From NCBI RefSeq assembly GCF_015999335.1, contig NZ_JAEACP010000024.1:1-64000 (forward strand): DNA of 64,000 nt, given 5' to 3'. Position 1 is the first letter of the stretch, and every line of letters starts with the position of its first letter. The notes under the pieces were generated by a model. It was given only the letters and a program-made list of their open reading frames with translations. It made no database searches and was not told where the DNA came from. Shown one piece after another: positions 1 through 64,000 of this stretch. The translations under genes and the position numbers were made by a program. This DNA is from Tabrizicola soli. Its GTDB lineage: Bacteria > Pseudomonadota > Alphaproteobacteria > Rhodobacterales > Rhodobacteraceae.

Positions 1-51
1 CGGCGTCAGCCGCTCCATCTGTTCGTCCGTAAGCCAGAAAAGGTTGCTCAT
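1..51 (-). CDS. IS5-family transposase, N-terminal fragment cut by the window edge
   Basis: Only the first 17 codons lie inside the window; they read MSNLFWLTDEQMERLTP on the minus strand from an ATG at 51. This is the characteristic amino end of IS5-family (IS427/IS1031-like) DDE transposases, which begin with a short DNA-binding helix followed by the catalytic core. The rest of the gene lies to the left, so integrity cannot be judged. The identification rests on the recognised N-terminal motif only. Confidence 0.75.
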   Translation of the reverse strand, partial: MSNLFWLTDEQMERLTP

Positions 52-125
52 CTTCACCCCCGTCAGTTCGGGAGCTTGAATCATGCAGGCCGGGTCGCCT
101 CAAGCCAATCAATGGGTCCTGACCC
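1..125 (-). mobile_element. Left-edge IS5-family insertion sequence, one end
   Basis: The transposase start at 51 is followed outward by about 70 bases of non-coding sequence that ends in the palindromic GGGTCCTGACCC at 114-125. IS5-family elements carry short terminal inverted repeats just outside the transposase start, so the element end is inferred to lie close to 125. The other end and any target duplication are outside the window, so the boundary is an inference. Confidence 0.5.
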
Positions 126-129
126 TAGC

Positions 130-381
130 TTCCCCGGAGATGGCTTCCCTGGCTGCCCCAAAAGAATCCAGCGCGCCAAGGTCGTGATTCCGCAAGCCTT
201 TGATAATGAGTCGCTTTTTGCAGGATCGACGGGCAGGTGGCTTCCCGGTGGCTTCCCCGGTGAAAATGCCTCACGCTAGCGAACCGCCGCGCTGCGCCCC
301 CCCGCATACGTTCAGGGCCGGGAAGGAACCAGAGGAGGGGGCCAGAGCGATTGCCATCCATGCTGCATCGGAGGACGCATT
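130..381. other. Gap between the IS end and the TIR-like gene
   Basis: No convincing coding region, RNA or repeat is visible between the inferred IS end and the stop codon of the TIR-like gene. The short open frames here overlap one another on both strands and have no ribosome binding site or recognisable family. Confidence 0.4.
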
Positions 382-1647
382 TCAGCTTCTTCGACGGACC
401 TCGTAGTAACGTACGAACTCTTCGTCGCTCATCGGCTCGATACTGAATGCATCGCGCAGTTTGTTCCAACCGTCGCACAAGAACTTCAAGCAACGCTCCT
501 GTTGCCAATCGCGATCGGTTTCGTCGAACACCATGTCGGCTTTTCGAGATCGGGCCAGGGCATAGCCACTCTGGATATGCCATACGGCATCCTTGATGCC
601 TTCGATTCCGATGATGACTCGTCGGCGCTTTGAAGCGCCAAGCGCATCGAGGCAGGCCATTCCTTGATCCAGGCCTCGAGCCCAATTTGAAAGAAGGTGT
701 GCGTACGAAATGTGGATCCGATTCTGATGCTCAGTAAGTGCGACACCATCAGACATCCAGACTTCGCCGGTTTCTTCCAAGAATGCGGCAAGGTTTCGTG
801 CTTTGCACGTTCCGTCCTCGTCCTCACCTGCGACCCAGTATGTCACATAACCAAAGGTGCATGAACCGAAGTTGCCTCCGTTACCTGCCCCGACTGGCGC
901 TCGAAGTCGTGCACTGTCTGGAAGTTGGTCAAGCCGAGTTATTGCGGGTCGGCCATTGGGGTAGTTGTCAGGTATGATCCGCAGCCAAGCACGCGATAGG
1001 TCGTGAGGGCGAACACGAGCAACTTCGCCGAACCCATCTGAGTGGGTCACGGGCCAATCGGCGCTCCAAAGGCCCGCAGATTTCGAGTCGCTTTTTGCAC
1101 CTACTATAGGAATTGCAGCAGAGCGCGTATCGCGAACAACTTTGATATTCAGTTGAATGGCGGAAGCGAGCTGCCGGACTAAGCTCTCTCGCACGGCTTT
1201 AAATTGGTCCTTTGTGGCGGTGTTTGGCAATTCGTAGGTCAGGATCCGCCTGTGTCTAATGTCGAATGGTAGATTCTCCACGCCATATCCACTAGCAGTG
1301 TTTAGGACCGCAATGATACGCTCAAATCCAAGAGCATGCAGCGCGTAGCCAAGTTCTACCAACACGTTAGGATTTGGAATAGCCTTTCCGTCAGAGGTTT
1401 CACCAATTGGTGTTACATCTGCGATCATTACAGCAGCTTTGGCGATTTTGGTCAGAATGGTCTGACTTATGTCCGCCATACCTGGTGAAGATTTGGTATC
1501 ATGGTCGAGCTCTAGTCGCTCGACATCCTCCACATCCAGTTCTGCACTTACGCGGTCGACAGCGATTGCTATCGCTTCGCGGAGGAAACTGCGGTTCGTT
1601 CTTGGCACAAAATCATTCTGCCATGACCAGAAAACGGTATCATTCAT
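382..1647 (-). CDS. TIR-like domain protein coupled to hsdR
   Basis: A 421-residue protein whose first ~165 residues look like the TIR/nucleoside-deoxyribosyltransferase-like fold of bacterial immune proteins. It opens with VFWSWQND, then has ADVTPIG near residue 98 and [12 protein letters not shown] near residue 113, in which the Glu of VELGYA is the candidate NAD-cleaving residue, followed by LPFDIRHRR. Residues ~170-421 match nothing I recognise and may be a sensing domain. Its ATG overlaps the hsdR stop by four bases (1644-1647), so the two are translationally coupled. Family knowledge suggests an NAD-depleting or nucleotide-hydrolysing effector; pairing with type I restriction suggests a back-up response when restriction is blocked. 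The fold is a moderate call; NADase activity is inference. Confidence 0.6.
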
Positions 1648-4600
1648 TGCTCAGCTGTTCCCGAAAGTAGAGCTTCGGCCTGCGCCAGAACACCCTGAAC
1701 AGCTGCGTTCTCCAGATCTGGTGGATAACCGTACTTCCGCAGGATACGCTTGACGAGGACCCTCAGACGCGCCCGAGCGCTATCGCGGTGCGCCCAGTCG
1801 ATGCTGACGTTTGCCTTGAGGCCCTTCAGCAGTTCATGGGCGATAATTTTCAGCTGGTCGTTGCCGAGAACGTCAACCGCGCTCTGGTTGTCTGCCAGCG
1901 CATCATAAAAGGCGACCTCTTCGGGCGTCAGCCCGCTTTCTTCACCGCGGCTTCGTGCGTCGCGCACATCTTTTGCCAGTGCGATCAGCTCCTGAAGAAC
2001 CTCGACTGTGCTGATTGCATTGGTGTGGTAGCGCGCAATGGCTTCTTCCAGCCGCTCCGAGAACTTACGGGTCTCGATAACGTTTGATTTGCTGCGCGAC
2101 CGGATTTCGTCGTTCAACAGCTTCCTGAGAGCTTCTAGCGCGAGGTTCTTCTTTTCCATCTGGCCGACTTCGGCCAGAAAATCGTCTGACAGGATGGAAA
2201 TGTCGGGCGAAGATAACCCGGCTGCCGACAGTATATCGACGATTTCAGTCGAGGCGACGGCATCATTCACGATCTGACGAATGGCAAGGTCACGGTCGGC
2301 TGCCGACCGACCGGACGTGTCGGCCGCCTTGACCATGGCGGCGCGAACCGTCTGGAAGAAGCCGACTTCGTCGCGGACTTCGCGGGCCGTGTCGCTGGCC
2401 GAGCAAAGGGCGAACGCTTTCGAGAGCGAAAGAACTGCATCCGGATAGCGGCGATGCGCCGCTTTCTTGGCTTCCTTGTCTGTTTCGCGCTGCGCTGCTT
2501 CGTCCTGTCTGGCCAGGATCAAGTTCAGCGCCTCTGCCAGTGCGACCAGTCGTTGGTGCGGGGTGCCGGTCAATCCGGCCGAGTAGTCGAAGCCGTGGAA
2601 CATGGCGTGCACGACATCCAGGCGTTCCAGAAGGGCTGCGACCGCCTCGCCCTCGTCAATTCCGGCCTGTTCCTGGTCCGCCTTGGAATACTGGCCCAGC
2701 GCCGATTTAAGGTTCTGGGCGATCCCGATGTAGTCGACGATCAGCCCGGCAGGCTTGTCGCGGAATACGCGGTTCACCCGGGCGATGGCCTGCATCAGCC
2801 CATGGCCCCGCATTGGCTTGTCGATGTACATCGTGTGCATCGACGGACTGTCGAAGCCGGTCAGCCACATGTCCCGCACGATCACCAGCTTCAGCGGGTC
2901 TTTCGGGTCCTTCGCGCGCTTGGCCAGCAGGTCGCGCCGGGCCTTGCCGCCGATATGGGGCTGCCAGACCTCGGGGTCCGAGGCTGACCCGGTCATCACG
3001 ATCTTAACCAGCCCGGCGCTGTCCTCGTCCGAATGCCAGTCGGGACGCAGCGCGACGATCTGGTTGTATAGGTCGACACAGATGCGTCGGCTCATGCAGA
3101 CGACCATGGCCTTCCCGTCCATCGCCTGCACCCGCGCCTCGAAATGGGCGACGAGGTCCTCTGCGACCATGCGCAGCCGCTTCTCGGCCCCGACCAGCGC
3201 CTCGACGGTCGACCACTTCCGCTTGAGCCGTTCCTGCTCGCTGACGGCCTCGTCCTCGGTAAGTTCCTCGATCTCGGCGTCGACCTTCGGCTTTTCCTCG
3301 TCGGGCAGCTCGATCCGTGCGAGGCGGCTCTCGTAGTAGATCGGCACCGTCGCCCCGTCCTCGACGGCGCGGCTGATGTCGTAAACGTCGATGTAGTGGC
3401 CGAACACGGCGGGCGTGTTCACGTCGTCCTGTTCGATCGGCGTGCCGGTGAAGCCGATGAAGGACGCATTGGGCAGCGCGTCGCGCAGGTGCTTGGCAAA
3501 GCCATAGGCGATCTCGCCGGTCTTCTCGATCCGCGCCTTGAAGCCGTACTGGCTGCGGTGGGCCTCGTCCGCGATGACAACGACGTTTCGCCGATCGGTC
3601 AGCAGCGGATAGGCCTCGCCCTTCTCGGGCGCGAACTTCTGGATTGTGGTGAACACCACCCCGCCCGAGGCACGGGACAGCGCCTTCTGAAGGTCCTCGC
3701 GGCTGTCCGCCTGAACCGGCGTCTGGCGTATCAGGTCGCGGCACATGGAAAACGTGGCAAACAGCTGGTCGTCTAAGTCGTTTCGGTCGGTAATCACCAC
3801 GATTGTTGGGTTTTCCATCGCTGGGTCACGCACTAGCTGACCCGCATAGAAGGCCATGAGCAGGCTCTTGCCCGACCCTTGCGTATGCCAGATCACTCCC
3901 GCCTTGCGGTCGCCGCCTGACCGGCTTGCTTCGACGGTGCTGGCGACCGCGCGCTTCACTGCGTGAAACTGATGATAGCCCGCGAGGATCTTCGAGAGCC
4001 CATTTGATGTGTCGCCGAACACCGTGAAGTCCTGCATCAGCGACAAAAGGCGGGGCCGCGCAAAGACACCCTCGATAAGGACCGGCATTTCTGGCGCACC
4101 CTTGGGCGCAACTTCGGTGCCATCGGTTGTGCGCCAGGGCATGAAGCGTTCAAGATCGGCGGTCAGCGAGCCGATGCGGGCCTGGATACCGTCGGTCGTC
4201 ACCAGCACCGCATTGGCCCGGAACAATGACGGGATCTGCGCCTTGTAGGTCTGAAGCTGGTTGAAGGCCGCACTTAGTGTCGCTGTCTCCGCCCCCGGCT
4301 TCTTCACCTCGATCACGCCCACCGGCAGCCCGTTCACGAACACCACCACGTCGGGGCGGCGGTTGTTGCCGTTCTCAATGACCGTAAACTGAGCGATGGC
4401 CAGCCAGTCGTTCAGCCCGTCCTCCGGGTCCACCAGCCGCACCGCATCGCCGCGGATCGTACCATCGTCTGCCCGGTATTCGACCGGCACGCCTTCGACC
4501 ATGAAGCGGTGCAGGCGGCGGTTCTCCTCGATCAGCGAAGGTCGGTCGCTGGCAACCACCCGCCGAAGGGCATCCTCGCGCGCGTCCTCGGGGATGTGGG

Positions 4601-4778
4601 GGTTCAGCCGGGCCATCGCATCCCGCAGCCGCGCAACCAGGATGGTGTCGGAATACGCCTCCCGCTCGGGTGCGCTGCCATCAGGGCCAGAAACCGCGTC
4701 GTTCAGGAGAGCGTAACCCAGCCCTCCGAGCTGATCGAGCAGGACGGCTTCAACTTCGGCTTCGGTCAATGTTGCCAT
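1644..4778 (-). CDS. hsdR: Type I restriction endonuclease, motor/nuclease subunit HsdR
   Basis: A 1044-residue HsdR, full family length. The N-terminal PD-(D/E)xK nuclease is visible as PDVVVF near residue 142 and the E-x-K of VIEVKK at 157-159. The SF2 translocase follows, with Walker A TQGSGKS at 299-305, DEAH at 404-407 and FTGTP near 443. The C-terminal helical part binds the methylase core. It cuts unmodified DNA at a distance after ATP-driven translocation. The stop of the upstream NYN gene supplies part of the TAGGGGAT ribosome-binding stretch before the ATG, and the stop overlaps the TIR-like gene start. No frameshift or lost motif was seen, so it should be functional. Confidence 0.95.
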
Positions 4779-4787
4779 TCCAATCCC

Positions 4788-5414
4788 CTACCAACGCGCC
4801 GGTTTGTGAAACTGGCCCGTGGCGTCTTGCATCACGGCCGGAAACTGTGCGTTCGCCAAGGCGCCTGGCCGGATCGGCTTGATGAAATGTGCCAGCGGTT
4901 GCAGGGCGCGGCTGACTTTGGCCTGGGGGTTGAGAATGCCGATTGTCTTGCCGAACCGGTTGCGAACCACAGAGATAGGTTCCTTGAGGTCGCTGTCATT
5001 GCTGACGATCACGGCCACGTCGAACGCATCATCGAAGGCGTCGATCAACAGATGCGTGGCGATGTTGACGTCCGAGCCCTTCTCCTCGGTCTTCATAACC
5101 CGCCGCGGGGTGTATCTTCCCCGTTGCCAGTCGGCGGAATCGGGCATGCTGACCTCGTGGGTCAAGAAATGACCGAGGTGGATGCTGACCTGCGGCAAGG
5201 TTCGCAGGGCTCGGAAGTAGGTCTGCTGGCGAGTCGGCTGGTCGGGATCATGCGGGGTGCCGCTGACCTGCGCTGTGAAATAGCGGATGGCGCGGATGTC
5301 GTTCTGCGGCATCAGTGCGCTACAAAGCGCGTGCAAATTCAACCACTTGTGCTGAGTCTTCTTGAGGCAGCCGAAATAGAGGTTGTAACCGTCGACATAG
5401 ACATGGGTTCTCAT
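4788..5414 (-). CDS. NYN-domain (LabA-like) putative nuclease
   Basis: A 208-residue protein with the start taken at 5414 (MRTHVYVDGYN), because the 18 upstream codons in frame are low-complexity Ala/Pro and the family begins with this strand. VYVDGYN near residue 5 and SNDSDL in the middle carry the acidic residues of the NYN branch of the PIN-like RNase superfamily, which binds one or two metal ions and usually cuts RNA. It lies 9 bases upstream of hsdR, within the restriction operon, where such genes recur as companions. A role as RNase effector or processing factor for the restriction locus is inference; the domain call is firm. Confidence 0.8.
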   Translation of the reverse strand: MRTHVYVDGYNLYFGCLKKTQHKWLNLHALCSALMPQNDIRAIRYFTAQVSGTPHDPDQPTRQQTYFRALRTLPQVSIHLGHFLTHEVSMPDSADWQRGRYTPRRVMKTEEKGSDVNIATHLLIDAFDDAFDVAVIVSNDSDLKEPISVVRNRFGKTIGILNPQAKVSRALQPLAHFIKPIRPGALANAQFPAVMQDATGQFHKPARW

Positions 5415-5571
5415 CCGAACCCCCAAAAAAGCAGCAGCGGCCACTGGGGCCGCCGCGCGCCCCGGCACCGAAGCACCGAGGGAGATATGACCGCATAAGT
5501 GGACATTTTCTCTACCAGGTCAAGAGTCCAGTTGCGAAAAACGCAACGCATCGGGGTTAGGGGCGGGCGGG

Positions 5572-5727
5572 TCACAACACCGCCTCCGACATCTGTTTGG
5601 CGTTGGCCATCGGCTCAGGTGTCGAGCGATTAATGCCTGATACCGCGGCATTCACACAGGTGTAGCCCAGCGCCAAGAGTTGATCGATGAGGGCGGATTC
5701 AACTTCGGCTTTTGAAAAAGCGGTCAT
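5572..5727 (-). pseudogene. 51-codon ORF matching the HsdR N-terminus
   Basis: A short reading frame encodes MTAFSKAEVESALIDQLLAL and continues GYTCVNAAVSG to a TGA at 5572. It aligns without gaps to the first ~40 residues of the downstream HsdR ([11 protein letters not shown] and [11 protein letters not shown]), then diverges and stops. Its ATG overlaps the stop of the DUF6615 gene as ATGA, so it still occupies the coupled position expected of a real subunit. The simplest reading is the stump of an older hsdR whose remainder was replaced by the NYN-hsdR-TIR block. A functional micro-peptide that competes for the HsdM/HsdS docking surface is also possible. The 157 bases between it and the NYN gene hold nothing else visible. 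Confidence 0.65.
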
Positions 5728-6620
5728 CAGCGCCTCCTGCTCGGTTCATCTTTTACATCGAGGATCAGGAACCGTGGAGCATCAACTCCGTCCCGACGAT
5801 CCCTAGTGCGAACGCGCTCTAGCTCCTCGGGGTCAGTTTCTCTGATGCCAACCGTGTCCTTGTCGATTGCCATTTCGCCGTTAAGTTGTTCGATGGTTGG
5901 AAAGCCATTTGTTGGCGACTTGCCGTCATCAGCTAGGTCAGGCGAAACGGCCATGACACCTTCTGACATCAAGAAACCCAAGGTGCCGTCGCTACCTTCG
6001 GCCCATTCTGCAAAAAGGTACCGGGTCTTGAAGCCTATCGGCGCAAAGAAGATGTGCCATGGAACTGATACGTCTTCGACATCCTGAATCGTCTTGATGC
6101 TGGTCTTCTTCTTGATATTGGTCGCGTCTGCAATGAGGCACCCATATTCGTAGGGGCGCCAAGGGGCTTTTCCTTCAGCAGACTTCCAGAGCTTTCGCTC
6201 CGAATTCTTCGAATAAAAGCAATACACAGGCTTCCAAGTTATTTCGCCAGGCTTGGTTGCAGGACAGTTGTTTATCAGAACGTCGATCTGCTCTTGGATA
6301 TTGGGTGCCTTGCCGACTTTGTGTTTGATCGTCAAGCTATTGTTCTTCTTCGTGCGCTTGGCTTGTACACGCATGAAAAGGCTGTATTTTCGCCCGACGA
6401 CAACCCATTCCCAGTCGGCTCCGATCTTGGCTTCCTGACCTTTTGAGATAGCGGTCAATTGCGTACCTCGGTCGGAGTGCCACCGCAGAATTTCCAGCAG
6501 ATTGGTTTCTGTTACGGTTTCTTCGCCATAGCTTATCTTGCCGTCATTGGCATGTGCGAAGGCCAAGTTCCGCGATACCGCGTCCCCAAGTTCCAAGAAT
6601 GTGTGAAGCAAGGTCCGCAA
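5727..6620 (-). CDS. DUF6615-family protein, probable nuclease-like
   Basis: A 297-residue protein with the N-terminal pattern that I recognise from DUF6615: GEETVTETNLLEILRWH, then AKIGADWEW and, after a variable strand, MRVQAKRTKK. The spacing E...GADWEW...QAK resembles a PD-(D/E)xK nuclease core with a Gln-x-Lys variant, so a DNA- or RNA-cleaving role is plausible but not established. It starts two bases after the 133-residue gene and its stop overlaps the next ORF, putting it firmly inside the restriction operon. Family function is not characterised to my knowledge. Confidence 0.65.
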   Translation of the reverse strand: MRTLLHTFLELGDAVSRNLAFAHANDGKISYGEETVTETNLLEILRWHSDRGTQLTAISKGQEAKIGADWEWVVVGRKYSLFMRVQAKRTKKNNSLTIKHKVGKAPNIQEQIDVLINNCPATKPGEITWKPVYCFYSKNSERKLWKSAEGKAPWRPYEYGCLIADATNIKKKTSIKTIQDVEDVSVPWHIFFAPIGFKTRYLFAEWAEGSDGTLGFLMSEGVMAVSPDLADDGKSPTNGFPTIEQLNGEMAIDKDTVGIRETDPEELERVRTRDRRDGVDAPRFLILDVKDEPSRRR

Positions 6621-6622
6621 TT

Positions 6623-7024
6623 TCAGACCCTGCCATCAGATGAAATGAACGCCACGCCCGTCCAGTCCTGGTCCAGCACAGCCTTGCGGTATGCCGGGGC
6701 ATTCTTGGCATCGATGCCGCGCCAGTCGTGTTTGCCGGTGCCGTAGGCAATGAAGCCGGTCTTGTCGGTCACGAACAGGGTCAGGCCCCGCAGCGCCTCG
6801 GGGGCGTCGGGCGCATGTATGGCGGTCATGACCTCGTCGAGGAAATTGCCGATGCCGACCATGGCGAGCTTCGCACCAGTTTGTTCGACCAGTTGGGTGT
6901 AGGTCAGGTAGGGGCGTTGGGGCAGCTTGCCGTGTTTTTTCCGGAACTCCTGCAACGTGCGGACATGGGCGATCAGGCCGTTGCCCAGCAGCATAGCGTT
7001 TTTGGTGCGCACCGATAGCTTCAT
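6623..7024 (-). CDS. Small hypothetical protein inside the hsd operon
   Basis: A 133-residue soluble protein. The start overlaps the hsdS stop as ATGA (7021-7024), which fixes the initiation codon. The sequence is mixed alpha/beta, with a basic first third ([17 protein letters not shown], then TLQEFRKKHGKLP) and a middle part rich in hydrophobic strands (ALRGLTLFVTDKTGFIAYG). No catalytic signature, membrane segment or known family is recognised. Its fixed place between hsdS and the DUF6615 gene suggests they act as a pair. Confidence 0.6.
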   Translation of the reverse strand: MKLSVRTKNAMLLGNGLIAHVRTLQEFRKKHGKLPQRPYLTYTQLVEQTGAKLAMVGIGNFLDEVMTAIHAPDAPEALRGLTLFVTDKTGFIAYGTGKHDWRGIDAKNAPAYRKAVLDQDWTGVAFISSDGRV

Positions 7025-8326
7025 GCGACAGCCTCCTGATCGAATGAGGCGAGGTCGCCCACCCGCAACTCCCCCGACATCAGGCGCGGCAGCAGGAGGT
7101 CGCGGGTCTGAGCGAGTGTGCGGGATTCTGTTTGCAACCCGAGAGCTTGACTGAAGATGGGCTCGATCAGGCGGTCAAATGCCTTGTGAACCTCTGGCGA
7201 CGCTGCGCAGACCATCATGCGCTGCATGTCCGCTTTGGTCACATGGCCTAGACCAGTGGTCTGTTTGTTTCGTGCCAGCTCGGCAAATTCGGGTTTGAGG
7301 TGCTTCAGGAGGGTGTGCAGATAAGGCTTAAAGCGTTTGCCGTTCGGGCGCACGGCGAAGATGTGCTGGTTCAGCCAGGCTTTGCCACCCGTCCATAGGA
7401 AGGTGTCAATCGAAGTGTCGGGGTTGCCTGACCATGAAAACAGCAGTTCGCCATCGTCGATCAGATAGCGCGCGCCAAGGTCGGTGGCCGTCCACTGCGT
7501 GTTTCCGGTCACGCCGTTCTTCAACTCTGCGATCTTGATTACAGGCAGTGCGTCGGGCGCATCCGAGAAGTGCATGTTCTTGTAGGCGGCGCCGTTGACC
7601 CATTCCGCTTGATCAAGAAGCGGTTCAAATGCCCACCCCTCCGGCTTGCCCTCGTCGTCTAGCCGGTCGGGGAAGAGGGACCAGAGGTCGGGGGAGAGGT
7701 AAGGCGGGCGGCCTTCCATTTTGGCGCGGGTGGGGCCGAAATCGACGAACCAGTCGCGGAAAAGCGCCCGCGCCATGGCCTCGAGCGTGGCGTTCATCTT
7801 CCGGTTCAACTCGATCTTGTCATCCAGCGCCCCAAGAGTGGCGGCAATTGCGCGTTGTTCGGGGAGGGTTGGGACCGGAAGAGCGAGTTCTGCCAAATCT
7901 CCGCCGGTAATGCCTGCGACCGCGACCTGCCTGCGGATCGTGTCGAGTTTGTGCATTCCGCTTGGAGAGTTGAAGAAGTAGTAATAAAATAGCGAATGTG
8001 CTCTTTCTGGTGTGGGCCTCGCGCGGATGATCGAGGACTCAAATACTGTTAGCTCGTCGACGTCCAAGACAACCGTGCACTTGCCCGCCCCTTCAGCCAC
8101 CAAGGAACGTCGAGCAAAGATCAGGTCGCCTCCTCTGATGGCAAACTTTGCCGCCTCCTTTGGGTCGACATCAATCCGCTTCATTGGGACTGAGCGCATC
8201 CGCGGATAGGCAAAAAGCTCCCCCATATTGATGACCTTCGCACCGCGCCCGTGGAACTCCTTTGGCTTATACAAGCCGTTACGAAGAGGCTCAGAAAGCA
8301 GGGAGGCAAAGCGCTGTTCAGGCCAC

Positions 8327-8334
<8 letters not shown>
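7021..8334 (-). CDS. hsdS: Type I restriction specificity subunit HsdS
   Basis: A 437-residue specificity subunit with the expected two target-recognition domains (about residues 1-170 and 235-385), each followed by a conserved helical spacer. The first spacer is clear: [20 protein letters not shown] then [20 protein letters not shown]. The second ends with [17 protein letters not shown]. It reads the bipartite DNA target for both methylation and cleavage. The gene overlaps hsdM by eight bases and the next ORF by four. TRDs evolve quickly, so the recognition sequence cannot be predicted here. Confidence 0.93.
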
Positions 8335-9871
<1,537 letters not shown>

Positions 9872-9936
9872 TGGAAAAAGCGTCCTCAGTAATGTCCTTC
9901 CAGACGGTATTTCAGCCGGAACGCGAAATCCAGCAG

Positions 9937-10611
9937 CTAGCAGCGACTTGACGGTGTTCTTTCCCACGGCCGTGCCCTTGGCATCGCCGCCGAGACCTCG
10001 ATCTCCCGCAGCATCCCACCTGCGATCAGCCCATCCCTGACCCAGCCCAGCGCCTGCCACCAGTCGTCATAGCCGCGTCTGGCCGCCTCGATCTGCTGCG
10101 GATGCGGCGAGAAGGTAACCGGGCAGGCCAGAACCTCGACCGTGCGCCACTTGCCGCGGCTCAGGACGCGTTCGGTGCCGACGACGATGGTGGTCGCTCG
10201 CTCGCCATGCTGGTTGATCTTGGTTTCGACCGGCACACAGCGCGGCACAGCACCAGGCATCCAGTCCGGGCTCAACCCGGCGCGGGCCAGTTCGGCGACC
10301 CGGATTGCCATGCGTTTGCCGCCGAGGCTGTCGGGGATCCCGGCGACGGTGGCGGCGATCACCTCTGCGTCCTCATGGGTGTAGCTGCCGATCTTGTGCT
10401 GGCCACCGTCGATCTTGCAGCCCAGCGCGGCGCGTTGCAGCAGGACGTATTCCAGGCCGAAGCCGAAACCTTCGTCTGTCAGGCCCTTGGGAAGCGGCAG
10501 TTCCAGCTGCGCCTTCTCGACCCGGAAGGCCCATTCCAACGCCGCCTGCACGCCCAGCGCGCGTTTGACCTTCGTGCAGCCGGCGCGGCTGATCGGTCGC
10601 TGCTGGGTCAT
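9937..10611 (-). CDS. Hypothetical island-backbone protein
   Basis: A 224-residue protein whose start overlaps the preceding gene by ATGA (10608-10611). It is rich in Glu/Arg helices with a central [20 protein letters not shown] segment and a conserved-looking ...[15 protein letters not shown] near the end. I do not recognise a family; proteins of this kind sit between an HTH gene and cargo in Rhodobacterales integrative elements. The last ten residues (ERTPSSRC) run into the junction with the hsd operon and may be foreign sequence acquired when cargo was inserted. Confidence 0.55.
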
Positions 10612-11615
10612 CGCACACCCCGCAGTCGCAGGCGTTCGGCCGTGACTAGGCCCCGGGCCAGCATGGCATCGCGCATCGTGTTGCTGATCGCGCTGACCGG
10701 CAGGAAGCGGTCGGAGTTGACCAGATCGGCGTAGAAGGCGGGCAGGTCGGTGATTGGTTTTGCCGCCGGGGCAGGGGGTGTCTTGGGCTTCCGGCGCTTC
10801 CGCCCGGCATCCTCGACCTTGCGCTGGGCGGCGCGTTGCATCGCCCGGTCCAGCGCCTTCGGCCCATCGGGCGGTTCAGGGTGTTCTTGGCGGGTGGCCT
10901 CGGCCGCGGCGATGATCTCCGTCTCGGTCAGCCCCAGCTCGTCACGCCAGCGCTGGACGTGCAGCCGAGGCGGCCAGCCTTGCCACCAGCCAGGCAGGGC
11001 GGCGGGGTCGAGGCCTAGCGCTGCCAGCAGATCCCCGAAGACCTCATCGGAAATCGCCTCGCGCGCCTGCGCGCCCTCCTCCTCCTTTACTGGTTTACTT
11101 AGAGGTTCCCTTACAGGGTTAGTGTCCGAAATCCGGACACGGCTTTCGGCATTTTCCGGACACGGCTCGGCCGGAAAATCGGACACGGGACTCGCCTCAT
11201 CCCCGTGTCCGAAATCCGGACACGGCAGGGCATCGGACGCGGCTTCCAGAGGCGAACCCTCTGCCATGTCGGCGATTTCCGCGCCCTCATCCTCCCCGTG
11301 TCCGATTTCCGGACGCGGCACCACAGCCACAGGTGTGAAGCCCGGCTCGAACCCCAGGGTGTAGCGGGTCGGCAGCTGTCGCTTGGTCACGGGATCGAGC
11401 CGCGGCACGCGTCGCAGCAGGCCCACGGCCTCCAACTGGCCGAGGTGATCGTTCAGCGTGGACCGGCTGATCTCGCAGTCATGCGCCAGCCGATCCTGCG
11501 AAGGAAAGCAGCCGTAGTCGGGGTTGAACCGGTCGCACAGATGCCAGAGCACGATCTTGGTCGTCGGCTTCAGCCCGCGCTGCTTGATGGCCCAGTTGGT
11601 GGCCTCGTGGCTCAT
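10608..11615 (-). CDS. HTH protein, replication-initiator-like
   Basis: A 335-residue protein with a winged-helix/HTH domain in the first ~110 residues: TTKIVLWHLCDRFN, FPSQDRLAHDCEISRSTLND and HLGQLEAVGLLRRV. This layout is typical of replication or regulatory proteins of phages and integrative elements. The middle (~120-190) is acidic and disordered and carries repeated PCPDFGHGDE-like stretches encoded by repeated cggacacgg DNA. The C-terminal third is basic. Overlaps with both neighbours imply one transcript with the VRR-NUC gene. A role in element replication or control is inferred. Confidence 0.6.
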   Translation of the reverse strand: MSHEATNWAIKQRGLKPTTKIVLWHLCDRFNPDYGCFPSQDRLAHDCEISRSTLNDHLGQLEAVGLLRRVPRLDPVTKRQLPTRYTLGFEPGFTPVAVVPRPEIGHGEDEGAEIADMAEGSPLEAASDALPCPDFGHGDEASPVSDFPAEPCPENAESRVRISDTNPVREPLSKPVKEEEGAQAREAISDEVFGDLLAALGLDPAALPGWWQGWPPRLHVQRWRDELGLTETEIIAAAEATRQEHPEPPDGPKALDRAMQRAAQRKVEDAGRKRRKPKTPPAPAAKPITDLPAFYADLVNSDRFLPVSAISNTMRDAMLARGLVTAERLRLRGVR

Positions 11616-12007
11616 GGCGCGGGCCTCCGTGGGGCAGGGGCGATGCGGGTGGTGAAGCCGTGATCGGCGAGCGCGCCCAGCGCGTCATCGAGACTGCGGA
11701 TGAGCGCCCAGCCGAACCCCTGCGCCAGAACGGCATCGCGGAATGCTTCCTGTTCCGGTCGCAGCCGTCCCTTCGGTGCCTTCAGCTCCAAGAACAGGAT
11801 GCGGCCGTCGCAGATCACCATCAGGTCGGCGAACCCGGCAAGGACGCCCATGCCGACAAGGATCGCCTGGCGCTTGGCCCCGCGGGGCCCGGCTTCGGTG
11901 ACCTCATTGGCGCAGTGATGGATGATGGCCGAGCGGGGCAGGGCGATGCGCAGCGCCTGCACGACGGCGCGCTGCAGATCAGCCTCAGGCGTGCCACGGC
12001 GCTTCAT
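11612..12007 (-). CDS. VRR-NUC domain nuclease
   Basis: A 131-residue single-domain protein. The PD-(D/E)xK core of VRR-NUC is visible as GVLAGFADLMVICDGRILFLE followed by LKAPKGRLRPEQ, giving the D...E-x-K catalytic set, and AKRQAILVGMG just before it. VRR-NUC enzymes are structure-specific nucleases (Holliday-junction or flap-like) common in phages and integrative elements. Four-base overlaps on both sides place it in the same operon as the HTH and excisionase-like genes. Confidence 0.8.
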   Translation of the reverse strand: MKRRGTPEADLQRAVVQALRIALPRSAIIHHCANEVTEAGPRGAKRQAILVGMGVLAGFADLMVICDGRILFLELKAPKGRLRPEQEAFRDAVLAQGFGWALIRSLDDALGALADHGFTTRIAPAPRRPAP

Positions 12008-12243
12008 CGCGCGGCCCTCCCCTGATCCTCGCGCTGGGCGCGGCTGACCGGGCGCCGCGCATCAACGACGAGCAGCAGGCGCTGGGCATCAGCACGCTCG
12101 CCCGGGGTCTCGCCATGTTGGACCAGCACATTGCAGGCGAGGCGGATGAGGAGATCGCTGTGATGCGCGACATCGGCGATGACGGCGCGGGCCTCGGCCA
12201 CGCGGTCGGCGGGCCAGGCGGAACTGTGCGACGGGGTGGTCAT
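12004..12243 (-). CDS. Small hypothetical protein
   Basis: A 79-residue protein starting at 12243 (MTTPSHSSAWPADRVAEARA), chosen because the ATG shares one base with the stop of the excisionase-like gene. It is almost entirely alpha-helical with no recognisable motif (IADVAHHSDLLIRLACNVL in the middle). The C-terminus is very basic (RRPVSRAQREDQGRAAR), suggesting nucleic-acid contact. It is kept as a gene because of coupling on both sides and coherent helical sequence. Confidence 0.5.
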   Translation of the reverse strand: MTTPSHSSAWPADRVAEARAVIADVAHHSDLLIRLACNVLVQHGETPGERADAQRLLLVVDARRPVSRAQREDQGRAAR

Positions 12244-12500
12244 CACCGGCGTCCTCCGGCACGACGGCGGCGCGGGGCGGCCTGCTCCTGCTCCTCCAGC
12301 CATTCCTCGACGGCGGCACGGCGGTAATAGACCTTCCGCCCAGCGCGCACGCAGGGCGGACCCGTCCGCATGGCCTCCCATCGGCGCAGGGTGTCGACCG
12401 AAAGGCCGAGCTCCAGCGCAAGGTCGAGGCGGCTGATCCAGCCGACCAGCAGCGAGCGGGGTTTGTCTTTCGGGTCTGGCATCGATCCGAGATGCGGCAT
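12243..12500 (-). CDS. AlpA/MerR-like HTH protein, excisionase-like
   Basis: An 85-residue protein started at 12500 (MPHLGSMPDPK), with an AGGAG ribosome site 8 bases upstream. The HTH reads SRLDLALELGLSVDTLRRW, then RAGRKVYYRRAAVEEWL, which is the winged-helix form of AlpA/Xis-type recombination directionality factors. It is the first gene of the minus-strand backbone operon and faces the integrase across a 574-base intergenic region, the usual xis/int layout. It probably controls excision and the operon itself. Confidence 0.65.
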   Translation of the reverse strand: MPHLGSMPDPKDKPRSLLVGWISRLDLALELGLSVDTLRRWEAMRTGPPCVRAGRKVYYRRAAVEEWLEEQEQAAPRRRRAGGRR

Positions 12501-12602
12501 CGGGGTCTCCTGGTCCTGGCCCCGAAGATCGGGGACGTCTTGCAGGGACCAGTGAGCGCAGAGCCCGAGGGGTGGCGGCGAGGCGGAGGGTGGCGGAAAG
12601 GA

Positions 12603-13003
12603 TGCCACCCTTGTGCCACCCCTTGTTTTATTGGGGTTTCCGATGGTGGTCGGGCCGAGCGAGGTGATGTGGGGAGGGCCTGCTAGATGGAGGAAACAGA
12701 CTCCAAGGCCGCAAACAGGTGCGAACACCCCGATTGACCGTGTTTGACTGGCATTGACGGGCAGAAAGGAGGTGGCACCCGGCACGACACCCCTGCCACC
12801 CATTGAATTCCTTGAGGATTTGTCGCTCAGCGGCGCGTTGAAGGCTGGATTTGCGGCGTAATCACCGTGCCTACGGCATCAAACGTCCCATTGCGCCCGT
12901 CGTCGCCAGTCGCGCATCGATCCGCCCAGCGCCGAAATCCCATGAAAACAAGGGGTGGCGCGGTTCTGGCGTCCTTCCTGCCACCCTCTGCCTCCCCGCC
13001 ACC
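12603..13003. promoter_or_regulatory. Cluster of TGCCACC/GGTGGCA motifs between xis-like and int genes
   Basis: The 574-base gap between the excisionase-like gene and the integrase has no gene but holds five exact TGCCACC copies on either strand (12603-12609, 12614-12620, 12771-12777 reversed, 12794-12800, 12979-12985) and two near matches (12954-12960, 12997-13003). A 15-base perfect inverted repeat, GCCACCCCTTGTTTT at 12615-12629 and its complement at 12945-12959, brackets most of it. Repeated short motifs beside int/xis are expected for integrase arm-type or excisionase binding sites and for the divergent promoters. The function is inferred. Confidence 0.5.
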
Positions 13004-13074
13004 CGAGGCGCCATGCTTGCCTTGATAGTCAGGCGAAACCACGCCTCATGTCGGATGCAAGAAGGACCGAAGCC

Positions 13075-14340
13075 ATGCCCGAACGCATCAAGTTGACCGA
13101 GAAAGTACTGCGCGACGCCGAGCCGGTACCCGGGCGGGACTATCAGATCTTCGACACCGACGTCCGGGGATTTGCAGCCTGCATCTACCGCGGGGGCGGG
13201 CGTGCCTTCACGCTGGATTATCGCCATGCGGGGCGCCAGCGCCGGATGACCTTCGGGCGCTGGCCGGAATGGTCGGTGTCGGCGGCGCGGGAGCGGGCCA
13301 AGGAACTGCGGCGCGAGATCGACGCCGGGGCCGATCCCTTGGGCCAGCGCGAAGCAAAGCGCGAAGCCCCGCGCGTGACCGACCTGATCGAACGCTACTG
13401 CGCCGAGCATCTCCCGAAACTGTCAGCGCGAAGCGCGGCCGACCAGCGGTCGGCGCTGGCCAAGATGGTGGAACCGGTCTGGGGCCGGAAGCTGGTGACG
13501 GAGATCACGCCGACCGACGTCGACAAGCTTCTGACGAAGATCGCCGAGGGCAGGGCGCGGCCACACAAGGAAAAGCCCAACAACCGGGCGCGCAAGCTGC
13601 AGGGTGCCAAACCCACGCCGGTGCGTGCCAACCGGATCGGGGAGGTGCTGCGCAAGATGTTCACGCTGGCGGGCCAGTGGGGCTGGCGCGATGAGAACCC
13701 CGCCCAGCGCTTCCATCGCCGCACCGAGACGCCGCGCGAGCGGTTTCTCTGCAAGGAGGAAATCTCAAAGCTCGCCGCCGCGCTCGATGCGGCCGATGAC
13801 CGGCGCGCCGCCGACATCATCCGCATGTGCATGTTGACCGGTGCCCGGCTGGGCGAGGTGCGGCAGTCCCGGTTCGAACAGTTCAACCTTGAGCACATGA
13901 GCTGGTCGAAGCCGCCCGCCATGACGAAACAGCGACGCGCCCACCGCGTGCCGATCTCGGACGAGACCGCTGCCATCGTGCGCCAGCGCCAGCTGCTGGT
14001 GCCGAAGGGATCACCGTGGCTTTTCCCCGGCGACACCCCCGGCCAGCCGGTGCAGGAGGTGCGCCGTTTCTGGGCGCAGGTCCAGAAGCAATGCGGGCTG
14101 CAGGACGTCCGCATCCACGACCTGCGGCACACTTTCGCCTCGCTCCTTGTCAGCGGCGGCGCCTCGCTGGAAATGATCGGCAAGCTGTTGGGTCACAGCC
14201 AGATGCAGACGACCCTGCGCTATGCGCACCTCATGGACTCGCCCCTGCGCGCCGGGGTGGACGCCGTGGCCAGCGCCTTTCGGCCGAAGCCCCGGCTGGT
14301 CTACGACGCCGATGATCAGGGTGGTCGAAAGACCGCCTGA
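13075..14340 (+). CDS. Tyrosine integrase (DUF4102 arm-domain type)
   Basis: A 421-residue integrase. The start at 13075 (MPERIKLTEK) follows GAAGGACC; an alternative ATG lies at 13048. Residues ~5-95 form the arm-binding domain (DTDVRGFAACIYRGGG, FTLDYRHAGRQRRMTFGRWP), ~100-230 the core-binding domain, and the rest the catalytic domain. The tetrad is R258 in TGARLGEVR, H348-x-x-R351 in HDLRHTF, H374 in LLGHSQ and Y383 in LRYAHL, all intact. It should integrate and excise the element whose backbone genes read leftward from the facing promoter region. The attachment site is not identified. Confidence 0.92.
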   Translation: MPERIKLTEKVLRDAEPVPGRDYQIFDTDVRGFAACIYRGGGRAFTLDYRHAGRQRRMTFGRWPEWSVSAARERAKELRREIDAGADPLGQREAKREAPRVTDLIERYCAEHLPKLSARSAADQRSALAKMVEPVWGRKLVTEITPTDVDKLLTKIAEGRARPHKEKPNNRARKLQGAKPTPVRANRIGEVLRKMFTLAGQWGWRDENPAQRFHRRTETPRERFLCKEEISKLAAALDAADDRRAADIIRMCMLTGARLGEVRQSRFEQFNLEHMSWSKPPAMTKQRRAHRVPISDETAAIVRQRQLLVPKGSPWLFPGDTPGQPVQEVRRFWAQVQKQCGLQDVRIHDLRHTFASLLVSGGASLEMIGKLLGHSQMQTTLRYAHLMDSPLRAGVDAVASAFRPKPRLVYDADDQGGRKTA

Positions 14341-14365
14341 CCCGCGCAAGCGCGGACCCTGATCA

Positions 14366-14965
14366 TCACGCTTCCTCCCGACGCAGCGCCCTCCATATCG
14401 GCGTGATCCGTCGCCGGATCGAACGGCTGTCGGGCATCTTCTTGCCGTCCGACCGATCCGCGAACCAGTCCTGCATCTCGGCAACCAGCTCGGCTTGAGT
14501 GGCGGGCAAACCATGATCATGGATCCGCACGATCAGAGCGATGTTCATGCCTTCCCAATCGTATGGCGTAGCAGCACCTGGCCCCGCCGCCACCCGCCGC
14601 ACCATGTCGTTCTCTTCCTCGAAGGCATGTACCTCATCGGCCATGACCATCATGTCCGCGACCGCCACCGTGACCCCGCCGACAGGATCGGTGATGATCT
14701 GCCACTGACCCTTCTCGCCCGTCATGATCCGGCGCACGACGCCCTCGGTCGGGCCGGTCCCGCAGCGGCGGAACAACGGCATGAGGTCCATCGGCGAGAG
14801 GACCACCCGACCGGCGACGATCTCCTCGCCGCAACGCACCAGGCCGATGCCGGTCATGATATGGAACTTGCCCGCCGCGGCCCAGCCTGCGACGTCGGCG
14901 ATGTTGCAGCCCCAACGGGCCGTGACTTCCTGAAGGGTGTAGTAAACGCGGGGCGGCAAAGCCAT
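14366..14965 (-). CDS. Hypothetical integrase-adjacent protein
   Basis: A 199-residue protein transcribed toward the integrase, ending 25 bases from its stop. The N-terminus YYTLQEVTARWGCNIADVAGW looks like a degenerate helix-turn-helix of the excisionase type. The centre is a beta-rich stretch (CGEEIVAGRVVLSPMDLM), and the end, PDSRSIRRRITPIWRALRR, is basic. I recall similar ORFs beside integrases in Rhodobacterales but know no function. A regulatory or element-maintenance role is likely. Confidence 0.55.
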   Translation of the reverse strand: MALPPRVYYTLQEVTARWGCNIADVAGWAAAGKFHIMTGIGLVRCGEEIVAGRVVLSPMDLMPLFRRCGTGPTEGVVRRIMTGEKGQWQIITDPVGGVTVAVADMMVMADEVHAFEEENDMVRRVAAGPGAATPYDWEGMNIALIVRIHDHGLPATQAELVAEMQDWFADRSDGKKMPDSRSIRRRITPIWRALRREEA

Positions 14966-15487
14966 GACAGATCATCCTCACATGAACCGAGGACGGGCCG
15001 AACTCATACCGCCTGCAGCCCGTGCCGGGGGCGGCACGGGTTAAGTGATCGGGCGCAACGACACGAGAGGCGCCGGGGCGCCTTCGGTCAGAGCGACGGG
15101 TGTTCCGATAGACCTGTTATGCTTTTGGTTGAGGGCTGCTCTCCTCAAGGATGCACCTTTGCGCTGGCCTCGATTCGGAGCAAGGGGGTGGTCCGATTGA
15201 AGCTGTGGATAATCACGAACAAGCGCATGGGCGACAGTCCAGCGGCGGGCAGTTGGTCAGCACTTGGATAGCCCCTCGCGTGAGAGGCCCGCAATACCTT
15301 CGGCGTGTTCGCCCAAGTTCTGCCATGCAAGGGTGTGATCGATGGGAGCGTCGAGGCTACGCTGCATCGCCGTGATGCCCAGAAAGAGAACCCGTTGTGG
15401 AACCTACCTTCTTGTGACCATTGGGAAATGTGTGCCACCTTACCGAAGACAGGAATCAACCCAGCGTAGACCGTGAACAGGGAGCGC
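14966..15487. other. Gap between integrase module and J-like/Hsp70 operon
   Basis: About 520 bases without a convincing gene. Open frames on both strands lack ribosome sites and family resemblance. One more TGCCACC motif lies at 15433-15439, about 50 bases before the J-like gene, in the likely promoter zone of that operon. The change from GC-rich to more AT-rich sequence occurs here and marks a probable cargo boundary. Confidence 0.4.
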
Positions 15488-17398
15488 ATGCCTAACAAAG
15501 CCTTTTCCCTGGAGAACAATCCGTTTCGAGTTCTCAAAGCCAATTATAGATCATCGGCAGCCGAGATTTCTGACCTTGTCGAGGATGCTGAACTTGATGG
15601 TCTTCACCACGAAGATGAGTTGCAGAAGGCCCGTCAGGCCCTCGTCACTCCGAAGTCACGCCTGCTTTTCGAGCTGTCGTGGTTGCCCGAGCTGAGCCAG
15701 CTTCAAAAGAGCAGGCTCGAGGAACTCTTGCGCCAGGCTGACCCGGCCGTCATTCTGACCCAAATTGATCACTTTCCAGATCTGGCGAGAGCGAACATCG
15801 CTGCACACCTCTGCTCCAAGGGGAATGCCTCAATTGCGGTTGTGCATTCATTGGCTCAAAGTTGGGACGAACTTGATGAGGCACACCTCCTCAAGTTCTT
15901 GAACGAGGAACGTCGCTCATCTGGTTTTCCAGCGGTGGAAGCCAACCAGCTCCGGGACGGATTGAGGGATATCCGCCAGCGCCATGCCACTGCCGCTGCG
16001 AACTGGATATGGTCGCTGCCGCTTCCAGGGAAGGGGATGAATGACGTTGTAGAACAGGAGCTGGAGAGGAATCCAGAAGCATCGTTCCTTCGGCACCTTG
16101 TCGAAATGTATGACAAGGAGAGTGAACCTCATCTTGCCGTTATCAAGGAATCCGTACTGACTGCGACCGCTGCGGCCAAGAAGGTCTCTGCTGATTTGCC
16201 TCAACGTATCAAGGAAATTGAGAAACTCCTCGAAGCGTGGGATTCTATCAATCAGCCAGTCCAAGTCTATTCGCAGTTTCGTGGTCAGGAGGAAGGACGC
16301 TCCAAGCAATTATATGAAATCGTCCGCAAGCTGTGCCTTGAGCTTGCCAATGATCACGGTCGCTATGAGGAGGCGTTGAGGCTTTCGAGCGCTCTCCTGA
16401 CAACGTTTCCAGAGCTTGAGTCGGTAGCGGAGTCGCTCAAAGAGGATATAACCGCCCTCGAGTCCTTGTCCCATCAGAAGAAGATCTCCGACAAACTGGA
16501 TCCTCTTGTTGAGGCCTGCGAGCGCGCGAAGAAGAACGCATCGAGTTTCGGTCATGCCTTGAGGTCTGATGGCTTTTCTGAGAGCGGTGGCCGAATTCTG
16601 AGTGATGTGGTGAAATCCTTTAACGATGCGAGAAAGTCTCTTCCGGAGCCTGGTGTTGCTTACCTCGTAGTGCGGGATTTAGCATTGTCGCTCAATAACG
16701 AAAGCAACGATCCGCAGTCGGCATTTCTCTTGGTTGATGGCCTGATTGACCTTGGTATCGGCAAGGGGCCCAAGGAGGTCCTCGAAAAGCTGCGGGAAGA
16801 AAGAGCTATCCTGCACAAGAACTGGAAGATGAAAGAACTGGAACGCCAAAGTGGAAATCTGAATGGGATGCTTAAGGTCGTCGATGACATGCTTGTCTTC
16901 GCCAACCCTGCGGACCGTCGAGATTTGGAGAAGCTCAAGTCCAAAATTGAAGGTAAGAGGTTTGCCAAGAAAGCAAAATTCGCACTCTTTGCAGGGATCG
17001 GTGCCGTCGTTCTCTATTTCGTCCTGATGGATGAATTCAGCAAGCCAGCATCCAGGACGACTTACAGCCCGCCTGTGTCAGAAAGAAGCACTGCTGCAGC
17101 GGCGCCGAGCGTTTCAGATCCTTATCAGGAGGATATGCCGCCCGTCGGAACTGGACGGTCATTGACCCGGAACCAAGTACGATACTGCATCTTTCAGGGT
17201 GTCCGCTTGGACTACATCCGCCCAATGACCACAAACAACAGCCAGATAGACAGGTTTAATGACCTGGTGGGCGACTTTAACGCCCGCTGTGGGAACTTTC
17301 GGTACACATCTGGTGTACTTGAGTCGGTGGAGGGCGAGGTGGCGAGTAGAGCTGCGGCGCTAAGAGCAGACGCGCAAAGGATTGTAGCCTCATGGTAG
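15488..17398 (+). CDS. J-domain-like membrane-anchored co-chaperone
   Basis: A 636-residue protein. The start at 15488 (MPNKAFSLENNPF) follows AGGGAG; a GTG at 15473 is an alternative. The first ~70 residues (NPFRVLKANYRSSAAEISDL ... KARQALVTPKSRLLFEL) match the opening of J-like domains but lack an obvious HPD tripeptide. A long helical repeat-like region follows to ~490. A single membrane helix, FALFAGIGAVVLYFVLM, is near 497-515, then a Pro/Ser linker and a C-terminal helical cap containing LTRNQVRYCIFQG. It overlaps the next gene and lies upstream of an Hsp70, so it probably recruits or stimulates that Hsp70 at the membrane. The missing HPD makes the stimulation mechanism uncertain. Confidence 0.65.
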   Translation: MPNKAFSLENNPFRVLKANYRSSAAEISDLVEDAELDGLHHEDELQKARQALVTPKSRLLFELSWLPELSQLQKSRLEELLRQADPAVILTQIDHFPDLARANIAAHLCSKGNASIAVVHSLAQSWDELDEAHLLKFLNEERRSSGFPAVEANQLRDGLRDIRQRHATAAANWIWSLPLPGKGMNDVVEQELERNPEASFLRHLVEMYDKESEPHLAVIKESVLTATAAAKKVSADLPQRIKEIEKLLEAWDSINQPVQVYSQFRGQEEGRSKQLYEIVRKLCLELANDHGRYEEALRLSSALLTTFPELESVAESLKEDITALESLSHQKKISDKLDPLVEACERAKKNASSFGHALRSDGFSESGGRILSDVVKSFNDARKSLPEPGVAYLVVRDLALSLNNESNDPQSAFLLVDGLIDLGIGKGPKEVLEKLREERAILHKNWKMKELERQSGNLNGMLKVVDDMLVFANPADRRDLEKLKSKIEGKRFAKKAKFALFAGIGAVVLYFVLMDEFSKPASRTTYSPPVSERSTAAAAPSVSDPYQEDMPPVGTGRSLTRNQVRYCIFQGVRLDYIRPMTTNNSQIDRFNDLVGDFNARCGNFRYTSGVLESVEGEVASRAAALRADAQRIVASW

Positions 17399-17778
17399 GG
17401 AGTCCGAATACAACCGGTGTCGAACAGGAGTTGGTCGCACGTCTTTGTGTTGAATACTGGAAGCTCGTCAGGGCCAGCCAGCGTGCAGCACAACAGTTGC
17501 CGGACAAGGATGGAAGGCGCATGGCGGCCCAAGTGAGGTTTTCGGATCTCCAGCTTGCAACCATCTCTGGGCAGCTTGGTTTGAACCTGGTTTCGTTTGA
17601 CGGTGAACAATTTTCTGTTGGAATGCCCGCGTCGGCAGATAATGGAGACGACTTCAGTCAGGACGAGGACCTCGTTGTCGCCAAGACGCTCGAGCCTGCG
17701 GTCGTGCGAGAGATGAAGGTGGTCCACAAAGGACGGGTTCTCGTTGCGAGGCGCAGCGATGAAGTGCAGGAGGAATAG
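17392..17778 (+). CDS. Small protein between J-like and Hsp70 genes
   Basis: A 128-residue protein overlapping the J-like gene by seven bases and ending two bases before the Hsp70 start. The N-terminal helix (VEQELVARLCVEYWKLV) and C-terminal beta segment (TLEPAVVREMKVVHKGRVLV) are loosely reminiscent of a short nucleotide-exchange factor with a beta wing, but the similarity is too weak to name GrpE. Its fixed place in the operon suggests a regulator or adaptor of the Hsp70. The centre is acidic and probably flexible. Confidence 0.5.
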   Translation: MVGSPNTTGVEQELVARLCVEYWKLVRASQRAAQQLPDKDGRRMAAQVRFSDLQLATISGQLGLNLVSFDGEQFSVGMPASADNGDDFSQDEDLVVAKTLEPAVVREMKVVHKGRVLVARRSDEVQEE

Positions 17779-17780
17779 CT

Positions 17781-20297
17781 TTGTACCTGGGTATTGATCT
17801 CGGAACGTCCAATTCAGCGGTCGTGGGCAACATCAATGGGTCAACGAGGCTCTTCAAGACTTCGGATGGCTCTGATGTCCTTCCAAGCGTGATCTACCTC
17901 GACAAGCGTGGGCATCGGTTTGTTGGGAAAGCGGCCCAGGATCGGATCACCTCGGCGCCCGCAAACGTCGCGGCCGGGTTCAAGCGGCTGATGGGCACCA
18001 AAAGTCCGGTTCGAATTGGAGACCAAGAGTGGTCTCCCGAGGAATGCAGCGCGGAGATCATCAAGACTCTCATCGGGCAAGCTCTAACCGAGAGCGGCGA
18101 GCGAACTATCGAGGCGGCGGTGATTACTATTCCCGCAGCCTTCAACCAAATGCAGAGTGAAGCAACGATCACCGCGGCGAGGATGGCGGGCTTGGAGAGA
18201 GTGAGCCTGCTCCAAGAACCGGTGGCTGCGGCGATGGCCTCAATCGCGCACAGCAAGCAGAAGGACGGGGTCTTCCTAGTCTATGACTTGGGTGGCGGAA
18301 CCTTCGACGTCGCTCTTGTGATGAGTACAGGCGGTGCAGTGACGGTGGTTGCACATGAAGGCATCAACATGCTTGGCGGTCGGGACTTCGATCGCATCGT
18401 GTTTGATAGCGTTGTGCGCCCATGGCTGCTCGACAACTTCTCGTTGCCGTCGGACTTCCAGAAAGACGCAACGTACAGGCATCTTTCGACAATCGCACAT
18501 CGTGCAATCGAGAAAGCAAAGATTCAGCTTTCTGCCTCGGAAACAGCCTCAATTTTCGCAAGTGAAGACGAAGTTCGTGCCGCTGATCAGGATGGAGAGG
18601 ACATTTACCTGTCCATAGATTTTACCCGCGGACAGCTTGTTTCACTCATAGGGGATCGACTCGAGGATTCGATTGATCTGTGCAGAAAAGTCATAACAGA
18701 AAATGGATACAGCCATGGAGACATTTCCCGCATTGTTCCAATTGGCGGCCCTTCAAAGATGCCAATTGTTAGGGAAATGCTTCAGTCCCAACTCGCGATT
18801 GAAGTGGAGCAGGGTCTTGATCCCATGACCGCTGTCGCGGTGGGCGCCGCGATATTTGCAGAAAGCAGGCAGTGGGAAGGCGATCAGTCAGCCCGTAAGA
18901 CGAGTCGTGGACAGGAGACTGTAACCGGTACGATCTCGCTGACCGTGGATTTCAAGTCGAGGATCGCGGAAGACAGTGCCCGGATTAGAGTAACACCTAC
19001 CTCTGAGGTTCCTAGCGGGTTTGAAATCGAAGTCGTGGACGAAGCTGGCGGTACGACCGGTCGGAAGCCATTTGACGGGGTCGTGAATCTGAGCGTGCCG
19101 GTTCGTAAGGATGGGGAAAATCGCTTCGTCCTGACAGTGCATAATGCTGCAGGTCGAATTGTGGAGGACCTTACACGCGAGATCACCATCGTTCGCACTC
19201 AGGCGAGCGCTGCCAGCATTCCCATGACATACACGCTCGCAGTAAAGACGCAGACGGGTACGGTTGGCTATGAGCGGAATCGTCTTGAGCCGATCCTGAA
19301 GAAGGGGACCGCACTGCCTGCTGAAGGGCGGCATAGGTTTCGCGCTGGCAAACCGCTCAAGGCTGGGGAGGATGACTTCATCACCTTCGAATTCTACGAG
19401 ATGCGCGAAGGTATCGATGATCCTGAGCGCAATCTTCATATTGGTGATTTCAGGATGAATGGTCGGGAGGACCTGGAGCGAGGAGAGCGCATAAACCGCG
19501 GAGACGACCTGATTGTTCACTGGAAGATGAGTGACAATGGCACCCTAAGTTTCGCGGTCGAGTTGCCGCACCTGGGGCGCTTGATCGACTCTCATAATCT
19601 GTACCTCGCTCCGGGAGGACACATAAACTTCGACGGGCAACAGGGAGCAGAAGTGGCGTCTATGCTTCTGGAGCGGGCCGAAAACGACCTGGAGGAACTC
19701 AACGAGACGCTAGGCGGCAAGGCGGATCCGTCAGGGGATCTCCGGGCGCGCATAGAGCGCCTTGATGCCGCGCTCTCCACCTCTGTTGACGCCGATACGC
19801 ACAGATCCGTTGCAGAAGAGGCGCGCCGGGTGCGGCAGGAGGTGGCTCTGCTGCGCTTGGCACCGGAAAATGAAGAGCGGGTGCTGACGAAAGAGGTCAA
19901 CGAGCTCGAAGTTCAGTTTGACGACCTTCGAGACGACGCTAACCCGGTTGATGCAGATCGGCATGAGAAGTTGCTGGCGACAACGCGTCGGGCCATCCGC
20001 GAGCGCGATTTTGATACTGCAAGGAATTCACTTGATGAAATGCGGAGTATTCGGCTCAAGGTCTTGGCCGAAAGCCCTGAGTTCTTGCTCGCGATCTTCC
20101 AGAGACTCGGAGAAGAGAAATTCCTGGCCATTGATGAACAGCTACATGATCGCCTTGTCGCGGCCGGTATTGCGGCGGTGAAATCGAACGATGTGTGCGG
20201 ATTGAGAGGCGTTATCGGTCAGATGTTTGCCAACAGGGTATCCGGTGGCGGCGACGCTACCGATATCGTCGAGCTGGCACACATCCTTGGGAGTTGA
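17781..20297 (+). CDS. Divergent Hsp70 (DnaK-like) chaperone
   Basis: An 838-residue Hsp70 homologue. Initiation is at a TTG (17781) eight bases after AGGAGG, because the family N-terminus LGIDLGTSNSAV begins right there. Phosphate loop 2 is VYDLGGGTFDVAL near residue 168 and the adenosine motif is PIGGPSKMP near 315, so the ATPase domain looks active. The beta substrate domain is diverged. The C-terminal ~200 residues are long charged helices rather than the short DnaK lid, making it ~200 residues longer than housekeeping DnaK. With the J-like partner and small protein it forms a self-contained chaperone operon of lower GC than its surroundings, suggesting transfer. Its client is unknown. 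Confidence 0.88.
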   Translation: MYLGIDLGTSNSAVVGNINGSTRLFKTSDGSDVLPSVIYLDKRGHRFVGKAAQDRITSAPANVAAGFKRLMGTKSPVRIGDQEWSPEECSAEIIKTLIGQALTESGERTIEAAVITIPAAFNQMQSEATITAARMAGLERVSLLQEPVAAAMASIAHSKQKDGVFLVYDLGGGTFDVALVMSTGGAVTVVAHEGINMLGGRDFDRIVFDSVVRPWLLDNFSLPSDFQKDATYRHLSTIAHRAIEKAKIQLSASETASIFASEDEVRAADQDGEDIYLSIDFTRGQLVSLIGDRLEDSIDLCRKVITENGYSHGDISRIVPIGGPSKMPIVREMLQSQLAIEVEQGLDPMTAVAVGAAIFAESRQWEGDQSARKTSRGQETVTGTISLTVDFKSRIAEDSARIRVTPTSEVPSGFEIEVVDEAGGTTGRKPFDGVVNLSVPVRKDGENRFVLTVHNAAGRIVEDLTREITIVRTQASAASIPMTYTLAVKTQTGTVGYERNRLEPILKKGTALPAEGRHRFRAGKPLKAGEDDFITFEFYEMREGIDDPERNLHIGDFRMNGREDLERGERINRGDDLIVHWKMSDNGTLSFAVELPHLGRLIDSHNLYLAPGGHINFDGQQGAEVASMLLERAENDLEELNETLGGKADPSGDLRARIERLDAALSTSVDADTHRSVAEEARRVRQEVALLRLAPENEERVLTKEVNELEVQFDDLRDDANPVDADRHEKLLATTRRAIRERDFDTARNSLDEMRSIRLKVLAESPEFLLAIFQRLGEEKFLAIDEQLHDRLVAAGIAAVKSNDVCGLRGVIGQMFANRVSGGGDATDIVELAHILGS

Positions 20298-20530
20298 TGA
20301 GGCAGTGGCAGCCGCAGTTTGATCGGAATGTCTGGGGGAAAGTGATGGTTCTTTGGTGGGTGACAGTTGATCACCTCAACGCCACATCAACCTGCGACTG
20401 CTGGCATCGCGCCGGTCTTGCGTGTGAATCCGTGCGAATGCTGATGTTTGCGAGGACGAAAACCACGCCGGAACAAAGGCTTGCCTCGTAAGTCGTTGGT
20501 TTTTCTGATTATTCGGTTTTGCCCTTCCAT

Positions 20531-20578
20531 GGGCTCATAACCTGAAGGCCGCAGGTTCAAATCCTGCCCCCGCAACCA
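20531..20578 (+). tRNA. 3' fragment of tRNA-fMet (CAT anticodon), probable attachment-site remnant
   Basis: From GGGCTCATAACC through a T-arm with GGTTCAAATCC to a terminal CGCAACCA, the sequence matches the 3' part of alphaproteobacterial initiator tRNA. The 5' half, acceptor strand and D-arm are absent: the preceding bases cannot pair with the CCCCGCA acceptor strand. Such 3' fragments are what integration into the tRNA 3' end leaves at the distal junction of an island, so this is a likely att remnant rather than a working tRNA. The serine recombinase gene runs into it from the right. Confidence 0.75.
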
Positions 20579-22250
20579 TAGTCACTTGCCTCACGCCCGC
20601 CGTACCCCGGCGGGCGTTCGCATTTGTGGCCAACCCATCGTCGCACAACGACAAAATCGCCCCCAGTTCGCCGCGAAGTTCGATCAGGTGCCCGTTCGGC
20701 GCGTCCGGGTCAGGCGTCAGCGTGACGCTCTCGATCAGGCCACGCAGCAGGTCGGCCGCTTCCGGCCGGGCCTCCGGGTCGTTCAGGGCTTCTGCAAGGT
20801 CCGCGACTTTGCGGGCGTAGGTCTCGGCGAGGCCGGGGTGGATGGCCACCGGTTCCGGTTCGGGCAGGACGGCGAGCTTCGCCTCCAGCTCCGCCCGTTC
20901 CGCTTCCAGCGCGTCCATCTTCGCCTTCATGCTCGGGTGAAACATCCCTTCCGTGATCGCGGTCACGATGTTCTCGATGTCGCGCAGCACCTTCCCGAGG
21001 CGCCGTTCCTGCTCGCCCCGGGCGGCCAGGGTCTCCCGCCGCTCCGCCTGCATCTCCTGCTGCCAGGTCGTGATATATTCCCGGATCAGGTCCGGGTGCA
21101 TCAGCCGCGTCTGAAGCCCGTTCAGGACGCGGGTCTCGACGTCTTTGCGCGCGATCGTCTTCCTGTTCGCGCAGGTTCCTCGGTTCCGGGCGGCTGAGCA
21201 GCCATAGCGCGCGTCGCTGATCATGATGTAACCCGACCCGCAGCAGCCGCAGGTCAAAAGGCCCGACAGCAGGTAGCGCGGGCGGTGGCCGCGTTCGATC
21301 TTCGGCGCGCCGGGGTCTTCCGCCCGTTCCGTCAGGATATCCTCCCGGATCGCGCCCTGGCGCTGTTTGACCCGGGTCCACAAGGCGTCGTCGATGATCC
21401 GCAGGTGCGGGACCTCTTCGGTGATCCAGTCGGAGGCCGGGTTCATCCGGGCCTGCCGTTTGCCGCTGTCCGGATCCTTGATGAAATGCTGCCGGTTCCA
21501 GACCAGGCGACCCCGGTACAGGTCATTGTTGAGGATCCCTGTCCCGCGCTGCCAGTTCCCCGAGATCGTCGAGAAGCTCCACGTCCCCGAACCCTTCCCG
21601 CCCGAGCGGGGCGGGGCGATGCCGTCCCGGTTCAGCCCCATGGCGATCGACCGCGCGCTCAGCCCCCGGTCATACTCCGTGAAAATCCGCCGAACTATGG
21701 CCGCTTCGGCCTCGTCGATGACTCGGTCCCCGGTCGTATGCGTCCCGTCCGGCAAGGGCTGACGGTCCAGCCGGTAGCCGTAGCTGATCCCCCCGGCGGA
21801 CTTCCCTTGCTTCACGCGGCCTTCCAAGCCTCGGTGAGTCTTCTCCGCGAGATGCCGCAGGAAAATCGCGGACATCGTTCCGCCCAGCCCAACATGCATC
21901 TCGCTGATCGGGCCCTCCCCCTTGGTAAAGATCTCCACGCCCAAAAACCGCATGCGCTTGTGCAGCCCCGCGATGTGTTCCTGATCCCGGCTCAGGCGGT
22001 CCAGCGCTTCGGCCACCAGCACGTCGAACCGGCCCGTCATCGCCGCCTGCTGCATCGCCTGAAATCCGGTGCGCAAATGCGTCGCCCCACTGATCGCCTC
22101 GTCCGCGAAGACCTCCACCACCTGCCAGCCCCGCTCCTCCGCAAGCCGGCGGCAAATCCGGACCTGGTCGGTGATCGAGGCCGACGACTGCATGTCCGAC
22201 GAATAGCGCGCGTAGATCGCCGCCCGCAGGCCCGTCTTCTCTCTCATCAC
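20535..22250 (-). CDS. Large serine recombinase
   Basis: A 571-residue serine integrase with the full domain set. The resolvase catalytic domain is ~10-155, with YARYSSDMQ near residue 13 containing the nucleophilic Ser17. The recombinase domain is ~175-290 (GISYGYR, VRRIFTEYDRGLSARSIA). A zinc ribbon (LLTCGCCGSGYIM ... CSAARNRGTCANR) is ~330-370 and a coiled coil follows from ~390. The last residues, GAGFEPAAFRL, are read from the antisense of the tRNA-fMet fragment, so the gene ends inside the attachment remnant. Its start overlaps a small upstream ORF by ATGA. It is the probable mover of an element bounded at 20.58 kb. Confidence 0.92.
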   Translation of the reverse strand: MMREKTGLRAAIYARYSSDMQSSASITDQVRICRRLAEERGWQVVEVFADEAISGATHLRTGFQAMQQAAMTGRFDVLVAEALDRLSRDQEHIAGLHKRMRFLGVEIFTKGEGPISEMHVGLGGTMSAIFLRHLAEKTHRGLEGRVKQGKSAGGISYGYRLDRQPLPDGTHTTGDRVIDEAEAAIVRRIFTEYDRGLSARSIAMGLNRDGIAPPRSGGKGSGTWSFSTISGNWQRGTGILNNDLYRGRLVWNRQHFIKDPDSGKRQARMNPASDWITEEVPHLRIIDDALWTRVKQRQGAIREDILTERAEDPGAPKIERGHRPRYLLSGLLTCGCCGSGYIMISDARYGCSAARNRGTCANRKTIARKDVETRVLNGLQTRLMHPDLIREYITTWQQEMQAERRETLAARGEQERRLGKVLRDIENIVTAITEGMFHPSMKAKMDALEAERAELEAKLAVLPEPEPVAIHPGLAETYARKVADLAEALNDPEARPEAADLLRGLIESVTLTPDPDAPNGHLIELRGELGAILSLCDDGLATNANARRGTAGVRQVTMVAGAGFEPAAFRL

Positions 22251-22519
22251 CGCGTCCCTCTCTCTTCCGACCGCGCCCGCCGCGCATCCACCCGCGCCAG
22301 CAGCCGCACCAACTCAACCAGCGCCGGGTGCGGCGGGGGCAGCGGCGCTCCCGGTCCCGGTGCTTCATGCACAGGCCCGGGCTCAGGCGTCGTCGCCTCA
22401 GCCCCGGGGGCCGTCGTCTTCGGGGCAGGGCGCTGCGCGCGTCCTGCCTGAACTTCCGTCTCTCCCGTCCGGGCCAAGCCCGGCTCATGCTGCGTCCGCG
22501 CAGCTCCTTTCCGTGTCAT
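22247..22519 (-). CDS. Small ORF coupled to the serine recombinase
   Basis: A ~90-residue Pro/Ala-rich protein (start taken as the ATG at 22519; longer starts exist up to 22618). The stop overlaps the recombinase ATG by four bases, so it is translated just ahead of it. Only the C-terminal HPALVELVRLLARVDARRAR looks structured. No family is recognised. It may simply couple translation of the recombinase or act as a directionality factor. Confidence 0.45.
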   Translation of the reverse strand: MTRKGAARTQHEPGLARTGETEVQAGRAQRPAPKTTAPGAEATTPEPGPVHEAPGPGAPLPPPHPALVELVRLLARVDARRARSEERGTR

Positions 22520-22715
22520 CCATCGTTGTCCTGCCTTTCCGGCCCCCGGTTCTGCGAAGCGTTCAAGAACAAGCGTGAATGGAGCTTCTGCCCCCTCGGG
22601 CCACCCGGCCCGCATCACAAGAATAGTCTACGTCCCCTGCCGGCGTCCCGGCCGAAACAGGTTGGCCACCTCGAAAGATGTGGACAACCGCCTGCTGTCG
22701 CCCGCCCGGACCCGT

Positions 22716-23060
22716 TCACACGGGACCGAAGAGATCCAGCTGCCGCGCATCGCACGGCATCGTCTTCCGCTTCCTACGCGGCCGGGGCGGGATGGAACCG
22801 CGACCGCCGATCTTTCCGTGTCCGGCCTGAGCGCGCCCGATATCATCGGGCACGCTCCCCTCGCACAGGCGCTTCGCGAACCGCTTCAAGATGTCTTCCG
22901 CCCAAGACGGCACCCAAACCGAAACCCTACACATACCCGCCGCCTTCTTGCGTTCCGCCGAGGCCGCGCTGTAAACGCGATGCTTGGTCCTGAAGGACGC
23001 GCTGCTTTGCTTCGATTTACCGCTCTTCCGCTTCGAGCCCGTGATAATGTCCTTGGCCAT
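22716..23060 (-). CDS. Hypothetical basic protein
   Basis: A 114-residue protein. The start is at 23060 (MAKDIITGSKRK) because GGAGG lies 5 bases upstream; another start at 23087 lacks this. Both ends are strongly basic, while the centre carries MCRVSVWVPSWAEDILKRFA, a strand-helix reminiscent of ribbon-helix-helix proteins. It could be a small DNA-binding regulator of the mobile segment, but the family is not recognised. Confidence 0.5.
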   Translation of the reverse strand: MAKDIITGSKRKSGKSKQSSASFRTKHRVYSAASAERKKAAGMCRVSVWVPSWAEDILKRFAKRLCEGSVPDDIGRAQAGHGKIGGRGSIPPRPRRKRKTMPCDARQLDLFGPV

Positions 23061-23739
23061 TTTGGCCTCCGCTTTGGTGAAAACCAAGCGTTCTGCTGCT
23101 GATGACGCCTTCTGCGCCTGACCGGAAAAATAGCGATAACAAAGATCTCACGCCATGCTGCCGCCGCCCGCCGTGTGTGAAAGATGTGGATTACGCGCTC
23201 ACAACGACGGTTGACGCCAAACCGCATCCGACCCACAGCCTCGGCGCTGACCTCGGCGCTGACCTCGGCGCTGACCTCGGCGCTGACCTCGGCGCTGACC
23301 TCGGCGCTGACCTCGGCGCTGACCTCGGCGCTGACCTCGACGCTGAGGGGGCTGAGAAGCCGAAAGTGCAGGCGCCCCCGGGCGCAGGTGCCTTCGGCCG
23401 TGGCAAGACCAGTTGTGTGACACGACTCTTCTCCGGCCTGTCCCTGATCCGGGGCCGCCCGCATCACGGATCGGGCGGGGTGCCTGCGGCGCTGTGTTTG
23501 GTTTTTTTGGATGGGTGGGGTTTGGGGAGGCTTGGTTGTTTGGTCTTTGGGTCCGAGGAAAGAAAAAGGAAAAGGAGAACCGCCACCGCTATCACCTGAG
23601 CAGGGTGCCTGCGGCACCTGTGTCGGGTTCTTTTGGGCAATGGGGTATTTGGGTTCTTTTGTTTGAAATGATCCTGTCGGTCTCCCGCCGCTGTTCCTGC
23701 GTCATCGCGCGAACAGCGGCGGGAGCTATGGCGCGTGGA
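23061..23739. other. Non-coding stretch with minisatellite and G/T-rich tract
   Basis: There is no convincing gene. It holds the 12-bp tandem repeat at 23240-23347 and, from about 23470 to 23665, a strongly strand-asymmetric tract: G/T-rich runs (for example GGGTGGGGTTTGGGGAGG near 23512) followed by A/G-rich sequence near 23560. Two imperfect copies of GGGTGCCTGCGGC occur near 23477 and 23603. Open frames crossing the repeat are low complexity on both strands. Confidence 0.5.
23240..23347 (+). repeat. 12-bp tandem repeat, eight perfect copies plus one degenerate
   Basis: The unit CTCGGCGCTGAC is repeated head to tail eight times without change (23240-23335) and once as CTCGACGCTGAG (23336-23347). 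Because the unit is a multiple of three and GC-rich, it stays open in several frames on both strands (GADL repeats on plus, EVSA on minus). No spacer sequence separates the copies, so it is a minisatellite and not a CRISPR. Perfect copies imply recent slippage or expansion. Confidence 0.95.
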
Positions 23740-26229
23740 TCACCGGGTTCCGTCCTCGGCCAGGTCAGGATCGCTTATGTCCGGCATTTGGTCGTGTCCA
23801 CCTGCGTGCCCGGTGTCGCGTCCCTGTCCGAAAGACTTTCCCCCGAGTACCGATTGCCGCGCTGTCAGCACGGGATTGTGGGATTCGGGCATCACGCCTT
23901 CGGGTGCGCGGCTGGCGGCAGGTTCCAGAACAACGCGGTCGAGGAGCGCCGCGAGGGCGGGTCCGGACAGCACGCCGGTGGCCTCAAGGGTCGCCGACAT
24001 CTCCGCGAGGAGCTTCCTATTTGCGGTCAGGATCCGTGTCGCGCGTGCTTCGGCGTTGCGCAGGTGGGTCTCGACCCGTGCCCGAAGACCGGGATCGTTG
24101 CGCAGGTGGCTCTCGCCCCCGTCGACCGGGCCAAGCCAGATCAGCGATTCCCCGAGTCCCCACGAGCTCTCCAGCGCCGTCGCCAGCCGGGTCGCCTTTG
24201 CGAGATCGCTTTCCGGAGCGCCTCCCGCGCCGGTCGTGATGCGACCGAAGATCAGCTGCTCGGCGGCCCTGCCCGCGAGGTTGATGGCCAGATGGGCCTC
24301 AACCAACGGCCGATCTTCTGCATGGTCGGCCAGGCTGGCGGCGGTGAAACCGCCATCGGACGCGAGCGCCACGGTGGACACCCGGGCACGCCCGGTCGCG
24401 GCCCCGACAATGGCATGTCCGGCCTCGTGCGCCGCGACGATCCGGCGCAGCTCCGGGTGCAGCGGGGGCCGCGCCTCCGTGATCGCGGCGGCGAGATCAT
24501 CGAGCGTGAGGTCGCGCCGGTCCCGCCGCGCCGCGCCCCGGGCGCTGCGCACCGCTGCCGCGATATCGGCCCCTGACATGCCGAGGGCGGCCTGAGACGC
24601 CGCGGAGAGGTCAGCATCGGGGAGGTCGGCACCGAGCTGCCAGCGGATCGCTTTGGGCAAAAGCGTGAAGTCCGGATGGGGCAGCGTCAGGATCCGGTCG
24701 AATCGACCGCGCCGCACGATGGCCCTGTCGAGCTTCTCCGGGTGGTTCGTCGCCGCCATGACGATGACGCCTTCATGCCCCTCATAGCCGTCGAGCAGGT
24801 CGATCAGCGCGGTGACGATGTAGTCGGTGTAGGCGGAATTGTGGTCTCGGGGTCGAGCCCTGTCCCCGAAAGCATCGACTTCATCCAGAAACAGCAGCGC
24901 GGGCGCTTGCTCGGCCGCGGTGGCAAAAGCGGCCCTCATCGCCCGGATCATGTCACCGGAGCGGCTGCTTTCGCTCGACCACTTCGCCACCGACCCCGCG
25001 ACCACGGCAATCCCCGCTTCTTGCCCGATGAGCCGGGCGAGCTGCGTCTTGCCCGAGCCCGGCGGCCCGACCAGAAGCGGTCCGCGCGCGACGTCGCGCC
25101 AGCCGATCTGGCCCTCCTGCCAATCACGCAGATCGCGGATCATGGCCTCAAGAGGGTCGCGGACAGACTTTGGCAGGGGGAATTCCGCCCAGCCCGCGCC
25201 TTCGGACGGGGGCGGGCAGAGCGCTTCGGTGATCGCCCGCACCGCGGCCTCCGGATTGGCCGCGCGCAGGGCGAGGGTGGCCCGGTCCGGATCGAGGCGT
25301 GAGACCCGCGCAGAGACCGGAAGGGCCGCGAGGGCCGAATCCGCTCGCTGGCCGGGGTAGACCATGTCGAGCAGGACCGAAAGCATCGTCCGGTCCAGCG
25401 GCGCCAGCACGCATACCCGCGGATGAAGGGCGCGGACTTCACGCGGCGCCGTGCCGGCGACAGCGGTGACCAGCACCAGCGCCCTGCCTTTCTCGAGCGC
25501 CTCGCCTGCCTTGTCCGTCAGGCCGCCCAGAGGACGGTGGCGCTCGGGGCTGCCGGTCCGGACGGCATCCAGCGCGTACAAGAGTTCGGGGGTGTGGGCG
25601 ACGTCCGGCCAGAGCGCAGGTTCGGCCACGATCTGCTCCAGCGTCTTCTTGACGGCATAGTCGAGGGTGGCGCTGCCGGTGGCCAGAAGGGTGACCGCCC
25701 CGCGCTCGCCGAAGGCGGCGGCCAGCGCCTCTGCGTTGCCGAAGGTCGCGGCGATCCGGACCGCCGAAAGCAAGGTCCCAGCCTTGGGGCGCCAGAGAGT
25801 GGCAGGCTCTTTCGCCGTCGGCGGGCAGGGCGGCAGCAGCGGACCAAGATCCGCCGCCGCGGCTTCGATCTGGTCGAGCAGGTCATCGACGGAAAGGGTA
25901 TCGTCGGCGTCGGCGTCGGGAACGGTCGCGGCGTTGGCCCCGGCAGGTTCTGCCGACCCAGACTTGCTGGCCTGCGCGGTGGTGCGGGCAGCATCCTGAT
26001 CGGGCGTTGCCGGGGCGGCGCCCGGCTTGGCGGGGGCCGAGACGCGCCAGCCGGCCCAGCCGCAGCCTTCGACCGCGGCGAGGATGGCCTCGGCGAAGGG
26101 CCGCCAGTCCGGCGTCAGGAGCGTCGTCTCCGGCGCGGTGGCGGTGGGATTAACGCCCATGGGCGTCTGCGAGGCAGGCATGGCTGCGGAGGACATCAGC
26201 GCATGGGAGCGGGATACGGGTGCCGTCAT
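23740..26229 (-). CDS. FtsH-like AAA+ zinc metalloprotease without membrane segment
   Basis: An 829-residue protein, started at 26229 where AGGAG is 7 bases upstream. An N-terminal ~300 residues of unknown, Ala/Pro-rich sequence replace the FtsH membrane region. The AAA module has Walker A GPPGSGKTQ and Walker B LLFLDEVDAFG and an arginine-finger-type stretch RAIVRRGRFDR. The peptidase M41 domain carries HEAGH as the zinc motif and a downstream ESDLAKAT, which supplies the third ligand as in FtsH. No transmembrane helix is visible, so it should be cytosolic. Substrates are unknown; linkage to small mobile-element genes suggests quality control or regulated turnover in the element. Confidence 0.88.
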   Translation of the reverse strand: MTAPVSRSHALMSSAAMPASQTPMGVNPTATAPETTLLTPDWRPFAEAILAAVEGCGWAGWRVSAPAKPGAAPATPDQDAARTTAQASKSGSAEPAGANAATVPDADADDTLSVDDLLDQIEAAAADLGPLLPPCPPTAKEPATLWRPKAGTLLSAVRIAATFGNAEALAAAFGERGAVTLLATGSATLDYAVKKTLEQIVAEPALWPDVAHTPELLYALDAVRTGSPERHRPLGGLTDKAGEALEKGRALVLVTAVAGTAPREVRALHPRVCVLAPLDRTMLSVLLDMVYPGQRADSALAALPVSARVSRLDPDRATLALRAANPEAAVRAITEALCPPPSEGAGWAEFPLPKSVRDPLEAMIRDLRDWQEGQIGWRDVARGPLLVGPPGSGKTQLARLIGQEAGIAVVAGSVAKWSSESSRSGDMIRAMRAAFATAAEQAPALLFLDEVDAFGDRARPRDHNSAYTDYIVTALIDLLDGYEGHEGVIVMAATNHPEKLDRAIVRRGRFDRILTLPHPDFTLLPKAIRWQLGADLPDADLSAASQAALGMSGADIAAAVRSARGAARRDRRDLTLDDLAAAITEARPPLHPELRRIVAAHEAGHAIVGAATGRARVSTVALASDGGFTAASLADHAEDRPLVEAHLAINLAGRAAEQLIFGRITTGAGGAPESDLAKATRLATALESSWGLGESLIWLGPVDGGESHLRNDPGLRARVETHLRNAEARATRILTANRKLLAEMSATLEATGVLSGPALAALLDRVVLEPAASRAPEGVMPESHNPVLTARQSVLGGKSFGQGRDTGHAGGHDQMPDISDPDLAEDGTR

Positions 26230-26315
26230 GACAGTCTCCTGTGACAAGAGAAAAGAGGGAGGCGACCCGCCGCCAAGGGCGGGAGGCAGGCTTGAAAAGG
26301 CAGGGGAAGCAGGGG

Positions 26316-27347
26316 TCAGGCGGGACGCTTATCCGCCTCGATCTGGTCCAACAGGCCCATGATCAGGTCGAAACCCCACGCCTCATATATCTCGCTCTTG
26401 ACGTTCAAGACCCCCGCATAGACCTCCGGCGGGACGACGACGTCGAGATGATGCCGCCGCAGAGTCGCATGGGCGGCGGATTCCTGAGCGCAGGCGTCAT
26501 GGCCGGTCGCCATGGGCAGCACCCGGACCAGCTCGACTCTGGCGCTGCGCGGCAGGCCCAACTGATGGCGGTGCCGCTTGACCGGGGTCTTCGAGAAGCC
26601 GAGCTTCAGAACATGAAGTCCCATCTGCGGCACCTCGATCCGAAGCAAATAGATGAAGGAGTTCCGAGCGTTCCAGGCGCCCCCGCAGGCGGCACATTTG
26701 ACCTGGCCCCAGCTCATGTTGACCCGGGCCACCCTCTGAACATGTCCACAGCTGTGCTGGTAGACCCGATAGCCGGGGTTCCCCTTCGGATCCCGGCTCA
26801 GGCGTGTCCAGCCCTGACGCGCGGCCTCGACCTGCTCGCGCGCGCGGAGACAGCGTTCGCAACGTACATCCGTCCGCTTTGCGGCAACCCGTTCGACGAA
26901 CTCGCGCTGACGGCGGACGACATGGCCGCATCCGGCCCGGTAAAGGCCGTAGTGACGATGCACAGTGTCGCGGCGCAGGAAGATGAGACCCGCAGCCCGG
27001 GCGGCATCGGACAGGTCGGCCTCCGCACAGGCGCCACAGCGCGGCTGCGCGGTCCGCAGGGTATAGGCCTTGTGCGCCGTCAGCCCCCCGCAGGCCGTGC
27101 ATTCCAGCGCGACGTGGAAGCGGTCGCGCAGCCGGGCATGGACCCGGAAGCCCTTCTCTCGCGCGAAATCGTGCCAGGTGGCGGGAACCCGGCCGGGGAA
27201 GTCCACCCAGTCGCTAGCGGGAACATGCCGCGAGCGGTGCGGCACATGCAGGCGGCGCTGGCGGCTGGTGACGACCTCATAGGGGACACCGCGGACAGAG
27301 GGGCGCGTGGGGCGGGGTGCGTGGGGCTGTGTCTTGGTCTTGGGCAT
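26316..27347 (-). CDS. Zinc-ribbon repeat protein with GIY-YIG/T5orf172-like domain
   Basis: A 343-residue protein started at 27347, with CAGGAG upstream. Residues ~80-235 contain several Cys/His knuckles (CTACGGLTAHK ... CGACA; GCGHVVRR ... CERC; SCGHVQRV ... CAACGG), like an array of zinc ribbons. The C-terminal ~110 residues begin NSFIYLLRIEVP, then LHVLKLGFSKTPVKRH and a late SEIYEAW, fitting the T5orf172/MUG113 branch of GIY-YIG nucleases, in which the second motif is degenerate. A nucleic-acid-binding nuclease of mobile elements is the likely role. Catalytic competence is uncertain. Confidence 0.65.
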   Translation of the reverse strand: MPKTKTQPHAPRPTRPSVRGVPYEVVTSRQRRLHVPHRSRHVPASDWVDFPGRVPATWHDFAREKGFRVHARLRDRFHVALECTACGGLTAHKAYTLRTAQPRCGACAEADLSDAARAAGLIFLRRDTVHRHYGLYRAGCGHVVRRQREFVERVAAKRTDVRCERCLRAREQVEAARQGWTRLSRDPKGNPGYRVYQHSCGHVQRVARVNMSWGQVKCAACGGAWNARNSFIYLLRIEVPQMGLHVLKLGFSKTPVKRHRHQLGLPRSARVELVRVLPMATGHDACAQESAAHATLRRHHLDVVVPPEVYAGVLNVKSEIYEAWGFDLIMGLLDQIEADKRPA

Positions 27348-27427
27348 GGGATGCTCCTGAAACGGCATGACGGGGGAGGGCGCGGGAAGGCCCCGCGCCG
27401 GTCGCTGTCTCGAAAAGGGAGAAAGGG

Positions 27428-27955
27428 TCAGGCGAAGGCGGCCGGACCCGCGTCACAGTCGAGGCCCGGGTCCGCCCACGCCTCGGCGCGCGCGTCGAAG
27501 GGATCCTCGAGCGCCAGCCAGGACTCGAGCCCATCCAGCGCTGCATCGATCTGCACGTTGACCTGGTGCGCCCCGGCGATCTTACCCGGCACCCGATAGG
27601 CCCAGCGGCGCAATCGCGCATTCGCACGCAGGTCCGCGACCTCCTCGGGATCAGGCGACTCGCTCACATCCATGAACAGCCGTGCCACCCGCTGCACGCT
27701 GCGGTCAGCCTCACCCTCCGCCGGGGTCGCCAGAACCGCCGCGCAGGCCGCCTTCGTCGCCGCCAGCGACGCATCCGCCGCCGCGATCCATTGATCAACG
27801 GCCGGGTCCTGACCCGAGTACCCGCACAGGTCCCGCTCGTCCTCAATCAGGCGGGGAAGCGTGCCGAGGAAGGCGGTGAAAAGGGCCAGAACGGAAACCG
27901 ACGAGGTCGGGGCTTTTCCATCACACTTTTTGACGCTATAAAGAGAAGTAGTCAT
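27428..27955 (-). CDS. Hypothetical helical protein
   Basis: A 175-residue protein started at 27955 (MTTSLYSVKKCDGK), the first ATG after the divergent regulatory region; the frame continues upstream through the promoter only as random sequence. It is helical, with a conserved-looking VSVLALFTAFLGTLPRLIE and Ala-rich AADASLAATKAACAAVL. There is no signal peptide or catalytic motif. It is the first gene of the minus-strand run that continues into the zinc-ribbon and FtsH-like genes, so it belongs to the same maintenance module. Confidence 0.55.
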   Translation of the reverse strand: MTTSLYSVKKCDGKAPTSSVSVLALFTAFLGTLPRLIEDERDLCGYSGQDPAVDQWIAAADASLAATKAACAAVLATPAEGEADRSVQRVARLFMDVSESPDPEEVADLRANARLRRWAYRVPGKIAGAHQVNVQIDAALDGLESWLALEDPFDARAEAWADPGLDCDAGPAAFA

Positions 27956-28040
27956 TCCAGTCTCCTTGCATGAGGGTCTGTGTCTGGCCAGGACGGGGTG
28001 CGAGGTTCCAGCTCTGCCCCGTCCGTCCATGAACACTAAA

Positions 28041-28075
28041 TAACTACATAAAGTCGTAAAGTCAAGAAGTGTGCC
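28041..28075. promoter_or_regulatory. AT-rich divergent promoter with direct repeats, likely RHH operator
   Basis: The 120 bases between the divergent 175-residue gene and the ribbon-helix-helix gene are AT-rich and contain TAAAGTC twice in tandem (28049-28055 and 28057-28063), just before the RHH start. Ribbon-helix-helix repressors bind short direct or inverted repeats, so autoregulation through this site is plausible. No experimental support is available. Confidence 0.4.
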
Positions 28076-28267
28076 ATGAAAAAAATGGGGCGTCCGCCCG
28101 TCGATACTGAAGCTGTGACCGTGCGTCTGCCTCGCGAACTGATCGCCGCGCTCGATGACGCGCGTCGTGAGGATCCGGAAATGCCGACGCGGCAAGAAGT
28201 TATCAGGCGGGTTCTGGTCGCATGGCAGGCTGGTCGCTCGGCCCATGACGACGCTGGCGCATCCTGA
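28076..28267 (+). CDS. Ribbon-helix-helix (CopG/Arc-like) regulator
   Basis: A 63-residue protein with the RHH pattern: the strand AVTVRLPRELIAALDDARRE followed by the turn and helix PTRQEVIRRVLVAW. The N-terminal MKKMGRPPVD is typical of small plasmid/antitoxin-type RHH proteins. It is divergently transcribed from the adjacent minus-strand genes and probably represses the shared promoter. No toxin partner is visible immediately downstream. Confidence 0.75.
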   Translation: MKKMGRPPVDTEAVTVRLPRELIAALDDARREDPEMPTRQEVIRRVLVAWQAGRSAHDDAGAS

Positions 28268-28692
28268 GCGCCGGTGCCTCTGGCAGGTGCATGTGAAGAG
28301 CCGCTCTTTCGCCTAAGGATTGAAGCGCCGCTGACGGATCGTGAAGTTCGCCTTCCTCGACCGTCGCGTGCCAGGCAAGCCTGCTCCTTGGTGTCAGGCC
28401 CGTTCGTCGATCGCGCGGGACGCCGCGGCGCATCTGGACCGGCTCTTCGATCTCTTGCAGGTCCAGGATCTACTCAAGCAGGGGGGAGGGGATATCAGTT
28501 CAAGCTCCCCAACCGGGTCCCCGGCAGGCCGAGGGCATGCACCGGCTGTCGTGCTATATCTTGCGCTCTGCGGCCGTCGGATAGGGGGCGGACAACGGAC
28601 GTTCGTCGCAGTGAGCAGTTCCGTGACTTCGTCCCGAAAGCAGCCATTCGATGAAGTGGACGGGCCTGTCGTCGAACCTTCTCTGGCTTACT
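28268..28692. other. Gap between RHH gene and radical SAM operon
   Basis: About 425 bases. Open frames exist on plus but are low quality, without ribosome sites or family resemblance, and they mutually overlap. The sequence becomes AT-richer toward 28690, where the radical SAM gene ends. It may be decayed mobile-element sequence; nothing can be identified. Confidence 0.4.
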
Positions 28693-29295
28693 TTACCTGC
28701 AAAGCCGGTCATCGGAATGAATAAGGGGAAAGCCATTGATACCCAAACGCTCATCCAGTTCGATGCGAACCTCTATTGCCGGACGGTCATCAGAAGACGT
28801 TTCGATCGACGCGTCATATCTCTGGGAAAGATAGTGAAATCTCTGGTTCGCTGACCCCACCCAATTTCGGCTTGAGTCCCGCCGGGCAGCAACGAATGGT
28901 CCATCGACAAGTACATCTGTATGACTCAGCAATTGCTGGACTCCGGGGAGGTTACGTTGGCGCAGCTGTTCCAACCGAAAGCCAGTGAACACCATCACCG
29001 ATAGTCGCCGCAACTGGCAGAAGGCGGCGACTTCCGCCAACCCCTTTGCCTGGTAGGTCGGCTCACCTCCAAGGAAAGTTACGCCTTCGATCCCGTAGAT
29101 GTCACTGGCCTGTTCGATTTCCAAAGCGATCTCGGACGTCGACATCACCTGCCGACGCACGAAGGGCAACAGTTCTTGGTTGCAGCAGCCGGGGCAATCT
29201 ATGTCGCAGCCCTGGACCCAAAGTGCATACCGCAACCCTGGGCCCTCAACGGATGTGTAAGGGATTCGATTTGCGATATTTAGGTAGCTGGTCAT
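28693..29295 (-). CDS. NrdG-like radical SAM protein (last gene of five-gene operon)
   Basis: A 200-residue single-domain radical SAM protein. The cluster motif is C30-x3-C34-x2-C37 (WVQGCDIDCPGCCN), ligating a 4Fe-4S, and GGEP at 76-79 binds SAM. Size and TSVEGPGLRYALWVQGC resemble ribonucleotide reductase activases, but no reductase gene is nearby. It overlaps the ClpB-like gene by four bases, so it belongs to that operon. It could install a glycyl radical or modify a nucleotide or peptide. The motifs are clear and the role is unknown. It is unlike viperin, which is longer and MoaA-like. Confidence 0.85.
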   Translation of the reverse strand: MTSYLNIANRIPYTSVEGPGLRYALWVQGCDIDCPGCCNQELLPFVRRQVMSTSEIALEIEQASDIYGIEGVTFLGGEPTYQAKGLAEVAAFCQLRRLSVMVFTGFRLEQLRQRNLPGVQQLLSHTDVLVDGPFVAARRDSSRNWVGSANQRFHYLSQRYDASIETSSDDRPAIEVRIELDERLGINGFPLIHSDDRLCR

Positions 29296-31133
29296 GCTGC
29301 CTCGAGCACCACTCGAACCGAGTCATCCGGAGTCAGCACGACGACGAGGGTCTTGCCGATACACATGCTTCGCTCCGAAACCTGTGTGAACAAGAAATTC
29401 GACACCGGGTCGATCAACCACTTTGTCAATGCTGTTATGGCACCACGCCCCCCCATAGTCGGTTCGATGTCGCGGGCGACCCTGTCAAGAAATGTACGCT
29501 CGTCCGCGATCCGAACAGCCCGGATGCCATACTTGTCTTGGAGCTGCGCCCGAAGCGGGCCGAGTTTGCTGCGCATGATTTCGGCCAGAAAACCTCTGTC
29601 CCGAACGAAATTGAACGCGACGATATTGTCACCAATGCGGTTCAGAAGCTCGGGTCGGCCCATGTCTCGGACGAAATGGTCCCGCACTCTGCGTTGAAAT
29701 GCGTCCCTCGCCTCTTCGTCACTGGATGCCGGATCGATTTCTGCTGCGCCAATATTCGATGTGAAGATGATGATTGCTTCAGAAAAACTTACAGTTTGTC
29801 CGCGTCCATCCGTTAGTCGACCGTCCTCGAGTATCTGAAGGAACTTATCGAGAATCCGCAGGTGAGCTTTTTCAATCTCATCGAAGAGTAGGACGCAGAA
29901 TGGGCGTTTCCGGATGGCATTTGTAAGTTGTCCGCCCTCCTCATAGCCAACATATCCTGGAGGCGCGCCAACAAGTCTTTGATCGCTGTGTTCGTGGTTG
30001 AACTCGGACATGTCAAAGCGAATGAAGGCTTCCTCATCGCCGAAAAGGAATTCTGCAAGGGCCTTTGCCAGCTCCGTTTTTCCGACCCCCGTGGGCCCGA
30101 CGAAGAAAAGTGTTCCCTTCGGCATTCGTTGCCTTCTGGAATGCTGCAGTCCTGCAAGTCCGGTATATGCTCGGATCGTTACTGAGGTTACCTTTTCAAT
30201 GGCGTGTGATTGCCCCTTCACCCGCTCCGCCAAAACCTCAGGCATCGTTAGGAGTTTATCGCGACTGAGCGCCTCCCAAGCGCTTGTTTGGATGCCGTGG
30301 CGATAGAGGCTCAGAAGCTGGTCGGCAGTCAGCTCCGCAGTTTCGGCAGACCGGCGGGACAGCTCTTCGATGTTGAGAATATCCTGACACGACATCCCGT
30401 CCAGAGCATCGACGAGATCGTCGTAAGCCACCTGGCCTCGCTTGGGCTGGTTCTTCAGTTTCCACTGATGGAGGCGATCTCCTAGAAGCGTCGTCCGCTC
30501 CTCTCGATCCGGCAGCGGCACCACTACCTCGCGGACATGGGCAGGTCCAGGCAGCATGGAGAGGGGAAGCGCATGAGCGGTAGGCGAGATCAAGACCAGA
30601 AGATTTCTGGGGCCCGTTGCCTCCGTCGTGTCCCGTCCGATGATTGCCTTGGCAAGTCGAGCAAGTAGGTCCCGCTCAGTTTGCGAAGGCTGTTGGCCGA
30701 ACGAGAAAGCGAAGTTAGCTAGATCGACGACAAAGGCTGTTGGTCGGTCTGTACCATCTACCATTGCGGCAAGCATAACTGCGACAAAGTCCTCTGTGGT
30801 CACAGAAGCCCCTTGCGGGCCGCTATCGAAATGCGCCTCAGGTGCGACAGCATAGGCCGCGCCACTCGCCTCCCTGGGCCCTACCGCTCTTGCAAGATCC
30901 TCCCATCTCGCGGCGTCGCGACCTTGAATCCCTGTCACCGGATCCCATTCGATCACCGTCTTGAAGGTCCCTTCCCGAATAGCGTCGGCAACCAGTTGCG
31001 GCACACGTTGATACTCCATCGTCCAAGGATTTCGACGCAGATCATGGACTTCTCCGTGAACGACGATGCAGGAAATTAACCCGGCGTTGGCTTCCAGGCT
31101 GAGCAACCAGGTTGGGCGATGCACGGAAGTCAC
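29292..31133 (-). CDS. ClpB-like AAA+ ATPase with degenerate first module
   Basis: A 613-residue AAA+ protein. Residues ~1-290 look like an AAA fold that has lost Walker A (CIVVHGEVHDL at the P-loop position, FVVDLANFAF at the Walker B position). Residues ~300-613 form a Clp/Hsp100-type second module with Walker A GPTGVGKT at 346-353, pore loop GYVGYEEG at 393-400, Walker B LLFDEIEK at 415-422 and MGGRGAI sensor 2. No Clp N-domain or middle coiled coil is present. It probably remodels protein or nucleoprotein complexes made by its operon partners. Start and stop overlap both neighbours by four bases. Confidence 0.85.
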   Translation of the reverse strand: MTSVHRPTWLLSLEANAGLISCIVVHGEVHDLRRNPWTMEYQRVPQLVADAIREGTFKTVIEWDPVTGIQGRDAARWEDLARAVGPREASGAAYAVAPEAHFDSGPQGASVTTEDFVAVMLAAMVDGTDRPTAFVVDLANFAFSFGQQPSQTERDLLARLAKAIIGRDTTEATGPRNLLVLISPTAHALPLSMLPGPAHVREVVVPLPDREERTTLLGDRLHQWKLKNQPKRGQVAYDDLVDALDGMSCQDILNIEELSRRSAETAELTADQLLSLYRHGIQTSAWEALSRDKLLTMPEVLAERVKGQSHAIEKVTSVTIRAYTGLAGLQHSRRQRMPKGTLFFVGPTGVGKTELAKALAEFLFGDEEAFIRFDMSEFNHEHSDQRLVGAPPGYVGYEEGGQLTNAIRKRPFCVLLFDEIEKAHLRILDKFLQILEDGRLTDGRGQTVSFSEAIIIFTSNIGAAEIDPASSDEEARDAFQRRVRDHFVRDMGRPELLNRIGDNIVAFNFVRDRGFLAEIMRSKLGPLRAQLQDKYGIRAVRIADERTFLDRVARDIEPTMGGRGAITALTKWLIDPVSNFLFTQVSERSMCIGKTLVVVLTPDDSVRVVLEAA

Positions 31134-32323
31134 TTCCTTCGTTCCCCAGAGCTATCCGGCAAGCGCTTCTCCGACTTGCCGATCATGTCTGGATTTCGCC
31201 AAGATACCTTCTCATCTTCGAGATCGATCCCATAGATGTCCTGCAGCCGAGGCATAACTTTGTCGGCATCTTCAAGGCAGGCTTGGCCTTGGTAGTGGTC
31301 GAACTTGTAGCTCATCCCGTCCAGATTCACACGAAAGGCCGCCTGTGCTCCCGAGGGGCGCTGCGCCTTGATCACAACAGCAGAGGCCTCGCCGCCTTCG
31401 AGCTTCGGTTCGGAAACGATGAAACCCGCGTTGCGCAGTTCACGCAGCAGGCCGCCGACCACGTGCCGCCGTGCCGCCTCCCGAAGTGCGCGGTCATCGG
31501 CGTCCTGTCGAATGGTTGCTAGGCTGTCATCCAAGCTTTGCATGGTGGACCGCGCGTCGGCCAGACTGGATTGCAGATTCCTGATCATCGACTGCGCAAA
31601 ATCGTCGCCCAGCCGCCTGTAAACTGCCAGCGCGTCCTCCAGAACGGCCGACATTTCACTCCGTTCCTCGTCGCGTTGCTCTGCAAGCTTCAGTGATTCC
31701 GCCTTCGTCCGTGCGTTTCCCGTTACCTCGACAATTCGCCCCTCCAGATCGAGGCGGACCTGCGCGATGTCGTCAAGACTGAACCTGATACTCTCAATCT
31801 CGTCACTTAGCGCCTTGAAATCCGGCTGGCAGAGGTCGCGTTCAATGGCTCCCGGCAAGGATTGACGGGCCTTGCGGATCATTCCAAGCAAATCCTCGCG
31901 CGCAGCCTGTTCCTGCGAAACTCTGTCGGCGCGCTCATCACGTTTGGCGGCAATGCGCTCGCGCGCGGCGTCACGTTCCGATTCGACTGCGGCCTGGGCC
32001 GCTTCCCTCTCGGCCGCTTGGGCTGCTCGACGGTTCTCTCGGGCACGGCCGCCCAAGGAGCGCATCAAGGCGGACAGGCGGATGTTTTCCTCTCTCGCCT
32101 GCTCCGGATCTTGGGAGAGGAGACGCTCGACCCGCTCAAGGGATGCGCGACATCTACGGTAATCCTCGGGGACGTAGGCGTCCAAACCCTGTGCAACCAA
32201 GGAGTCTAAGCGCTCCCGATTCCTTAAAGCATAACCCTCTGTCACCTCTCTGATGCGGCCGAGATACATCTCTCTCCGCCTACGTGCCTCGATCCGCCAG
32301 GCTCGTTCCGCGACAAAACTCAT
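31130..32323 (-). CDS. Coiled-coil protein of the five-gene operon
   Basis: A 397-residue protein that is mostly heptad-type helix from ~5 to 290 (for example AAQAAEREAAQAAVESERDA), ending in a compact C-terminal domain at ~295-385 (LLRELRNAGFIVSEPKLEGG then AAFRVNLDGMSYKFDHYQG). No catalytic motif is seen. It starts three bases after the PIN gene stop and overlaps the ClpB-like gene by four. It looks like an adaptor or scaffold linking the ATPases; the family is not recognised. Confidence 0.7.
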   Translation of the reverse strand: MSFVAERAWRIEARRRREMYLGRIREVTEGYALRNRERLDSLVAQGLDAYVPEDYRRCRASLERVERLLSQDPEQAREENIRLSALMRSLGGRARENRRAAQAAEREAAQAAVESERDAARERIAAKRDERADRVSQEQAAREDLLGMIRKARQSLPGAIERDLCQPDFKALSDEIESIRFSLDDIAQVRLDLEGRIVEVTGNARTKAESLKLAEQRDEERSEMSAVLEDALAVYRRLGDDFAQSMIRNLQSSLADARSTMQSLDDSLATIRQDADDRALREAARRHVVGGLLRELRNAGFIVSEPKLEGGEASAVVIKAQRPSGAQAAFRVNLDGMSYKFDHYQGQACLEDADKVMPRLQDIYGIDLEDEKVSWRNPDMIGKSEKRLPDSSGERRK

Positions 32324-32326
32324 GGG

Positions 32327-34201
32327 TCAGCGCCTTTTCTTTGTGTTTTTGGAAGAACTCATGAAAATTTCTGCTGTCATCGTTTCTATACCGTAGGGTT
32401 TGCATCTGGCTACAAAATCGCCGTCCTGCGCGACAAGAATTACTTTGTTGCCAGCTTGGCGGTATGGAATCAGAGTTGCAATGATCTGCCCATCCTCGTT
32501 CGGCGTATCACCCGGTGCGAGAAAGCTGAAATCATGAAAAGGCGCCGCCCACCGGTCTCCTGGCAGTTGGCGAACTGAACGCAAATTCCTTCGGCTTATC
32601 ATGCGAAAGTCATCCCGCTGCCCTTTCTTTCGCTCGACTTCGCCAGCAACTGTCTGTGGAAAAACAAGGAAGTCGGTGGGCAAGAGATGGTCTACAAGAT
32701 CATCAAATTCGATAAAGGACGAAGTGTCGAAAGCGATAACTCTGTCACAGGACTGCGGAACCGATACCAATTCATGAGTGGTCTTCTGTTTGCTTGACGC
32801 CAGTTCCTTTGCTGAAGGGTCGAGATCCGCGAGTTCCGGATGAGTTTTGCGGAACTTCTCCAATCGGAGGTCGCGGGACAATGTTTCCAGCAAAGACTCC
32901 AGAACTGGATATGGAAGCTTCTTCAGAGCCTGGACGATTTCTACCATCCATTTACGCTCGGCGGTTTGGCTACCTGACTGTTCGTACAGCCGGCGCCAGA
33001 AGTCTGCCGGGTCCAGCCAGTAGGCTGGCAAGACAACAATCTCTGGGGTATCGGAAAATCGACATTCCGTTTCGAGCGCTGCGATCACATCGCGCCAGGC
33101 TGACCCCTCAGAGAGAAATCCGGGTACTGCGCGATAGACACCTATTTCAGCGTGCACGCCTTCCCAAATTACCGGAAGCCGAGAAAACTCACGCCCCTCG
33201 CTCGCCCAAAAGACACCAGAAATTCCTGGATTGTCATTGCGCGGATAAGCAACCTGCATAGCCTGTTTCTCCGAAGACATCGATATAGTCGTCGGTTCCT
33301 TGATGTGGGCCGCAGGATCAAGTTCCACCAGAACAACAGACTGTGCCAGGGCAAGTCCCGCCCGAACCGACTCGGGAAGGCCGCGGGTCAAGAACAGACC
33401 GCCCAGACTTTCTGGTAACTGGCAGTCGATGGAGTACTCTACTCCTTCTGCAACTGGCTTCCGCAAAGATCCGTCCAAGCTGTTCGGCAGCAGCCACGAA
33501 CGTCGCACGATCTGACTCAGACCGCGCAAATACTCGCTTTCTCGAGGATCTCCACAATCGACGGAAAGTTCACCGTCGCGGAGGACGAGTTCTGCCGTGC
33601 TGCGTCGCCATCGGTGGCCGACCAGTTCTGATGCGGCTGTGTATAGCTGCACGTCGTCGTGCAACTCGGTCCTAAGTTCACGCTCGACCCAATGTGTCGG
33701 CGGGTGCCGGAGGAAGGGTTCGGCAGGAACGCAAAAGCGCTGGTCATCCTCCACCTCAGGTGCGAGATCGTTGCCGCCGACGATTTCTTCCAGAACCGGG
33801 TCAAAGAATCGCTCGATCTTCCGAGTTTGAGCCGCTTGCTTTTCTGTCTCCGACATATTGGACCGATGTCCCAAATTTGTTGTACTTCGTCCGGGCGCGA
33901 GGTCGATAATTCGAAGCAATAGAGGATCGACATCGCCTTCCCCAACTCGATGCACACGGCCGCGATCAATCAAGTCGGAAAGCACGTCAGGCAGGATCTC
34001 TTGGGAACCAGATATTCCAAAGAGCTGACGGAAAAGCTCGGTAATGGGAACTGCGGCCAATGGGTTGCTGCTGGTCGCGAACTCTTTCACTGCAGCTTCC
34101 AGCGCCCGATGCAAAGGCGTCAGTTCTGGAAGGAGACGATAGGCAACCTCTGCACGAAGGTGCAGCACCGGAAACCAGACTGATACGGACCCGAGCCTCA
34201 T
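32327..34201 (-). CDS. PIN-domain protein of the five-gene operon
   Basis: A 624-residue protein. The start at 34201 (MRLGSVSVWFPVL) overlaps the helicase stop as ATGA, which is better supported than the ATG at 34258. Residues 1-~480 are unknown. The C-terminal PIN-like RNase domain (~485-620) shows the acidic quartet: FDTSSFIEF, VAGEVERKKG, NEDGQIIATL and VAQDGDFVARC. PIN domains cut RNA with metal ions, so it is the obvious nuclease effector of the operon. The large N-terminal part may sense or bind partners. Confidence 0.8.
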   Translation of the reverse strand: MRLGSVSVWFPVLHLRAEVAYRLLPELTPLHRALEAAVKEFATSSNPLAAVPITELFRQLFGISGSQEILPDVLSDLIDRGRVHRVGEGDVDPLLLRIIDLAPGRSTTNLGHRSNMSETEKQAAQTRKIERFFDPVLEEIVGGNDLAPEVEDDQRFCVPAEPFLRHPPTHWVERELRTELHDDVQLYTAASELVGHRWRRSTAELVLRDGELSVDCGDPRESEYLRGLSQIVRRSWLLPNSLDGSLRKPVAEGVEYSIDCQLPESLGGLFLTRGLPESVRAGLALAQSVVLVELDPAAHIKEPTTISMSSEKQAMQVAYPRNDNPGISGVFWASEGREFSRLPVIWEGVHAEIGVYRAVPGFLSEGSAWRDVIAALETECRFSDTPEIVVLPAYWLDPADFWRRLYEQSGSQTAERKWMVEIVQALKKLPYPVLESLLETLSRDLRLEKFRKTHPELADLDPSAKELASSKQKTTHELVSVPQSCDRVIAFDTSSFIEFDDLVDHLLPTDFLVFPQTVAGEVERKKGQRDDFRMISRRNLRSVRQLPGDRWAAPFHDFSFLAPGDTPNEDGQIIATLIPYRQAGNKVILVAQDGDFVARCKPYGIETMTAEIFMSSSKNTKKRR

Positions 34202-37200
34202 GTATGGCGATTCCCGGACCGGGTCGTACTTTCCCCAAGGATGTCTTTGGCCTGCCATAGGCCACCGATAGCCTTGATGTCGTCTATGATTTGGCCATAC
34301 ACGCAGACCCGCTGTGATGGACCACCATCAACAGGTTCGATCGCGACATCGAACCTCTCGAATGTCTTTCGCGCACCGACAACGATCAACAGGTCGCGCG
34401 CACGTGAAAAGGCGACGTTTATCCTTTCAAATTTCGCCGGGTTTGAATTGCTGCCAAGACGCCGTGATCTGTTACGGACCATGCTCACGATCACAATGTC
34501 CGCTTCCTTTCCTTGGAACCTGTCGACCGTTTCGACGTCAATCTGCTGATCGTTGAATCGCCGCCCGAGCTTTGCCTTCAGCGCGTCTCGGATCAGATTT
34601 TTTTGGCGATTATAAAAGGTTGCGACCGCGATGGCCTTTTTTCGCTGTTCCCTTTCGCACCCGTCAAGGATGTCTTCGACCATTTGGGCCACAAGGCGTG
34701 CTTCAAGCTTGTTGCCGATGCCCTTACCGTCGCTGTCTTCATAGGCGGGCCGCCCTGCTTCGTCATCTGAACTGTCGATCCAGAGCGCATGCAGGTGCGG
34801 GACCAGATACTTCCCTCCCGTGCGAGAATTCAGGGTGAGACCATGCATCCGCCATGACCACCCGGAACTATGATCAGACCCATCCGGATCGATCAATCCT
34901 GACTCCAATCGGCCGTCGTAGAAACGATTTACAAGGTTCATAATTTGAGGATGCATTCGATATTGGGTCTGCAACGCGGCTTTTGCCCCGGCATCAATCT
35001 CTGCGAATCCGTCTCGAAACAGAGATGCGGTAGTCAGGCGTTCATACTTGCGAAGTAATTCGGCCTCACGCTCGAGGGCATCCTGGTCCTCATCTTCCGT
35101 CGGCGACTTGTCTGACGATCCGAAAGACGCAAACTCGAAGGTCGGAGGAAGTTGGCGATGATCCCCGACAAGGATGGTCTTTGGCGCTAGGAGCATGGGG
35201 CGTAGAAGTTCCAGTGGCGTCGCCTTGCTGACTTCATCGATGATGACCACATCAAATCGGGGAAAGCCGCTATCGGATAGTATTTTGAAGTCAGAATTAC
35301 AGGTTACGCCGATGACATTCGCACTGCGGACGTAGCGCTCTCCCATTCGATCGGAGGCAGGGGGATTCTCTGCTTGCCGCCTAAGGTCGATGACCCACCG
35401 ATCCAATTGAGGCAACCACTCCCCGAGTGGCTCAGTGTCGTCCAACCGCACCCTTTGTAAATCGGCATGACGTTCGACGACGTTGATCCCAGAAGCCAGA
35501 TCTGTCGGCGCCCCCGGCAGATCGATAATGCTGCTCATTTCGGACAACAGATTCTGGCTCTTCGCATGTATCTCGCTCGCACGGCTTTGCGCGTCCTCAA
35601 ACGACTGCCGCGCCCGCTGAACGGCCGCCTCGAGATGAGCAGGAGTCAATGAAGAAGTATTCTCTCCATCGAGGAGCTCTGGCGGAGGGAAGACCACACT
35701 GGGCCATGAGGCGAGTATCTTCCGCCTGATCTCCTCGGCTTCCAGCGAACCAGCCCCGTCTGCACTCAGCAGAGCCTGGATGCCCCGAACACGCTCCTGA
35801 GTTTGGCTGTGTAACGCACGTGGCGAGACGTCAAGGCGCGGGGGCTTGCCGTCAACAGAAGCAAATAGCCTGAGCAGTTCAGTCGCGTCAGAAGCAAGCG
35901 CCGGAGAGAAGCAGGAAGGATCCCATTCGGACAATGTAGCGAGGGCATCATGCGCCATCTCCCACCAAGCAGCGCGTGCTCGGGCTTCCGAACTCATCGC
36001 TTGAAGGCGCCGGACCTCCGCAAGCCTTACTTCCAAACGGCGCAAGTTGTCTTCGCCCTTCTTCAACTCTGAAGCGGCTTGGCCTCGATCAAGTTCGAGC
36101 TTGCGGGCACGTTTCAGCCAGCTCTCCATGCGCCCGACTTCATCCGTTAGCGTCCGAAAAGGATTGCATACTTCTTCCACATGCTTTGCGGCCATACGAT
36201 ACCAGTCTGCAACGGCAAGCGACTTCTTCTGTTCACCCTCGCTCTTGCTGATCCAAAGAGGTCGGACCTCAGGATCACCGATCAGGCGCTCAAGTGCGTT
36301 CTCGACAGCGAGGTTCGTCTGCGATGCAATCAGTACCCGTAGTCCGGATCGCACGAAATGTGCACAAGCCGCAGCAATCATCGTTGTTTTTCCGGTCCCG
36401 GGCGGGCCTTGGACGTATGCGATTTCCGGTGCCGCGAGCATGACTTCAACCGCTGCTCCCTGGTCCTCATTGAGCCTGTAGAGTTTGGCGATCTCTTTAT
36501 TCAGGAGCCGACCTGGTTTTGCGGTCGCGACTGCTGCCTGCGCCACATTGAACAGGGTTGCCATCAAATACGGTGCGGCGGGCAGACGATTGCCTTGACG
36601 GTATTCCGTCGCTCCGAGTTGAAGTTGCGCCAAGGCACTTCTGTATCGGGATAGCTGAACCTCTGAGCCAATTGCCTCCGTCATATCACGAAGTCCTAGC
36701 GGTGTGCCGCTTGGTAGGTCGCTGAGTTCGGAGGCATCCCGGCGCGAAAATTTCATGCTCACCCGGTAGGGAAGTGAACTCGTCCACGGGCAATCTTGCA
36801 TGCCAACAGGCTGCGGCTGCGCAGGACCAATCACCTTGTAGTCAATGCAACGATAGGCTTTGGGGTTGTCTTCACGGCCTTTCCGGTGCCATGCCTCCTT
36901 CAGCATATACACTTCGAGACTTTGGCGTGCGTCTCCTCGTGCCCCTTCACCCGAGAAGCTGCGGACTGTGTTCTTGTCCTCACAATAGACTTCGCCTTCC
37001 CATGTGTCGTTCGTCCATGTCCTTGGACCCAGCGCGGCCCAAGGAGCTTTTTGCAGGATCAGGTCGCTCGCCCAACTAAGGTAACCTTGCCAATCGCTCA
37101 AACGACCTTGAAGTTCATCCAACAATGTTGGGGACGACGCATTGGCCTGGTCCAGAAGCTCGTCCAGTGGCGAGGCCACTAGCGGCAGCGAGGTCCGTGA

Positions 37201-39090
37201 CGAATGGCGCACTAATGCTACGGTCCGCTCGAACGGACGCGGCTCACAATCTGGAACCAAAGCTGCGTCAAGAATGAAGAGTGTCGTGTTGTCAGGCGTT
37301 TTCTTTGAGCTGTAATCAAGACGACAGAGCACACAAGCTGACATGGCGTCTGGAAGCCGTTCCCGAAGTTGAGGCAACACCAGTGCAGGTCTAACCAATA
37401 AAAGGAGGCTTTTGTCTGCTTTCGATATAATCGAGATGAAGAATTGACGTTCATCTTCATCATCGCCAAACACGATATCGCAAAAGCGGTCTATAAGTGC
37501 TGCACGCTCGTCCTCGGCCGGCGTGGTTTCACCAAGAATGGACGCCAGAACAGTTGCGAGCCTTTCATCGTCCTTTCCTTCGTACCCAGTTTGCACGCGA
37601 CGCTGAAGCAAGATCGGTTGTGTGGCTTTAGGAGATGGCCCATCGCCCTTCCGCCTATATGACAAGCGTACATGATGTGTCTGGCTCTGGAGGTTATCTT
37701 GCTCCCGAAAGGAGTTCTTGGTTGAATCATAGACCATTCCGGCACGTTCTGCGCGATCCAGAAGTCTGAGACGGAGTCTGCGTTGCTCGCGTTCAAGATG
37801 CTCAAGTTGGCCTTCTTCCTGTCGTCGCCAATCAAGGAGGTCCGCGTCGAGCCTTGTCCGCCGTCTTTCAATCACCTGCGCAAGCCGTGTAAGATTCTTC
37901 TTTGCACGTACTTGTTGCGCAGTCGCAGCAGCGATTTCCTTCTCAATCCCAGCAATTTGGCTTTCCGCCTGACGGATCGTGGTCGCCAAGTTTGCCTCGA
38001 GTTGGCTCTGACAGTCATTGTCATAACGCGTCTGCAACGTCAAAAAATCAGACCGCTGCGCGTCCAGTGTGACGGAAAGCTCCCCAGCCAATCGCTCGAT
38101 TTCAGCGATGCGCGTCGAGGCATCACTGATGTTCTGCCGAGCTTCTTCAATCAGCTTTCGGCGAACGGCTTCGGGCAGCAAGCCCAGTTCTCGTGTATGT
38201 TCCCGACCCAGTTCATCAAGCTTTGCCTTGAAATTTTCTGCCGCCGCCCGAGCAATGTCCAGACGCTCCTGTTGCGCGGCGATGTCCGTCAGGATTTCAT
38301 TCTCCCCTCGCCACAAAAGGTTCCGAGGGTCAAGACGGCGCGCAAGCCAGCCAAGATGTCGCGCTGCGTCCAACTGTGACGCGCGATCGCGTGCCGCATC
38401 TAGCTCCTTTCCTAGCTTCTCCAGTTCGGTCTCAGCAGAAGAGAACTCATTGCGCCTGTCCGCAATCGTTTTAGCTATTGCCTCTGCGGAGCGTTGAAAT
38501 TCAGCAGTAATGTTGTGCTTCTCTCTTGCAAGGGCGTCTTGGTATTTTTCCGGTTCGCCACCCGAAGCCAGGATCAACACGATTTCGTCGCTGTCATTCC
38601 TGAGCGCTGCACATTCCTGCCCCTCTAGAAAGAGCTTCTCGGCGCGATCCCTGAGAATTTTGATCTGCTTATCACGTTTCTCTATTTCATGAGCCGTATC
38701 TGACAAAGCTGCTTCGACAATAGATTTAGCCGCTGCAATCTCTAATTCGGTCCACTGGTTTGACTTCCATCTATCGGCGAGCGATTGAATGCGGATACGA
38801 TCGTCTTCAAGTTTCCGAATCTGGGCAGTTGCTGTCTCGTAACCTGCTTCTGCGCTTGTACGGTATGCCTGCAACCGTTCAAGCCTAGTCATTGCGCTTT
38901 TTTCTAGCAAGGACTTCGCAACGAGGAAGTCTTCCCGGACTCGATTAGATTTATGGATAGATGATTGCAAATTCACTTCGTCTTGGCGAAACGCGATGCG
39001 CACATGATCAATCAGGAGGCCTGCAACACCTTCGGAGAATCGTTTCGAAGATGTACCCTTTGGTATTCCGTCCAAGTTCGTCGCTTTCAC
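34198..39090 (-). CDS. Giant Upf1/Dna2-like SF1 helicase with coiled-coil arm
   Basis: About 1630 residues. The start is uncertain: a GTG at 39090 (VKATNLDGIPKG) begins the plausible coding part; a TTG at 39237 is also open but has no ribosome site. Residues ~70-500 are coiled coil. The SF1 helicase has Walker A GPPGTGKTT (~895), Walker B IIDEVSKATP (~1283), GDHRQLPP (~1310), RMHPQIMNLVNRF, then VDRFQGKEADIV (~1525) and INVAFSRARDLL (~1563), all intact, as in AAA_11/AAA_12 helicases. No PLD or other nuclease domain is visible in it. It is the first gene of the operon. Substrate (RNA or DNA) is unknown. Confidence 0.85.
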   Translation of the reverse strand: MKATNLDGIPKGTSSKRFSEGVAGLLIDHVRIAFRQDEVNLQSSIHKSNRVREDFLVAKSLLEKSAMTRLERLQAYRTSAEAGYETATAQIRKLEDDRIRIQSLADRWKSNQWTELEIAAAKSIVEAALSDTAHEIEKRDKQIKILRDRAEKLFLEGQECAALRNDSDEIVLILASGGEPEKYQDALAREKHNITAEFQRSAEAIAKTIADRRNEFSSAETELEKLGKELDAARDRASQLDAARHLGWLARRLDPRNLLWRGENEILTDIAAQQERLDIARAAAENFKAKLDELGREHTRELGLLPEAVRRKLIEEARQNISDASTRIAEIERLAGELSVTLDAQRSDFLTLQTRYDNDCQSQLEANLATTIRQAESQIAGIEKEIAAATAQQVRAKKNLTRLAQVIERRRTRLDADLLDWRRQEEGQLEHLEREQRRLRLRLLDRAERAGMVYDSTKNSFREQDNLQSQTHHVRLSYRRKGDGPSPKATQPILLQRRVQTGYEGKDDERLATVLASILGETTPAEDERAALIDRFCDIVFGDDEDERQFFISIISKADKSLLLLVRPALVLPQLRERLPDAMSACVLCRLDYSSKKTPDNTTLFILDAALVPDCEPRPFERTVALVRHSSRTSLPLVASPLDELLDQANASSPTLLDELQGRLSDWQGYLSWASDLILQKAPWAALGPRTWTNDTWEGEVYCEDKNTVRSFSGEGARGDARQSLEVYMLKEAWHRKGREDNPKAYRCIDYKVIGPAQPQPVGMQDCPWTSSLPYRVSMKFSRRDASELSDLPSGTPLGLRDMTEAIGSEVQLSRYRSALAQLQLGATEYRQGNRLPAAPYLMATLFNVAQAAVATAKPGRLLNKEIAKLYRLNEDQGAAVEVMLAAPEIAYVQGPPGTGKTTMIAAACAHFVRSGLRVLIASQTNLAVENALERLIGDPEVRPLWISKSEGEQKKSLAVADWYRMAAKHVEEVCNPFRTLTDEVGRMESWLKRARKLELDRGQAASELKKGEDNLRRLEVRLAEVRRLQAMSSEARARAAWWEMAHDALATLSEWDPSCFSPALASDATELLRLFASVDGKPPRLDVSPRALHSQTQERVRGIQALLSADGAGSLEAEEIRRKILASWPSVVFPPPELLDGENTSSLTPAHLEAAVQRARQSFEDAQSRASEIHAKSQNLLSEMSSIIDLPGAPTDLASGINVVERHADLQRVRLDDTEPLGEWLPQLDRWVIDLRRQAENPPASDRMGERYVRSANVIGVTCNSDFKILSDSGFPRFDVVIIDEVSKATPLELLRPMLLAPKTILVGDHRQLPPTFEFASFGSSDKSPTEDEDQDALEREAELLRKYERLTTASLFRDGFAEIDAGAKAALQTQYRMHPQIMNLVNRFYDGRLESGLIDPDGSDHSSGWSWRMHGLTLNSRTGGKYLVPHLHALWIDSSDDEAGRPAYEDSDGKGIGNKLEARLVAQMVEDILDGCEREQRKKAIAVATFYNRQKNLIRDALKAKLGRRFNDQQIDVETVDRFQGKEADIVIVSMVRNRSRRLGSNSNPAKFERINVAFSRARDLLIVVGARKTFERFDVAIEPVDGGPSQRVCVYGQIIDDIKAIGGLWQAKDILGESTTRSGNRHT

Positions 39091-39280
39091 TCTACGGATG
39101 CATGTTGAACATGCTTTTTGTTGAAACTGATCCGTTCCTGGCAATCCCTTGCGCCAAGATTCGATGCGCCACCGTTCTTTAGTCTGGGTATTTCTTGGGG
39201 ACGTATAAATCTGAAACTTCCAAGAACAACGGCACAACTATGCTGCAAGTTGCGATGCTCATTGAAACTGGCAAACATAC

Positions 39281-39652
39281 TCAAACTGCACCACCTTTTT
39301 GGTTCAGCATCATCGTGTCAATTTCTGGTTCATCCCAGCGCCCAGAAACTGCCATCCACTTTTCGATCTCAGCTTTCAGTCCCGGCTCGTCAGCGCACAA
39401 ATGAAACGTGTAGAGCCGGTTCACGATATCTCGCATCAGGTCGTGCATTTCCTTGTCACTGATACGCGAGACATCTGTCCACGCGATGTGTTGTCCATAG
39501 GCGTCGACGACGGTCACGTCGCTCCAGTCGCCGGCCTTTGTTTCCGGCGTCTTGCCTGCATGGAGGGTTTCAAGGTGCGTATTGCGCACGCACAGCATCG
39601 CCATGGTCTTGGCAAGTTTGGCCGCGATACGCTTTTCGGCTTCATTGTTCAT
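39281..39652 (-). CDS. Conserved hypothetical protein
   Basis: A 123-residue protein started at 39652 (MNNEAEKRIAAKL); a GTG two codons upstream is possible. I recall a small family of mobile-element proteins with NTHLETLHAGKTP and DLMRDIVNRLYTF, present here at ~27 and ~75, but no function is known to me. It lies about 190 bases upstream of the helicase on the same strand. Promoters of the helicase operon may lie between them. Confidence 0.6.
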   Translation of the reverse strand: MNNEAEKRIAAKLAKTMAMLCVRNTHLETLHAGKTPETKAGDWSDVTVVDAYGQHIAWTDVSRISDKEMHDLMRDIVNRLYTFHLCADEPGLKAEIEKWMAVSGRWDEPEIDTMMLNQKGGAV

Positions 39653-39709
39653 TGGCACAGGTTAATGCCAAGCGTATCATCGTGCCATAGGGTTCAGGAT
39701 GTGCTTGGC

Positions 39710-40009
39710 TCAAAAATCCGTCTCGACGCAGACCCCCGCACAATCGTAGGCGGAGGCGGTCGCGCCGGTTTTCATGAACAGCCGCTGCGACAGGAACTGC
39801 GTGGCCGCTGGCAGGTCGGCGGCGATTTCCTGCTCGAACACCGCGCCGGAAACCTCGTCGACGACGCGCACCCAGACGGATGATCCGTTCGGTGGGGCAG
39901 CGATGAAGAGGGTGAGAACGCCGCCCAAGGCGATGGCGAAGGACCCGCCAATGTCGGTCAGCGTCGATGCGACCGTGCCGTCGCTTGCGACAAGCTGTAA
40001 AGTGAGCTC
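39710..40009 (-). pseudogene. C-terminal fragment of a phage structural-type protein
   Basis: The frame reads ELTLQLVASDGTVASTLTDI, IGGSFAIALGGVLTLFIAAP, then VSGAVFEQEIAADL to a stop after GVCVETDF, without any plausible start or ribosome site. It looks like the tail of a phage tail or adsorption protein. Upstream of 40009 the similarity is lost next to GGTCTAGACC. It is interpreted as debris of a prophage at an island junction. The family assignment is tentative. Confidence 0.4.
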
Positions 40010-40285
40010 GGGTCTAGACCTTCGAACGACCGCTTACGAGTGTGCCGCTTAATGAGCCCGACCGACAGTTATGGGCCGCGAGCGACGCCTCGTTCGATAA
40101 GGGCGGAAAGCGGACATTCAAGGCGTGCCTCGATCTTTAGACCGTCCAGGCAAGACTTCGGGCTGTACGCCGGGCATGCCATGCCCGTCGTGTTCAGTCA
40201 CTGCAGGTCTCTACGGACCCGTCCGGCTCGTCCAACACAGCCATCACGGCCACCGGTCCCGCCGACCCATGACCCGCTGTCCTTG

Positions 40286-42166
40286 TCAGGATTCCGCTAG
40301 CAAGTGCTTGTAGATGGTTGTCCGCGAAATGCCGAGTGTTCTCGCCGCCTGCGCGATCCCACCATGCTGGCGCACTGCATCGCGGATAACCCGGCACTGG
40401 CTTTCCTTCCACGGCACCCCCGAACATTGCGGACACGCTTGGATGGACTGCTGTGGCGAATGACTTATTGGCAGGAAGGGCGCGAAATTTTCGGCGCGCA
40501 GCTTGGGCCCTGACGCCTGTATCACGGCGTTCGCGATGATCGACCGCAGTTCATGCAGATTTCCCGGCCAATCATGGCGCGCAAGTAGGGTAAGGGCAGA
40601 AGGATCAATGTCGAAGCCCTCTCCCTGCGCGCGCACGAAGCGGCGTGCCAAAGCATCCAGATCGCTGCGGTCCCGCAGGGGCGGCAATAGGATCGAGAAG
40701 CCTTCGATCCTGTAGCGGAGGGCGGGCAGCAGGCGGCTTGCCGCGACCTCGGCGGTCAGGCTGACGGTCGCGGTGCTGACGAAGAGGACGGGGCACCGAA
40801 CTTCGCGCCCGTCCGCCGGATGCCTGAAAGATCCGTGATCCAGCACATGCAACAGCGTCGCCTGCGCGGAATGTCCCAGCGCCGAGACCTCGTCGATGCA
40901 AAGCGTCCCATGCGCGGCCTGTTCGATAAGCCCCGGCGCACCTTTGGGCCTACCGAGAAGGGCAGCTTCCGCATCGGGGCCGAGGGTTCGGGCGTCCACC
41001 GACACGAAAGGCCCGGAGCGGCCGGACGCAGCGTGTGCGAGGCGGGCGATGATTTCCTTGCCGGTGCCCGTTTCGCCCTGGATGAAGATGGACTGTCCGA
41101 CGGTGGCGACCTTGGGCAGGGGACGAAGGCGGCGGATGAGCTCCTCATCCTCGATCACCACGTCGCGGAAGAGGTTCCTGATTTCTGGGGCGGGTGTCTC
41201 GCTTCGCCGCGCCTGCTGCGGATTGGCCGCAGAAAACAGGCGGACCGCAAGCGCAAAGCTCGCCCGGTTGGCAACGCAGCGCACCGATACGGCAGAGCCC
41301 ATGCGGTCCCGCACGCGCAGCGTTTCCCCCTGCGCCAGACGCAGGGCCACATCCTCGAACCGCTGTTCGAAGATGGAGTCGAAACTCGTGCCGATCAGGT
41401 TGCGGATTCCGGCCAGAAACATCTCGCCCTTGCGGTTCACGGCATGGACCGAGAAATCATCCTCGAGCACCAGCATACCCACCGACAGGGTGCCAAGATA
41501 TTCGGGGCGCGGGTGAAATTGTAGGACGATGCGTCGGTCATGGGCCGACCGGATCAGGCAGTTCTCGATATTGCTGGCCGACATCTGGACAAGAGCAGCC
41601 GTGTGCTGCTGCCGCACCGTCGAGCGCGAGGAGGCATCCAGAATGCCCGCAAGGCCACCCCGCCCGTCGAAGATCGGCGCGCTGATGCAGGACACGTCCG
41701 AATGCGCCCGCAGGAAATGCTCTCCCCCGTAGACCTGTGCCGGTCGTCGGGTCGAGATGCACAGACCCAGCGCATTCGTTCCGCGCAACTCCTCGGTCCA
41801 GACGGAGGCGGGAACGACCGCCTTGCCGGCATCGCTTTCCGCGAATTCCGTGTCCACGAGCGTTTCCAGCACCACCCCTTCAGGCGAGCCGAGCGCGATC
41901 ATGAAGTTAGACCCCGCGATCTGGTCGAACAGCAGTTCCAGTTCGGGTCGCGCGAAACGCACCAGATCGGCGTGGTGGTCCTGCGTCAGCTTGAACTCGG
42001 TATCGCTCAGAATCAGCTTTTCATGGCGCGCTAGGGGATCAATCCCGAGGTGCAGACTGCGCAACCAGCTATCCGAGATGTCACCCGGAAGCGCGCCGCC
42101 CGGAAACCTTCCCTGGCTTTCGAGCATGTGGCGTGCGCGCGCGAGCGCGGTCGTGCGGATTTCCAT
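40286..42166 (-). CDS. AcoR-like GAF/AAA+ transcriptional regulator lacking GAFTGA
   Basis: A 626-residue regulator, started at 42166 with GGAGG 11 bases upstream. An N-terminal GAF-type sensor (~30-200) and PAS-like region (~225-330) precede an AAA+ domain with Walker A QGETGTGKE and Walker B GTLCIDEVSAL. A Fis-type HTH ends the protein (GIAQAARTLGISRTTIYKHL). Where bacterial enhancer-binding proteins have GAFTGA, the sequence is LLGRPKGAPGLIEQAAHGTL: the sigma-54 contact loop is missing. It is divergent from the alcohol dehydrogenase/ABC operon and should be its alcohol- or polyol-responsive regulator, probably acting without sigma-54. Confidence 0.9.
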   Translation of the reverse strand: MEIRTTALARARHMLESQGRFPGGALPGDISDSWLRSLHLGIDPLARHEKLILSDTEFKLTQDHHADLVRFARPELELLFDQIAGSNFMIALGSPEGVVLETLVDTEFAESDAGKAVVPASVWTEELRGTNALGLCISTRRPAQVYGGEHFLRAHSDVSCISAPIFDGRGGLAGILDASSRSTVRQQHTAALVQMSASNIENCLIRSAHDRRIVLQFHPRPEYLGTLSVGMLVLEDDFSVHAVNRKGEMFLAGIRNLIGTSFDSIFEQRFEDVALRLAQGETLRVRDRMGSAVSVRCVANRASFALAVRLFSAANPQQARRSETPAPEIRNLFRDVVIEDEELIRRLRPLPKVATVGQSIFIQGETGTGKEIIARLAHAASGRSGPFVSVDARTLGPDAEAALLGRPKGAPGLIEQAAHGTLCIDEVSALGHSAQATLLHVLDHGSFRHPADGREVRCPVLFVSTATVSLTAEVAASRLLPALRYRIEGFSILLPPLRDRSDLDALARRFVRAQGEGFDIDPSALTLLARHDWPGNLHELRSIIANAVIQASGPKLRAENFAPFLPISHSPQQSIQACPQCSGVPWKESQCRVIRDAVRQHGGIAQAARTLGISRTTIYKHLLAES

Positions 42167-42464
42167 CGCCAAGTCACCTCCCGCTCCTCGGCACAGGCGA
42201 AATGGTGGATGTTCGGGCCGCAGAGTCAACCACGGCACATGATTCGCCGCCGGAATGTCCATTTTCTGGACGGTCGAAGGGGGCGCGGTTCCCGCCCCTT
42301 GAAGGGCTGTCCCGTCTCTGTCCGCAAAATGAACAGGCCGGACGGCCACCTGTAAAGGAGCTGTGCGCACCCTGCCCATGCTGCGCCGCAGCGTTTGTGA
42401 CAGCCGCGACATGCACCACTGCTCTTGCCGTGCCGCCGGTATCGGGGCGGTCTTTCCAAGGCGC
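42167..42464. promoter_or_regulatory. Divergent regulatory region with inverted repeats
   Basis: The 298 bases between regulator and alcohol dehydrogenase hold GTCCA-TTTTC-TGGAC at 42257-42271, a perfect 5-base inverted repeat, and a looser GTCCG...CGGAC at 42320-42343. These are candidate operators for the AcoR-like protein. No convincing sigma-54 element (TGGCAC-N5-TTGC) was found upstream of the dehydrogenase, in line with the missing GAFTGA loop. Confidence 0.45.
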
Positions 42465-43523
42465 ATGACGATGAAAGCACAGGTTCTTCACCAATACGAT
42501 CCCGCCCTGACGGCACCGACATGGGTGACGATGCAGGATGTTCCCGACCCAAAGATCCAGAAGTCGAACGACGTGATCGTCCGCATCGGTGGCGCGGGCG
42601 TCTGCCGCACCGACCTGCACATCATCGAAGGCATCTGGCGGCCGCATACCGACCCGACCGGCACCGGCCTCTTGCCCCTCATCATGGGCCACGAAAACGC
42701 AGGCTGGATCGAAGAGGTCGGCCCCGAGGTCGAGGGCTTCAAGAAGGGCGATCCAGTCATCGTCCATCCCAAGGTCACGGGCGGCACCTGCATCGCCTGC
42801 CGCCGCGGCCATGACATGCATGGGGAGGGCAAGTTTCCGGGGCTCGACTCCAACGGTGGCTATGCCGAATTCCTGCACACCTCGGCGCGCAACCTGATCG
42901 CCCTGCCCAAGACGCTGGCACCGAAGGATGTCGCCCCCTATGCCGATGCGGGTCTGACGGCCTATCGCGCGGCGAAGAAGGCCGCGCAGCAGCTTCTGCC
43001 GGACCAGTCGGTCGTGGTCATCGGCGCGGGCGGTCTGGGCCACATCGGCATCCAGGTGCTGCGGGCCATGTGCGCGGCGCGGATCATCGTGGTCGACATT
43101 TCCGACCGGTCGCTGGAACTCGCCGCGCAGGGCGGTGCCGACCATCTGGTCAAGGCCGATGGCGGCGAGGTCGAGGCGGTCAAGGCGCTGACCGGCGGCA
43201 AGGGTGCCGAAGCGGTGCTGGATTTCGTGGGCGAGAAGGGCACCACGAAGAAGGGCATCGACATGACCCGCCCGGCAGGCAGCTACTACGTGATCGGCTA
43301 TGGCGAGAACATAGTCGTCCCGACTGTGGACATGGTGATCACCGAGAAAAACATTATCGGCAACCTCGTCGGCACATGGGCCGAACTGACCGAGCTGATG
43401 GCGCTGGCCGACCGCGGCCTCGTGGAACTGCACACCAAGCACTACGCGCTGGCCGACGCGAACCAGGCGCTTCAGGACCTGAATAATGGGCTGATCAAGG
43501 GTCGCGCCGTCCTCGTTCCCTGA
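42465..43523 (+). CDS. Zinc-dependent alcohol dehydrogenase (MDR family)
   Basis: A 352-residue medium-chain dehydrogenase/reductase started at 42465 (MTMKAQVLHQYD), after an AAGG; 42471 is equally possible. Catalytic-zinc ligands are seen in GVCRTDLH and GHENAGW, and the NAD fold in VIGAGGLGHIGIQ followed by VVDISDRS. The structural-zinc lobe (GGTCIACRRGHDMHGE) keeps two of the usual four Cys. It oxidises an alcohol or polyol and is the first gene of the operon with the transporter. The substrate is not readable from sequence. Confidence 0.88.
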   Translation: MTMKAQVLHQYDPALTAPTWVTMQDVPDPKIQKSNDVIVRIGGAGVCRTDLHIIEGIWRPHTDPTGTGLLPLIMGHENAGWIEEVGPEVEGFKKGDPVIVHPKVTGGTCIACRRGHDMHGEGKFPGLDSNGGYAEFLHTSARNLIALPKTLAPKDVAPYADAGLTAYRAAKKAAQQLLPDQSVVVIGAGGLGHIGIQVLRAMCAARIIVVDISDRSLELAAQGGADHLVKADGGEVEAVKALTGGKGAEAVLDFVGEKGTTKKGIDMTRPAGSYYVIGYGENIVVPTVDMVITEKNIIGNLVGTWAELTELMALADRGLVELHTKHYALADANQALQDLNNGLIKGRAVLVP

Positions 43524-43567
43524 GGGCGGTCGCATCCATGACGGAAAACACTGGGAGGAGAGACGAC

Positions 43568-45100
43568 ATGACCACCAAGACCACCCTTCGGGGGGCACTG
43601 CTTGCCACGTCCGCGCTGATGATCTCGGCCGGACTGGCGGCAGCACAGGACTATTCGAAATACGGGATCAAGGAAGACGTGCCGGGCGCATGTTCCTTCG
43701 CCTCGATCGATGCCAAGGATTACTCCGGCCGCACGCTGAACATCATCACCCACGCCATCCCCGTGATCGGCGAGCCGACCGCGCTGCACGCCCAGCAGTT
43801 CCAGGAACTGACCGGGGCCACGGTCAACGTGGTGCATGTGCCCTTCGGCGACCTGTTCCAGCGCATCATGATCCCGTTCCAGACCGGGCAGCAGGCCTAT
43901 GACGTGCTGTTCTTCGCCTCGCTCTGGCTGGGCGACTTCAACCCCTACCTTGCCGAAGTGCCGCAGGCCTATCAGGAAGTCTCGGGGATGCAGTCGGTGA
44001 CGCCGACCTACAAGGGCGTTGCCACGTGGAACGGCAAGATGCTGAACTACACGATGGACGGCGACCGGCATTACCTGAAGTACCGTTCCGACGTCTTCTC
44101 GAACCCCGAGATGCAGGCGCTGTTCAAGGAAAAGACCGGGCGTGACCTGACCGTCCCCGCCACGTGGGAGGAATACAACGAGGTCGCCGCCGTCTTCAAC
44201 AACATGGACTGGGACGGCGACGGCGCGCCGAACTTCGGTACGGCCGAAGTGACCAAGCGCGACGACCTGATGTTCTCGGCCTTCATCAGCCGCGTCGCGG
44301 CCTATGCCAAGCATCCCGACGTCAAGGGCGGCTTCTTCTTCGACCTCGCAACGATGGAGCCGCTGGTCAACACCCCCGGCTGGGTCAAGGGGCTCGAGAT
44401 GTTCGTGGCGGCGCAGGCCTCGATGCCTCCGGGCGGCACTTCCTTCGGTCTGGGCGACGAGATCTTCTCCTTCGGTGGCGGTCAGGCACTGATGTCCTAT
44501 TCGTGGGACGACGCCTTCATCCAGGCGATGCAGGAAGACAGCCCGATCCGCAACAAGGTGGCCGCAGCCCCGCTTCCGGGCGCGACCGAGGTCTGGAACC
44601 GCACCACAGGACAGTGGGACAAGTTCGACACCCCGAACACCGCGCCCTACGTGACCTGGGGTTGGTCCTCGGCCGTCGCATCCGCGTCGGAAAATCAGGA
44701 CATGGCCTTTGACTACCTCTGCTTCTTCGGCAACGAGGCAAACACGCTGGCCGATCTGCAGATCGGCCGCTTCGGTGTGAACCCCTACCGCGAGGCGCAT
44801 TTCGACCCGGCCTTCTATGAAACCGAACTCGGCTGGGACGTGAACACCGCCACGACCTATACCGACACGCTCAAGGCCATCGACGGCGGCCAGAATCAGG
44901 TCTTCGACCTGCGCGTACCCGGTGTAGGCGAGTTCATGTCCTCGCTCGCCGCAGGCGTTGCCCGCGCCCAGTCGGGCGAGGCCACCGCGCAAGAGGCGCT
45001 GGACGGCGTGGCCGCCGAATGGAAGGCGATCGTCGACCGCATCGGCGTCGACCGCGTCCGCGAGGCCTATGCCAACGTCGTCGCGCTCGAAGACAAGTAA
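43568..45100 (+). CDS. ABC transporter substrate-binding protein (CUT1-like)
   Basis: A 510-residue periplasmic binding protein. The start at 43568 follows GGGAGGAG. A Sec signal peptide is evident (KTTLRGALLATSALMISAGL, cleavage after AAAQ). The mature part has the extracellular solute-binding fold (ITHAIPVIGEPTALHAQQF ... YDVLFFASLWLGDF). It is longer than typical sugar-binding proteins. It should deliver a polyol or carbohydrate to the permeases that follow 60 bases downstream. The ligand is inferred from context only. Confidence 0.88.
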   Translation: MTTKTTLRGALLATSALMISAGLAAAQDYSKYGIKEDVPGACSFASIDAKDYSGRTLNIITHAIPVIGEPTALHAQQFQELTGATVNVVHVPFGDLFQRIMIPFQTGQQAYDVLFFASLWLGDFNPYLAEVPQAYQEVSGMQSVTPTYKGVATWNGKMLNYTMDGDRHYLKYRSDVFSNPEMQALFKEKTGRDLTVPATWEEYNEVAAVFNNMDWDGDGAPNFGTAEVTKRDDLMFSAFISRVAAYAKHPDVKGGFFFDLATMEPLVNTPGWVKGLEMFVAAQASMPPGGTSFGLGDEIFSFGGGQALMSYSWDDAFIQAMQEDSPIRNKVAAAPLPGATEVWNRTTGQWDKFDTPNTAPYVTWGWSSAVASASENQDMAFDYLCFFGNEANTLADLQIGRFGVNPYREAHFDPAFYETELGWDVNTATTYTDTLKAIDGGQNQVFDLRVPGVGEFMSSLAAGVARAQSGEATAQEALDGVAAEWKAIVDRIGVDRVREAYANVVALEDK

Positions 45101-45160
45101 GCTCCGACACGACCGGGGGGGCCGCGGCAGTGCGGCCCCCCTTTCCCTGAGGGTGACCCC

Positions 45161-46027
45161 ATGTACCGCCAGAAATACATCTTCCTGCTGCCCGGGCTTC
45201 TGGTCCTCGTGGCGATCATCCTCTTTCCGCTGCTCTTCACGATCCGCGTCAGCTTTTCGTCCTGGGATGTTTACAACCCGGGCCTGAACTGGATCGGCGG
45301 CGAGAACTATGCGCGGCTCTGGGAAGACGCCCGCTACTGGGAGGCGCTGACACGCCTTTCCGTCCTCACGGTGGGCACCGTACTACTGCAATACACGCTG
45401 GGCTTCGCGCTCGCCCTGCTGGTCTGGCGCGACATCATCGCCCGCCGCTTCTTCCGCGTCCTCTTCCTCGTCCCGATGATGACGACGCCCGTGGTCATGT
45501 CGGTGATTTGGCGAACCATCTTCCACGAAAGCCTCGGCCCCCTGAACCCGATCCTCGACGCCATCGGCATCGGTGCGCAGCCCTGGCTTTCGCAGGCAGG
45601 GCACGCCTTCGCCGCCGTGATGATCGTCGAAGTCTGGCAATGGACGCCCTTCATGTTCCTGCTGCTGCTCGCGGGCCTTCTGTCCCTGCCCAACGAACCC
45701 TTCCTTGCCGCAAGGATCGACGGCGCGGGGCCGATCCGCACCTTCCTGTCCGTGACCTTCCCGATGATGGGCGCGATCTCGGTCGGTGCCATCCTGATCC
45801 GGCTGATCGAGGCGTCGAAACTGATGGAGACGGTCTATGTCCTGACCTCGGGCGGACCCGGCACTTCGACCGAAACGACCAGCTACTACATCTACATCCG
45901 CGGGATGCGCGACTTCCAGATCGGCTACTCGGCCTCGCTCTCGCTCACCTACCTGATCGTCATGAGCGTGGCACTCACGCTGATCGCCAAGGCGCTGATC
46001 CGCCTGATGGTGAAGGACCGGACATGA
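45161..46027 (+). CDS. ABC transporter permease, MalF/GlpP-like
   Basis: A 288-residue inner-membrane permease with six hydrophobic segments, starting with FLLPGLLVLVAIILFPLLF. The cytoplasmic EAA loop is present (PFLAARIDGAGPIRTFLSVT, then FPMM), which contacts the ATPase subunits. It forms the channel together with the next permease, whose ATG overlaps its stop by four bases (46024-46027). Confidence 0.92.
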   Translation: MYRQKYIFLLPGLLVLVAIILFPLLFTIRVSFSSWDVYNPGLNWIGGENYARLWEDARYWEALTRLSVLTVGTVLLQYTLGFALALLVWRDIIARRFFRVLFLVPMMTTPVVMSVIWRTIFHESLGPLNPILDAIGIGAQPWLSQAGHAFAAVMIVEVWQWTPFMFLLLLAGLLSLPNEPFLAARIDGAGPIRTFLSVTFPMMGAISVGAILIRLIEASKLMETVYVLTSGGPGTSTETTSYYIYIRGMRDFQIGYSASLSLTYLIVMSVALTLIAKALIRLMVKDRT

Positions 46028-46866
46028 GAACCCTCTACCTCGCCCTCAAATACCTTGCCGTCCTCTTGTGGTCGGCCTTCGTGATCTTCCCCTTCCTGTG
46101 GATGATCTCGACCAGCTTCAAGACCGCCAATGCCGTGACCGGCGGGGCGAAATGGCTGCCCTGGCTGCAGTTCGAGCCGTCCCTGTCGGGCTGGCAGTCG
46201 CTCTTCGGCGGGGTGGGCGGGATCAACATACTGAAGCCTTACGCCAATTCCGCCATCGTCACGCTGTCGGGCTCGGCCATCGCGCTCGTCCTCGGGACGC
46301 TGGCGGCTTATGGCCTGTCTCGCTTCACCTTCAAGGCGGGCCCGTTGAAGAACGGGGACATCACCTTCTTCTTCATCAGCCAGCGCATCATGCCACCCAT
46401 CGTCCTCGCGATCCCCTTCTTCCTGATGCTGCGCTTCCTCGGCCTTCTGGACACGCTGCCGGGCCTCATCCTCATCTATGTAGCGATGCTGATGCCCATC
46501 GCGGTCTGGGTCATGGTGGACTTCTTCAACTCCGTCCCCCGCGGGCTGGACGAGATGGCCTGGATGGACGGCTGCACGCCCGTCACCACCTTCCTGCGGG
46601 TGATCCTGCCCAATGCCCTGCCCGGCCTTGTCGTCGCGGCCATGTTCTGCCTGATCTTCGGCTGGAACGACTTCTTCTTCGCCTTCACCATGACCTTCAC
46701 CGAAGTGCAGCTCCTGCCCGTGTCGATCGTGGCCCTCAACTCCTCCGTCACGCCGTGGTGGTCGCTGTCCGCCGCAGCCATCGTCTCGGTCGCGCCGCTG
46801 GCCGTGCTGGCCTTCGTGGTGGAACGGTTCCTTTCTCGCGGCGGTCTTGCCGGGGCGGTGCGCTGA
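46024..46866 (+). CDS. ABC transporter permease, MalG/GlpQ-like
   Basis: A 280-residue permease started at 46024, overlapping the previous gene. It has six membrane segments (YLAVLLWSAFVIFPFLWMI first) and an EAA loop of the MalG type: GLDEMAWMDGCTPVTTFLRV. The stop shares a base with the ATG of the first ATPase gene (46866). It completes the heterodimeric channel for the imported solute. Confidence 0.92.
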   Translation: MRTLYLALKYLAVLLWSAFVIFPFLWMISTSFKTANAVTGGAKWLPWLQFEPSLSGWQSLFGGVGGINILKPYANSAIVTLSGSAIALVLGTLAAYGLSRFTFKAGPLKNGDITFFFISQRIMPPIVLAIPFFLMLRFLGLLDTLPGLILIYVAMLMPIAVWVMVDFFNSVPRGLDEMAWMDGCTPVTTFLRVILPNALPGLVVAAMFCLIFGWNDFFFAFTMTFTEVQLLPVSIVALNSSVTPWWSLSAAAIVSVAPLAVLAFVVERFLSRGGLAGAVR

Positions 46867-47930
46867 TGCTCGAACTTTCCAACCTCACATTGGCCGAAGG
46901 CCGCGTGGCGCATCTCGACGATGTGACCGTCAGCTTCCGCAAGGGCCGACTGACCACGCTTCTGGGCCGTACGGGCGCAGGCAAGACCACGCTGATGCGG
47001 GCAATCGCCGGTCTGGCCGAACCCGACCGCGGCAGGATTGCGCTGGACGGCAAGGACTGGTCGCGCCTTGCCCCGTGGCAGCGCCCCGTCGCGATGGTGA
47101 CGCAGCAGTTCATCAACTACCCGCACCTGTCGGTCCTCGACAACGTGGCCTTCCCGCTGGTCCGCCGCAAGGTACCGCAAGACAAGGCGCACGAGGCCGC
47201 CCGCGACATGCTGGGGCGCGTCGGCCTCGGCACCATGATCGACCGCCGCCCGAGCCAGCTTTCGGGGGGCCAGCAGCAGCGCGTCGCCATCGCCCGCGCC
47301 CTGGTCAAGAAGGCTCCTGTCGTCCTTCTGGACGAACCCTTCGTGAACCTTGACTACAAGCTGCGCGAGGGACTGCGCGAGGAACTGGTCGATCTTCTGA
47401 AGGCCGAACGCGAAACCATCGTCATCTACGCCTCCACCGACCCGCGCGAGGCGTTGCAGATGGGCGACGACGTCATCCTGATGGCCGAAGGCCGCGCCAT
47501 CCAGTCCGGGGAGCCGCAGAACGTCTATGCCCGTCCCGGCACCACCCGCGCCGCAGAGGTGGTCAGCGACCCGCCCATCAACCTGATCGGGATGGAGGTG
47601 TCGGGCGGCCAGTTGCGGCTGGACCGTCTGGCCGATCTGCCCGCCCATGCGCTTGGGCGCGACCTGCCTGCCGGGCGCTACACGCTGGGCCTGCGCGCCC
47701 ATTCGATCCGGCAGGGGGGCGATCTCTCAGCCCGCGTGTCGCTGACCGAGGTGTCGGGGTCGGAAACCGTAACACATCTGCAGGCCGCCGGTCAGGCGCT
47801 GGTCATGCTGGAACGCACTGTGACGAACCACGCCCTCGGCACCACCATCACCCTGTCGCTCGATCTGGGCGAGGCGCTCGTCTTCGGCGCGCAGGGCCGG
47901 CTGATCGAGAAGGAACCGGTCCATGGCTGA
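46866..47930 (+). CDS. ABC ATPase, GlpS-like, with altered H-loop
   Basis: A 354-residue ATPase. Walker [10 protein letters not shown], the signature LSGGQQQR and Walker B VVLLDEPF are intact, but the switch position reads [10 protein letters not shown], so the usual H-loop His is replaced. The C-terminal ~100 residues form a TOBE/OB domain. It pairs with the second ATPase, whose signature is degenerate but whose H-loop is intact, so one complete ATP site forms across the dimer. The GlpS/GlpT pair of glycerol importers shows the same asymmetry, to my knowledge. Confidence 0.88.
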
Positions 47931-48987
47931 GATCATCCTCGAAAACCTCGCCCATGCCTACGCACCCGGCGCGCCCTACGCGCTCAAGCCACTGCACATG
48001 ACATGGCGCAACGGCGGCACCTATGCGCTGCTCGGCCCGTCGGGCTGCGGCAAGTCGACCATGCTCAACATCATCTCGGGACTCCTGTGCCCGTCCGAGG
48101 GGCGCGTCCTCTTTGACGGGCAGGATGTGACAGCGCTCGACACCGGCAAGCGCAACATCGCGCAGGTCTTCCAGGTGCCGGTCATCTACAAGTCGATGAC
48201 GGTGGGCGAAAACCTCGGCTTTCCGCTGGTCTGCCGCGGGGCGTCGCCGCAGAAAATCAAGGCGCGGGTGGAAACCGTGGCCGAACGGCTGGGCCTGACC
48301 CAGTGGCTGAAGCGTCCGGCTAATGCATTGACGGCAGACATGAAGCAGCTCGTCTCCCTCGGCCGCGGATTGGTGCGCGAGGATGTTGCAGCAATCCTCC
48401 TGGATGAACCGCTGACGGTGATCGACCCGCAACTGAAATTCGACCTGCGCCGCATCCTCAAAGAGATCAACGAGGAATTCCGCGTCACCATGGTCCTCGT
48501 GACCCATGACCAGACAGAGGCGCTGACCTTTGCCGAAGAGATTGTGGTGATGAATCATGGCGAGGTCGTCCAGATGGGCAGCCCGACGGAACTGTTCGAA
48601 CGGCCCGCCACAGAACATGTCGGCTGGTTCATCGGATCCCCCGCGATGAACTTCCTGCCCGCAGTGCGCGATTCAGACAGGATTGTCGTGCCGGGTACGG
48701 CCCTGTCGGTCACGGTCCCCGCCGCCCTTCCCGACGGCGAACTCAAGATCGGGTTCCGACCTGAACATGCGACGCTGGCACCTTCGGGTGGGGATCTGGA
48801 GGGAACGGTCGGCAGGATCTGGTTCGAAGGCATGGATGAAGTGGTCGGGATCGATCAGGGCGCGCATCGCGTAAAGGTGCGTGTCAGCGGCACCAGCCCC
48901 GCCCGTATGGGCGCAACGGTCGCGGTCAGCGTGCCGGGCGACCGTCTTTGTGTCTTTGTCGACGGAAAGCGACTGCCGTCGGACTAG
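47923..48987 (+). CDS. ABC ATPase, GlpT-like, with altered signature motif
   Basis: A 354-residue ATPase overlapping the first by eight bases. Walker A GPSGCGKST, Walker B ILLDEPLTVID and the H-loop VTHDQTEAL are normal, but the signature is LTADMKQLVSLGRG in place of LSGGQ. A C-terminal TOBE domain is present. It supplies the nucleotide-binding half that uses the intact LSGGQ of its partner. This asymmetry is a hallmark of GlpS/GlpT-type polyol transporters. Confidence 0.9.
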   Translation: MAEIILENLAHAYAPGAPYALKPLHMTWRNGGTYALLGPSGCGKSTMLNIISGLLCPSEGRVLFDGQDVTALDTGKRNIAQVFQVPVIYKSMTVGENLGFPLVCRGASPQKIKARVETVAERLGLTQWLKRPANALTADMKQLVSLGRGLVREDVAAILLDEPLTVIDPQLKFDLRRILKEINEEFRVTMVLVTHDQTEALTFAEEIVVMNHGEVVQMGSPTELFERPATEHVGWFIGSPAMNFLPAVRDSDRIVVPGTALSVTVPAALPDGELKIGFRPEHATLAPSGGDLEGTVGRIWFEGMDEVVGIDQGAHRVKVRVSGTSPARMGATVAVSVPGDRLCVFVDGKRLPSD

Positions 48988-49116
48988 CCGAAGAACATAG
49001 GTCGACCTGACGGCACGATGTAGGACGTTTAACTTCGAGCGGCCGGCAGGCTTTCGTCGAAGTGGTAATCCATCGCATTCGTGACGAGGTTCAACTTGGC
49101 ACGACACCGAGCATAG

Positions 49117-49138
49117 AAGCATTCTCGTTAGAATGCTT
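49117..49138. terminator. Hairpin downstream of the transporter operon
   Basis: AAGCATTC, a TCGTTA loop and GAATGCTT form a perfect 8-base stem, 130 bases after the last transporter stop. It is followed by TAAGGGCACGTT in two direct copies (49139-49150 and 49152-49163) and then a T-run at about 49162-49167. It may be a weak terminator for the operon or for the opposing recombinase gene; without a T-run directly at the stem the call is tentative. Confidence 0.35.
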
Positions 49139-49234
49139 TAAGGGCACGTTCTAAGGGCACGTTTTTTGCGGCGTGTTCGGCTCGATCGTCCGCTAAGGGC
49201 CGACCGACGCAAGCTGTGCCGGTCGGCGGGATGT

Positions 49235-49867
49235 CTACAGGTCTATCCCCTCTGACAGGGACAACGCATCCTCGATGTCGACGCCGAGGTAGCGCACCGT
49301 GCTGTCCATCTTGGTGTGGCCCAGCAGTAGCTGGACTGCACGCAGGTTGCCGGTCTTCTTGTATATCTGCGCGACTTTGGTGCGTCGCATGGAATGCGTG
49401 CCGTAGGCGCTCGGTTCGAGGCCCAGCGACATCACCCAACCTCGGACGATCCGCGCATACTGTCGCGTGGACAGGTGCGGGCTGCCATGGATCCGGCTGG
49501 GCCACAGGAAATCGAGTCCAATCATTTCAGGGTCGCGGATCCAACGATCGAGCGACAGCCGGGTAGTTTCAGTGATCTCAAAGCGGACCGGCTTGCCGGT
49601 CTTACTCTGGATCATTGAGGCACGTTCCTTGACCCGTCCAGCGGCAAACACGTCCCGGACCCGCAGCGCGACGAGGTCGCATCCGCGAAGCTTGCTGTCT
49701 ACGGCCATGTTGAACAGCGCGAGGTCGCGCTGGTTGTCGGCCATTTCGAGGCGGACCCGGATGGACCAGACATGCCGCGGCAAGAGCGGGCGCTTCTGAC
49801 CAATGATGCGGCCCTTGTTCCAGGCGACGCGAGCAGGACGAAGGGCGGGGAGAAGATCGTTGGGCAT
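49235..49867 (-). CDS. Small tyrosine recombinase
   Basis: A 210-residue recombinase started at 49867 (MPNDLLPALRPARV) with GGAGG upstream. It belongs to a compact family common on Rhodobacteraceae plasmids. Catalytic elements seen are the first Arg in NMAVDSKLRGCDLVAL, THSMRRTK, LLGHTKM and the tyrosine of VRYLG. It lacks a separate arm-binding domain. It may act in resolution of replicon multimers or in cassette movement. Confidence 0.85.
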   Translation of the reverse strand: MPNDLLPALRPARVAWNKGRIIGQKRPLLPRHVWSIRVRLEMADNQRDLALFNMAVDSKLRGCDLVALRVRDVFAAGRVKERASMIQSKTGKPVRFEITETTRLSLDRWIRDPEMIGLDFLWPSRIHGSPHLSTRQYARIVRGWVMSLGLEPSAYGTHSMRRTKVAQIYKKTGNLRAVQLLLGHTKMDSTVRYLGVDIEDALSLSEGIDL

Positions 49868-50044
49868 GAGTATACCTCCAGTCCACCGGGCCCACCCTTC
49901 TTCGGTCATGCCGACCACCTCAAGATACCACGTCTCGGACCGGGAGTGGGAGCGTCGGGCGGGAAGCGGCCGTTGAACCCTTCGAGTCAATCTCTGCATG
50001 ACGGATCTGGCATCTGCGTGTGCGTCGGTGGGTTGGGTTATCAC

Positions 50045-51529
50045 TTACAACTTGTCAAAAACTGAGCCAACACGCGGCGCGAACAGTTGTTGGTAGCGCC
50101 TCGTCGCATATTCGTCCGTCATGCCAGCGATGTAATCGCAGATCACGCGAGGCGTCGGGATATCTCCACCTCCCTGCCGCGTAAGTGCATAATCGCGCGT
50201 ATCAAGCAGGCGCTTTGGGTCTGTCGCAAAGGCTTCGAAAAGCTCAGTGACGATCTTCTGACCCTTGAATTCTAGTTGCTGGACCTGTGTTGTCTTGACC
50301 ACCAACTCCGCAACCATCGTCTTGAGAATTCCCAGCGCCTTCTCGTGATCAACTGGAAGAACGGCTTTCCACCGGAAAATTGGCTCTTTGAAAACAGGCA
50401 GGCTGCGCGCTTTCGTGTGGTCATCCAATTCTAGGCGGGCAGCGTCGACGAAGAAGCCAACAAGACTAGAAATCTCAGTCTTTCGTTCATGCGACTTGGT
50501 AGAAAAAAGCGCCTTGATCATCTTGGACAACTGCCCTCCGTGCCTCACCGATAGGTAGGGTGCCAGAAGTTCCTTGCGCTTGACACTGGTCTTGGCGTCT
50601 TCTTGCTCTAGCCAAGCGCTGAATGCCTTCTCATCGATTAGATGCAGCCCGATTGCGTCCTCGAGGTCATGGACGCCATAAGCAATATCATCTGCAAGCT
50701 CCATGATGGATGTGTCGACTGACATGAATTTGGGCTTTGGGTGTTTCTTCCCCGGGTCGTCATCATAGACTCTACTAAGTTGAGCCCAATCATCCTCGAG
50801 ACCTTGCCGCACCCAACCCATGACGACATCATCATGTTCGTCGTCCAGATAGCATTTCGGCGGTTTGAAATGTTCCGCCACGAAGATGGAGTTTCTTGGA
50901 ACGCGCGTTAGAAAGGGTTTCCCCTTCATCTCGACCTCGGACGTTTCCGGCCGTCCGCCCAGACCCCGAATCGACCAATTGACTGCATCTGAAAAGCGCG
51001 CGGGATATTTGATTGTTCCCAGAACCGTCCTTTTCGTTAGATTCATGCCGCCATTTTCGTGATAGCGGTCGAGCTTCGTGATTATGCGAAGTGTCTGTCC
51101 ATTGCCTTCAAACCCGCCGTAAGGCAGCATGCAACGGTTGAGTGCAACCTCACCGCCATGCCCGAAAGGTGGGTGTCCAATGTCATGGGCCAAGCAGATA
51201 CTGGACATGAGCATCGGATCAGGAAGGATAGCCAACTTTGCATCCAGCAGGTGCATCTCTTCGCTGTTGACCATCCCGCTCTGCTTGCGTTTTTCGGCCT
51301 CACGGTAGAGCTTCTTGGTGATCGAGACGCCGATCTGGCTAACCTCCAGCGTGTGTGTCAACCGGGTGCGGTAAAAGTCGCCGTCGCCAACACCAAGCAC
51401 CTGGGTCTTGGCCTGAAGGCGTCGGAAGGAGGCCGAGTGAACGATGCGGGCGTAGTCCCGCTCATAGTCGGTGCGATAGTCGCCCGGTCTGTCCGGATAC
51501 CGCCGTGCTGTCCAATTCACAGACATCAT
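50045..51529 (-). CDS. dgt: dGTP triphosphohydrolase (dGTPase)
   Basis: A 494-residue HD-domain enzyme started at the ATG pair 51529/51526, after AAAGG. Metal-binding residues occur in RLTHTLEV and CLAHDIGHPPFGH, and SIMELADDIAYGVHD carries the later His/Asp, as in dGTPases. The enzyme hydrolyses dGTP to deoxyguanosine and triphosphate. Housekeeping or antiphage roles are both known for the family; its position among defence genes and its AT-rich base use favour the second. It lies head-on to the transporter operon, 178 bases upstream of the recombinase. Confidence 0.93.
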   Translation of the reverse strand: MMSVNWTARRYPDRPGDYRTDYERDYARIVHSASFRRLQAKTQVLGVGDGDFYRTRLTHTLEVSQIGVSITKKLYREAEKRKQSGMVNSEEMHLLDAKLAILPDPMLMSSICLAHDIGHPPFGHGGEVALNRCMLPYGGFEGNGQTLRIITKLDRYHENGGMNLTKRTVLGTIKYPARFSDAVNWSIRGLGGRPETSEVEMKGKPFLTRVPRNSIFVAEHFKPPKCYLDDEHDDVVMGWVRQGLEDDWAQLSRVYDDDPGKKHPKPKFMSVDTSIMELADDIAYGVHDLEDAIGLHLIDEKAFSAWLEQEDAKTSVKRKELLAPYLSVRHGGQLSKMIKALFSTKSHERKTEISSLVGFFVDAARLELDDHTKARSLPVFKEPIFRWKAVLPVDHEKALGILKTMVAELVVKTTQVQQLEFKGQKIVTELFEAFATDPKRLLDTRDYALTRQGGGDIPTPRVICDYIAGMTDEYATRRYQQLFAPRVGSVFDKL

Positions 51530-51815
51530 TAACCTTTTGAAAGCTGATACTTGTCGAAATTGATTGTATGAACGATCCGGAAGGCTCGCCAAGAGGAAAA
51601 GACAGTGTAGTGAAGGACCGTCCGATCTGCTTGTCGTCGATCCGTGCCTCATGCCTGCCATCGGGGAACCCGTCCGACTGACTTCCCGTCTGAACGCAAT
51701 CCAGCGGACTGGACTTACACTCCGCTTGAAAAAACTGCGCGATCTCCGACCCCAGTGTGGTTGAATGCTACTCTACCGACAACGACCGGCGGCTACGGGC
51801 CGTTCACGTTCCCCC
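51530..51815. other. Gap between dGTPase and PLD helicase
   Basis: The 286 bases contain no convincing gene or repeat. They should carry the promoter of the dGTPase gene, as the helicase gene ends on the other side. No clear promoter elements could be named. Confidence 0.35.
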
Positions 51816-54662
51816 TCACCCCGCGATCCCCAACCCCGGGCGCAGGTGTTCCGGCACCGGGACTGGCAGGCGCCATGTCACCGTGATCGGACCCTCGCCC
51901 TCCCAGCCCTCGAACACGGGTCGACCACAGTAGAGGAAAGGCGCTGCTTTCCCGTTCCGCAGCTTGCCGTTCCGGACGAAGAGGTGAACGCGGGCCTTGT
52001 CGTCTGCCCCCGAGAGCATGCGGCCGATCTGGCTGTCGCGGCGGGTCTGGGTCTGGCTTTGCCACTGCATCCGGTCGGGGCCGAGGAAATGGTCCTCGTA
52101 ATGGCTGCCCGCGGTCAGCCCGCCCTTCTTCAGGGTGGTCAGGAGGATCAGGGTGTTGTTCAGCCGGACGATCCCGGCGTTCCAGTTCCCGGGGCTAAAC
52201 CGCGCACCGAAAAGGGGCGGGATCTCTTCGCGCAGGTATTCGCGCCACAGGTCCGGTCCGGAAGTAGTGAAGGGCACAGGGGCCTCGGCCGCCTGTTGTC
52301 CGGGCTGTGTCGCGAGCCGCCAGTCGGCCAGTTCGGCCAGCATCGCGGCAGCCTTTCCGTCCGGATCGGGCCGGGTCAGGCGGAGGCGGACGCCCTCGAC
52401 CGAGAGGAGCGGTTCGAAGGCCCAGAAGGTGCGCCCCTCCTCGGGCGTCGGCGTACCGTCACGCAAGTGGCGCAGCGCCTCCAGCGCGGGCGGGCTGAGG
52501 GACCGGTCCCGCTCCACCCGCCGCAGCAGGTCGGCGACCGTAACCAGCGCCCGGCCATCCACCGGATCGCCCATGTCGCGGACGAAGTCGAACCAGCCCC
52601 CATGCCCGGTGCGCGCGGGGTCAAAGCCCATGGCCGCCACCTCGGCCGCGCAGGGGCGGCGCCCGTGGCGCAGGCGGAAGTCGCGGTATTGCGCCTCCAG
52701 ATCCTCCATCCCGGACTTCGGGCGCAGCAGATCGCGCAGGATCTCGACCACTCTCAGGTCGTAGGTCACCGAACAGCCCGGCGGCAGGGCCATCTGCCCG
52801 GCGACAGCCTGTTCCAGCCGCAGGGCCAGCGACCGGTCACCCGGGCCGGCATTCAGCAGCGCGCGCAGTTTCGTCAGGAACACCCGGTGGTTCCCGATGT
52901 AGTCGATGACGCGCAGCACCTTGCCCTCGACCCGGCGCAGGCCGCGGCCCAGCTGTTGCAGCCACAGGATCACGCTTTCCGTCGGGCGGAGCATCATCAC
53001 CGTGCCGATGGCGGGCACGTCCACGCCTTCGTTGAACATGTCGACGGCAAAGAGGATGTCGATCTCGCCCCGACCCAGCTGGTCCAGCGAGGTGGCCCGC
53101 GGGGCCGAGCCGGGTCCGGAATGCACCGCAACGGCACGAAGGCCCCGGTCACGGAAGAAGGCGGCCATGAACTCCGCGTGCCGGACCGAACAGCAAAAGC
53201 CGATCGCCGGGCCGTCGCGGTGGCGATGGAACTGGTCCAGCGCGTTTTGTGCACGCCCCTCGGTCGCGAGCGCCGCCTCCAGCGCCTCGGGGTCGAACTG
53301 GGTGGAGCGCCACGGGATCTGCGCGTAATCCACCTCGTCCGGCACGCCCATGTAGCGGAAGGGCGAGAGAAGCCCGGCCTCGATCCCGTCGAAGAGGTCG
53401 CAGTGATAGACGAGGTTGTCGCCGCACAGAGCCAGCAGGTCGGCCCCGTCCGACCGGTCCGGCGTCGCGGTCAGCCCCAGCAGGAAGCGCGGGGTAAAGT
53501 GGTCGAGCAGCCCGCGATAACTGGCGGCGCTGGCGTGGTGGAACTCATCGACGACAATGTAGTCGAAGGCGTCCGGTGCGAAGCGGCGCAGGTGGCCGAC
53601 CCGGCCGATGGTCTGGATCGACGCGAAGAGGATGTCGGCGCCTTCGTCCTTCTCCGCGCCGTCAAACCGGCCGAACCGGGCCTCGGGTCGGATCCGGCGG
53701 AAGGCGGCCATCGCCTGAGTCAGGATCTCGTCCCGGTGCGCCACGAACAGGACCCGGGCGAAGGCGCGGCTGTCAAAGGCGGCGAGCCAGGTCTTGCCGA
53801 GGCCGGTTGCCAGCACGACCAGCCCGGCTCGGCGCCCGGCGGCGCGTGTGGCGGTCAGCGCCGCCAGCGCGGCGCGCTGGATCGCGTGGGGTTCGGGCGG
53901 CGGGGCAGGGGGCTCGTCCGCGACGATCTTCTGCGCCAGATCGGTCAGGGGCGCGCCCTGCCGCCTGGCGGCATAAGCGGCGATCCAGTCCGGGGTCAGC
54001 GGGCAGGTCCGGGGATGGGTCCAGAGATCTTCGAACGCGCGCGCCACCATATCGGCGGCTCCCTCGGCATGCAGGTTCCATTCGACCCCGCTGGTCAGCG
54101 CGGTTCGGGACAGGTTCGAGCTGCCGACAATCGCCGCGCCCTGCCGGTCGGCCGCCCGGAACAGCCAGGCCTTGGGGTGGAAACTCCCCGAACCGGCTTC
54201 GAAGACGCGGACCTGTGCGCCGTCCAGGTCCGCCAGCCGATGGAGCGCGGCGGGTTCGGTCACGTCCATGTAATCGCCGACCACGACCCGGAGCCACCCG
54301 CCCCGGTCGAGCAGGTCCCGTAACCAGGGCATGATTACTTGCACGCCCGAGTCCATCGCGAAGGCCACGGCCAGATCGACGCTCTCGGCGCCATCGATGC
54401 CTTGCGCGATCAATGGCAACAAGGGATCGGTCCCCCCGGTGGTCAAGCGCAGGGCCTGCGCGCCGCCCGGTCGCAGGTGGAAATGCCCGTGGTCCGCGGC
54501 CACCGTGAACCCCGCCGCCCCGGCGGCCAAGGCTTCACCCAGCCGGGCCAGCAGTGTGAACTGCTCGGCTGCCGTCAGATCAGCCCAGGCCGCCACATGC
54601 CGCGGCGCGGCCAGCGGGCCGGGAGCGCGACAGATCGGGCAATCAGGGCATGGGTCGGACAC
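51816..54662 (-). CDS. DEAD/DEAH helicase with HIT-like and PLD domains and DUF3427
   Basis: A 948-residue fusion. Initiation is at a GTG (54662) with GGAGG just upstream; the ATG 28 codons earlier lacks such a site. The N-terminus (CPDCPICRAPG ... DHGHFHLRP) looks like a HIT-type domain. A phospholipase-D nuclease domain follows, with FHPKAWLF and GSSNLSRTAL as the HKD motif. The SF2 helicase has ATGLGKTWLA, VVDEFHH, LGLTATPDR and QQLGRGLRR, and the C-terminus matches DUF3427 (HYEDHFLGPDRMQWQSQ). It is a stand-alone nuclease-helicase of restriction or repair type. Confidence 0.85.
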   Translation of the reverse strand: MSDPCPDCPICRAPGPLAAPRHVAAWADLTAAEQFTLLARLGEALAAGAAGFTVAADHGHFHLRPGGAQALRLTTGGTDPLLPLIAQGIDGAESVDLAVAFAMDSGVQVIMPWLRDLLDRGGWLRVVVGDYMDVTEPAALHRLADLDGAQVRVFEAGSGSFHPKAWLFRAADRQGAAIVGSSNLSRTALTSGVEWNLHAEGAADMVARAFEDLWTHPRTCPLTPDWIAAYAARRQGAPLTDLAQKIVADEPPAPPPEPHAIQRAALAALTATRAAGRRAGLVVLATGLGKTWLAAFDSRAFARVLFVAHRDEILTQAMAAFRRIRPEARFGRFDGAEKDEGADILFASIQTIGRVGHLRRFAPDAFDYIVVDEFHHASAASYRGLLDHFTPRFLLGLTATPDRSDGADLLALCGDNLVYHCDLFDGIEAGLLSPFRYMGVPDEVDYAQIPWRSTQFDPEALEAALATEGRAQNALDQFHRHRDGPAIGFCCSVRHAEFMAAFFRDRGLRAVAVHSGPGSAPRATSLDQLGRGEIDILFAVDMFNEGVDVPAIGTVMMLRPTESVILWLQQLGRGLRRVEGKVLRVIDYIGNHRVFLTKLRALLNAGPGDRSLALRLEQAVAGQMALPPGCSVTYDLRVVEILRDLLRPKSGMEDLEAQYRDFRLRHGRRPCAAEVAAMGFDPARTGHGGWFDFVRDMGDPVDGRALVTVADLLRRVERDRSLSPPALEALRHLRDGTPTPEEGRTFWAFEPLLSVEGVRLRLTRPDPDGKAAAMLAELADWRLATQPGQQAAEAPVPFTTSGPDLWREYLREEIPPLFGARFSPGNWNAGIVRLNNTLILLTTLKKGGLTAGSHYEDHFLGPDRMQWQSQTQTRRDSQIGRMLSGADDKARVHLFVRNGKLRNGKAAPFLYCGRPVFEGWEGEGPITVTWRLPVPVPEHLRPGLGIAG

Positions 54663-55337
54663 GGGGCCTCCGGGAAAGTCCCGCCAGGCTAAGCGTTTCC
54701 GGGGACATGTCCAGGAGGGCCGGGTGACAATTGCCGGGTCCTGCATGGCAAACCGCCCCTATCCGGTCCGGGCAGAACGTCAGCCAGGACCGGATCGGGC
54801 GGCGCGGCGGCAAACCTGACCAACACGACGAGGATGATGTTCTGGTGAAGGAAGCAGGGACAGCCTATCGGAGCGTCAGGGCGGCGCAATGGGGAAGGTG
54901 ACCGGGGTACAGGTGACGGACCCCGGGATGACGATGGGCGGGTGCGGAGGATGGCCGGGTCGGCCAGCCTCTGCGCCCGCGTCGGCAGCCCGGCACGCGG
55001 CAGAGGTGATCCGGGGGATCAGCCGACGCGCGTTCCGGCAAGCAAAAGGCCCACCGGACCCGCTGAAAAAGAACAGGAAAAACAAATCAAGAAACGGGGT
55101 GTGAGGGTCCAGCAAGCTGCTGGTCGCAGCGATCGATCGGCCTCCGGGCCGGTCGACTCGCGAGAAGGGGTCGAGGGGGTATCCCCCTCGCGAACGGGTT
55201 TTTGTGATGTCGGGGGCCCCCCGACAGCGCAAAAACGTTAGTGAGTAACAGACCGGACATTCCCACGGATTTTTCGCTGCGGTTTTTCACGCCCCTCGCG
55301 GAGGCTTGGACCAGCGAAATCTGCCCGGAACCTGATC
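54663..55337. other. Gap upstream of the relaxase with oriT-like inverted repeats
   Basis: The 675 bases have no convincing gene. The last 170 bases before the relaxase hold clear hairpins: CGAGGGGG-TAT-CCCCCTCG at 55172-55190, GTCGGGGG-C-CCCCCGAC at 55209-55225, and GTTTTTG/CAAAAAC arms (55198-55204, 55230-55236) flanking the second. The rest is featureless GC-rich sequence plus an A-rich stretch near 55070-55095. Confidence 0.55.
55172..55236. promoter_or_regulatory. Candidate origin of transfer (oriT)
   Basis: Two perfect 8-base-stem hairpins and a 7-base outer stem lie about 100 bases upstream of the relaxase start. Relaxase genes commonly sit beside their oriT, and an inverted repeat next to the nick site is usual. 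The nick site itself cannot be assigned from sequence. A regulatory role in relaxase expression is an alternative. Confidence 0.45.
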
Positions 55338-58226
55338 ATGTCCATCCACGCCCATTTTGACAAGGCCGATCGTATCGAGCGGCTTGATGAGGCCCCGATT
55401 GTCCTCCGGTTCGAGCCGATGTTCCCGCGTGATCTGAAACGCCGGGAGATGCACGGGAACCGGCGCGGGGGGGATCTCACCCATATCCGCGCGCATCTGT
55501 CCCATCTCAACTGGCAGGAGATCGGCGGACCGGATTGGATCGACAGACTGAACGCACGCATTGCGCAAGCGGCTCAGGAGAACCTCCAGGAGGAGATTGA
55601 CGCGAGGACGCGCAAGGGGCGCCACAAGGAGGCGCGAGAGGTCAGCCGTCGTGGCCTGGTCGATCCATGGAAATATACCCGGCTCGGCCCGCTTCGCGAA
55701 GGCGTCCTTACCGTCAACAAGCGGTGGCTGGGGGGTACGGGGTTGGAGGAGTGGGACCTGCGCCGTGTCTTCGATTTTCTCGATAGCGCCATGGACTTCC
55801 TGACCGAGAACTTTCCCGGTGATCAGTTGTTGGAAGTGCATGCCGATGTCGACGAGGAAGCCTTCCATCTGCACTTCGTGGCCGGCGTCTGGGTTGAAAA
55901 GGTCAGCGAAAACAGGGGACGCCAGCGCCTTCTTCAGCCCTCGGCCAACCCGCTGATCGCGCGCTATGAGCATGCGCAGGACGTCGCTGGGGAGGCGTTT
56001 CTGGCTCTCGGGATTCATCGCGGGGAACGTCGGGCCGAAGCTGTCCGGCAGGCGCTTGCCGCAGGACTGGAAGTGCCTGAACCGCGTCGGCATATCCCGC
56101 CGTCTGAATGGCGCCGGGAACAGCGGCGGCTCGCACTGGAGGACCGGGACCGGATCCGGGAAGCAGCCCGGGCCGAGGCTGCGGCCACCGTCGCGGATGG
56201 CGTGGCGCTGGCGAAGTCCGCGGTGAAGAAGTCCCGCAAGCGGTCTATCGCCGAGGCGAAGGCCCGGAAGGCGGAGACCGATCGGGAGGTCGCCGCCGCT
56301 GAACGTGACCGGGCCCGCGCGGAAGCGCAGGCCGAGGTTGCGCGACGCGCGAGCCTGGAGGCCGAGGCGGCCCGGAAGGAGGCGGATCGGCAGGCTGAAG
56401 CGGCGAGGGAGGAGGCCGCCCGGGTCGCGCAGGCCGCGCAGGACAGGGCCGGGGTGATTGTTGCCGATGCGACGGCGCTCGCGACCGTGACAGTGCGGAA
56501 ATCGCGCAAGCGCGCCATCGCCGAGGCCCGGGCCCGGCGCGCCGAAGCGGACCGGGCGGTTGCCGCCGCGGAACGCGCGCGGGCCGATGCCGAGGCATCG
56601 GCCGCGGTCGCCCACGCAGCCCGGGAAGCGGCCGACGACGCCCGTCGCGAGGCGGATCGGCAGGCTGAAGCGGCGCGCGCGCAGTCCGTCCGGATCATAG
56701 GCTCCGCCAACGACCGCGCCGGCGTGATCCTCTCCGACGCGAAACTGCTAGGGACCAAGGCTCTCAAAAAGGCGCGCAAGCGCGCCGCCCGGGAAACCCA
56801 GGCCCAGCACGACGAGGTCCGGCGCATGAAGGCAAAGACCGCCATCGAATTGCGCCGCGGTCAGCTGGCTGCGGCTTTTGTCCGGGGGCGGACCTTCCGT
56901 CTCCAGGAACGGGCGAACAGCCTCAGCCGCGACATCGAGACGAAGGCCAAGATCTGGGCGGAGCGGGAACGCCAGCACCGGGAGGCGGAGCTGCGGCTGG
57001 CCCGGATCGAACAGGAGCGTACGGCAGCGGAGGCTGCGATCCCGCAGGCGCAAGATGCCGCCGCCGGGATCCTTGCGACGGCTGAGGCGCGGGTCGAAGA
57101 GGCCCGGCAGGCTCTGGCGAAGGCCGATGCGGACCGGATCGAAGCCGAAGGACTTGTCTCGGCGGCCCGGGAAAAGGCCTCTCGGATCACAGAGGCCGCG
57201 GAGGACCGGGCCGGGGTGATCGTCGCAGACGCGACGGCGCTCGCGACCGTGACGGTGCGGAAATCGCGCAAGCGCGCCATCGCGGAGGCCCGGACCCGGC
57301 GGGCTGAAACGGACCGGGCGGCTGCCGTTGCCGAACGCGAGCGGGAGGCCGCGGAGACACGGGCTGAACAAGCCCGGCAGGCGCAGGCGCGGGCCGAGGC
57401 CGAACGCGAAGCGGCCGAGGAGGCTGCGGTGGCGGCGCGGGCAGAAGCCGCCCGTATCCAGCAGGCGGCCGAAGCAGCGGCGGACCGGATCCGGACCGAG
57501 GCGGTTGCGGCCGCCGAAGCGGAGCAGGCGCGGGCCGATGCCGCGCGTCGGGCCCGGGACGAGGCTGAGGCCGCCCGCCTCGCGGCGGATCAGGCGGCTG
57601 CTGAAGCGACCCGCAAGGCCGCAGTGGAACGGACCGAGGCCGCACGGGCGTTGGACCGGGCCAAGGTGGTCACGGTCGGGCTTGCCGCGCTGACCGAGGA
57701 AATCGCCGCCGGGACCCTGCGTTTGCGGGAAGACGGGCGCGTGACCGCCCGTGCGCCCGACCTTCTGCGCCCGGCCTACCCCGAAATCGCCCCCGCCGTG
57801 CGGGCTGCCGCGACCGTCGCGGAACGGACCCGCGCGGCGCGGCGCGAGGCAGAGGACGTCTCCCGGGCGATGGACGACGCCCAAAAGAAGGCGATGGACG
57901 AGATTGCACGCGCCCGGGTCGTGGCGAAATCCGAGATCGATAGGGAGCGCGACGCCGCTCGGACCGAAGTCGAAACCGAGCGGCAGGCGATGACGACGGA
58001 ACTGCAAACGAAGCGCGGGGAGGTCGAACAACAGTCGGCCGAACTTGAGAGACGCCTGACCCGCGTTGGCTGGCTGCTGAACATGCTAGAGCGCCTCTGG
58101 CCAAAATTTGTGCGCTGGTTGTCGCATCCTGACCTTCCCGCAGCGATCAAGGAGGAGGGGATCGGCATCGCCGCCGCGGCGGTCAGCGTGTTGGGGGCCT
58201 TGCGGCAGGACGATCCGGATCCGTGA
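55338..58226 (+). CDS. MobV/Pre-like relaxase with long repetitive coiled-coil tail
   Basis: A 962-residue protein. The N-terminal ~230 residues resemble plasmid mobilisation enzymes of the Pre/MobV type: LLEVHADVDEEAFHLHFVAG has the metal-binding HxH-like motif. Residues ~260-880 are an Ala/Arg/Glu-rich coiled coil with four copies of a ~40-residue unit around RAGVIVADATALA and KSRKRAIAEAR; copies two and four are nearly identical in DNA (56442-56568 and 57204-57330). The C-terminus carries a Trp-rich helix (WLLNMLERLWPKFVRWLSH). It probably nicks the adjacent oriT-like site. The catalytic assignment is moderate. Confidence 0.65.
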   Translation: MSIHAHFDKADRIERLDEAPIVLRFEPMFPRDLKRREMHGNRRGGDLTHIRAHLSHLNWQEIGGPDWIDRLNARIAQAAQENLQEEIDARTRKGRHKEAREVSRRGLVDPWKYTRLGPLREGVLTVNKRWLGGTGLEEWDLRRVFDFLDSAMDFLTENFPGDQLLEVHADVDEEAFHLHFVAGVWVEKVSENRGRQRLLQPSANPLIARYEHAQDVAGEAFLALGIHRGERRAEAVRQALAAGLEVPEPRRHIPPSEWRREQRRLALEDRDRIREAARAEAAATVADGVALAKSAVKKSRKRSIAEAKARKAETDREVAAAERDRARAEAQAEVARRASLEAEAARKEADRQAEAAREEAARVAQAAQDRAGVIVADATALATVTVRKSRKRAIAEARARRAEADRAVAAAERARADAEASAAVAHAAREAADDARREADRQAEAARAQSVRIIGSANDRAGVILSDAKLLGTKALKKARKRAARETQAQHDEVRRMKAKTAIELRRGQLAAAFVRGRTFRLQERANSLSRDIETKAKIWAERERQHREAELRLARIEQERTAAEAAIPQAQDAAAGILATAEARVEEARQALAKADADRIEAEGLVSAAREKASRITEAAEDRAGVIVADATALATVTVRKSRKRAIAEARTRRAETDRAAAVAEREREAAETRAEQARQAQARAEAEREAAEEAAVAARAEAARIQQAAEAAADRIRTEAVAAAEAEQARADAARRARDEAEAARLAADQAAAEATRKAAVERTEAARALDRAKVVTVGLAALTEEIAAGTLRLREDGRVTARAPDLLRPAYPEIAPAVRAAATVAERTRAARREAEDVSRAMDDAQKKAMDEIARARVVAKSEIDRERDAARTEVETERQAMTTELQTKRGEVEQQSAELERRLTRVGWLLNMLERLWPKFVRWLSHPDLPAAIKEEGIGIAAAAVSVLGALRQDDPDP
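56442..57330 (+). repeat. Near-identical internal repeats in the relaxase coiled coil
   Basis: The segment at 56442-56568 recurs at 57204-57330, offset by 762 bases (254 codons), with nearly all differences silent. Two more diverged units lie near 56197 and 56709. The in-frame copies suggest duplication by unequal recombination that lengthened the coiled coil. Confidence 0.85.
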
Positions 58227-58361
58227 CGCCTGTTGCGCCAAGTTGAAGGTGACGGATCGTCCCGCATCTGGGCGCGGGGGGCAGGGTGTGCCGACTGTGG
58301 TCCTTATGTGACGAGGGTGATCAACCTTTGATGAAGGGTGCCGCTGGTCCGGATTCGCCAG

Positions 58362-59357
58362 TTACGGCAGCGCCGGGAAATCGCCGCGCCGGTGCCGGTC
58401 GACCATGGCGCGCAGGGGTTCCGGGGCCAGCACCTCCACCGCGTCGCCCCACATGTAAAGATGCCAGGCCATTTCCAGATGGCCCGAGGCGGTGAATCGG
58501 ACGGTCAGGCTGCCGTCTGCCTCCTCGGTCATCTCCTGCGTCGGGTGGAACAGGAAGTCGCGCGCGGTGGCGGCAGCGGCGGGGGAGAAGCGCCAGACAA
58601 CCTCGCCGTATTCGGCGTCCGTGTGGAAACTGCCGAAGGCGCGGGCCGCGTGGGTGGACAGGTCGAACGCCGGGTCGCGGGCGAAGCTGTCGGCTTCCAG
58701 CCGGGCCGAGGTGATCCGGTCCAGCCGGTAATGCTGCATCCGCCCGTCCCCGCCCGCCTCGCGCGCGACCAGATACCGGCGGGTGCCGAGGAGCAGGCCA
58801 TGCGGTTCCAGCCGCCGCGCGCGGTCGGGGTCGCGGCCCCCGGCATAGACGACCGTCAGCACATGCGGCCCCTTCAGCGCCGCGCCGATCACCCCCATCA
58901 GGTCCGGCCCGATCCGCACCCGCGGGCCGGGGCGCGAGGCGAAACCGTGCGCTTCCAGCACCGCTTCGGCATCGGCTTCGGCCCGGCGGGCGTGCGGCCC
59001 CGGCATCGCCGCCAAGAGCCGGTCGCGCAGGCCGGACAGGGCGCGCACCTCGGTCGCCAGCCCCTCGCGCTCGGCCCGGCGGATCGCAAGTTCCAGCGCC
59101 GCCAGTTCGCTGTCGCGGATGCCCTGGGCCAGCATCAGCCGGGCGTCATCGGCGCGCAGTTTCCAGAACTTGCGCCGCTCGTCATCCACCCGCGTGATGC
59201 AATGGGGGAACATCTCCTCCAGCGCTTTCGTCATCCGCTGCGCGGTGCGGCGGTCGACGCCGAACTCCTCCTCGATCTCGGTCAAGGACACGCCCAGATA
59301 GCGGGCGGTCGCGAGTTCCGCGAGGCGCAGGAGGTCGGCGGCTTTCTGGAAGGACAT
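58362..59357 (-). CDS. WYL-domain transcriptional regulator
   Basis: A 331-residue regulator. The N-terminal winged HTH (YLGVSLTEIEEEFGVDRRTA, QRMTKALEEMF) is followed by a helical linker and the WYL domain (RRLEPHGLLLGTRRYLVARE) and a WCX-type C-terminus. WYL regulators frequently repress antiphage operons and respond to nucleic-acid ligands. It is divergent from the operon that starts at 59461 and is its likely controller. Confidence 0.9.
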   Translation of the reverse strand: MSFQKAADLLRLAELATARYLGVSLTEIEEEFGVDRRTAQRMTKALEEMFPHCITRVDDERRKFWKLRADDARLMLAQGIRDSELAALELAIRRAEREGLATEVRALSGLRDRLLAAMPGPHARRAEADAEAVLEAHGFASRPGPRVRIGPDLMGVIGAALKGPHVLTVVYAGGRDPDRARRLEPHGLLLGTRRYLVAREAGGDGRMQHYRLDRITSARLEADSFARDPAFDLSTHAARAFGSFHTDAEYGEVVWRFSPAAAATARDFLFHPTQEMTEEADGSLTVRFTASGHLEMAWHLYMWGDAVEVLAPEPLRAMVDRHRRGDFPALP

Positions 59358-59362
59358 CGCAG

Positions 59363-59406
59363 CACCCTGTCAGGATTTGCCACCCTTATGCCCCAGATTG
59401 AGGGTG
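59363..59406. promoter_or_regulatory. Candidate WYL operator in the divergent promoter
   Basis: CACCCT occurs at 59363-59368 and 59381-59386, and its complement AGGGTG at 59401-59406, within the 103-base divergent region. A second repeat, ACGATTCC, occurs twice downstream (59410-59417, 59424-59431). These are suitable operator half-sites for the adjacent WYL protein, but their use is inferred. Confidence 0.4.
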
Positions 59407-59460
59407 TTGACGATTCCTTTACCACGATTCCGCCCCCACCCCATTCAACAGGAGACCCCG

Positions 59461-60174
59461 ATGCAGATGAACCACGCCGCCTTCGCCCGTTCGCCCGCCC
59501 TTCGCGTCTCGCTCAAAAGGGGCCTTGCGCGGCAGGCCATCGCGATCGCAGACCGCGACGCGGCCGACATGCCGGGCCTCATTCGCATGGCGGCAGGCCT
59601 GCGCCCCAACGCCAAGGCGGTGGAACGCCTTGCGCTCAGGTTGAAGGGCCGCCCCGGTGTGGTGCGCGTGGCGATGGCGCCCGGCGGCAAGGCGCTGAGC
59701 TTCATCACCCGCGCCGTGCGCGCGGTCGAGGCGCGGGTCGAAGGCGCGACCGTGTTCCACGAAACCGGCCTCATCTATCTGCGCGCCCGGGTCGGGATGG
59801 TGGGCCCGGGCCTCGGCTTCCAGTTGTCCGCCGTCAGCTTCTGCGCCCATGCGCTGGAGCGGCTGGTGGAACGGTCCGACATCGACCTTCAGACTGCATT
59901 GCTGCCGCAGGTCGATGCCGAGGCGCGGGCGATCTTCCGCGGCCGGGACCGTGCGGCCAGGATCGAGGAGGCGGGCGATGAATACTATCCCGCCGAAACA
60001 CCCGGCCTCTGGGCCGGGGGGCATGACGAGATGGCGCTGGACCCGGACTGGGGCCTGTCCAACGGCTGCGGGCGCCTGCCGGTCTTCTCCGCCCGTACCT
60101 TCCTCTCCGAGGCCGAGATGCGCCCGACCGTCTGGCTGCGCTGGAAGGGTGATCCCGCCTGCCGGATGGCATGA
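59461..60174 (+). CDS. Hypothetical protein, first gene of the WYL-linked operon
   Basis: A 237-residue protein started at 59461 with GGAG upstream. The N-terminal third is basic helix. The centre reads FITRAVRAVEARVEGATVFH then LGFQLSAVSFCAHALERLVE, and the C-terminal part is Trp/Asp-rich. No family is recognised. It is separated from the nuclease gene by 64 bases and is likely co-transcribed with it. Confidence 0.65.
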   Translation: MQMNHAAFARSPALRVSLKRGLARQAIAIADRDAADMPGLIRMAAGLRPNAKAVERLALRLKGRPGVVRVAMAPGGKALSFITRAVRAVEARVEGATVFHETGLIYLRARVGMVGPGLGFQLSAVSFCAHALERLVERSDIDLQTALLPQVDAEARAIFRGRDRAARIEEAGDEYYPAETPGLWAGGHDEMALDPDWGLSNGCGRLPVFSARTFLSEAEMRPTVWLRWKGDPACRMA

Positions 60175-60238
60175 GGCAAGGGGTTGATCGGGCGGGATTT
60201 CCCGGCAAGGTTGGTGAAAAGGCAAAGGCAGGTCAGGC

Positions 60239-61354
60239 ATGAACGCATTCCGGTTTCTCCATTCTTCCGACCTGCATCTGGGCCGCGCCTTCGGCGGTTA
60301 TCCCGAAGGCATCCGGCACAGGTTGCGCGAGGCGCGGCACGGGGCGATTGCGCGGCTGGCGCAGGCCGCGCGGGCGGGCGGGGCCGGGGTGGTGCTGCTG
60401 GCGGGCGATACGTTCGACGCCGAAACCCCCGCGCCCGAGACGCTGCGGCAGGCCCTGCGCGCCATGGGCGAGGAAGGCGATCTGACCTGGGTCCTGTTGC
60501 CCGGCAACCATGACAGCCTTGCCGCATCCGAACTCTGGCGGCGCATCGCACAGGACGCGCCCGCGAACCTGCGCGCGATCACGTCCGACGCGCCGGTGGA
60601 ACTCGCCCCCGGCCACTGGCTGCTGCCCGCGCCTTGCACCCAGCGCCGCCCCGGCCGCGACCTGACCGAGGCGATGTCGGCCCCCACGCCCGAAGGCGCG
60701 CGGCGGATCGGGCTTGGCCACGGCGCGATCACCGATTTTTCCGGCGAGGAAGGGGCGACCGGCATCATCCCGCCGGATCGGGCGGCGCGGTCGGGCCTCG
60801 ATTACCTGGCCCTTGGCGATTGGCACGGGCAGATGCAGGTGACGCCCGCCACGTGGTATTCCGGCACGCCGGAACCCGACGGATTCAAGCATGACGCGCC
60901 GGGCCGTGTGCTGCTGGTCACGCTGGACGGCCCCGCGCAGGTGACGCCGGTGGAAACGGCCCAATTCCGCTGGATGCGCCCGGCGCTGGACCTGCTGCCG
61001 GGCGAGGATGTGGCCGCGCGCCTGGCCGCCGCCCTGCCTGTGGCGCGCGCTCGGGATCATCTGGTGCGGCTGACGGTCACGGGGCGCCTGCCGCTGGCCG
61101 ACCGCGCCGCGCTGGAGGCGCTGCTTGACGCCCGCGCCCCCGACTTCGGGTGGTTCGAGGCGGACCTCGCGGCACTGGCGGTCGAGGCGCTGCCCGAAGA
61201 CCTGGACCAGATCGACCGGGCGGGCGCTCTGCGTCAGGCGGCCCAGGTGCTGCTGGCCGAGGCCGGGGATGCCGCCCTCAGCCAGGCGGACCGCGAGACG
61301 GCTCAGGCAGCCCTTGCGCGGCTTTACGCGCTCACGCAGGAGGTGCGAGCATGA
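60239..61354 (+). CDS. Mre11/SbcD-like metallophosphoesterase nuclease
   Basis: A 371-residue calcineurin-like nuclease. Metal-binding motifs are all in place: SSDLHLG near residue 9, AGDTFD near 55, PGNHD near 83 and GDWHGQ near 198. The C-terminal ~100 residues form the capping part. Paired with the SMC-like ATPase that overlaps its stop by four bases, it should be the nuclease of an SbcCD/Mre11-Rad50-type complex that processes DNA ends. A WYL regulator upstream suggests inducible defence rather than housekeeping repair. Confidence 0.9.
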   Translation: MNAFRFLHSSDLHLGRAFGGYPEGIRHRLREARHGAIARLAQAARAGGAGVVLLAGDTFDAETPAPETLRQALRAMGEEGDLTWVLLPGNHDSLAASELWRRIAQDAPANLRAITSDAPVELAPGHWLLPAPCTQRRPGRDLTEAMSAPTPEGARRIGLGHGAITDFSGEEGATGIIPPDRAARSGLDYLALGDWHGQMQVTPATWYSGTPEPDGFKHDAPGRVLLVTLDGPAQVTPVETAQFRWMRPALDLLPGEDVAARLAAALPVARARDHLVRLTVTGRLPLADRAALEALLDARAPDFGWFEADLAALAVEALPEDLDQIDRAGALRQAAQVLLAEAGDAALSQADRETAQAALARLYALTQEVRA

Positions 61355-63957
61355 GGCTGCGGGCGATCGAAATGACCAACGTCCGTCGCTTCGCGGGCCA
61401 GCGCGCGCGGCTCTCCGGCATCGGCGACGGCATCACCGTGCTGTCCGAACCCAACGAATTCGGCAAATCGACCTTCTTCGATGCGATCCATGCGGTGTTC
61501 TTTGAAAAGCACGGCAGCAAGAACGCCGCCATCAAGGCGCTGCAACCCCATGCCGGCGGCGCGCCTGAGGTGGCGGTGGAGGTGGACCTGCCCGAAGGCC
61601 GTTTCCGCATCACCAAACGCTGGATGAGCAAGGCACAGGCGCAGGTTCATGACGCCACCGGCCACCTGATCCGTCAGGCGGACGAGGCGGAGGCCTGGAT
61701 CGACGGCCTGATGGGCGGGGGCCTGTCCGGACCATCGGGCCTTCTGTGGGTGCGGCAGGGGGTGCTGGGGCTCGAGTCCGAGGAGAAGAAAGACCGCGAG
61801 CGCGACCTCTCGACCCGGCGCGACCTCATGTCCTCGGTCGCGGGCGAGATCGACATGATGACCGGCGGGCGGCGCATGGATGCGGTGATCGACCGTGTGG
61901 CCGACGCGCTCGCGCGGCTTGCGACCACGACCGGCCGCCCCAAGGCCGGGGGCGAATGGGCGCGCGCGGTCGATGAGGCGGCGGCGCTGGCGGCCGAGGA
62001 GGCGGCGCTGCGCCCGCGGGCCTTGCGGCTTTCGGGCGATCTGGCCCGGCGGACCGAGGTGAACCGCACGCTGAACCTCCTGACTGACGCTGCCGACGCC
62101 GCGACCCGCGCGCAGGCGCTGACGGATGCGCAGGCCGCGCATCAGGCGGCACTTGCCCATCAGGCCGAGGTCAGCAAGGCCGAGACTGCCCTGCGGCTTG
62201 CCCGGCTGGATGCTGACCGCGCCGGGCAGGAGATCGCCGCGGCGGAAACCCTGGCCGCCCGCGTCGCCGCCGCGCAGACCGCGCTGGCCAAGGCGGAAAG
62301 CGCCGCCGCTGCCGCCCGGGCCCGCGCCGATGACCTGGGTCAGCGCGACCGCGCGGCAACCGAGGCCGCTGAGGCGCTTGCGCACCAGACCCGCGACCTG
62401 CGGACCCGGTTGCAGGCCGCGACCAGGGCCGAGACCGCGCAGGCCGCAAAGGCACAGGCCGTGGACCTGCAACGCCGCCTTGACCGCGCGACCGGGTTGC
62501 AGGCGACGCTCGACCAGGCCCGCGCGCAGCGGGCGCGCATCAGCGTGACCGCCCGGATGATCGAGGCCGCCGACAAGGCGCAATCCGCGCTCGACCTTGC
62601 CCGCGCCCGGGCTGAGGCGCAGGCGGTGACCATTGAGGCCCGTCCCGACGGCGCCCCCGCCCTCCTGAACGGCGCGGCCCTGCCCGGTGGCCCGGTGCCG
62701 ATCCTTGCCGCCGCCGACCTGACGCTGCCGGGCTTTGGCACCCTGCGGATCGACCCCGGCGCCGCGCGCAGTTCCGATGCGATTGCCCAGGCCGAACAGG
62801 CGCTTGCGCGGTTGCTGGCCGAGGCAGGCGTGGACGACCTGCCCGCCGCCCGCGCGCAATGGGCCGAGGCGCAGCGGCTGGAGGCCGAGGCGAAACAGGC
62901 CGCCGCCCTTCTGGCCGAGGTCGCGCCCGAGGGGCTGGATGCGCTCCGCACCGCGCTTGCGCGCGCCGAAACGCTGGCCGCCGACGCCCCCGAGGCGACC
63001 GAGGATGCCGCCAGCGTGACGGTGGAGCTGGCGCAGGCCGAGGCCGCCGAACAGTCCGCCCGCGCCGCGGCCAAGGCCGCGCATGACCTGTCGGTTCAGG
63101 CGGGCGAGGCGCGCGCGGCGGCGGAGGCCAACCGGGCAAGCGCCGACCGGCACCTGGCGGCGGCCCTGTCCGAGGCAGGCGATCCGGCCGCCCTTGCCGC
63201 CCGCATCGCCAAGCTGAAGGCCCGCGCGCCCGCCCTGTCCGAGGCTGCCACAAAGGCCGAGGCCGCCCTTGCCGCCCTGCGCGCCGCAGCCCCCGACCTG
63301 GCCACGGCCGAGGCCCGGCTGACCCGCGCGAAAGGCGCCGTCGATCAGGCGCGTCTGGCCGAACAGAAGGCGCGCGAGGATCTGGCGAGCCTCAATGCCA
63401 CGATCCTGGCGCTGGCCGAGGAGGGGATCGAGGAACGCCTTGCCACAATCGCCGGTGACCGCGCCGAGGCCGAGGCCCGCGCCGCCCGCTATGAGGCCGA
63501 GGTGCGCGCCCTGACCCGGCTGAGGCGTGCGCTGGACGAGGCCCGCACAAAGGCGCGCGACGCCTATTTCGGCCCCGTGCTGCGCGAGCTTCAGCCGCTG
63601 CTGGCAATCCTGCATCCGGGCGCGCAGCTGACGATCGACGACGCCAGCCTCCTGCCCGCAACGCTGACCCGCAACGGGCAGGCCGAGGCGCTGGAGATCC
63701 TGTCCGGTGGCACCCGCGAACAGGTGGCCATCCTGACCCGCCTAGCCTTCGCCCGCCTCTTCGCCACCTCGGGCCGACCGGTTCCGGTGATCCTCGACGA
63801 TGCGTTGGTCCATTCCGACGACGACCGGATCGAGGCGATGTTCGACGCCCTCCACCGCACCGCGCGGGATCAGCAGATCCTCGTCCTCACCTGCCGCCAA
63901 AGGGCCTTTGCCGCCTTGGGCGGCGAGAGGGGCGAGGTCCGGGTGGAAGGTGTGTAA
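61351..63957 (+). CDS. Rad50/YhaN-like SMC-family ATPase without zinc hook
   Basis: An 868-residue protein started at 61351, overlapping the nuclease stop. The ATPase head is split in SMC fashion: Walker A EPNEFGKST near residue 33 and, at the C-terminus, the signature LSGGTREQ and Walker B VILDDALVHSDD. Long Ala-rich coiled coils flank a globular insert near residues 430-480, in place of the Rad50 hook; there is only one Cys in the whole protein and no CxxC. It should drive the partner nuclease on DNA ends. It resembles YhaN-type proteins more than SbcC. Confidence 0.88.
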   Translation: MRLRAIEMTNVRRFAGQRARLSGIGDGITVLSEPNEFGKSTFFDAIHAVFFEKHGSKNAAIKALQPHAGGAPEVAVEVDLPEGRFRITKRWMSKAQAQVHDATGHLIRQADEAEAWIDGLMGGGLSGPSGLLWVRQGVLGLESEEKKDRERDLSTRRDLMSSVAGEIDMMTGGRRMDAVIDRVADALARLATTTGRPKAGGEWARAVDEAAALAAEEAALRPRALRLSGDLARRTEVNRTLNLLTDAADAATRAQALTDAQAAHQAALAHQAEVSKAETALRLARLDADRAGQEIAAAETLAARVAAAQTALAKAESAAAAARARADDLGQRDRAATEAAEALAHQTRDLRTRLQAATRAETAQAAKAQAVDLQRRLDRATGLQATLDQARAQRARISVTARMIEAADKAQSALDLARARAEAQAVTIEARPDGAPALLNGAALPGGPVPILAAADLTLPGFGTLRIDPGAARSSDAIAQAEQALARLLAEAGVDDLPAARAQWAEAQRLEAEAKQAAALLAEVAPEGLDALRTALARAETLAADAPEATEDAASVTVELAQAEAAEQSARAAAKAAHDLSVQAGEARAAAEANRASADRHLAAALSEAGDPAALAARIAKLKARAPALSEAATKAEAALAALRAAAPDLATAEARLTRAKGAVDQARLAEQKAREDLASLNATILALAEEGIEERLATIAGDRAEAEARAARYEAEVRALTRLRRALDEARTKARDAYFGPVLRELQPLLAILHPGAQLTIDDASLLPATLTRNGQAEALEILSGGTREQVAILTRLAFARLFATSGRPVPVILDDALVHSDDDRIEAMFDALHRTARDQQILVLTCRQRAFAALGGERGEVRVEGV

Positions 63958-64000
63958 GGTGGTTATTACTCAAAAGACAGCCATAGGAGCAAGTTCGTTT

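What the first reader, a model, noticed from the sequence alone, without database searches (positions are those of the whole stretch)
28693..39237. Five-gene coupled operon: SF1 helicase, PIN nuclease, coiled coil, ClpB-like AAA+, NrdG-like radical SAM
Seen: the genes abut or overlap (ATGA at three junctions, a 3-base gap at the fourth), share a lower GC than the surroundings, and all key motifs are intact (GPPGTGK and DEVSK; PIN quartet; GPTGVGKT; CX3CX2C and GGEP). Known: the parts occur separately in immunity, but I recall no named system with this set. Inferred: helicase and coiled coil sense or remodel foreign nucleic acid, AAA+ controls assembly, PIN cuts RNA, and the radical SAM enzyme makes a modification or glycyl radical. 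This is the best candidate in the window for an undescribed system.
Basis: partly seen in the sequence, partly recalled or inferred. Interest (0 to 1): 0.85.

Follow-up and report, generated by a model that had tools for sequence, protein, structure and literature searches.

The report
Unnamed five-gene helicase-nuclease-radical-SAM cassette
A tightly packed set of five genes, kept in the same order in bacteria of several phyla and carried on several plasmids near virus-defence genes, looks like an unnamed immune system that probably cuts foreign RNA under the control of a protein-threading motor and a radical enzyme.

Summary
The operon is real: UPF1-like helicase (H), PIN nuclease (P), coiled coil (C), ClpB-type AAA+ (A) and NrdG-like radical SAM (R), minus strand. 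One junction is GTGA rather than ATGA, and the helicase probably starts near 39075. The set is conserved: H-P-C-A-R was found in 32 of 82 loci collected with R alone, in seven phyla by record titles, and in all six opened of ten plasmid records that carry C. Catalytic residues are almost invariant. Defence or restriction genes lie within 25 kb of 4 of 5 distinct plasmid copies, BREX-1 and BREX-3 among them. In Rhizobium plasmids A+R stands with a different helicase-nuclease protein, so A+R looks like a control core with exchangeable effectors. R lies next to the radical SAM of FtsH ternary systems in the tree. The host has no NrdD and no glycyl-radical domain, so R is no ordinary NrdG. No name for the set turned up in PADLOC 2023, NCBIfam or the open papers searched. 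Most likely: a mobile defence system that degrades RNA, gated by A and matured by R. Function is inferred only.

The parts
34198..39075 (-). H: UPF1-like superfamily 1 helicase; its long N-terminal region reads like coiled coil (no coil predictor run). ORF open to 39237; TTG start at 39075 by alignment
   Evidence: Pfam AAA_11/AAA_12; PDB SMUBP-2 4b3f E 9.5e-27, DNA2 and UPF1; PADLOC MkoA E 1.4e-99; start by alignment with Leisingera
32327..34201 (-). P: poorly conserved N-terminal part plus C-terminal PIN nuclease
   Evidence: PIN_4 in 29 of 30 family members at E up to 0.1 (0.0059 in the window protein, below the Pfam cut-off); SMG6 PIN E 2.8e-9 by profile and first two Foldseek hits; D511 and E540 in 36 of 36, D589 and D612 in 34 of 36 sequences, numbered from the ATG at 34258
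31130..32323 (-). C: long helical coiled coil with a small C-terminal alpha/beta domain holding an invariant Y-x-G-x-x-C motif
   Evidence: AlphaFold2 mean pLDDT 86, low after residue 370; Y344, C349, D352, W375, N377, P378, D379 in 38 of 38 sequences, G346 in 37 of 38
29292..31133 (-). A: AAA+ protein, first half without Walker A, second half of ClpB/ClpC D2 type with GYVG pore loop
   Evidence: ClpB D2; Walker A absent before and present after RVKGQ in 31 of 31, GYVG in 31 of 31
28693..29295 (-). R: small NrdG-like radical SAM enzyme, CX3CX2CC and GGEP
   Evidence: Fer4_12 and Radical_SAM; NrdG model 98.9 bits, below its 126.1 cut-off; C30, C34, C37, C38, G76, G77, E78, P79 in 36 of 36

Best explanation
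A horizontally moving defence-type system that destroys RNA. The UPF1-like helicase H loads on foreign or aberrant RNA. The PIN protein P, joined to it, cuts that RNA, much as UPF1 works with SMG6 or Nmd4 in eukaryotic RNA surveillance. The AAA+ protein A, a ring with one dead and one live ATPase tier and an intact threading loop, holds the effector pair inactive or remodels it through the coiled-coil adaptor C when infection is sensed. The radical SAM enzyme R installs a modification on a component of the system, most likely on the invariant Tyr-x-Gly-x-x-Cys region of C, that the complex needs to mature or fire. Shown here: gene set, order, conserved catalytic residues, mobility, defence neighbourhood in most of the distinct plasmid copies, exchange of the nuclease partner in relatives, absence of known R clients in the own genome. 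Inferred: defence, RNA as target, that the first half of A is a dead AAA tier, the gating role of A and C, and the substrate of R.
For: Order H-P-C-A-R in 30 of 82 loci by the first profiles, 30 of 30 in order and on one strand, plus L038 and L054 with better profiles. The independent marker C hit ten plasmid records; the six opened all carry the five genes. Catalytic residues nearly invariant in 36 sequences. The tree of R does not follow host taxonomy, and copies in Leisingera, Tropicibacter and Citreicella are 96-98% identical. Neighbours on plasmids: BREX-3, BREX-1 and DarT, AbaSI-family REase, HsdS and ArdA, TIR protein and HsdR-N; in one genome locus Csm3/Cas7. Nearest solved relatives of P are SMG6 PINs, with Nmd4 bound to Upf1 at Foldseek rank 15, E 0.010; of H, SMUBP-2, DNA2 and UPF1. 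In L010 A+R is followed by one protein with kinase, DUF4011, helicase and MTES_1575 REase domains that matches PADLOC PDC-S37 and Hhe. No NrdD or Gly_radical match in the own genome. C349 of C in 38 of 38.
Against: No experiment. The system is rare: 2 of 390 genomes of the order with P, own genome included, and among 398 of the phylum with C only the own genome plus one weak partial match that I did not examine. PADLOC gave strong hits for only 2 of 10 large 3' flanking proteins. Polaromonas pPNAP02 shows no named defence gene nearby, and Pfam found none in the 10 window ORFs tested. UPF1-group helicases also act on DNA, and H matches DNA2. A+R is not without exception: A was not found in L034, L039 and L063, of which L034 and L063 show only H and R. 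No direct evidence ties R to C.
Confidence: 0.42

Rival explanations
1. Same defence role, but the target is DNA: the helicase unwinds invading DNA or R-loops and PIN cuts single-stranded DNA, as in helicase-nuclease systems with REase partners.
For: The Rhizobium variant L010 carries an MTES_1575 REase domain on the helicase protein. H also matches DNA2. Two plasmid copies lie near BREX systems.
Against: The PIN is closest to SMG6, an RNA endonuclease, and the helicase to the SMUBP-2/UPF1 group.
Confidence: 0.2
2. A cellular RNA quality-control or stress system, not defence: H and P clear stalled or damaged transcripts, A disaggregates, R repairs or matures a component.
For: The SMG6-like PIN with a UPF1-group helicase and the ClpB-type D2 are quality-control parts in other organisms.
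Against: Rare and scattered distribution, plasmid carriage, recent transfer, defence neighbours and different nuclease partners in relatives do not fit housekeeping.
Confidence: 0.15
3. R makes a small antiviral molecule or signal, like viperin, and the other four proteins sense or respond to it.
For: Weak match of R to viperin models (PADLOC pVip E 0.0032; NCBIfam viperin E 0.026). Further radical SAM genes sit in separate neighbouring cassettes of several copies.
Against: R is a 200-residue enzyme whose best curated model is NrdG and best PDB match is the PFL-activating enzyme, both of which act on proteins.
Confidence: 0.12
4. R is an ordinary activator of ribonucleotide reductase that happens to lie at the end of the operon.
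For: Fer4_12 and NrdG similarity; in Fervidicella (L057) an NrdD gene lies close by.
Against: The own genome has no NrdD and no Gly_radical match, while 6 and 3 of 14 control genomes ring; R scores below the NrdG cut-off and the R rows of five-gene loci fall on one side of a 100/99 branch.
Confidence: 0.02

Closest known systems
FtsH ternary systems (Kaur et al. 2020, PMC7159879; section 21 read)
   Same: Neighbouring clade of radical SAM enzyme; next to an AAA+ protein that, by the paper, has a dead first and a live second AAA domain
   Different: There the AAA is FtsH type, with an M41 peptidase in L059, beside fvmX proteins; a UPF1-like helicase, PIN or C was not found at the 29 loci classed so
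Mokosh (system recalled; MkoA label)
   Same: UPF1-like helicase; H matches MkoA at E 1.4e-99 over residues 856-1656
   Different: Mokosh pairs its helicase with a PLD nuclease (recalled); here PIN, C, A and R, none of which matched a Mokosh model
CoCoNuT type II/III (PMC11090510; passages read)
   Same: UPF1-like helicase, coiled coils, a nuclease effector and a AAA+ motor in one locus, predicted to target RNA
   Different: CoCoNuTs are McrB GTPase systems; here the motor is ClpB type, the nuclease is PIN, and a radical SAM enzyme is added
Hhe / PDC-S37 (PADLOC and NCBIfam labels)
   Same: The giant protein beside A+R in L010 matches PDC-S37 (E 9.4e-139) and Hhe (E 7.6e-65)
   Different: Hhe is a lone protein (recalled); the window has separate helicase and PIN and no REase match
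Eukaryotic UPF1-SMG6 / Upf1-Nmd4 (structures 2hww, 2dok, 8rd3)
   Same: UPF1-group helicase beside a PIN protein of the SMG6 type
   Different: No evidence of shared descent as a pair; the bacterial set has A, C and R in addition

Membership tests
FtsH ternary system | FtsH-type AAA+ with dead first AAA domain | tested here: not met
   A is ClpB/ClpC D2 type. Its first half lacks Walker A; profile match to the first domain of the L084/L085 AAA is weak, P 8e-4, and to the other FtsH-type AAAs P 0.005 in their second domain; four controls P 0.09-0.66
FtsH ternary system | fvmX domain proteins | tested here: not met
   No fvmX match in any of the five; C domain against X3 P 0.26, against X5 P 0.029
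FtsH ternary system | radical SAM enzyme of this clade | tested here: inconclusive
   Neighbouring but separate: each group on one side of a 100/99 branch in an unrooted tree
Mokosh | MkoA-type helicase | tested here: met
   MkoA E 1.4e-99
Mokosh | PLD nuclease (MkoB) beside or fused (recalled) | tested here: not met
   No PLD match in the five
CoCoNuT | McrB-type GTPase | tested here: not met
   A is Clp type; only trace similarity to the McrB model PRK11331, E 0.0058
ClpB disaggregase | full-length ClpB | tested here: not met
   ClpB model matched only at 542-834 of 853, 282 bits against a cut-off of 1232
NrdG | score above the curated NrdG cut-off | tested here: not met
   98.9 against 126.1 bits
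NrdG | partner NrdD in the genome | tested here: not met
   0 matches in the own genome; 6 of 14 control genomes ring
Anti-phage defence system | protects cells from phage | not testable with these tools
   needs an experiment
Anti-phage defence system | located in defence neighbourhoods | tested here: inconclusive
   Yes for 4 of 5 distinct plasmid copies; strong PADLOC hits for 2 of 10 large flanking proteins of genome loci; none among 10 window ORFs by Pfam; no random-locus control run

The most novel reading that the evidence does not exclude
A bacterial RNA-surveillance immune complex built like a minimal nonsense-mediated-decay core (UPF1-like helicase plus SMG6-like PIN), kept silent and fired by a half-dead ClpB-type ring, in which the radical SAM enzyme makes an unprecedented radical modification on the invariant Tyr-x-Gly-x-x-Cys motif of the coiled-coil adaptor; the AAA+/radical-SAM pair is a portable control core shared by several different nucleases.
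Probability: 0.15. Interest if true: 0.92.

Novelty: new variant of a known kind. Interest (0 to 1): 0.7.

Why it matters
If right, it adds an unnamed, widely spread immune system in which a radical SAM enzyme is part of the machine, in at least one host that has no recognised glycyl-radical protein for it to serve, and it shows one AAA+/radical-SAM core working with different nucleases. It also offers a prokaryotic pairing of a UPF1-group helicase with an SMG6-type nuclease, which makes the question of how such pairs pick their RNA testable in a simple host.

Tried and rejected
Considered and rejected. R as an ordinary NrdG: no NrdD or Gly_radical match in the own genome. Membership in FtsH ternary, Mokosh, CoCoNuT or ClpB: see the membership test. 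Link between the C-terminal domain of C and fvmX3/fvmX5: hhalign P 0.26 and 0.029, not supported; DUF2997 matched 3 of 38 members at best E 0.014, too weak. The coiled-coil protein X of the Rhizobium variant as a relative of C: P 0.086 and 0.093, not supported, though the X alignment there also held two stray ORFs of L009. The small ORF upstream of H (39281-39658) as a sixth gene: no alignment with the Leisingera ORF in the same place and no tblastn hit at 1e-3 in the held loci. Foldseek for C: best hits RnlA and spermine synthase at E 0.028-0.07, not used as evidence. E. coli: 0 of 5426 genomes hold at least 80% of the A gene of L025 at DNA level; the ten rows listed are all clpB. Phages: 2050 records match R; in the 15 rows listed the annotated ones are NrdG or hypothetical, and the rest are unannotated. 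Viral contigs: 2 loci, neither with H, P, C or A. Repeats bounding the island: nothing convincing among those listed for 27400-40400.
Full report
What is there. Five genes lie head to tail on the minus strand at 28693-39075. In order of transcription they are H (helicase), P (PIN), C (coiled coil), A (AAA+) and R (radical SAM). The junctions are ATGA, a 3-base gap, GTGA and ATGA, so the finding is right except that one junction is GTGA. The ORF of H runs to 39237, but the annotated Leisingera protein aligns from TTG 39075 on. The block is poorer in GC (0.53-0.59) than its flanks (0.64-0.71).

Domains. H: Pfam AAA_11/AAA_12, best PDB relatives SMUBP-2, DNA2 and UPF1, best PADLOC model MkoA E 1.4e-99. 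P: PIN_4 at E 0.0059 in the window protein, below the Pfam cut-off, but at E up to 0.1 in 29 of 30 family members, best 1.2e-23. The family profile finds the PIN of human SMG6/EST1A (E 2.8e-9). Foldseek of the model ranks EST1A and SMG6 first and second (E 2.0e-4 and 8.9e-4), with yeast Nmd4 bound to Upf1 at rank 15 (E 0.010). The model of P is weak outside the PIN (mean pLDDT 69); the order of elements at about 48-122 could be a winged helix, which I did not test. C: helices to about residue 298 and a small sheet-and-helix domain (mean pLDDT 86, low after 370), without a convincing fold match. A: the second half is a ClpB/ClpC D2 with Walker A and the GYVG threading loop in 31 of 31; the first half has no Walker A in 31 of 31, and an IG[FLI] loop of the ClpP-binding kind was not found in the second half of the window protein. 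That the first half is a dead AAA domain is inferred; no structure of A was predicted. R: Fer4_12 and Radical_SAM, nearest curated model NrdG but below its cut-off, nearest PDB entry the PFL-activating enzyme.

Conservation. P was found in 2 of 390 genomes of the order, the own genome included. tblastn with the first half of A against 72,556 plasmid records gave 17 records: ten of the five-gene type and seven of Caballeronia and Rhizobium. Of the ten I opened Leisingera, two Moellerella, Photobacterium, Acinetobacter and Polaromonas, and these six hold H-P-C-A-R; four more Moellerella records were not opened. C as an independent marker gives the same ten records and no other. In 398 genomes of the phylum C matched the own genome and, weakly over 173 positions (E 7e-6), one other that I did not examine. 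The five genes were seen in 30, in one order and strand in 30 of 30, and in L038 and L054 with better profiles, 32 of 82. 41 of 82 hold at least three of the five, 29 are FtsH-ternary-like, 12 are other; several contigs are short. By record titles and the tree legend loci with five genes fall in Pseudomonadota, Actinomycetota, Bacillota, Lentisphaerota, Synergistota, Planctomycetota and Campylobacterota, and a partial one in Myxococcota; some are MAGs whose binning could be wrong. Coupling: H/P overlaps in 24 of 30, and each of the four junctions is within 30 bases in 27-30 of 30 loci (starts were picked by script).

Conserved residues. In 36 sequences (30 loci, five plasmid copies and the window): PIN D511 and E540 36 of 36, D589 and D612 34 of 36; R cysteines C30, C34, C37 and a further C38, and GGEP, 36 of 36; helicase motifs (GPPGTGKT, DEVSKATP, GDHRQLPP, QxRMHP, QGKE, NVAxSRA) 34-36 of 36; the D2 motifs of A 35-36 of 36. 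By contrast only four columns of the first 500 or so residues of P reach 90% (about nine in the 30-row alignment), so the N-terminal part of P varies quickly, as a sensor might (inference). In C, Y344, C349, D352, W375, N377, P378 and D379 are the same in 38 of 38 and G346 in 37 of 38.

Variants and kin. In L018, L024 and L037 the order is C-A-R, then a protein kinase and a UPF1-like helicase; in L024 vWA and PP2C genes lie between. That vWA-PP2C-kinase set recalls TerY-P (from memory; PADLOC did not match the vWA and PP2C genes). In Caballeronia and two Rhizobium plasmids (L009, L010, L011; three of seven such records opened) A-R is followed by one giant helicase ORF; that of L010 has kinase, DUF4011, helicase and MTES_1575 REase domains and matches PADLOC PDC-S37 and Hhe. 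So A+R recurs while the nuclease changes. There are exceptions: in Helicobacter (L039) no A was found, and in L034 and L063 only H and R. Of the 38 loci with R but none of the other four, 29 are FtsH-ternary-like by ORF similarity to proteins of L059 or L085; in L059 Pfam finds fvmX5, X3-analog and X7, a weak fvmX6 and an FtsH-type AAA with M41 peptidase. Kaur et al. describe a radical SAM effector and an AAA with dead and live FtsH-type domains in such systems (PMC7159879, section 21 read). In the unrooted tree the 47 R rows of five-gene or partial loci lie on one side of a 100/99 branch, and so do the 29 others on theirs; the 13 unlabelled rows were not counted. The first half of A matches the first domain of the L084/L085 AAA only weakly (P 8e-4; four controls 0.09-0.66).

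Neighbourhood. Leisingera: BREX-3 and Fic. Acinetobacter: BREX-1 and DarT. Moellerella: AbaSI-family REase, HsdS, ArdA, PD-(D/E)XK nuclease, integrases. Photobacterium: TIR protein, HsdR-N, integrase. Polaromonas: nothing named as defence. For ten of the 18 genome loci with a full 3' flank I gave PADLOC the largest flanking ORF: two gave strong hits (Csm3/Cas7 in L049, PrimPol in L019), L027 and L042 weak ones, six none. In the window, Pfam of ten flanking ORFs found among others an Hsp70-like protein and a serine recombinase but no defence gene. No random-locus control was run. Copies in Leisingera, Tropicibacter and Citreicella are 96-98% identical over 10-13 kb, so transfer is recent.

What it most likely does. 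The own genome has no NrdD (PF13597) and no Gly_radical (PF01228) match while 6 and 3 of 14 control genomes ring, so R does not serve a known glycyl-radical enzyme there. The recurring A+R pair next to changing nucleases suggests that R modifies something of the system and that A gates the effector. In the window type the effector is a UPF1-like helicase with an SMG6-like PIN, which points to RNA. C is the natural adaptor and, by its invariant Cys and aromatic residues, the most likely substrate of R; this last step is a guess that mass spectrometry can test.

Novelty. No paper with the set was found (search listings; passages read in PMC7159879, PMC10853773 and PMC11090510, and section 21 of the first). 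The library holds only openly licensed PMC papers. PADLOC-DB is of 2023 and DefenseFinder was not available, so a recent name cannot be excluded. CoCoNuTs (PMC11090510, passages) show a similar plan of UPF1-like helicase, coiled coils, nuclease and AAA+ motor, but with a McrB GTPase. I therefore rate it a new variant of the helicase-nuclease defence kind; the AAA+/radical-SAM core is the really unusual part.

Noticed in passing
L028, L031, L042, L043, L048, L058 (fragment in L046): Directly beside the five-gene operon sits a separate cassette of a second radical SAM gene and a JmjC_2 protein, with an LRR protein in five of these six (not seen in L031); no plasmid relative at E 1e-20.
   Followed up: partly
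L026, L032 (radical SAM gene alone in L025, L033, L041): Another neighbouring cassette: radical SAM, histidinol-phosphatase-like and a 375-aa protein. Relatives of this radical SAM occur on three enterobacterial plasmids that are not among the records with C; in the two opened they lie near AbpA, DUF262 or methyltransferase genes.
   Followed up: partly
window 15473-22250: A low-GC pair of genes, a 641-aa protein without Pfam match and an Hsp70-like 838-aa protein, next to a large serine recombinase; possibly a further island.
   Followed up: no
window 50045-51661: Lower-GC ORF with a phosphohydrolase-associated (HD_assoc) domain.
   Followed up: no
L057:10756-12898: In Fervidicella the operon lies next to an NrdD gene and a short stretch that matches R; A is split there.
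   Followed up: no
L092:6909-10597: A viral contig carries a radical SAM gene related to R next to an fvmX7 protein of the FtsH ternary kind.
   Followed up: no
L073:12499-14247 and L096:37796-39472: Carbamoyltransferase genes lie near the five-gene operon in a Ruminococcus MAG and in Moellerella.
   Followed up: no
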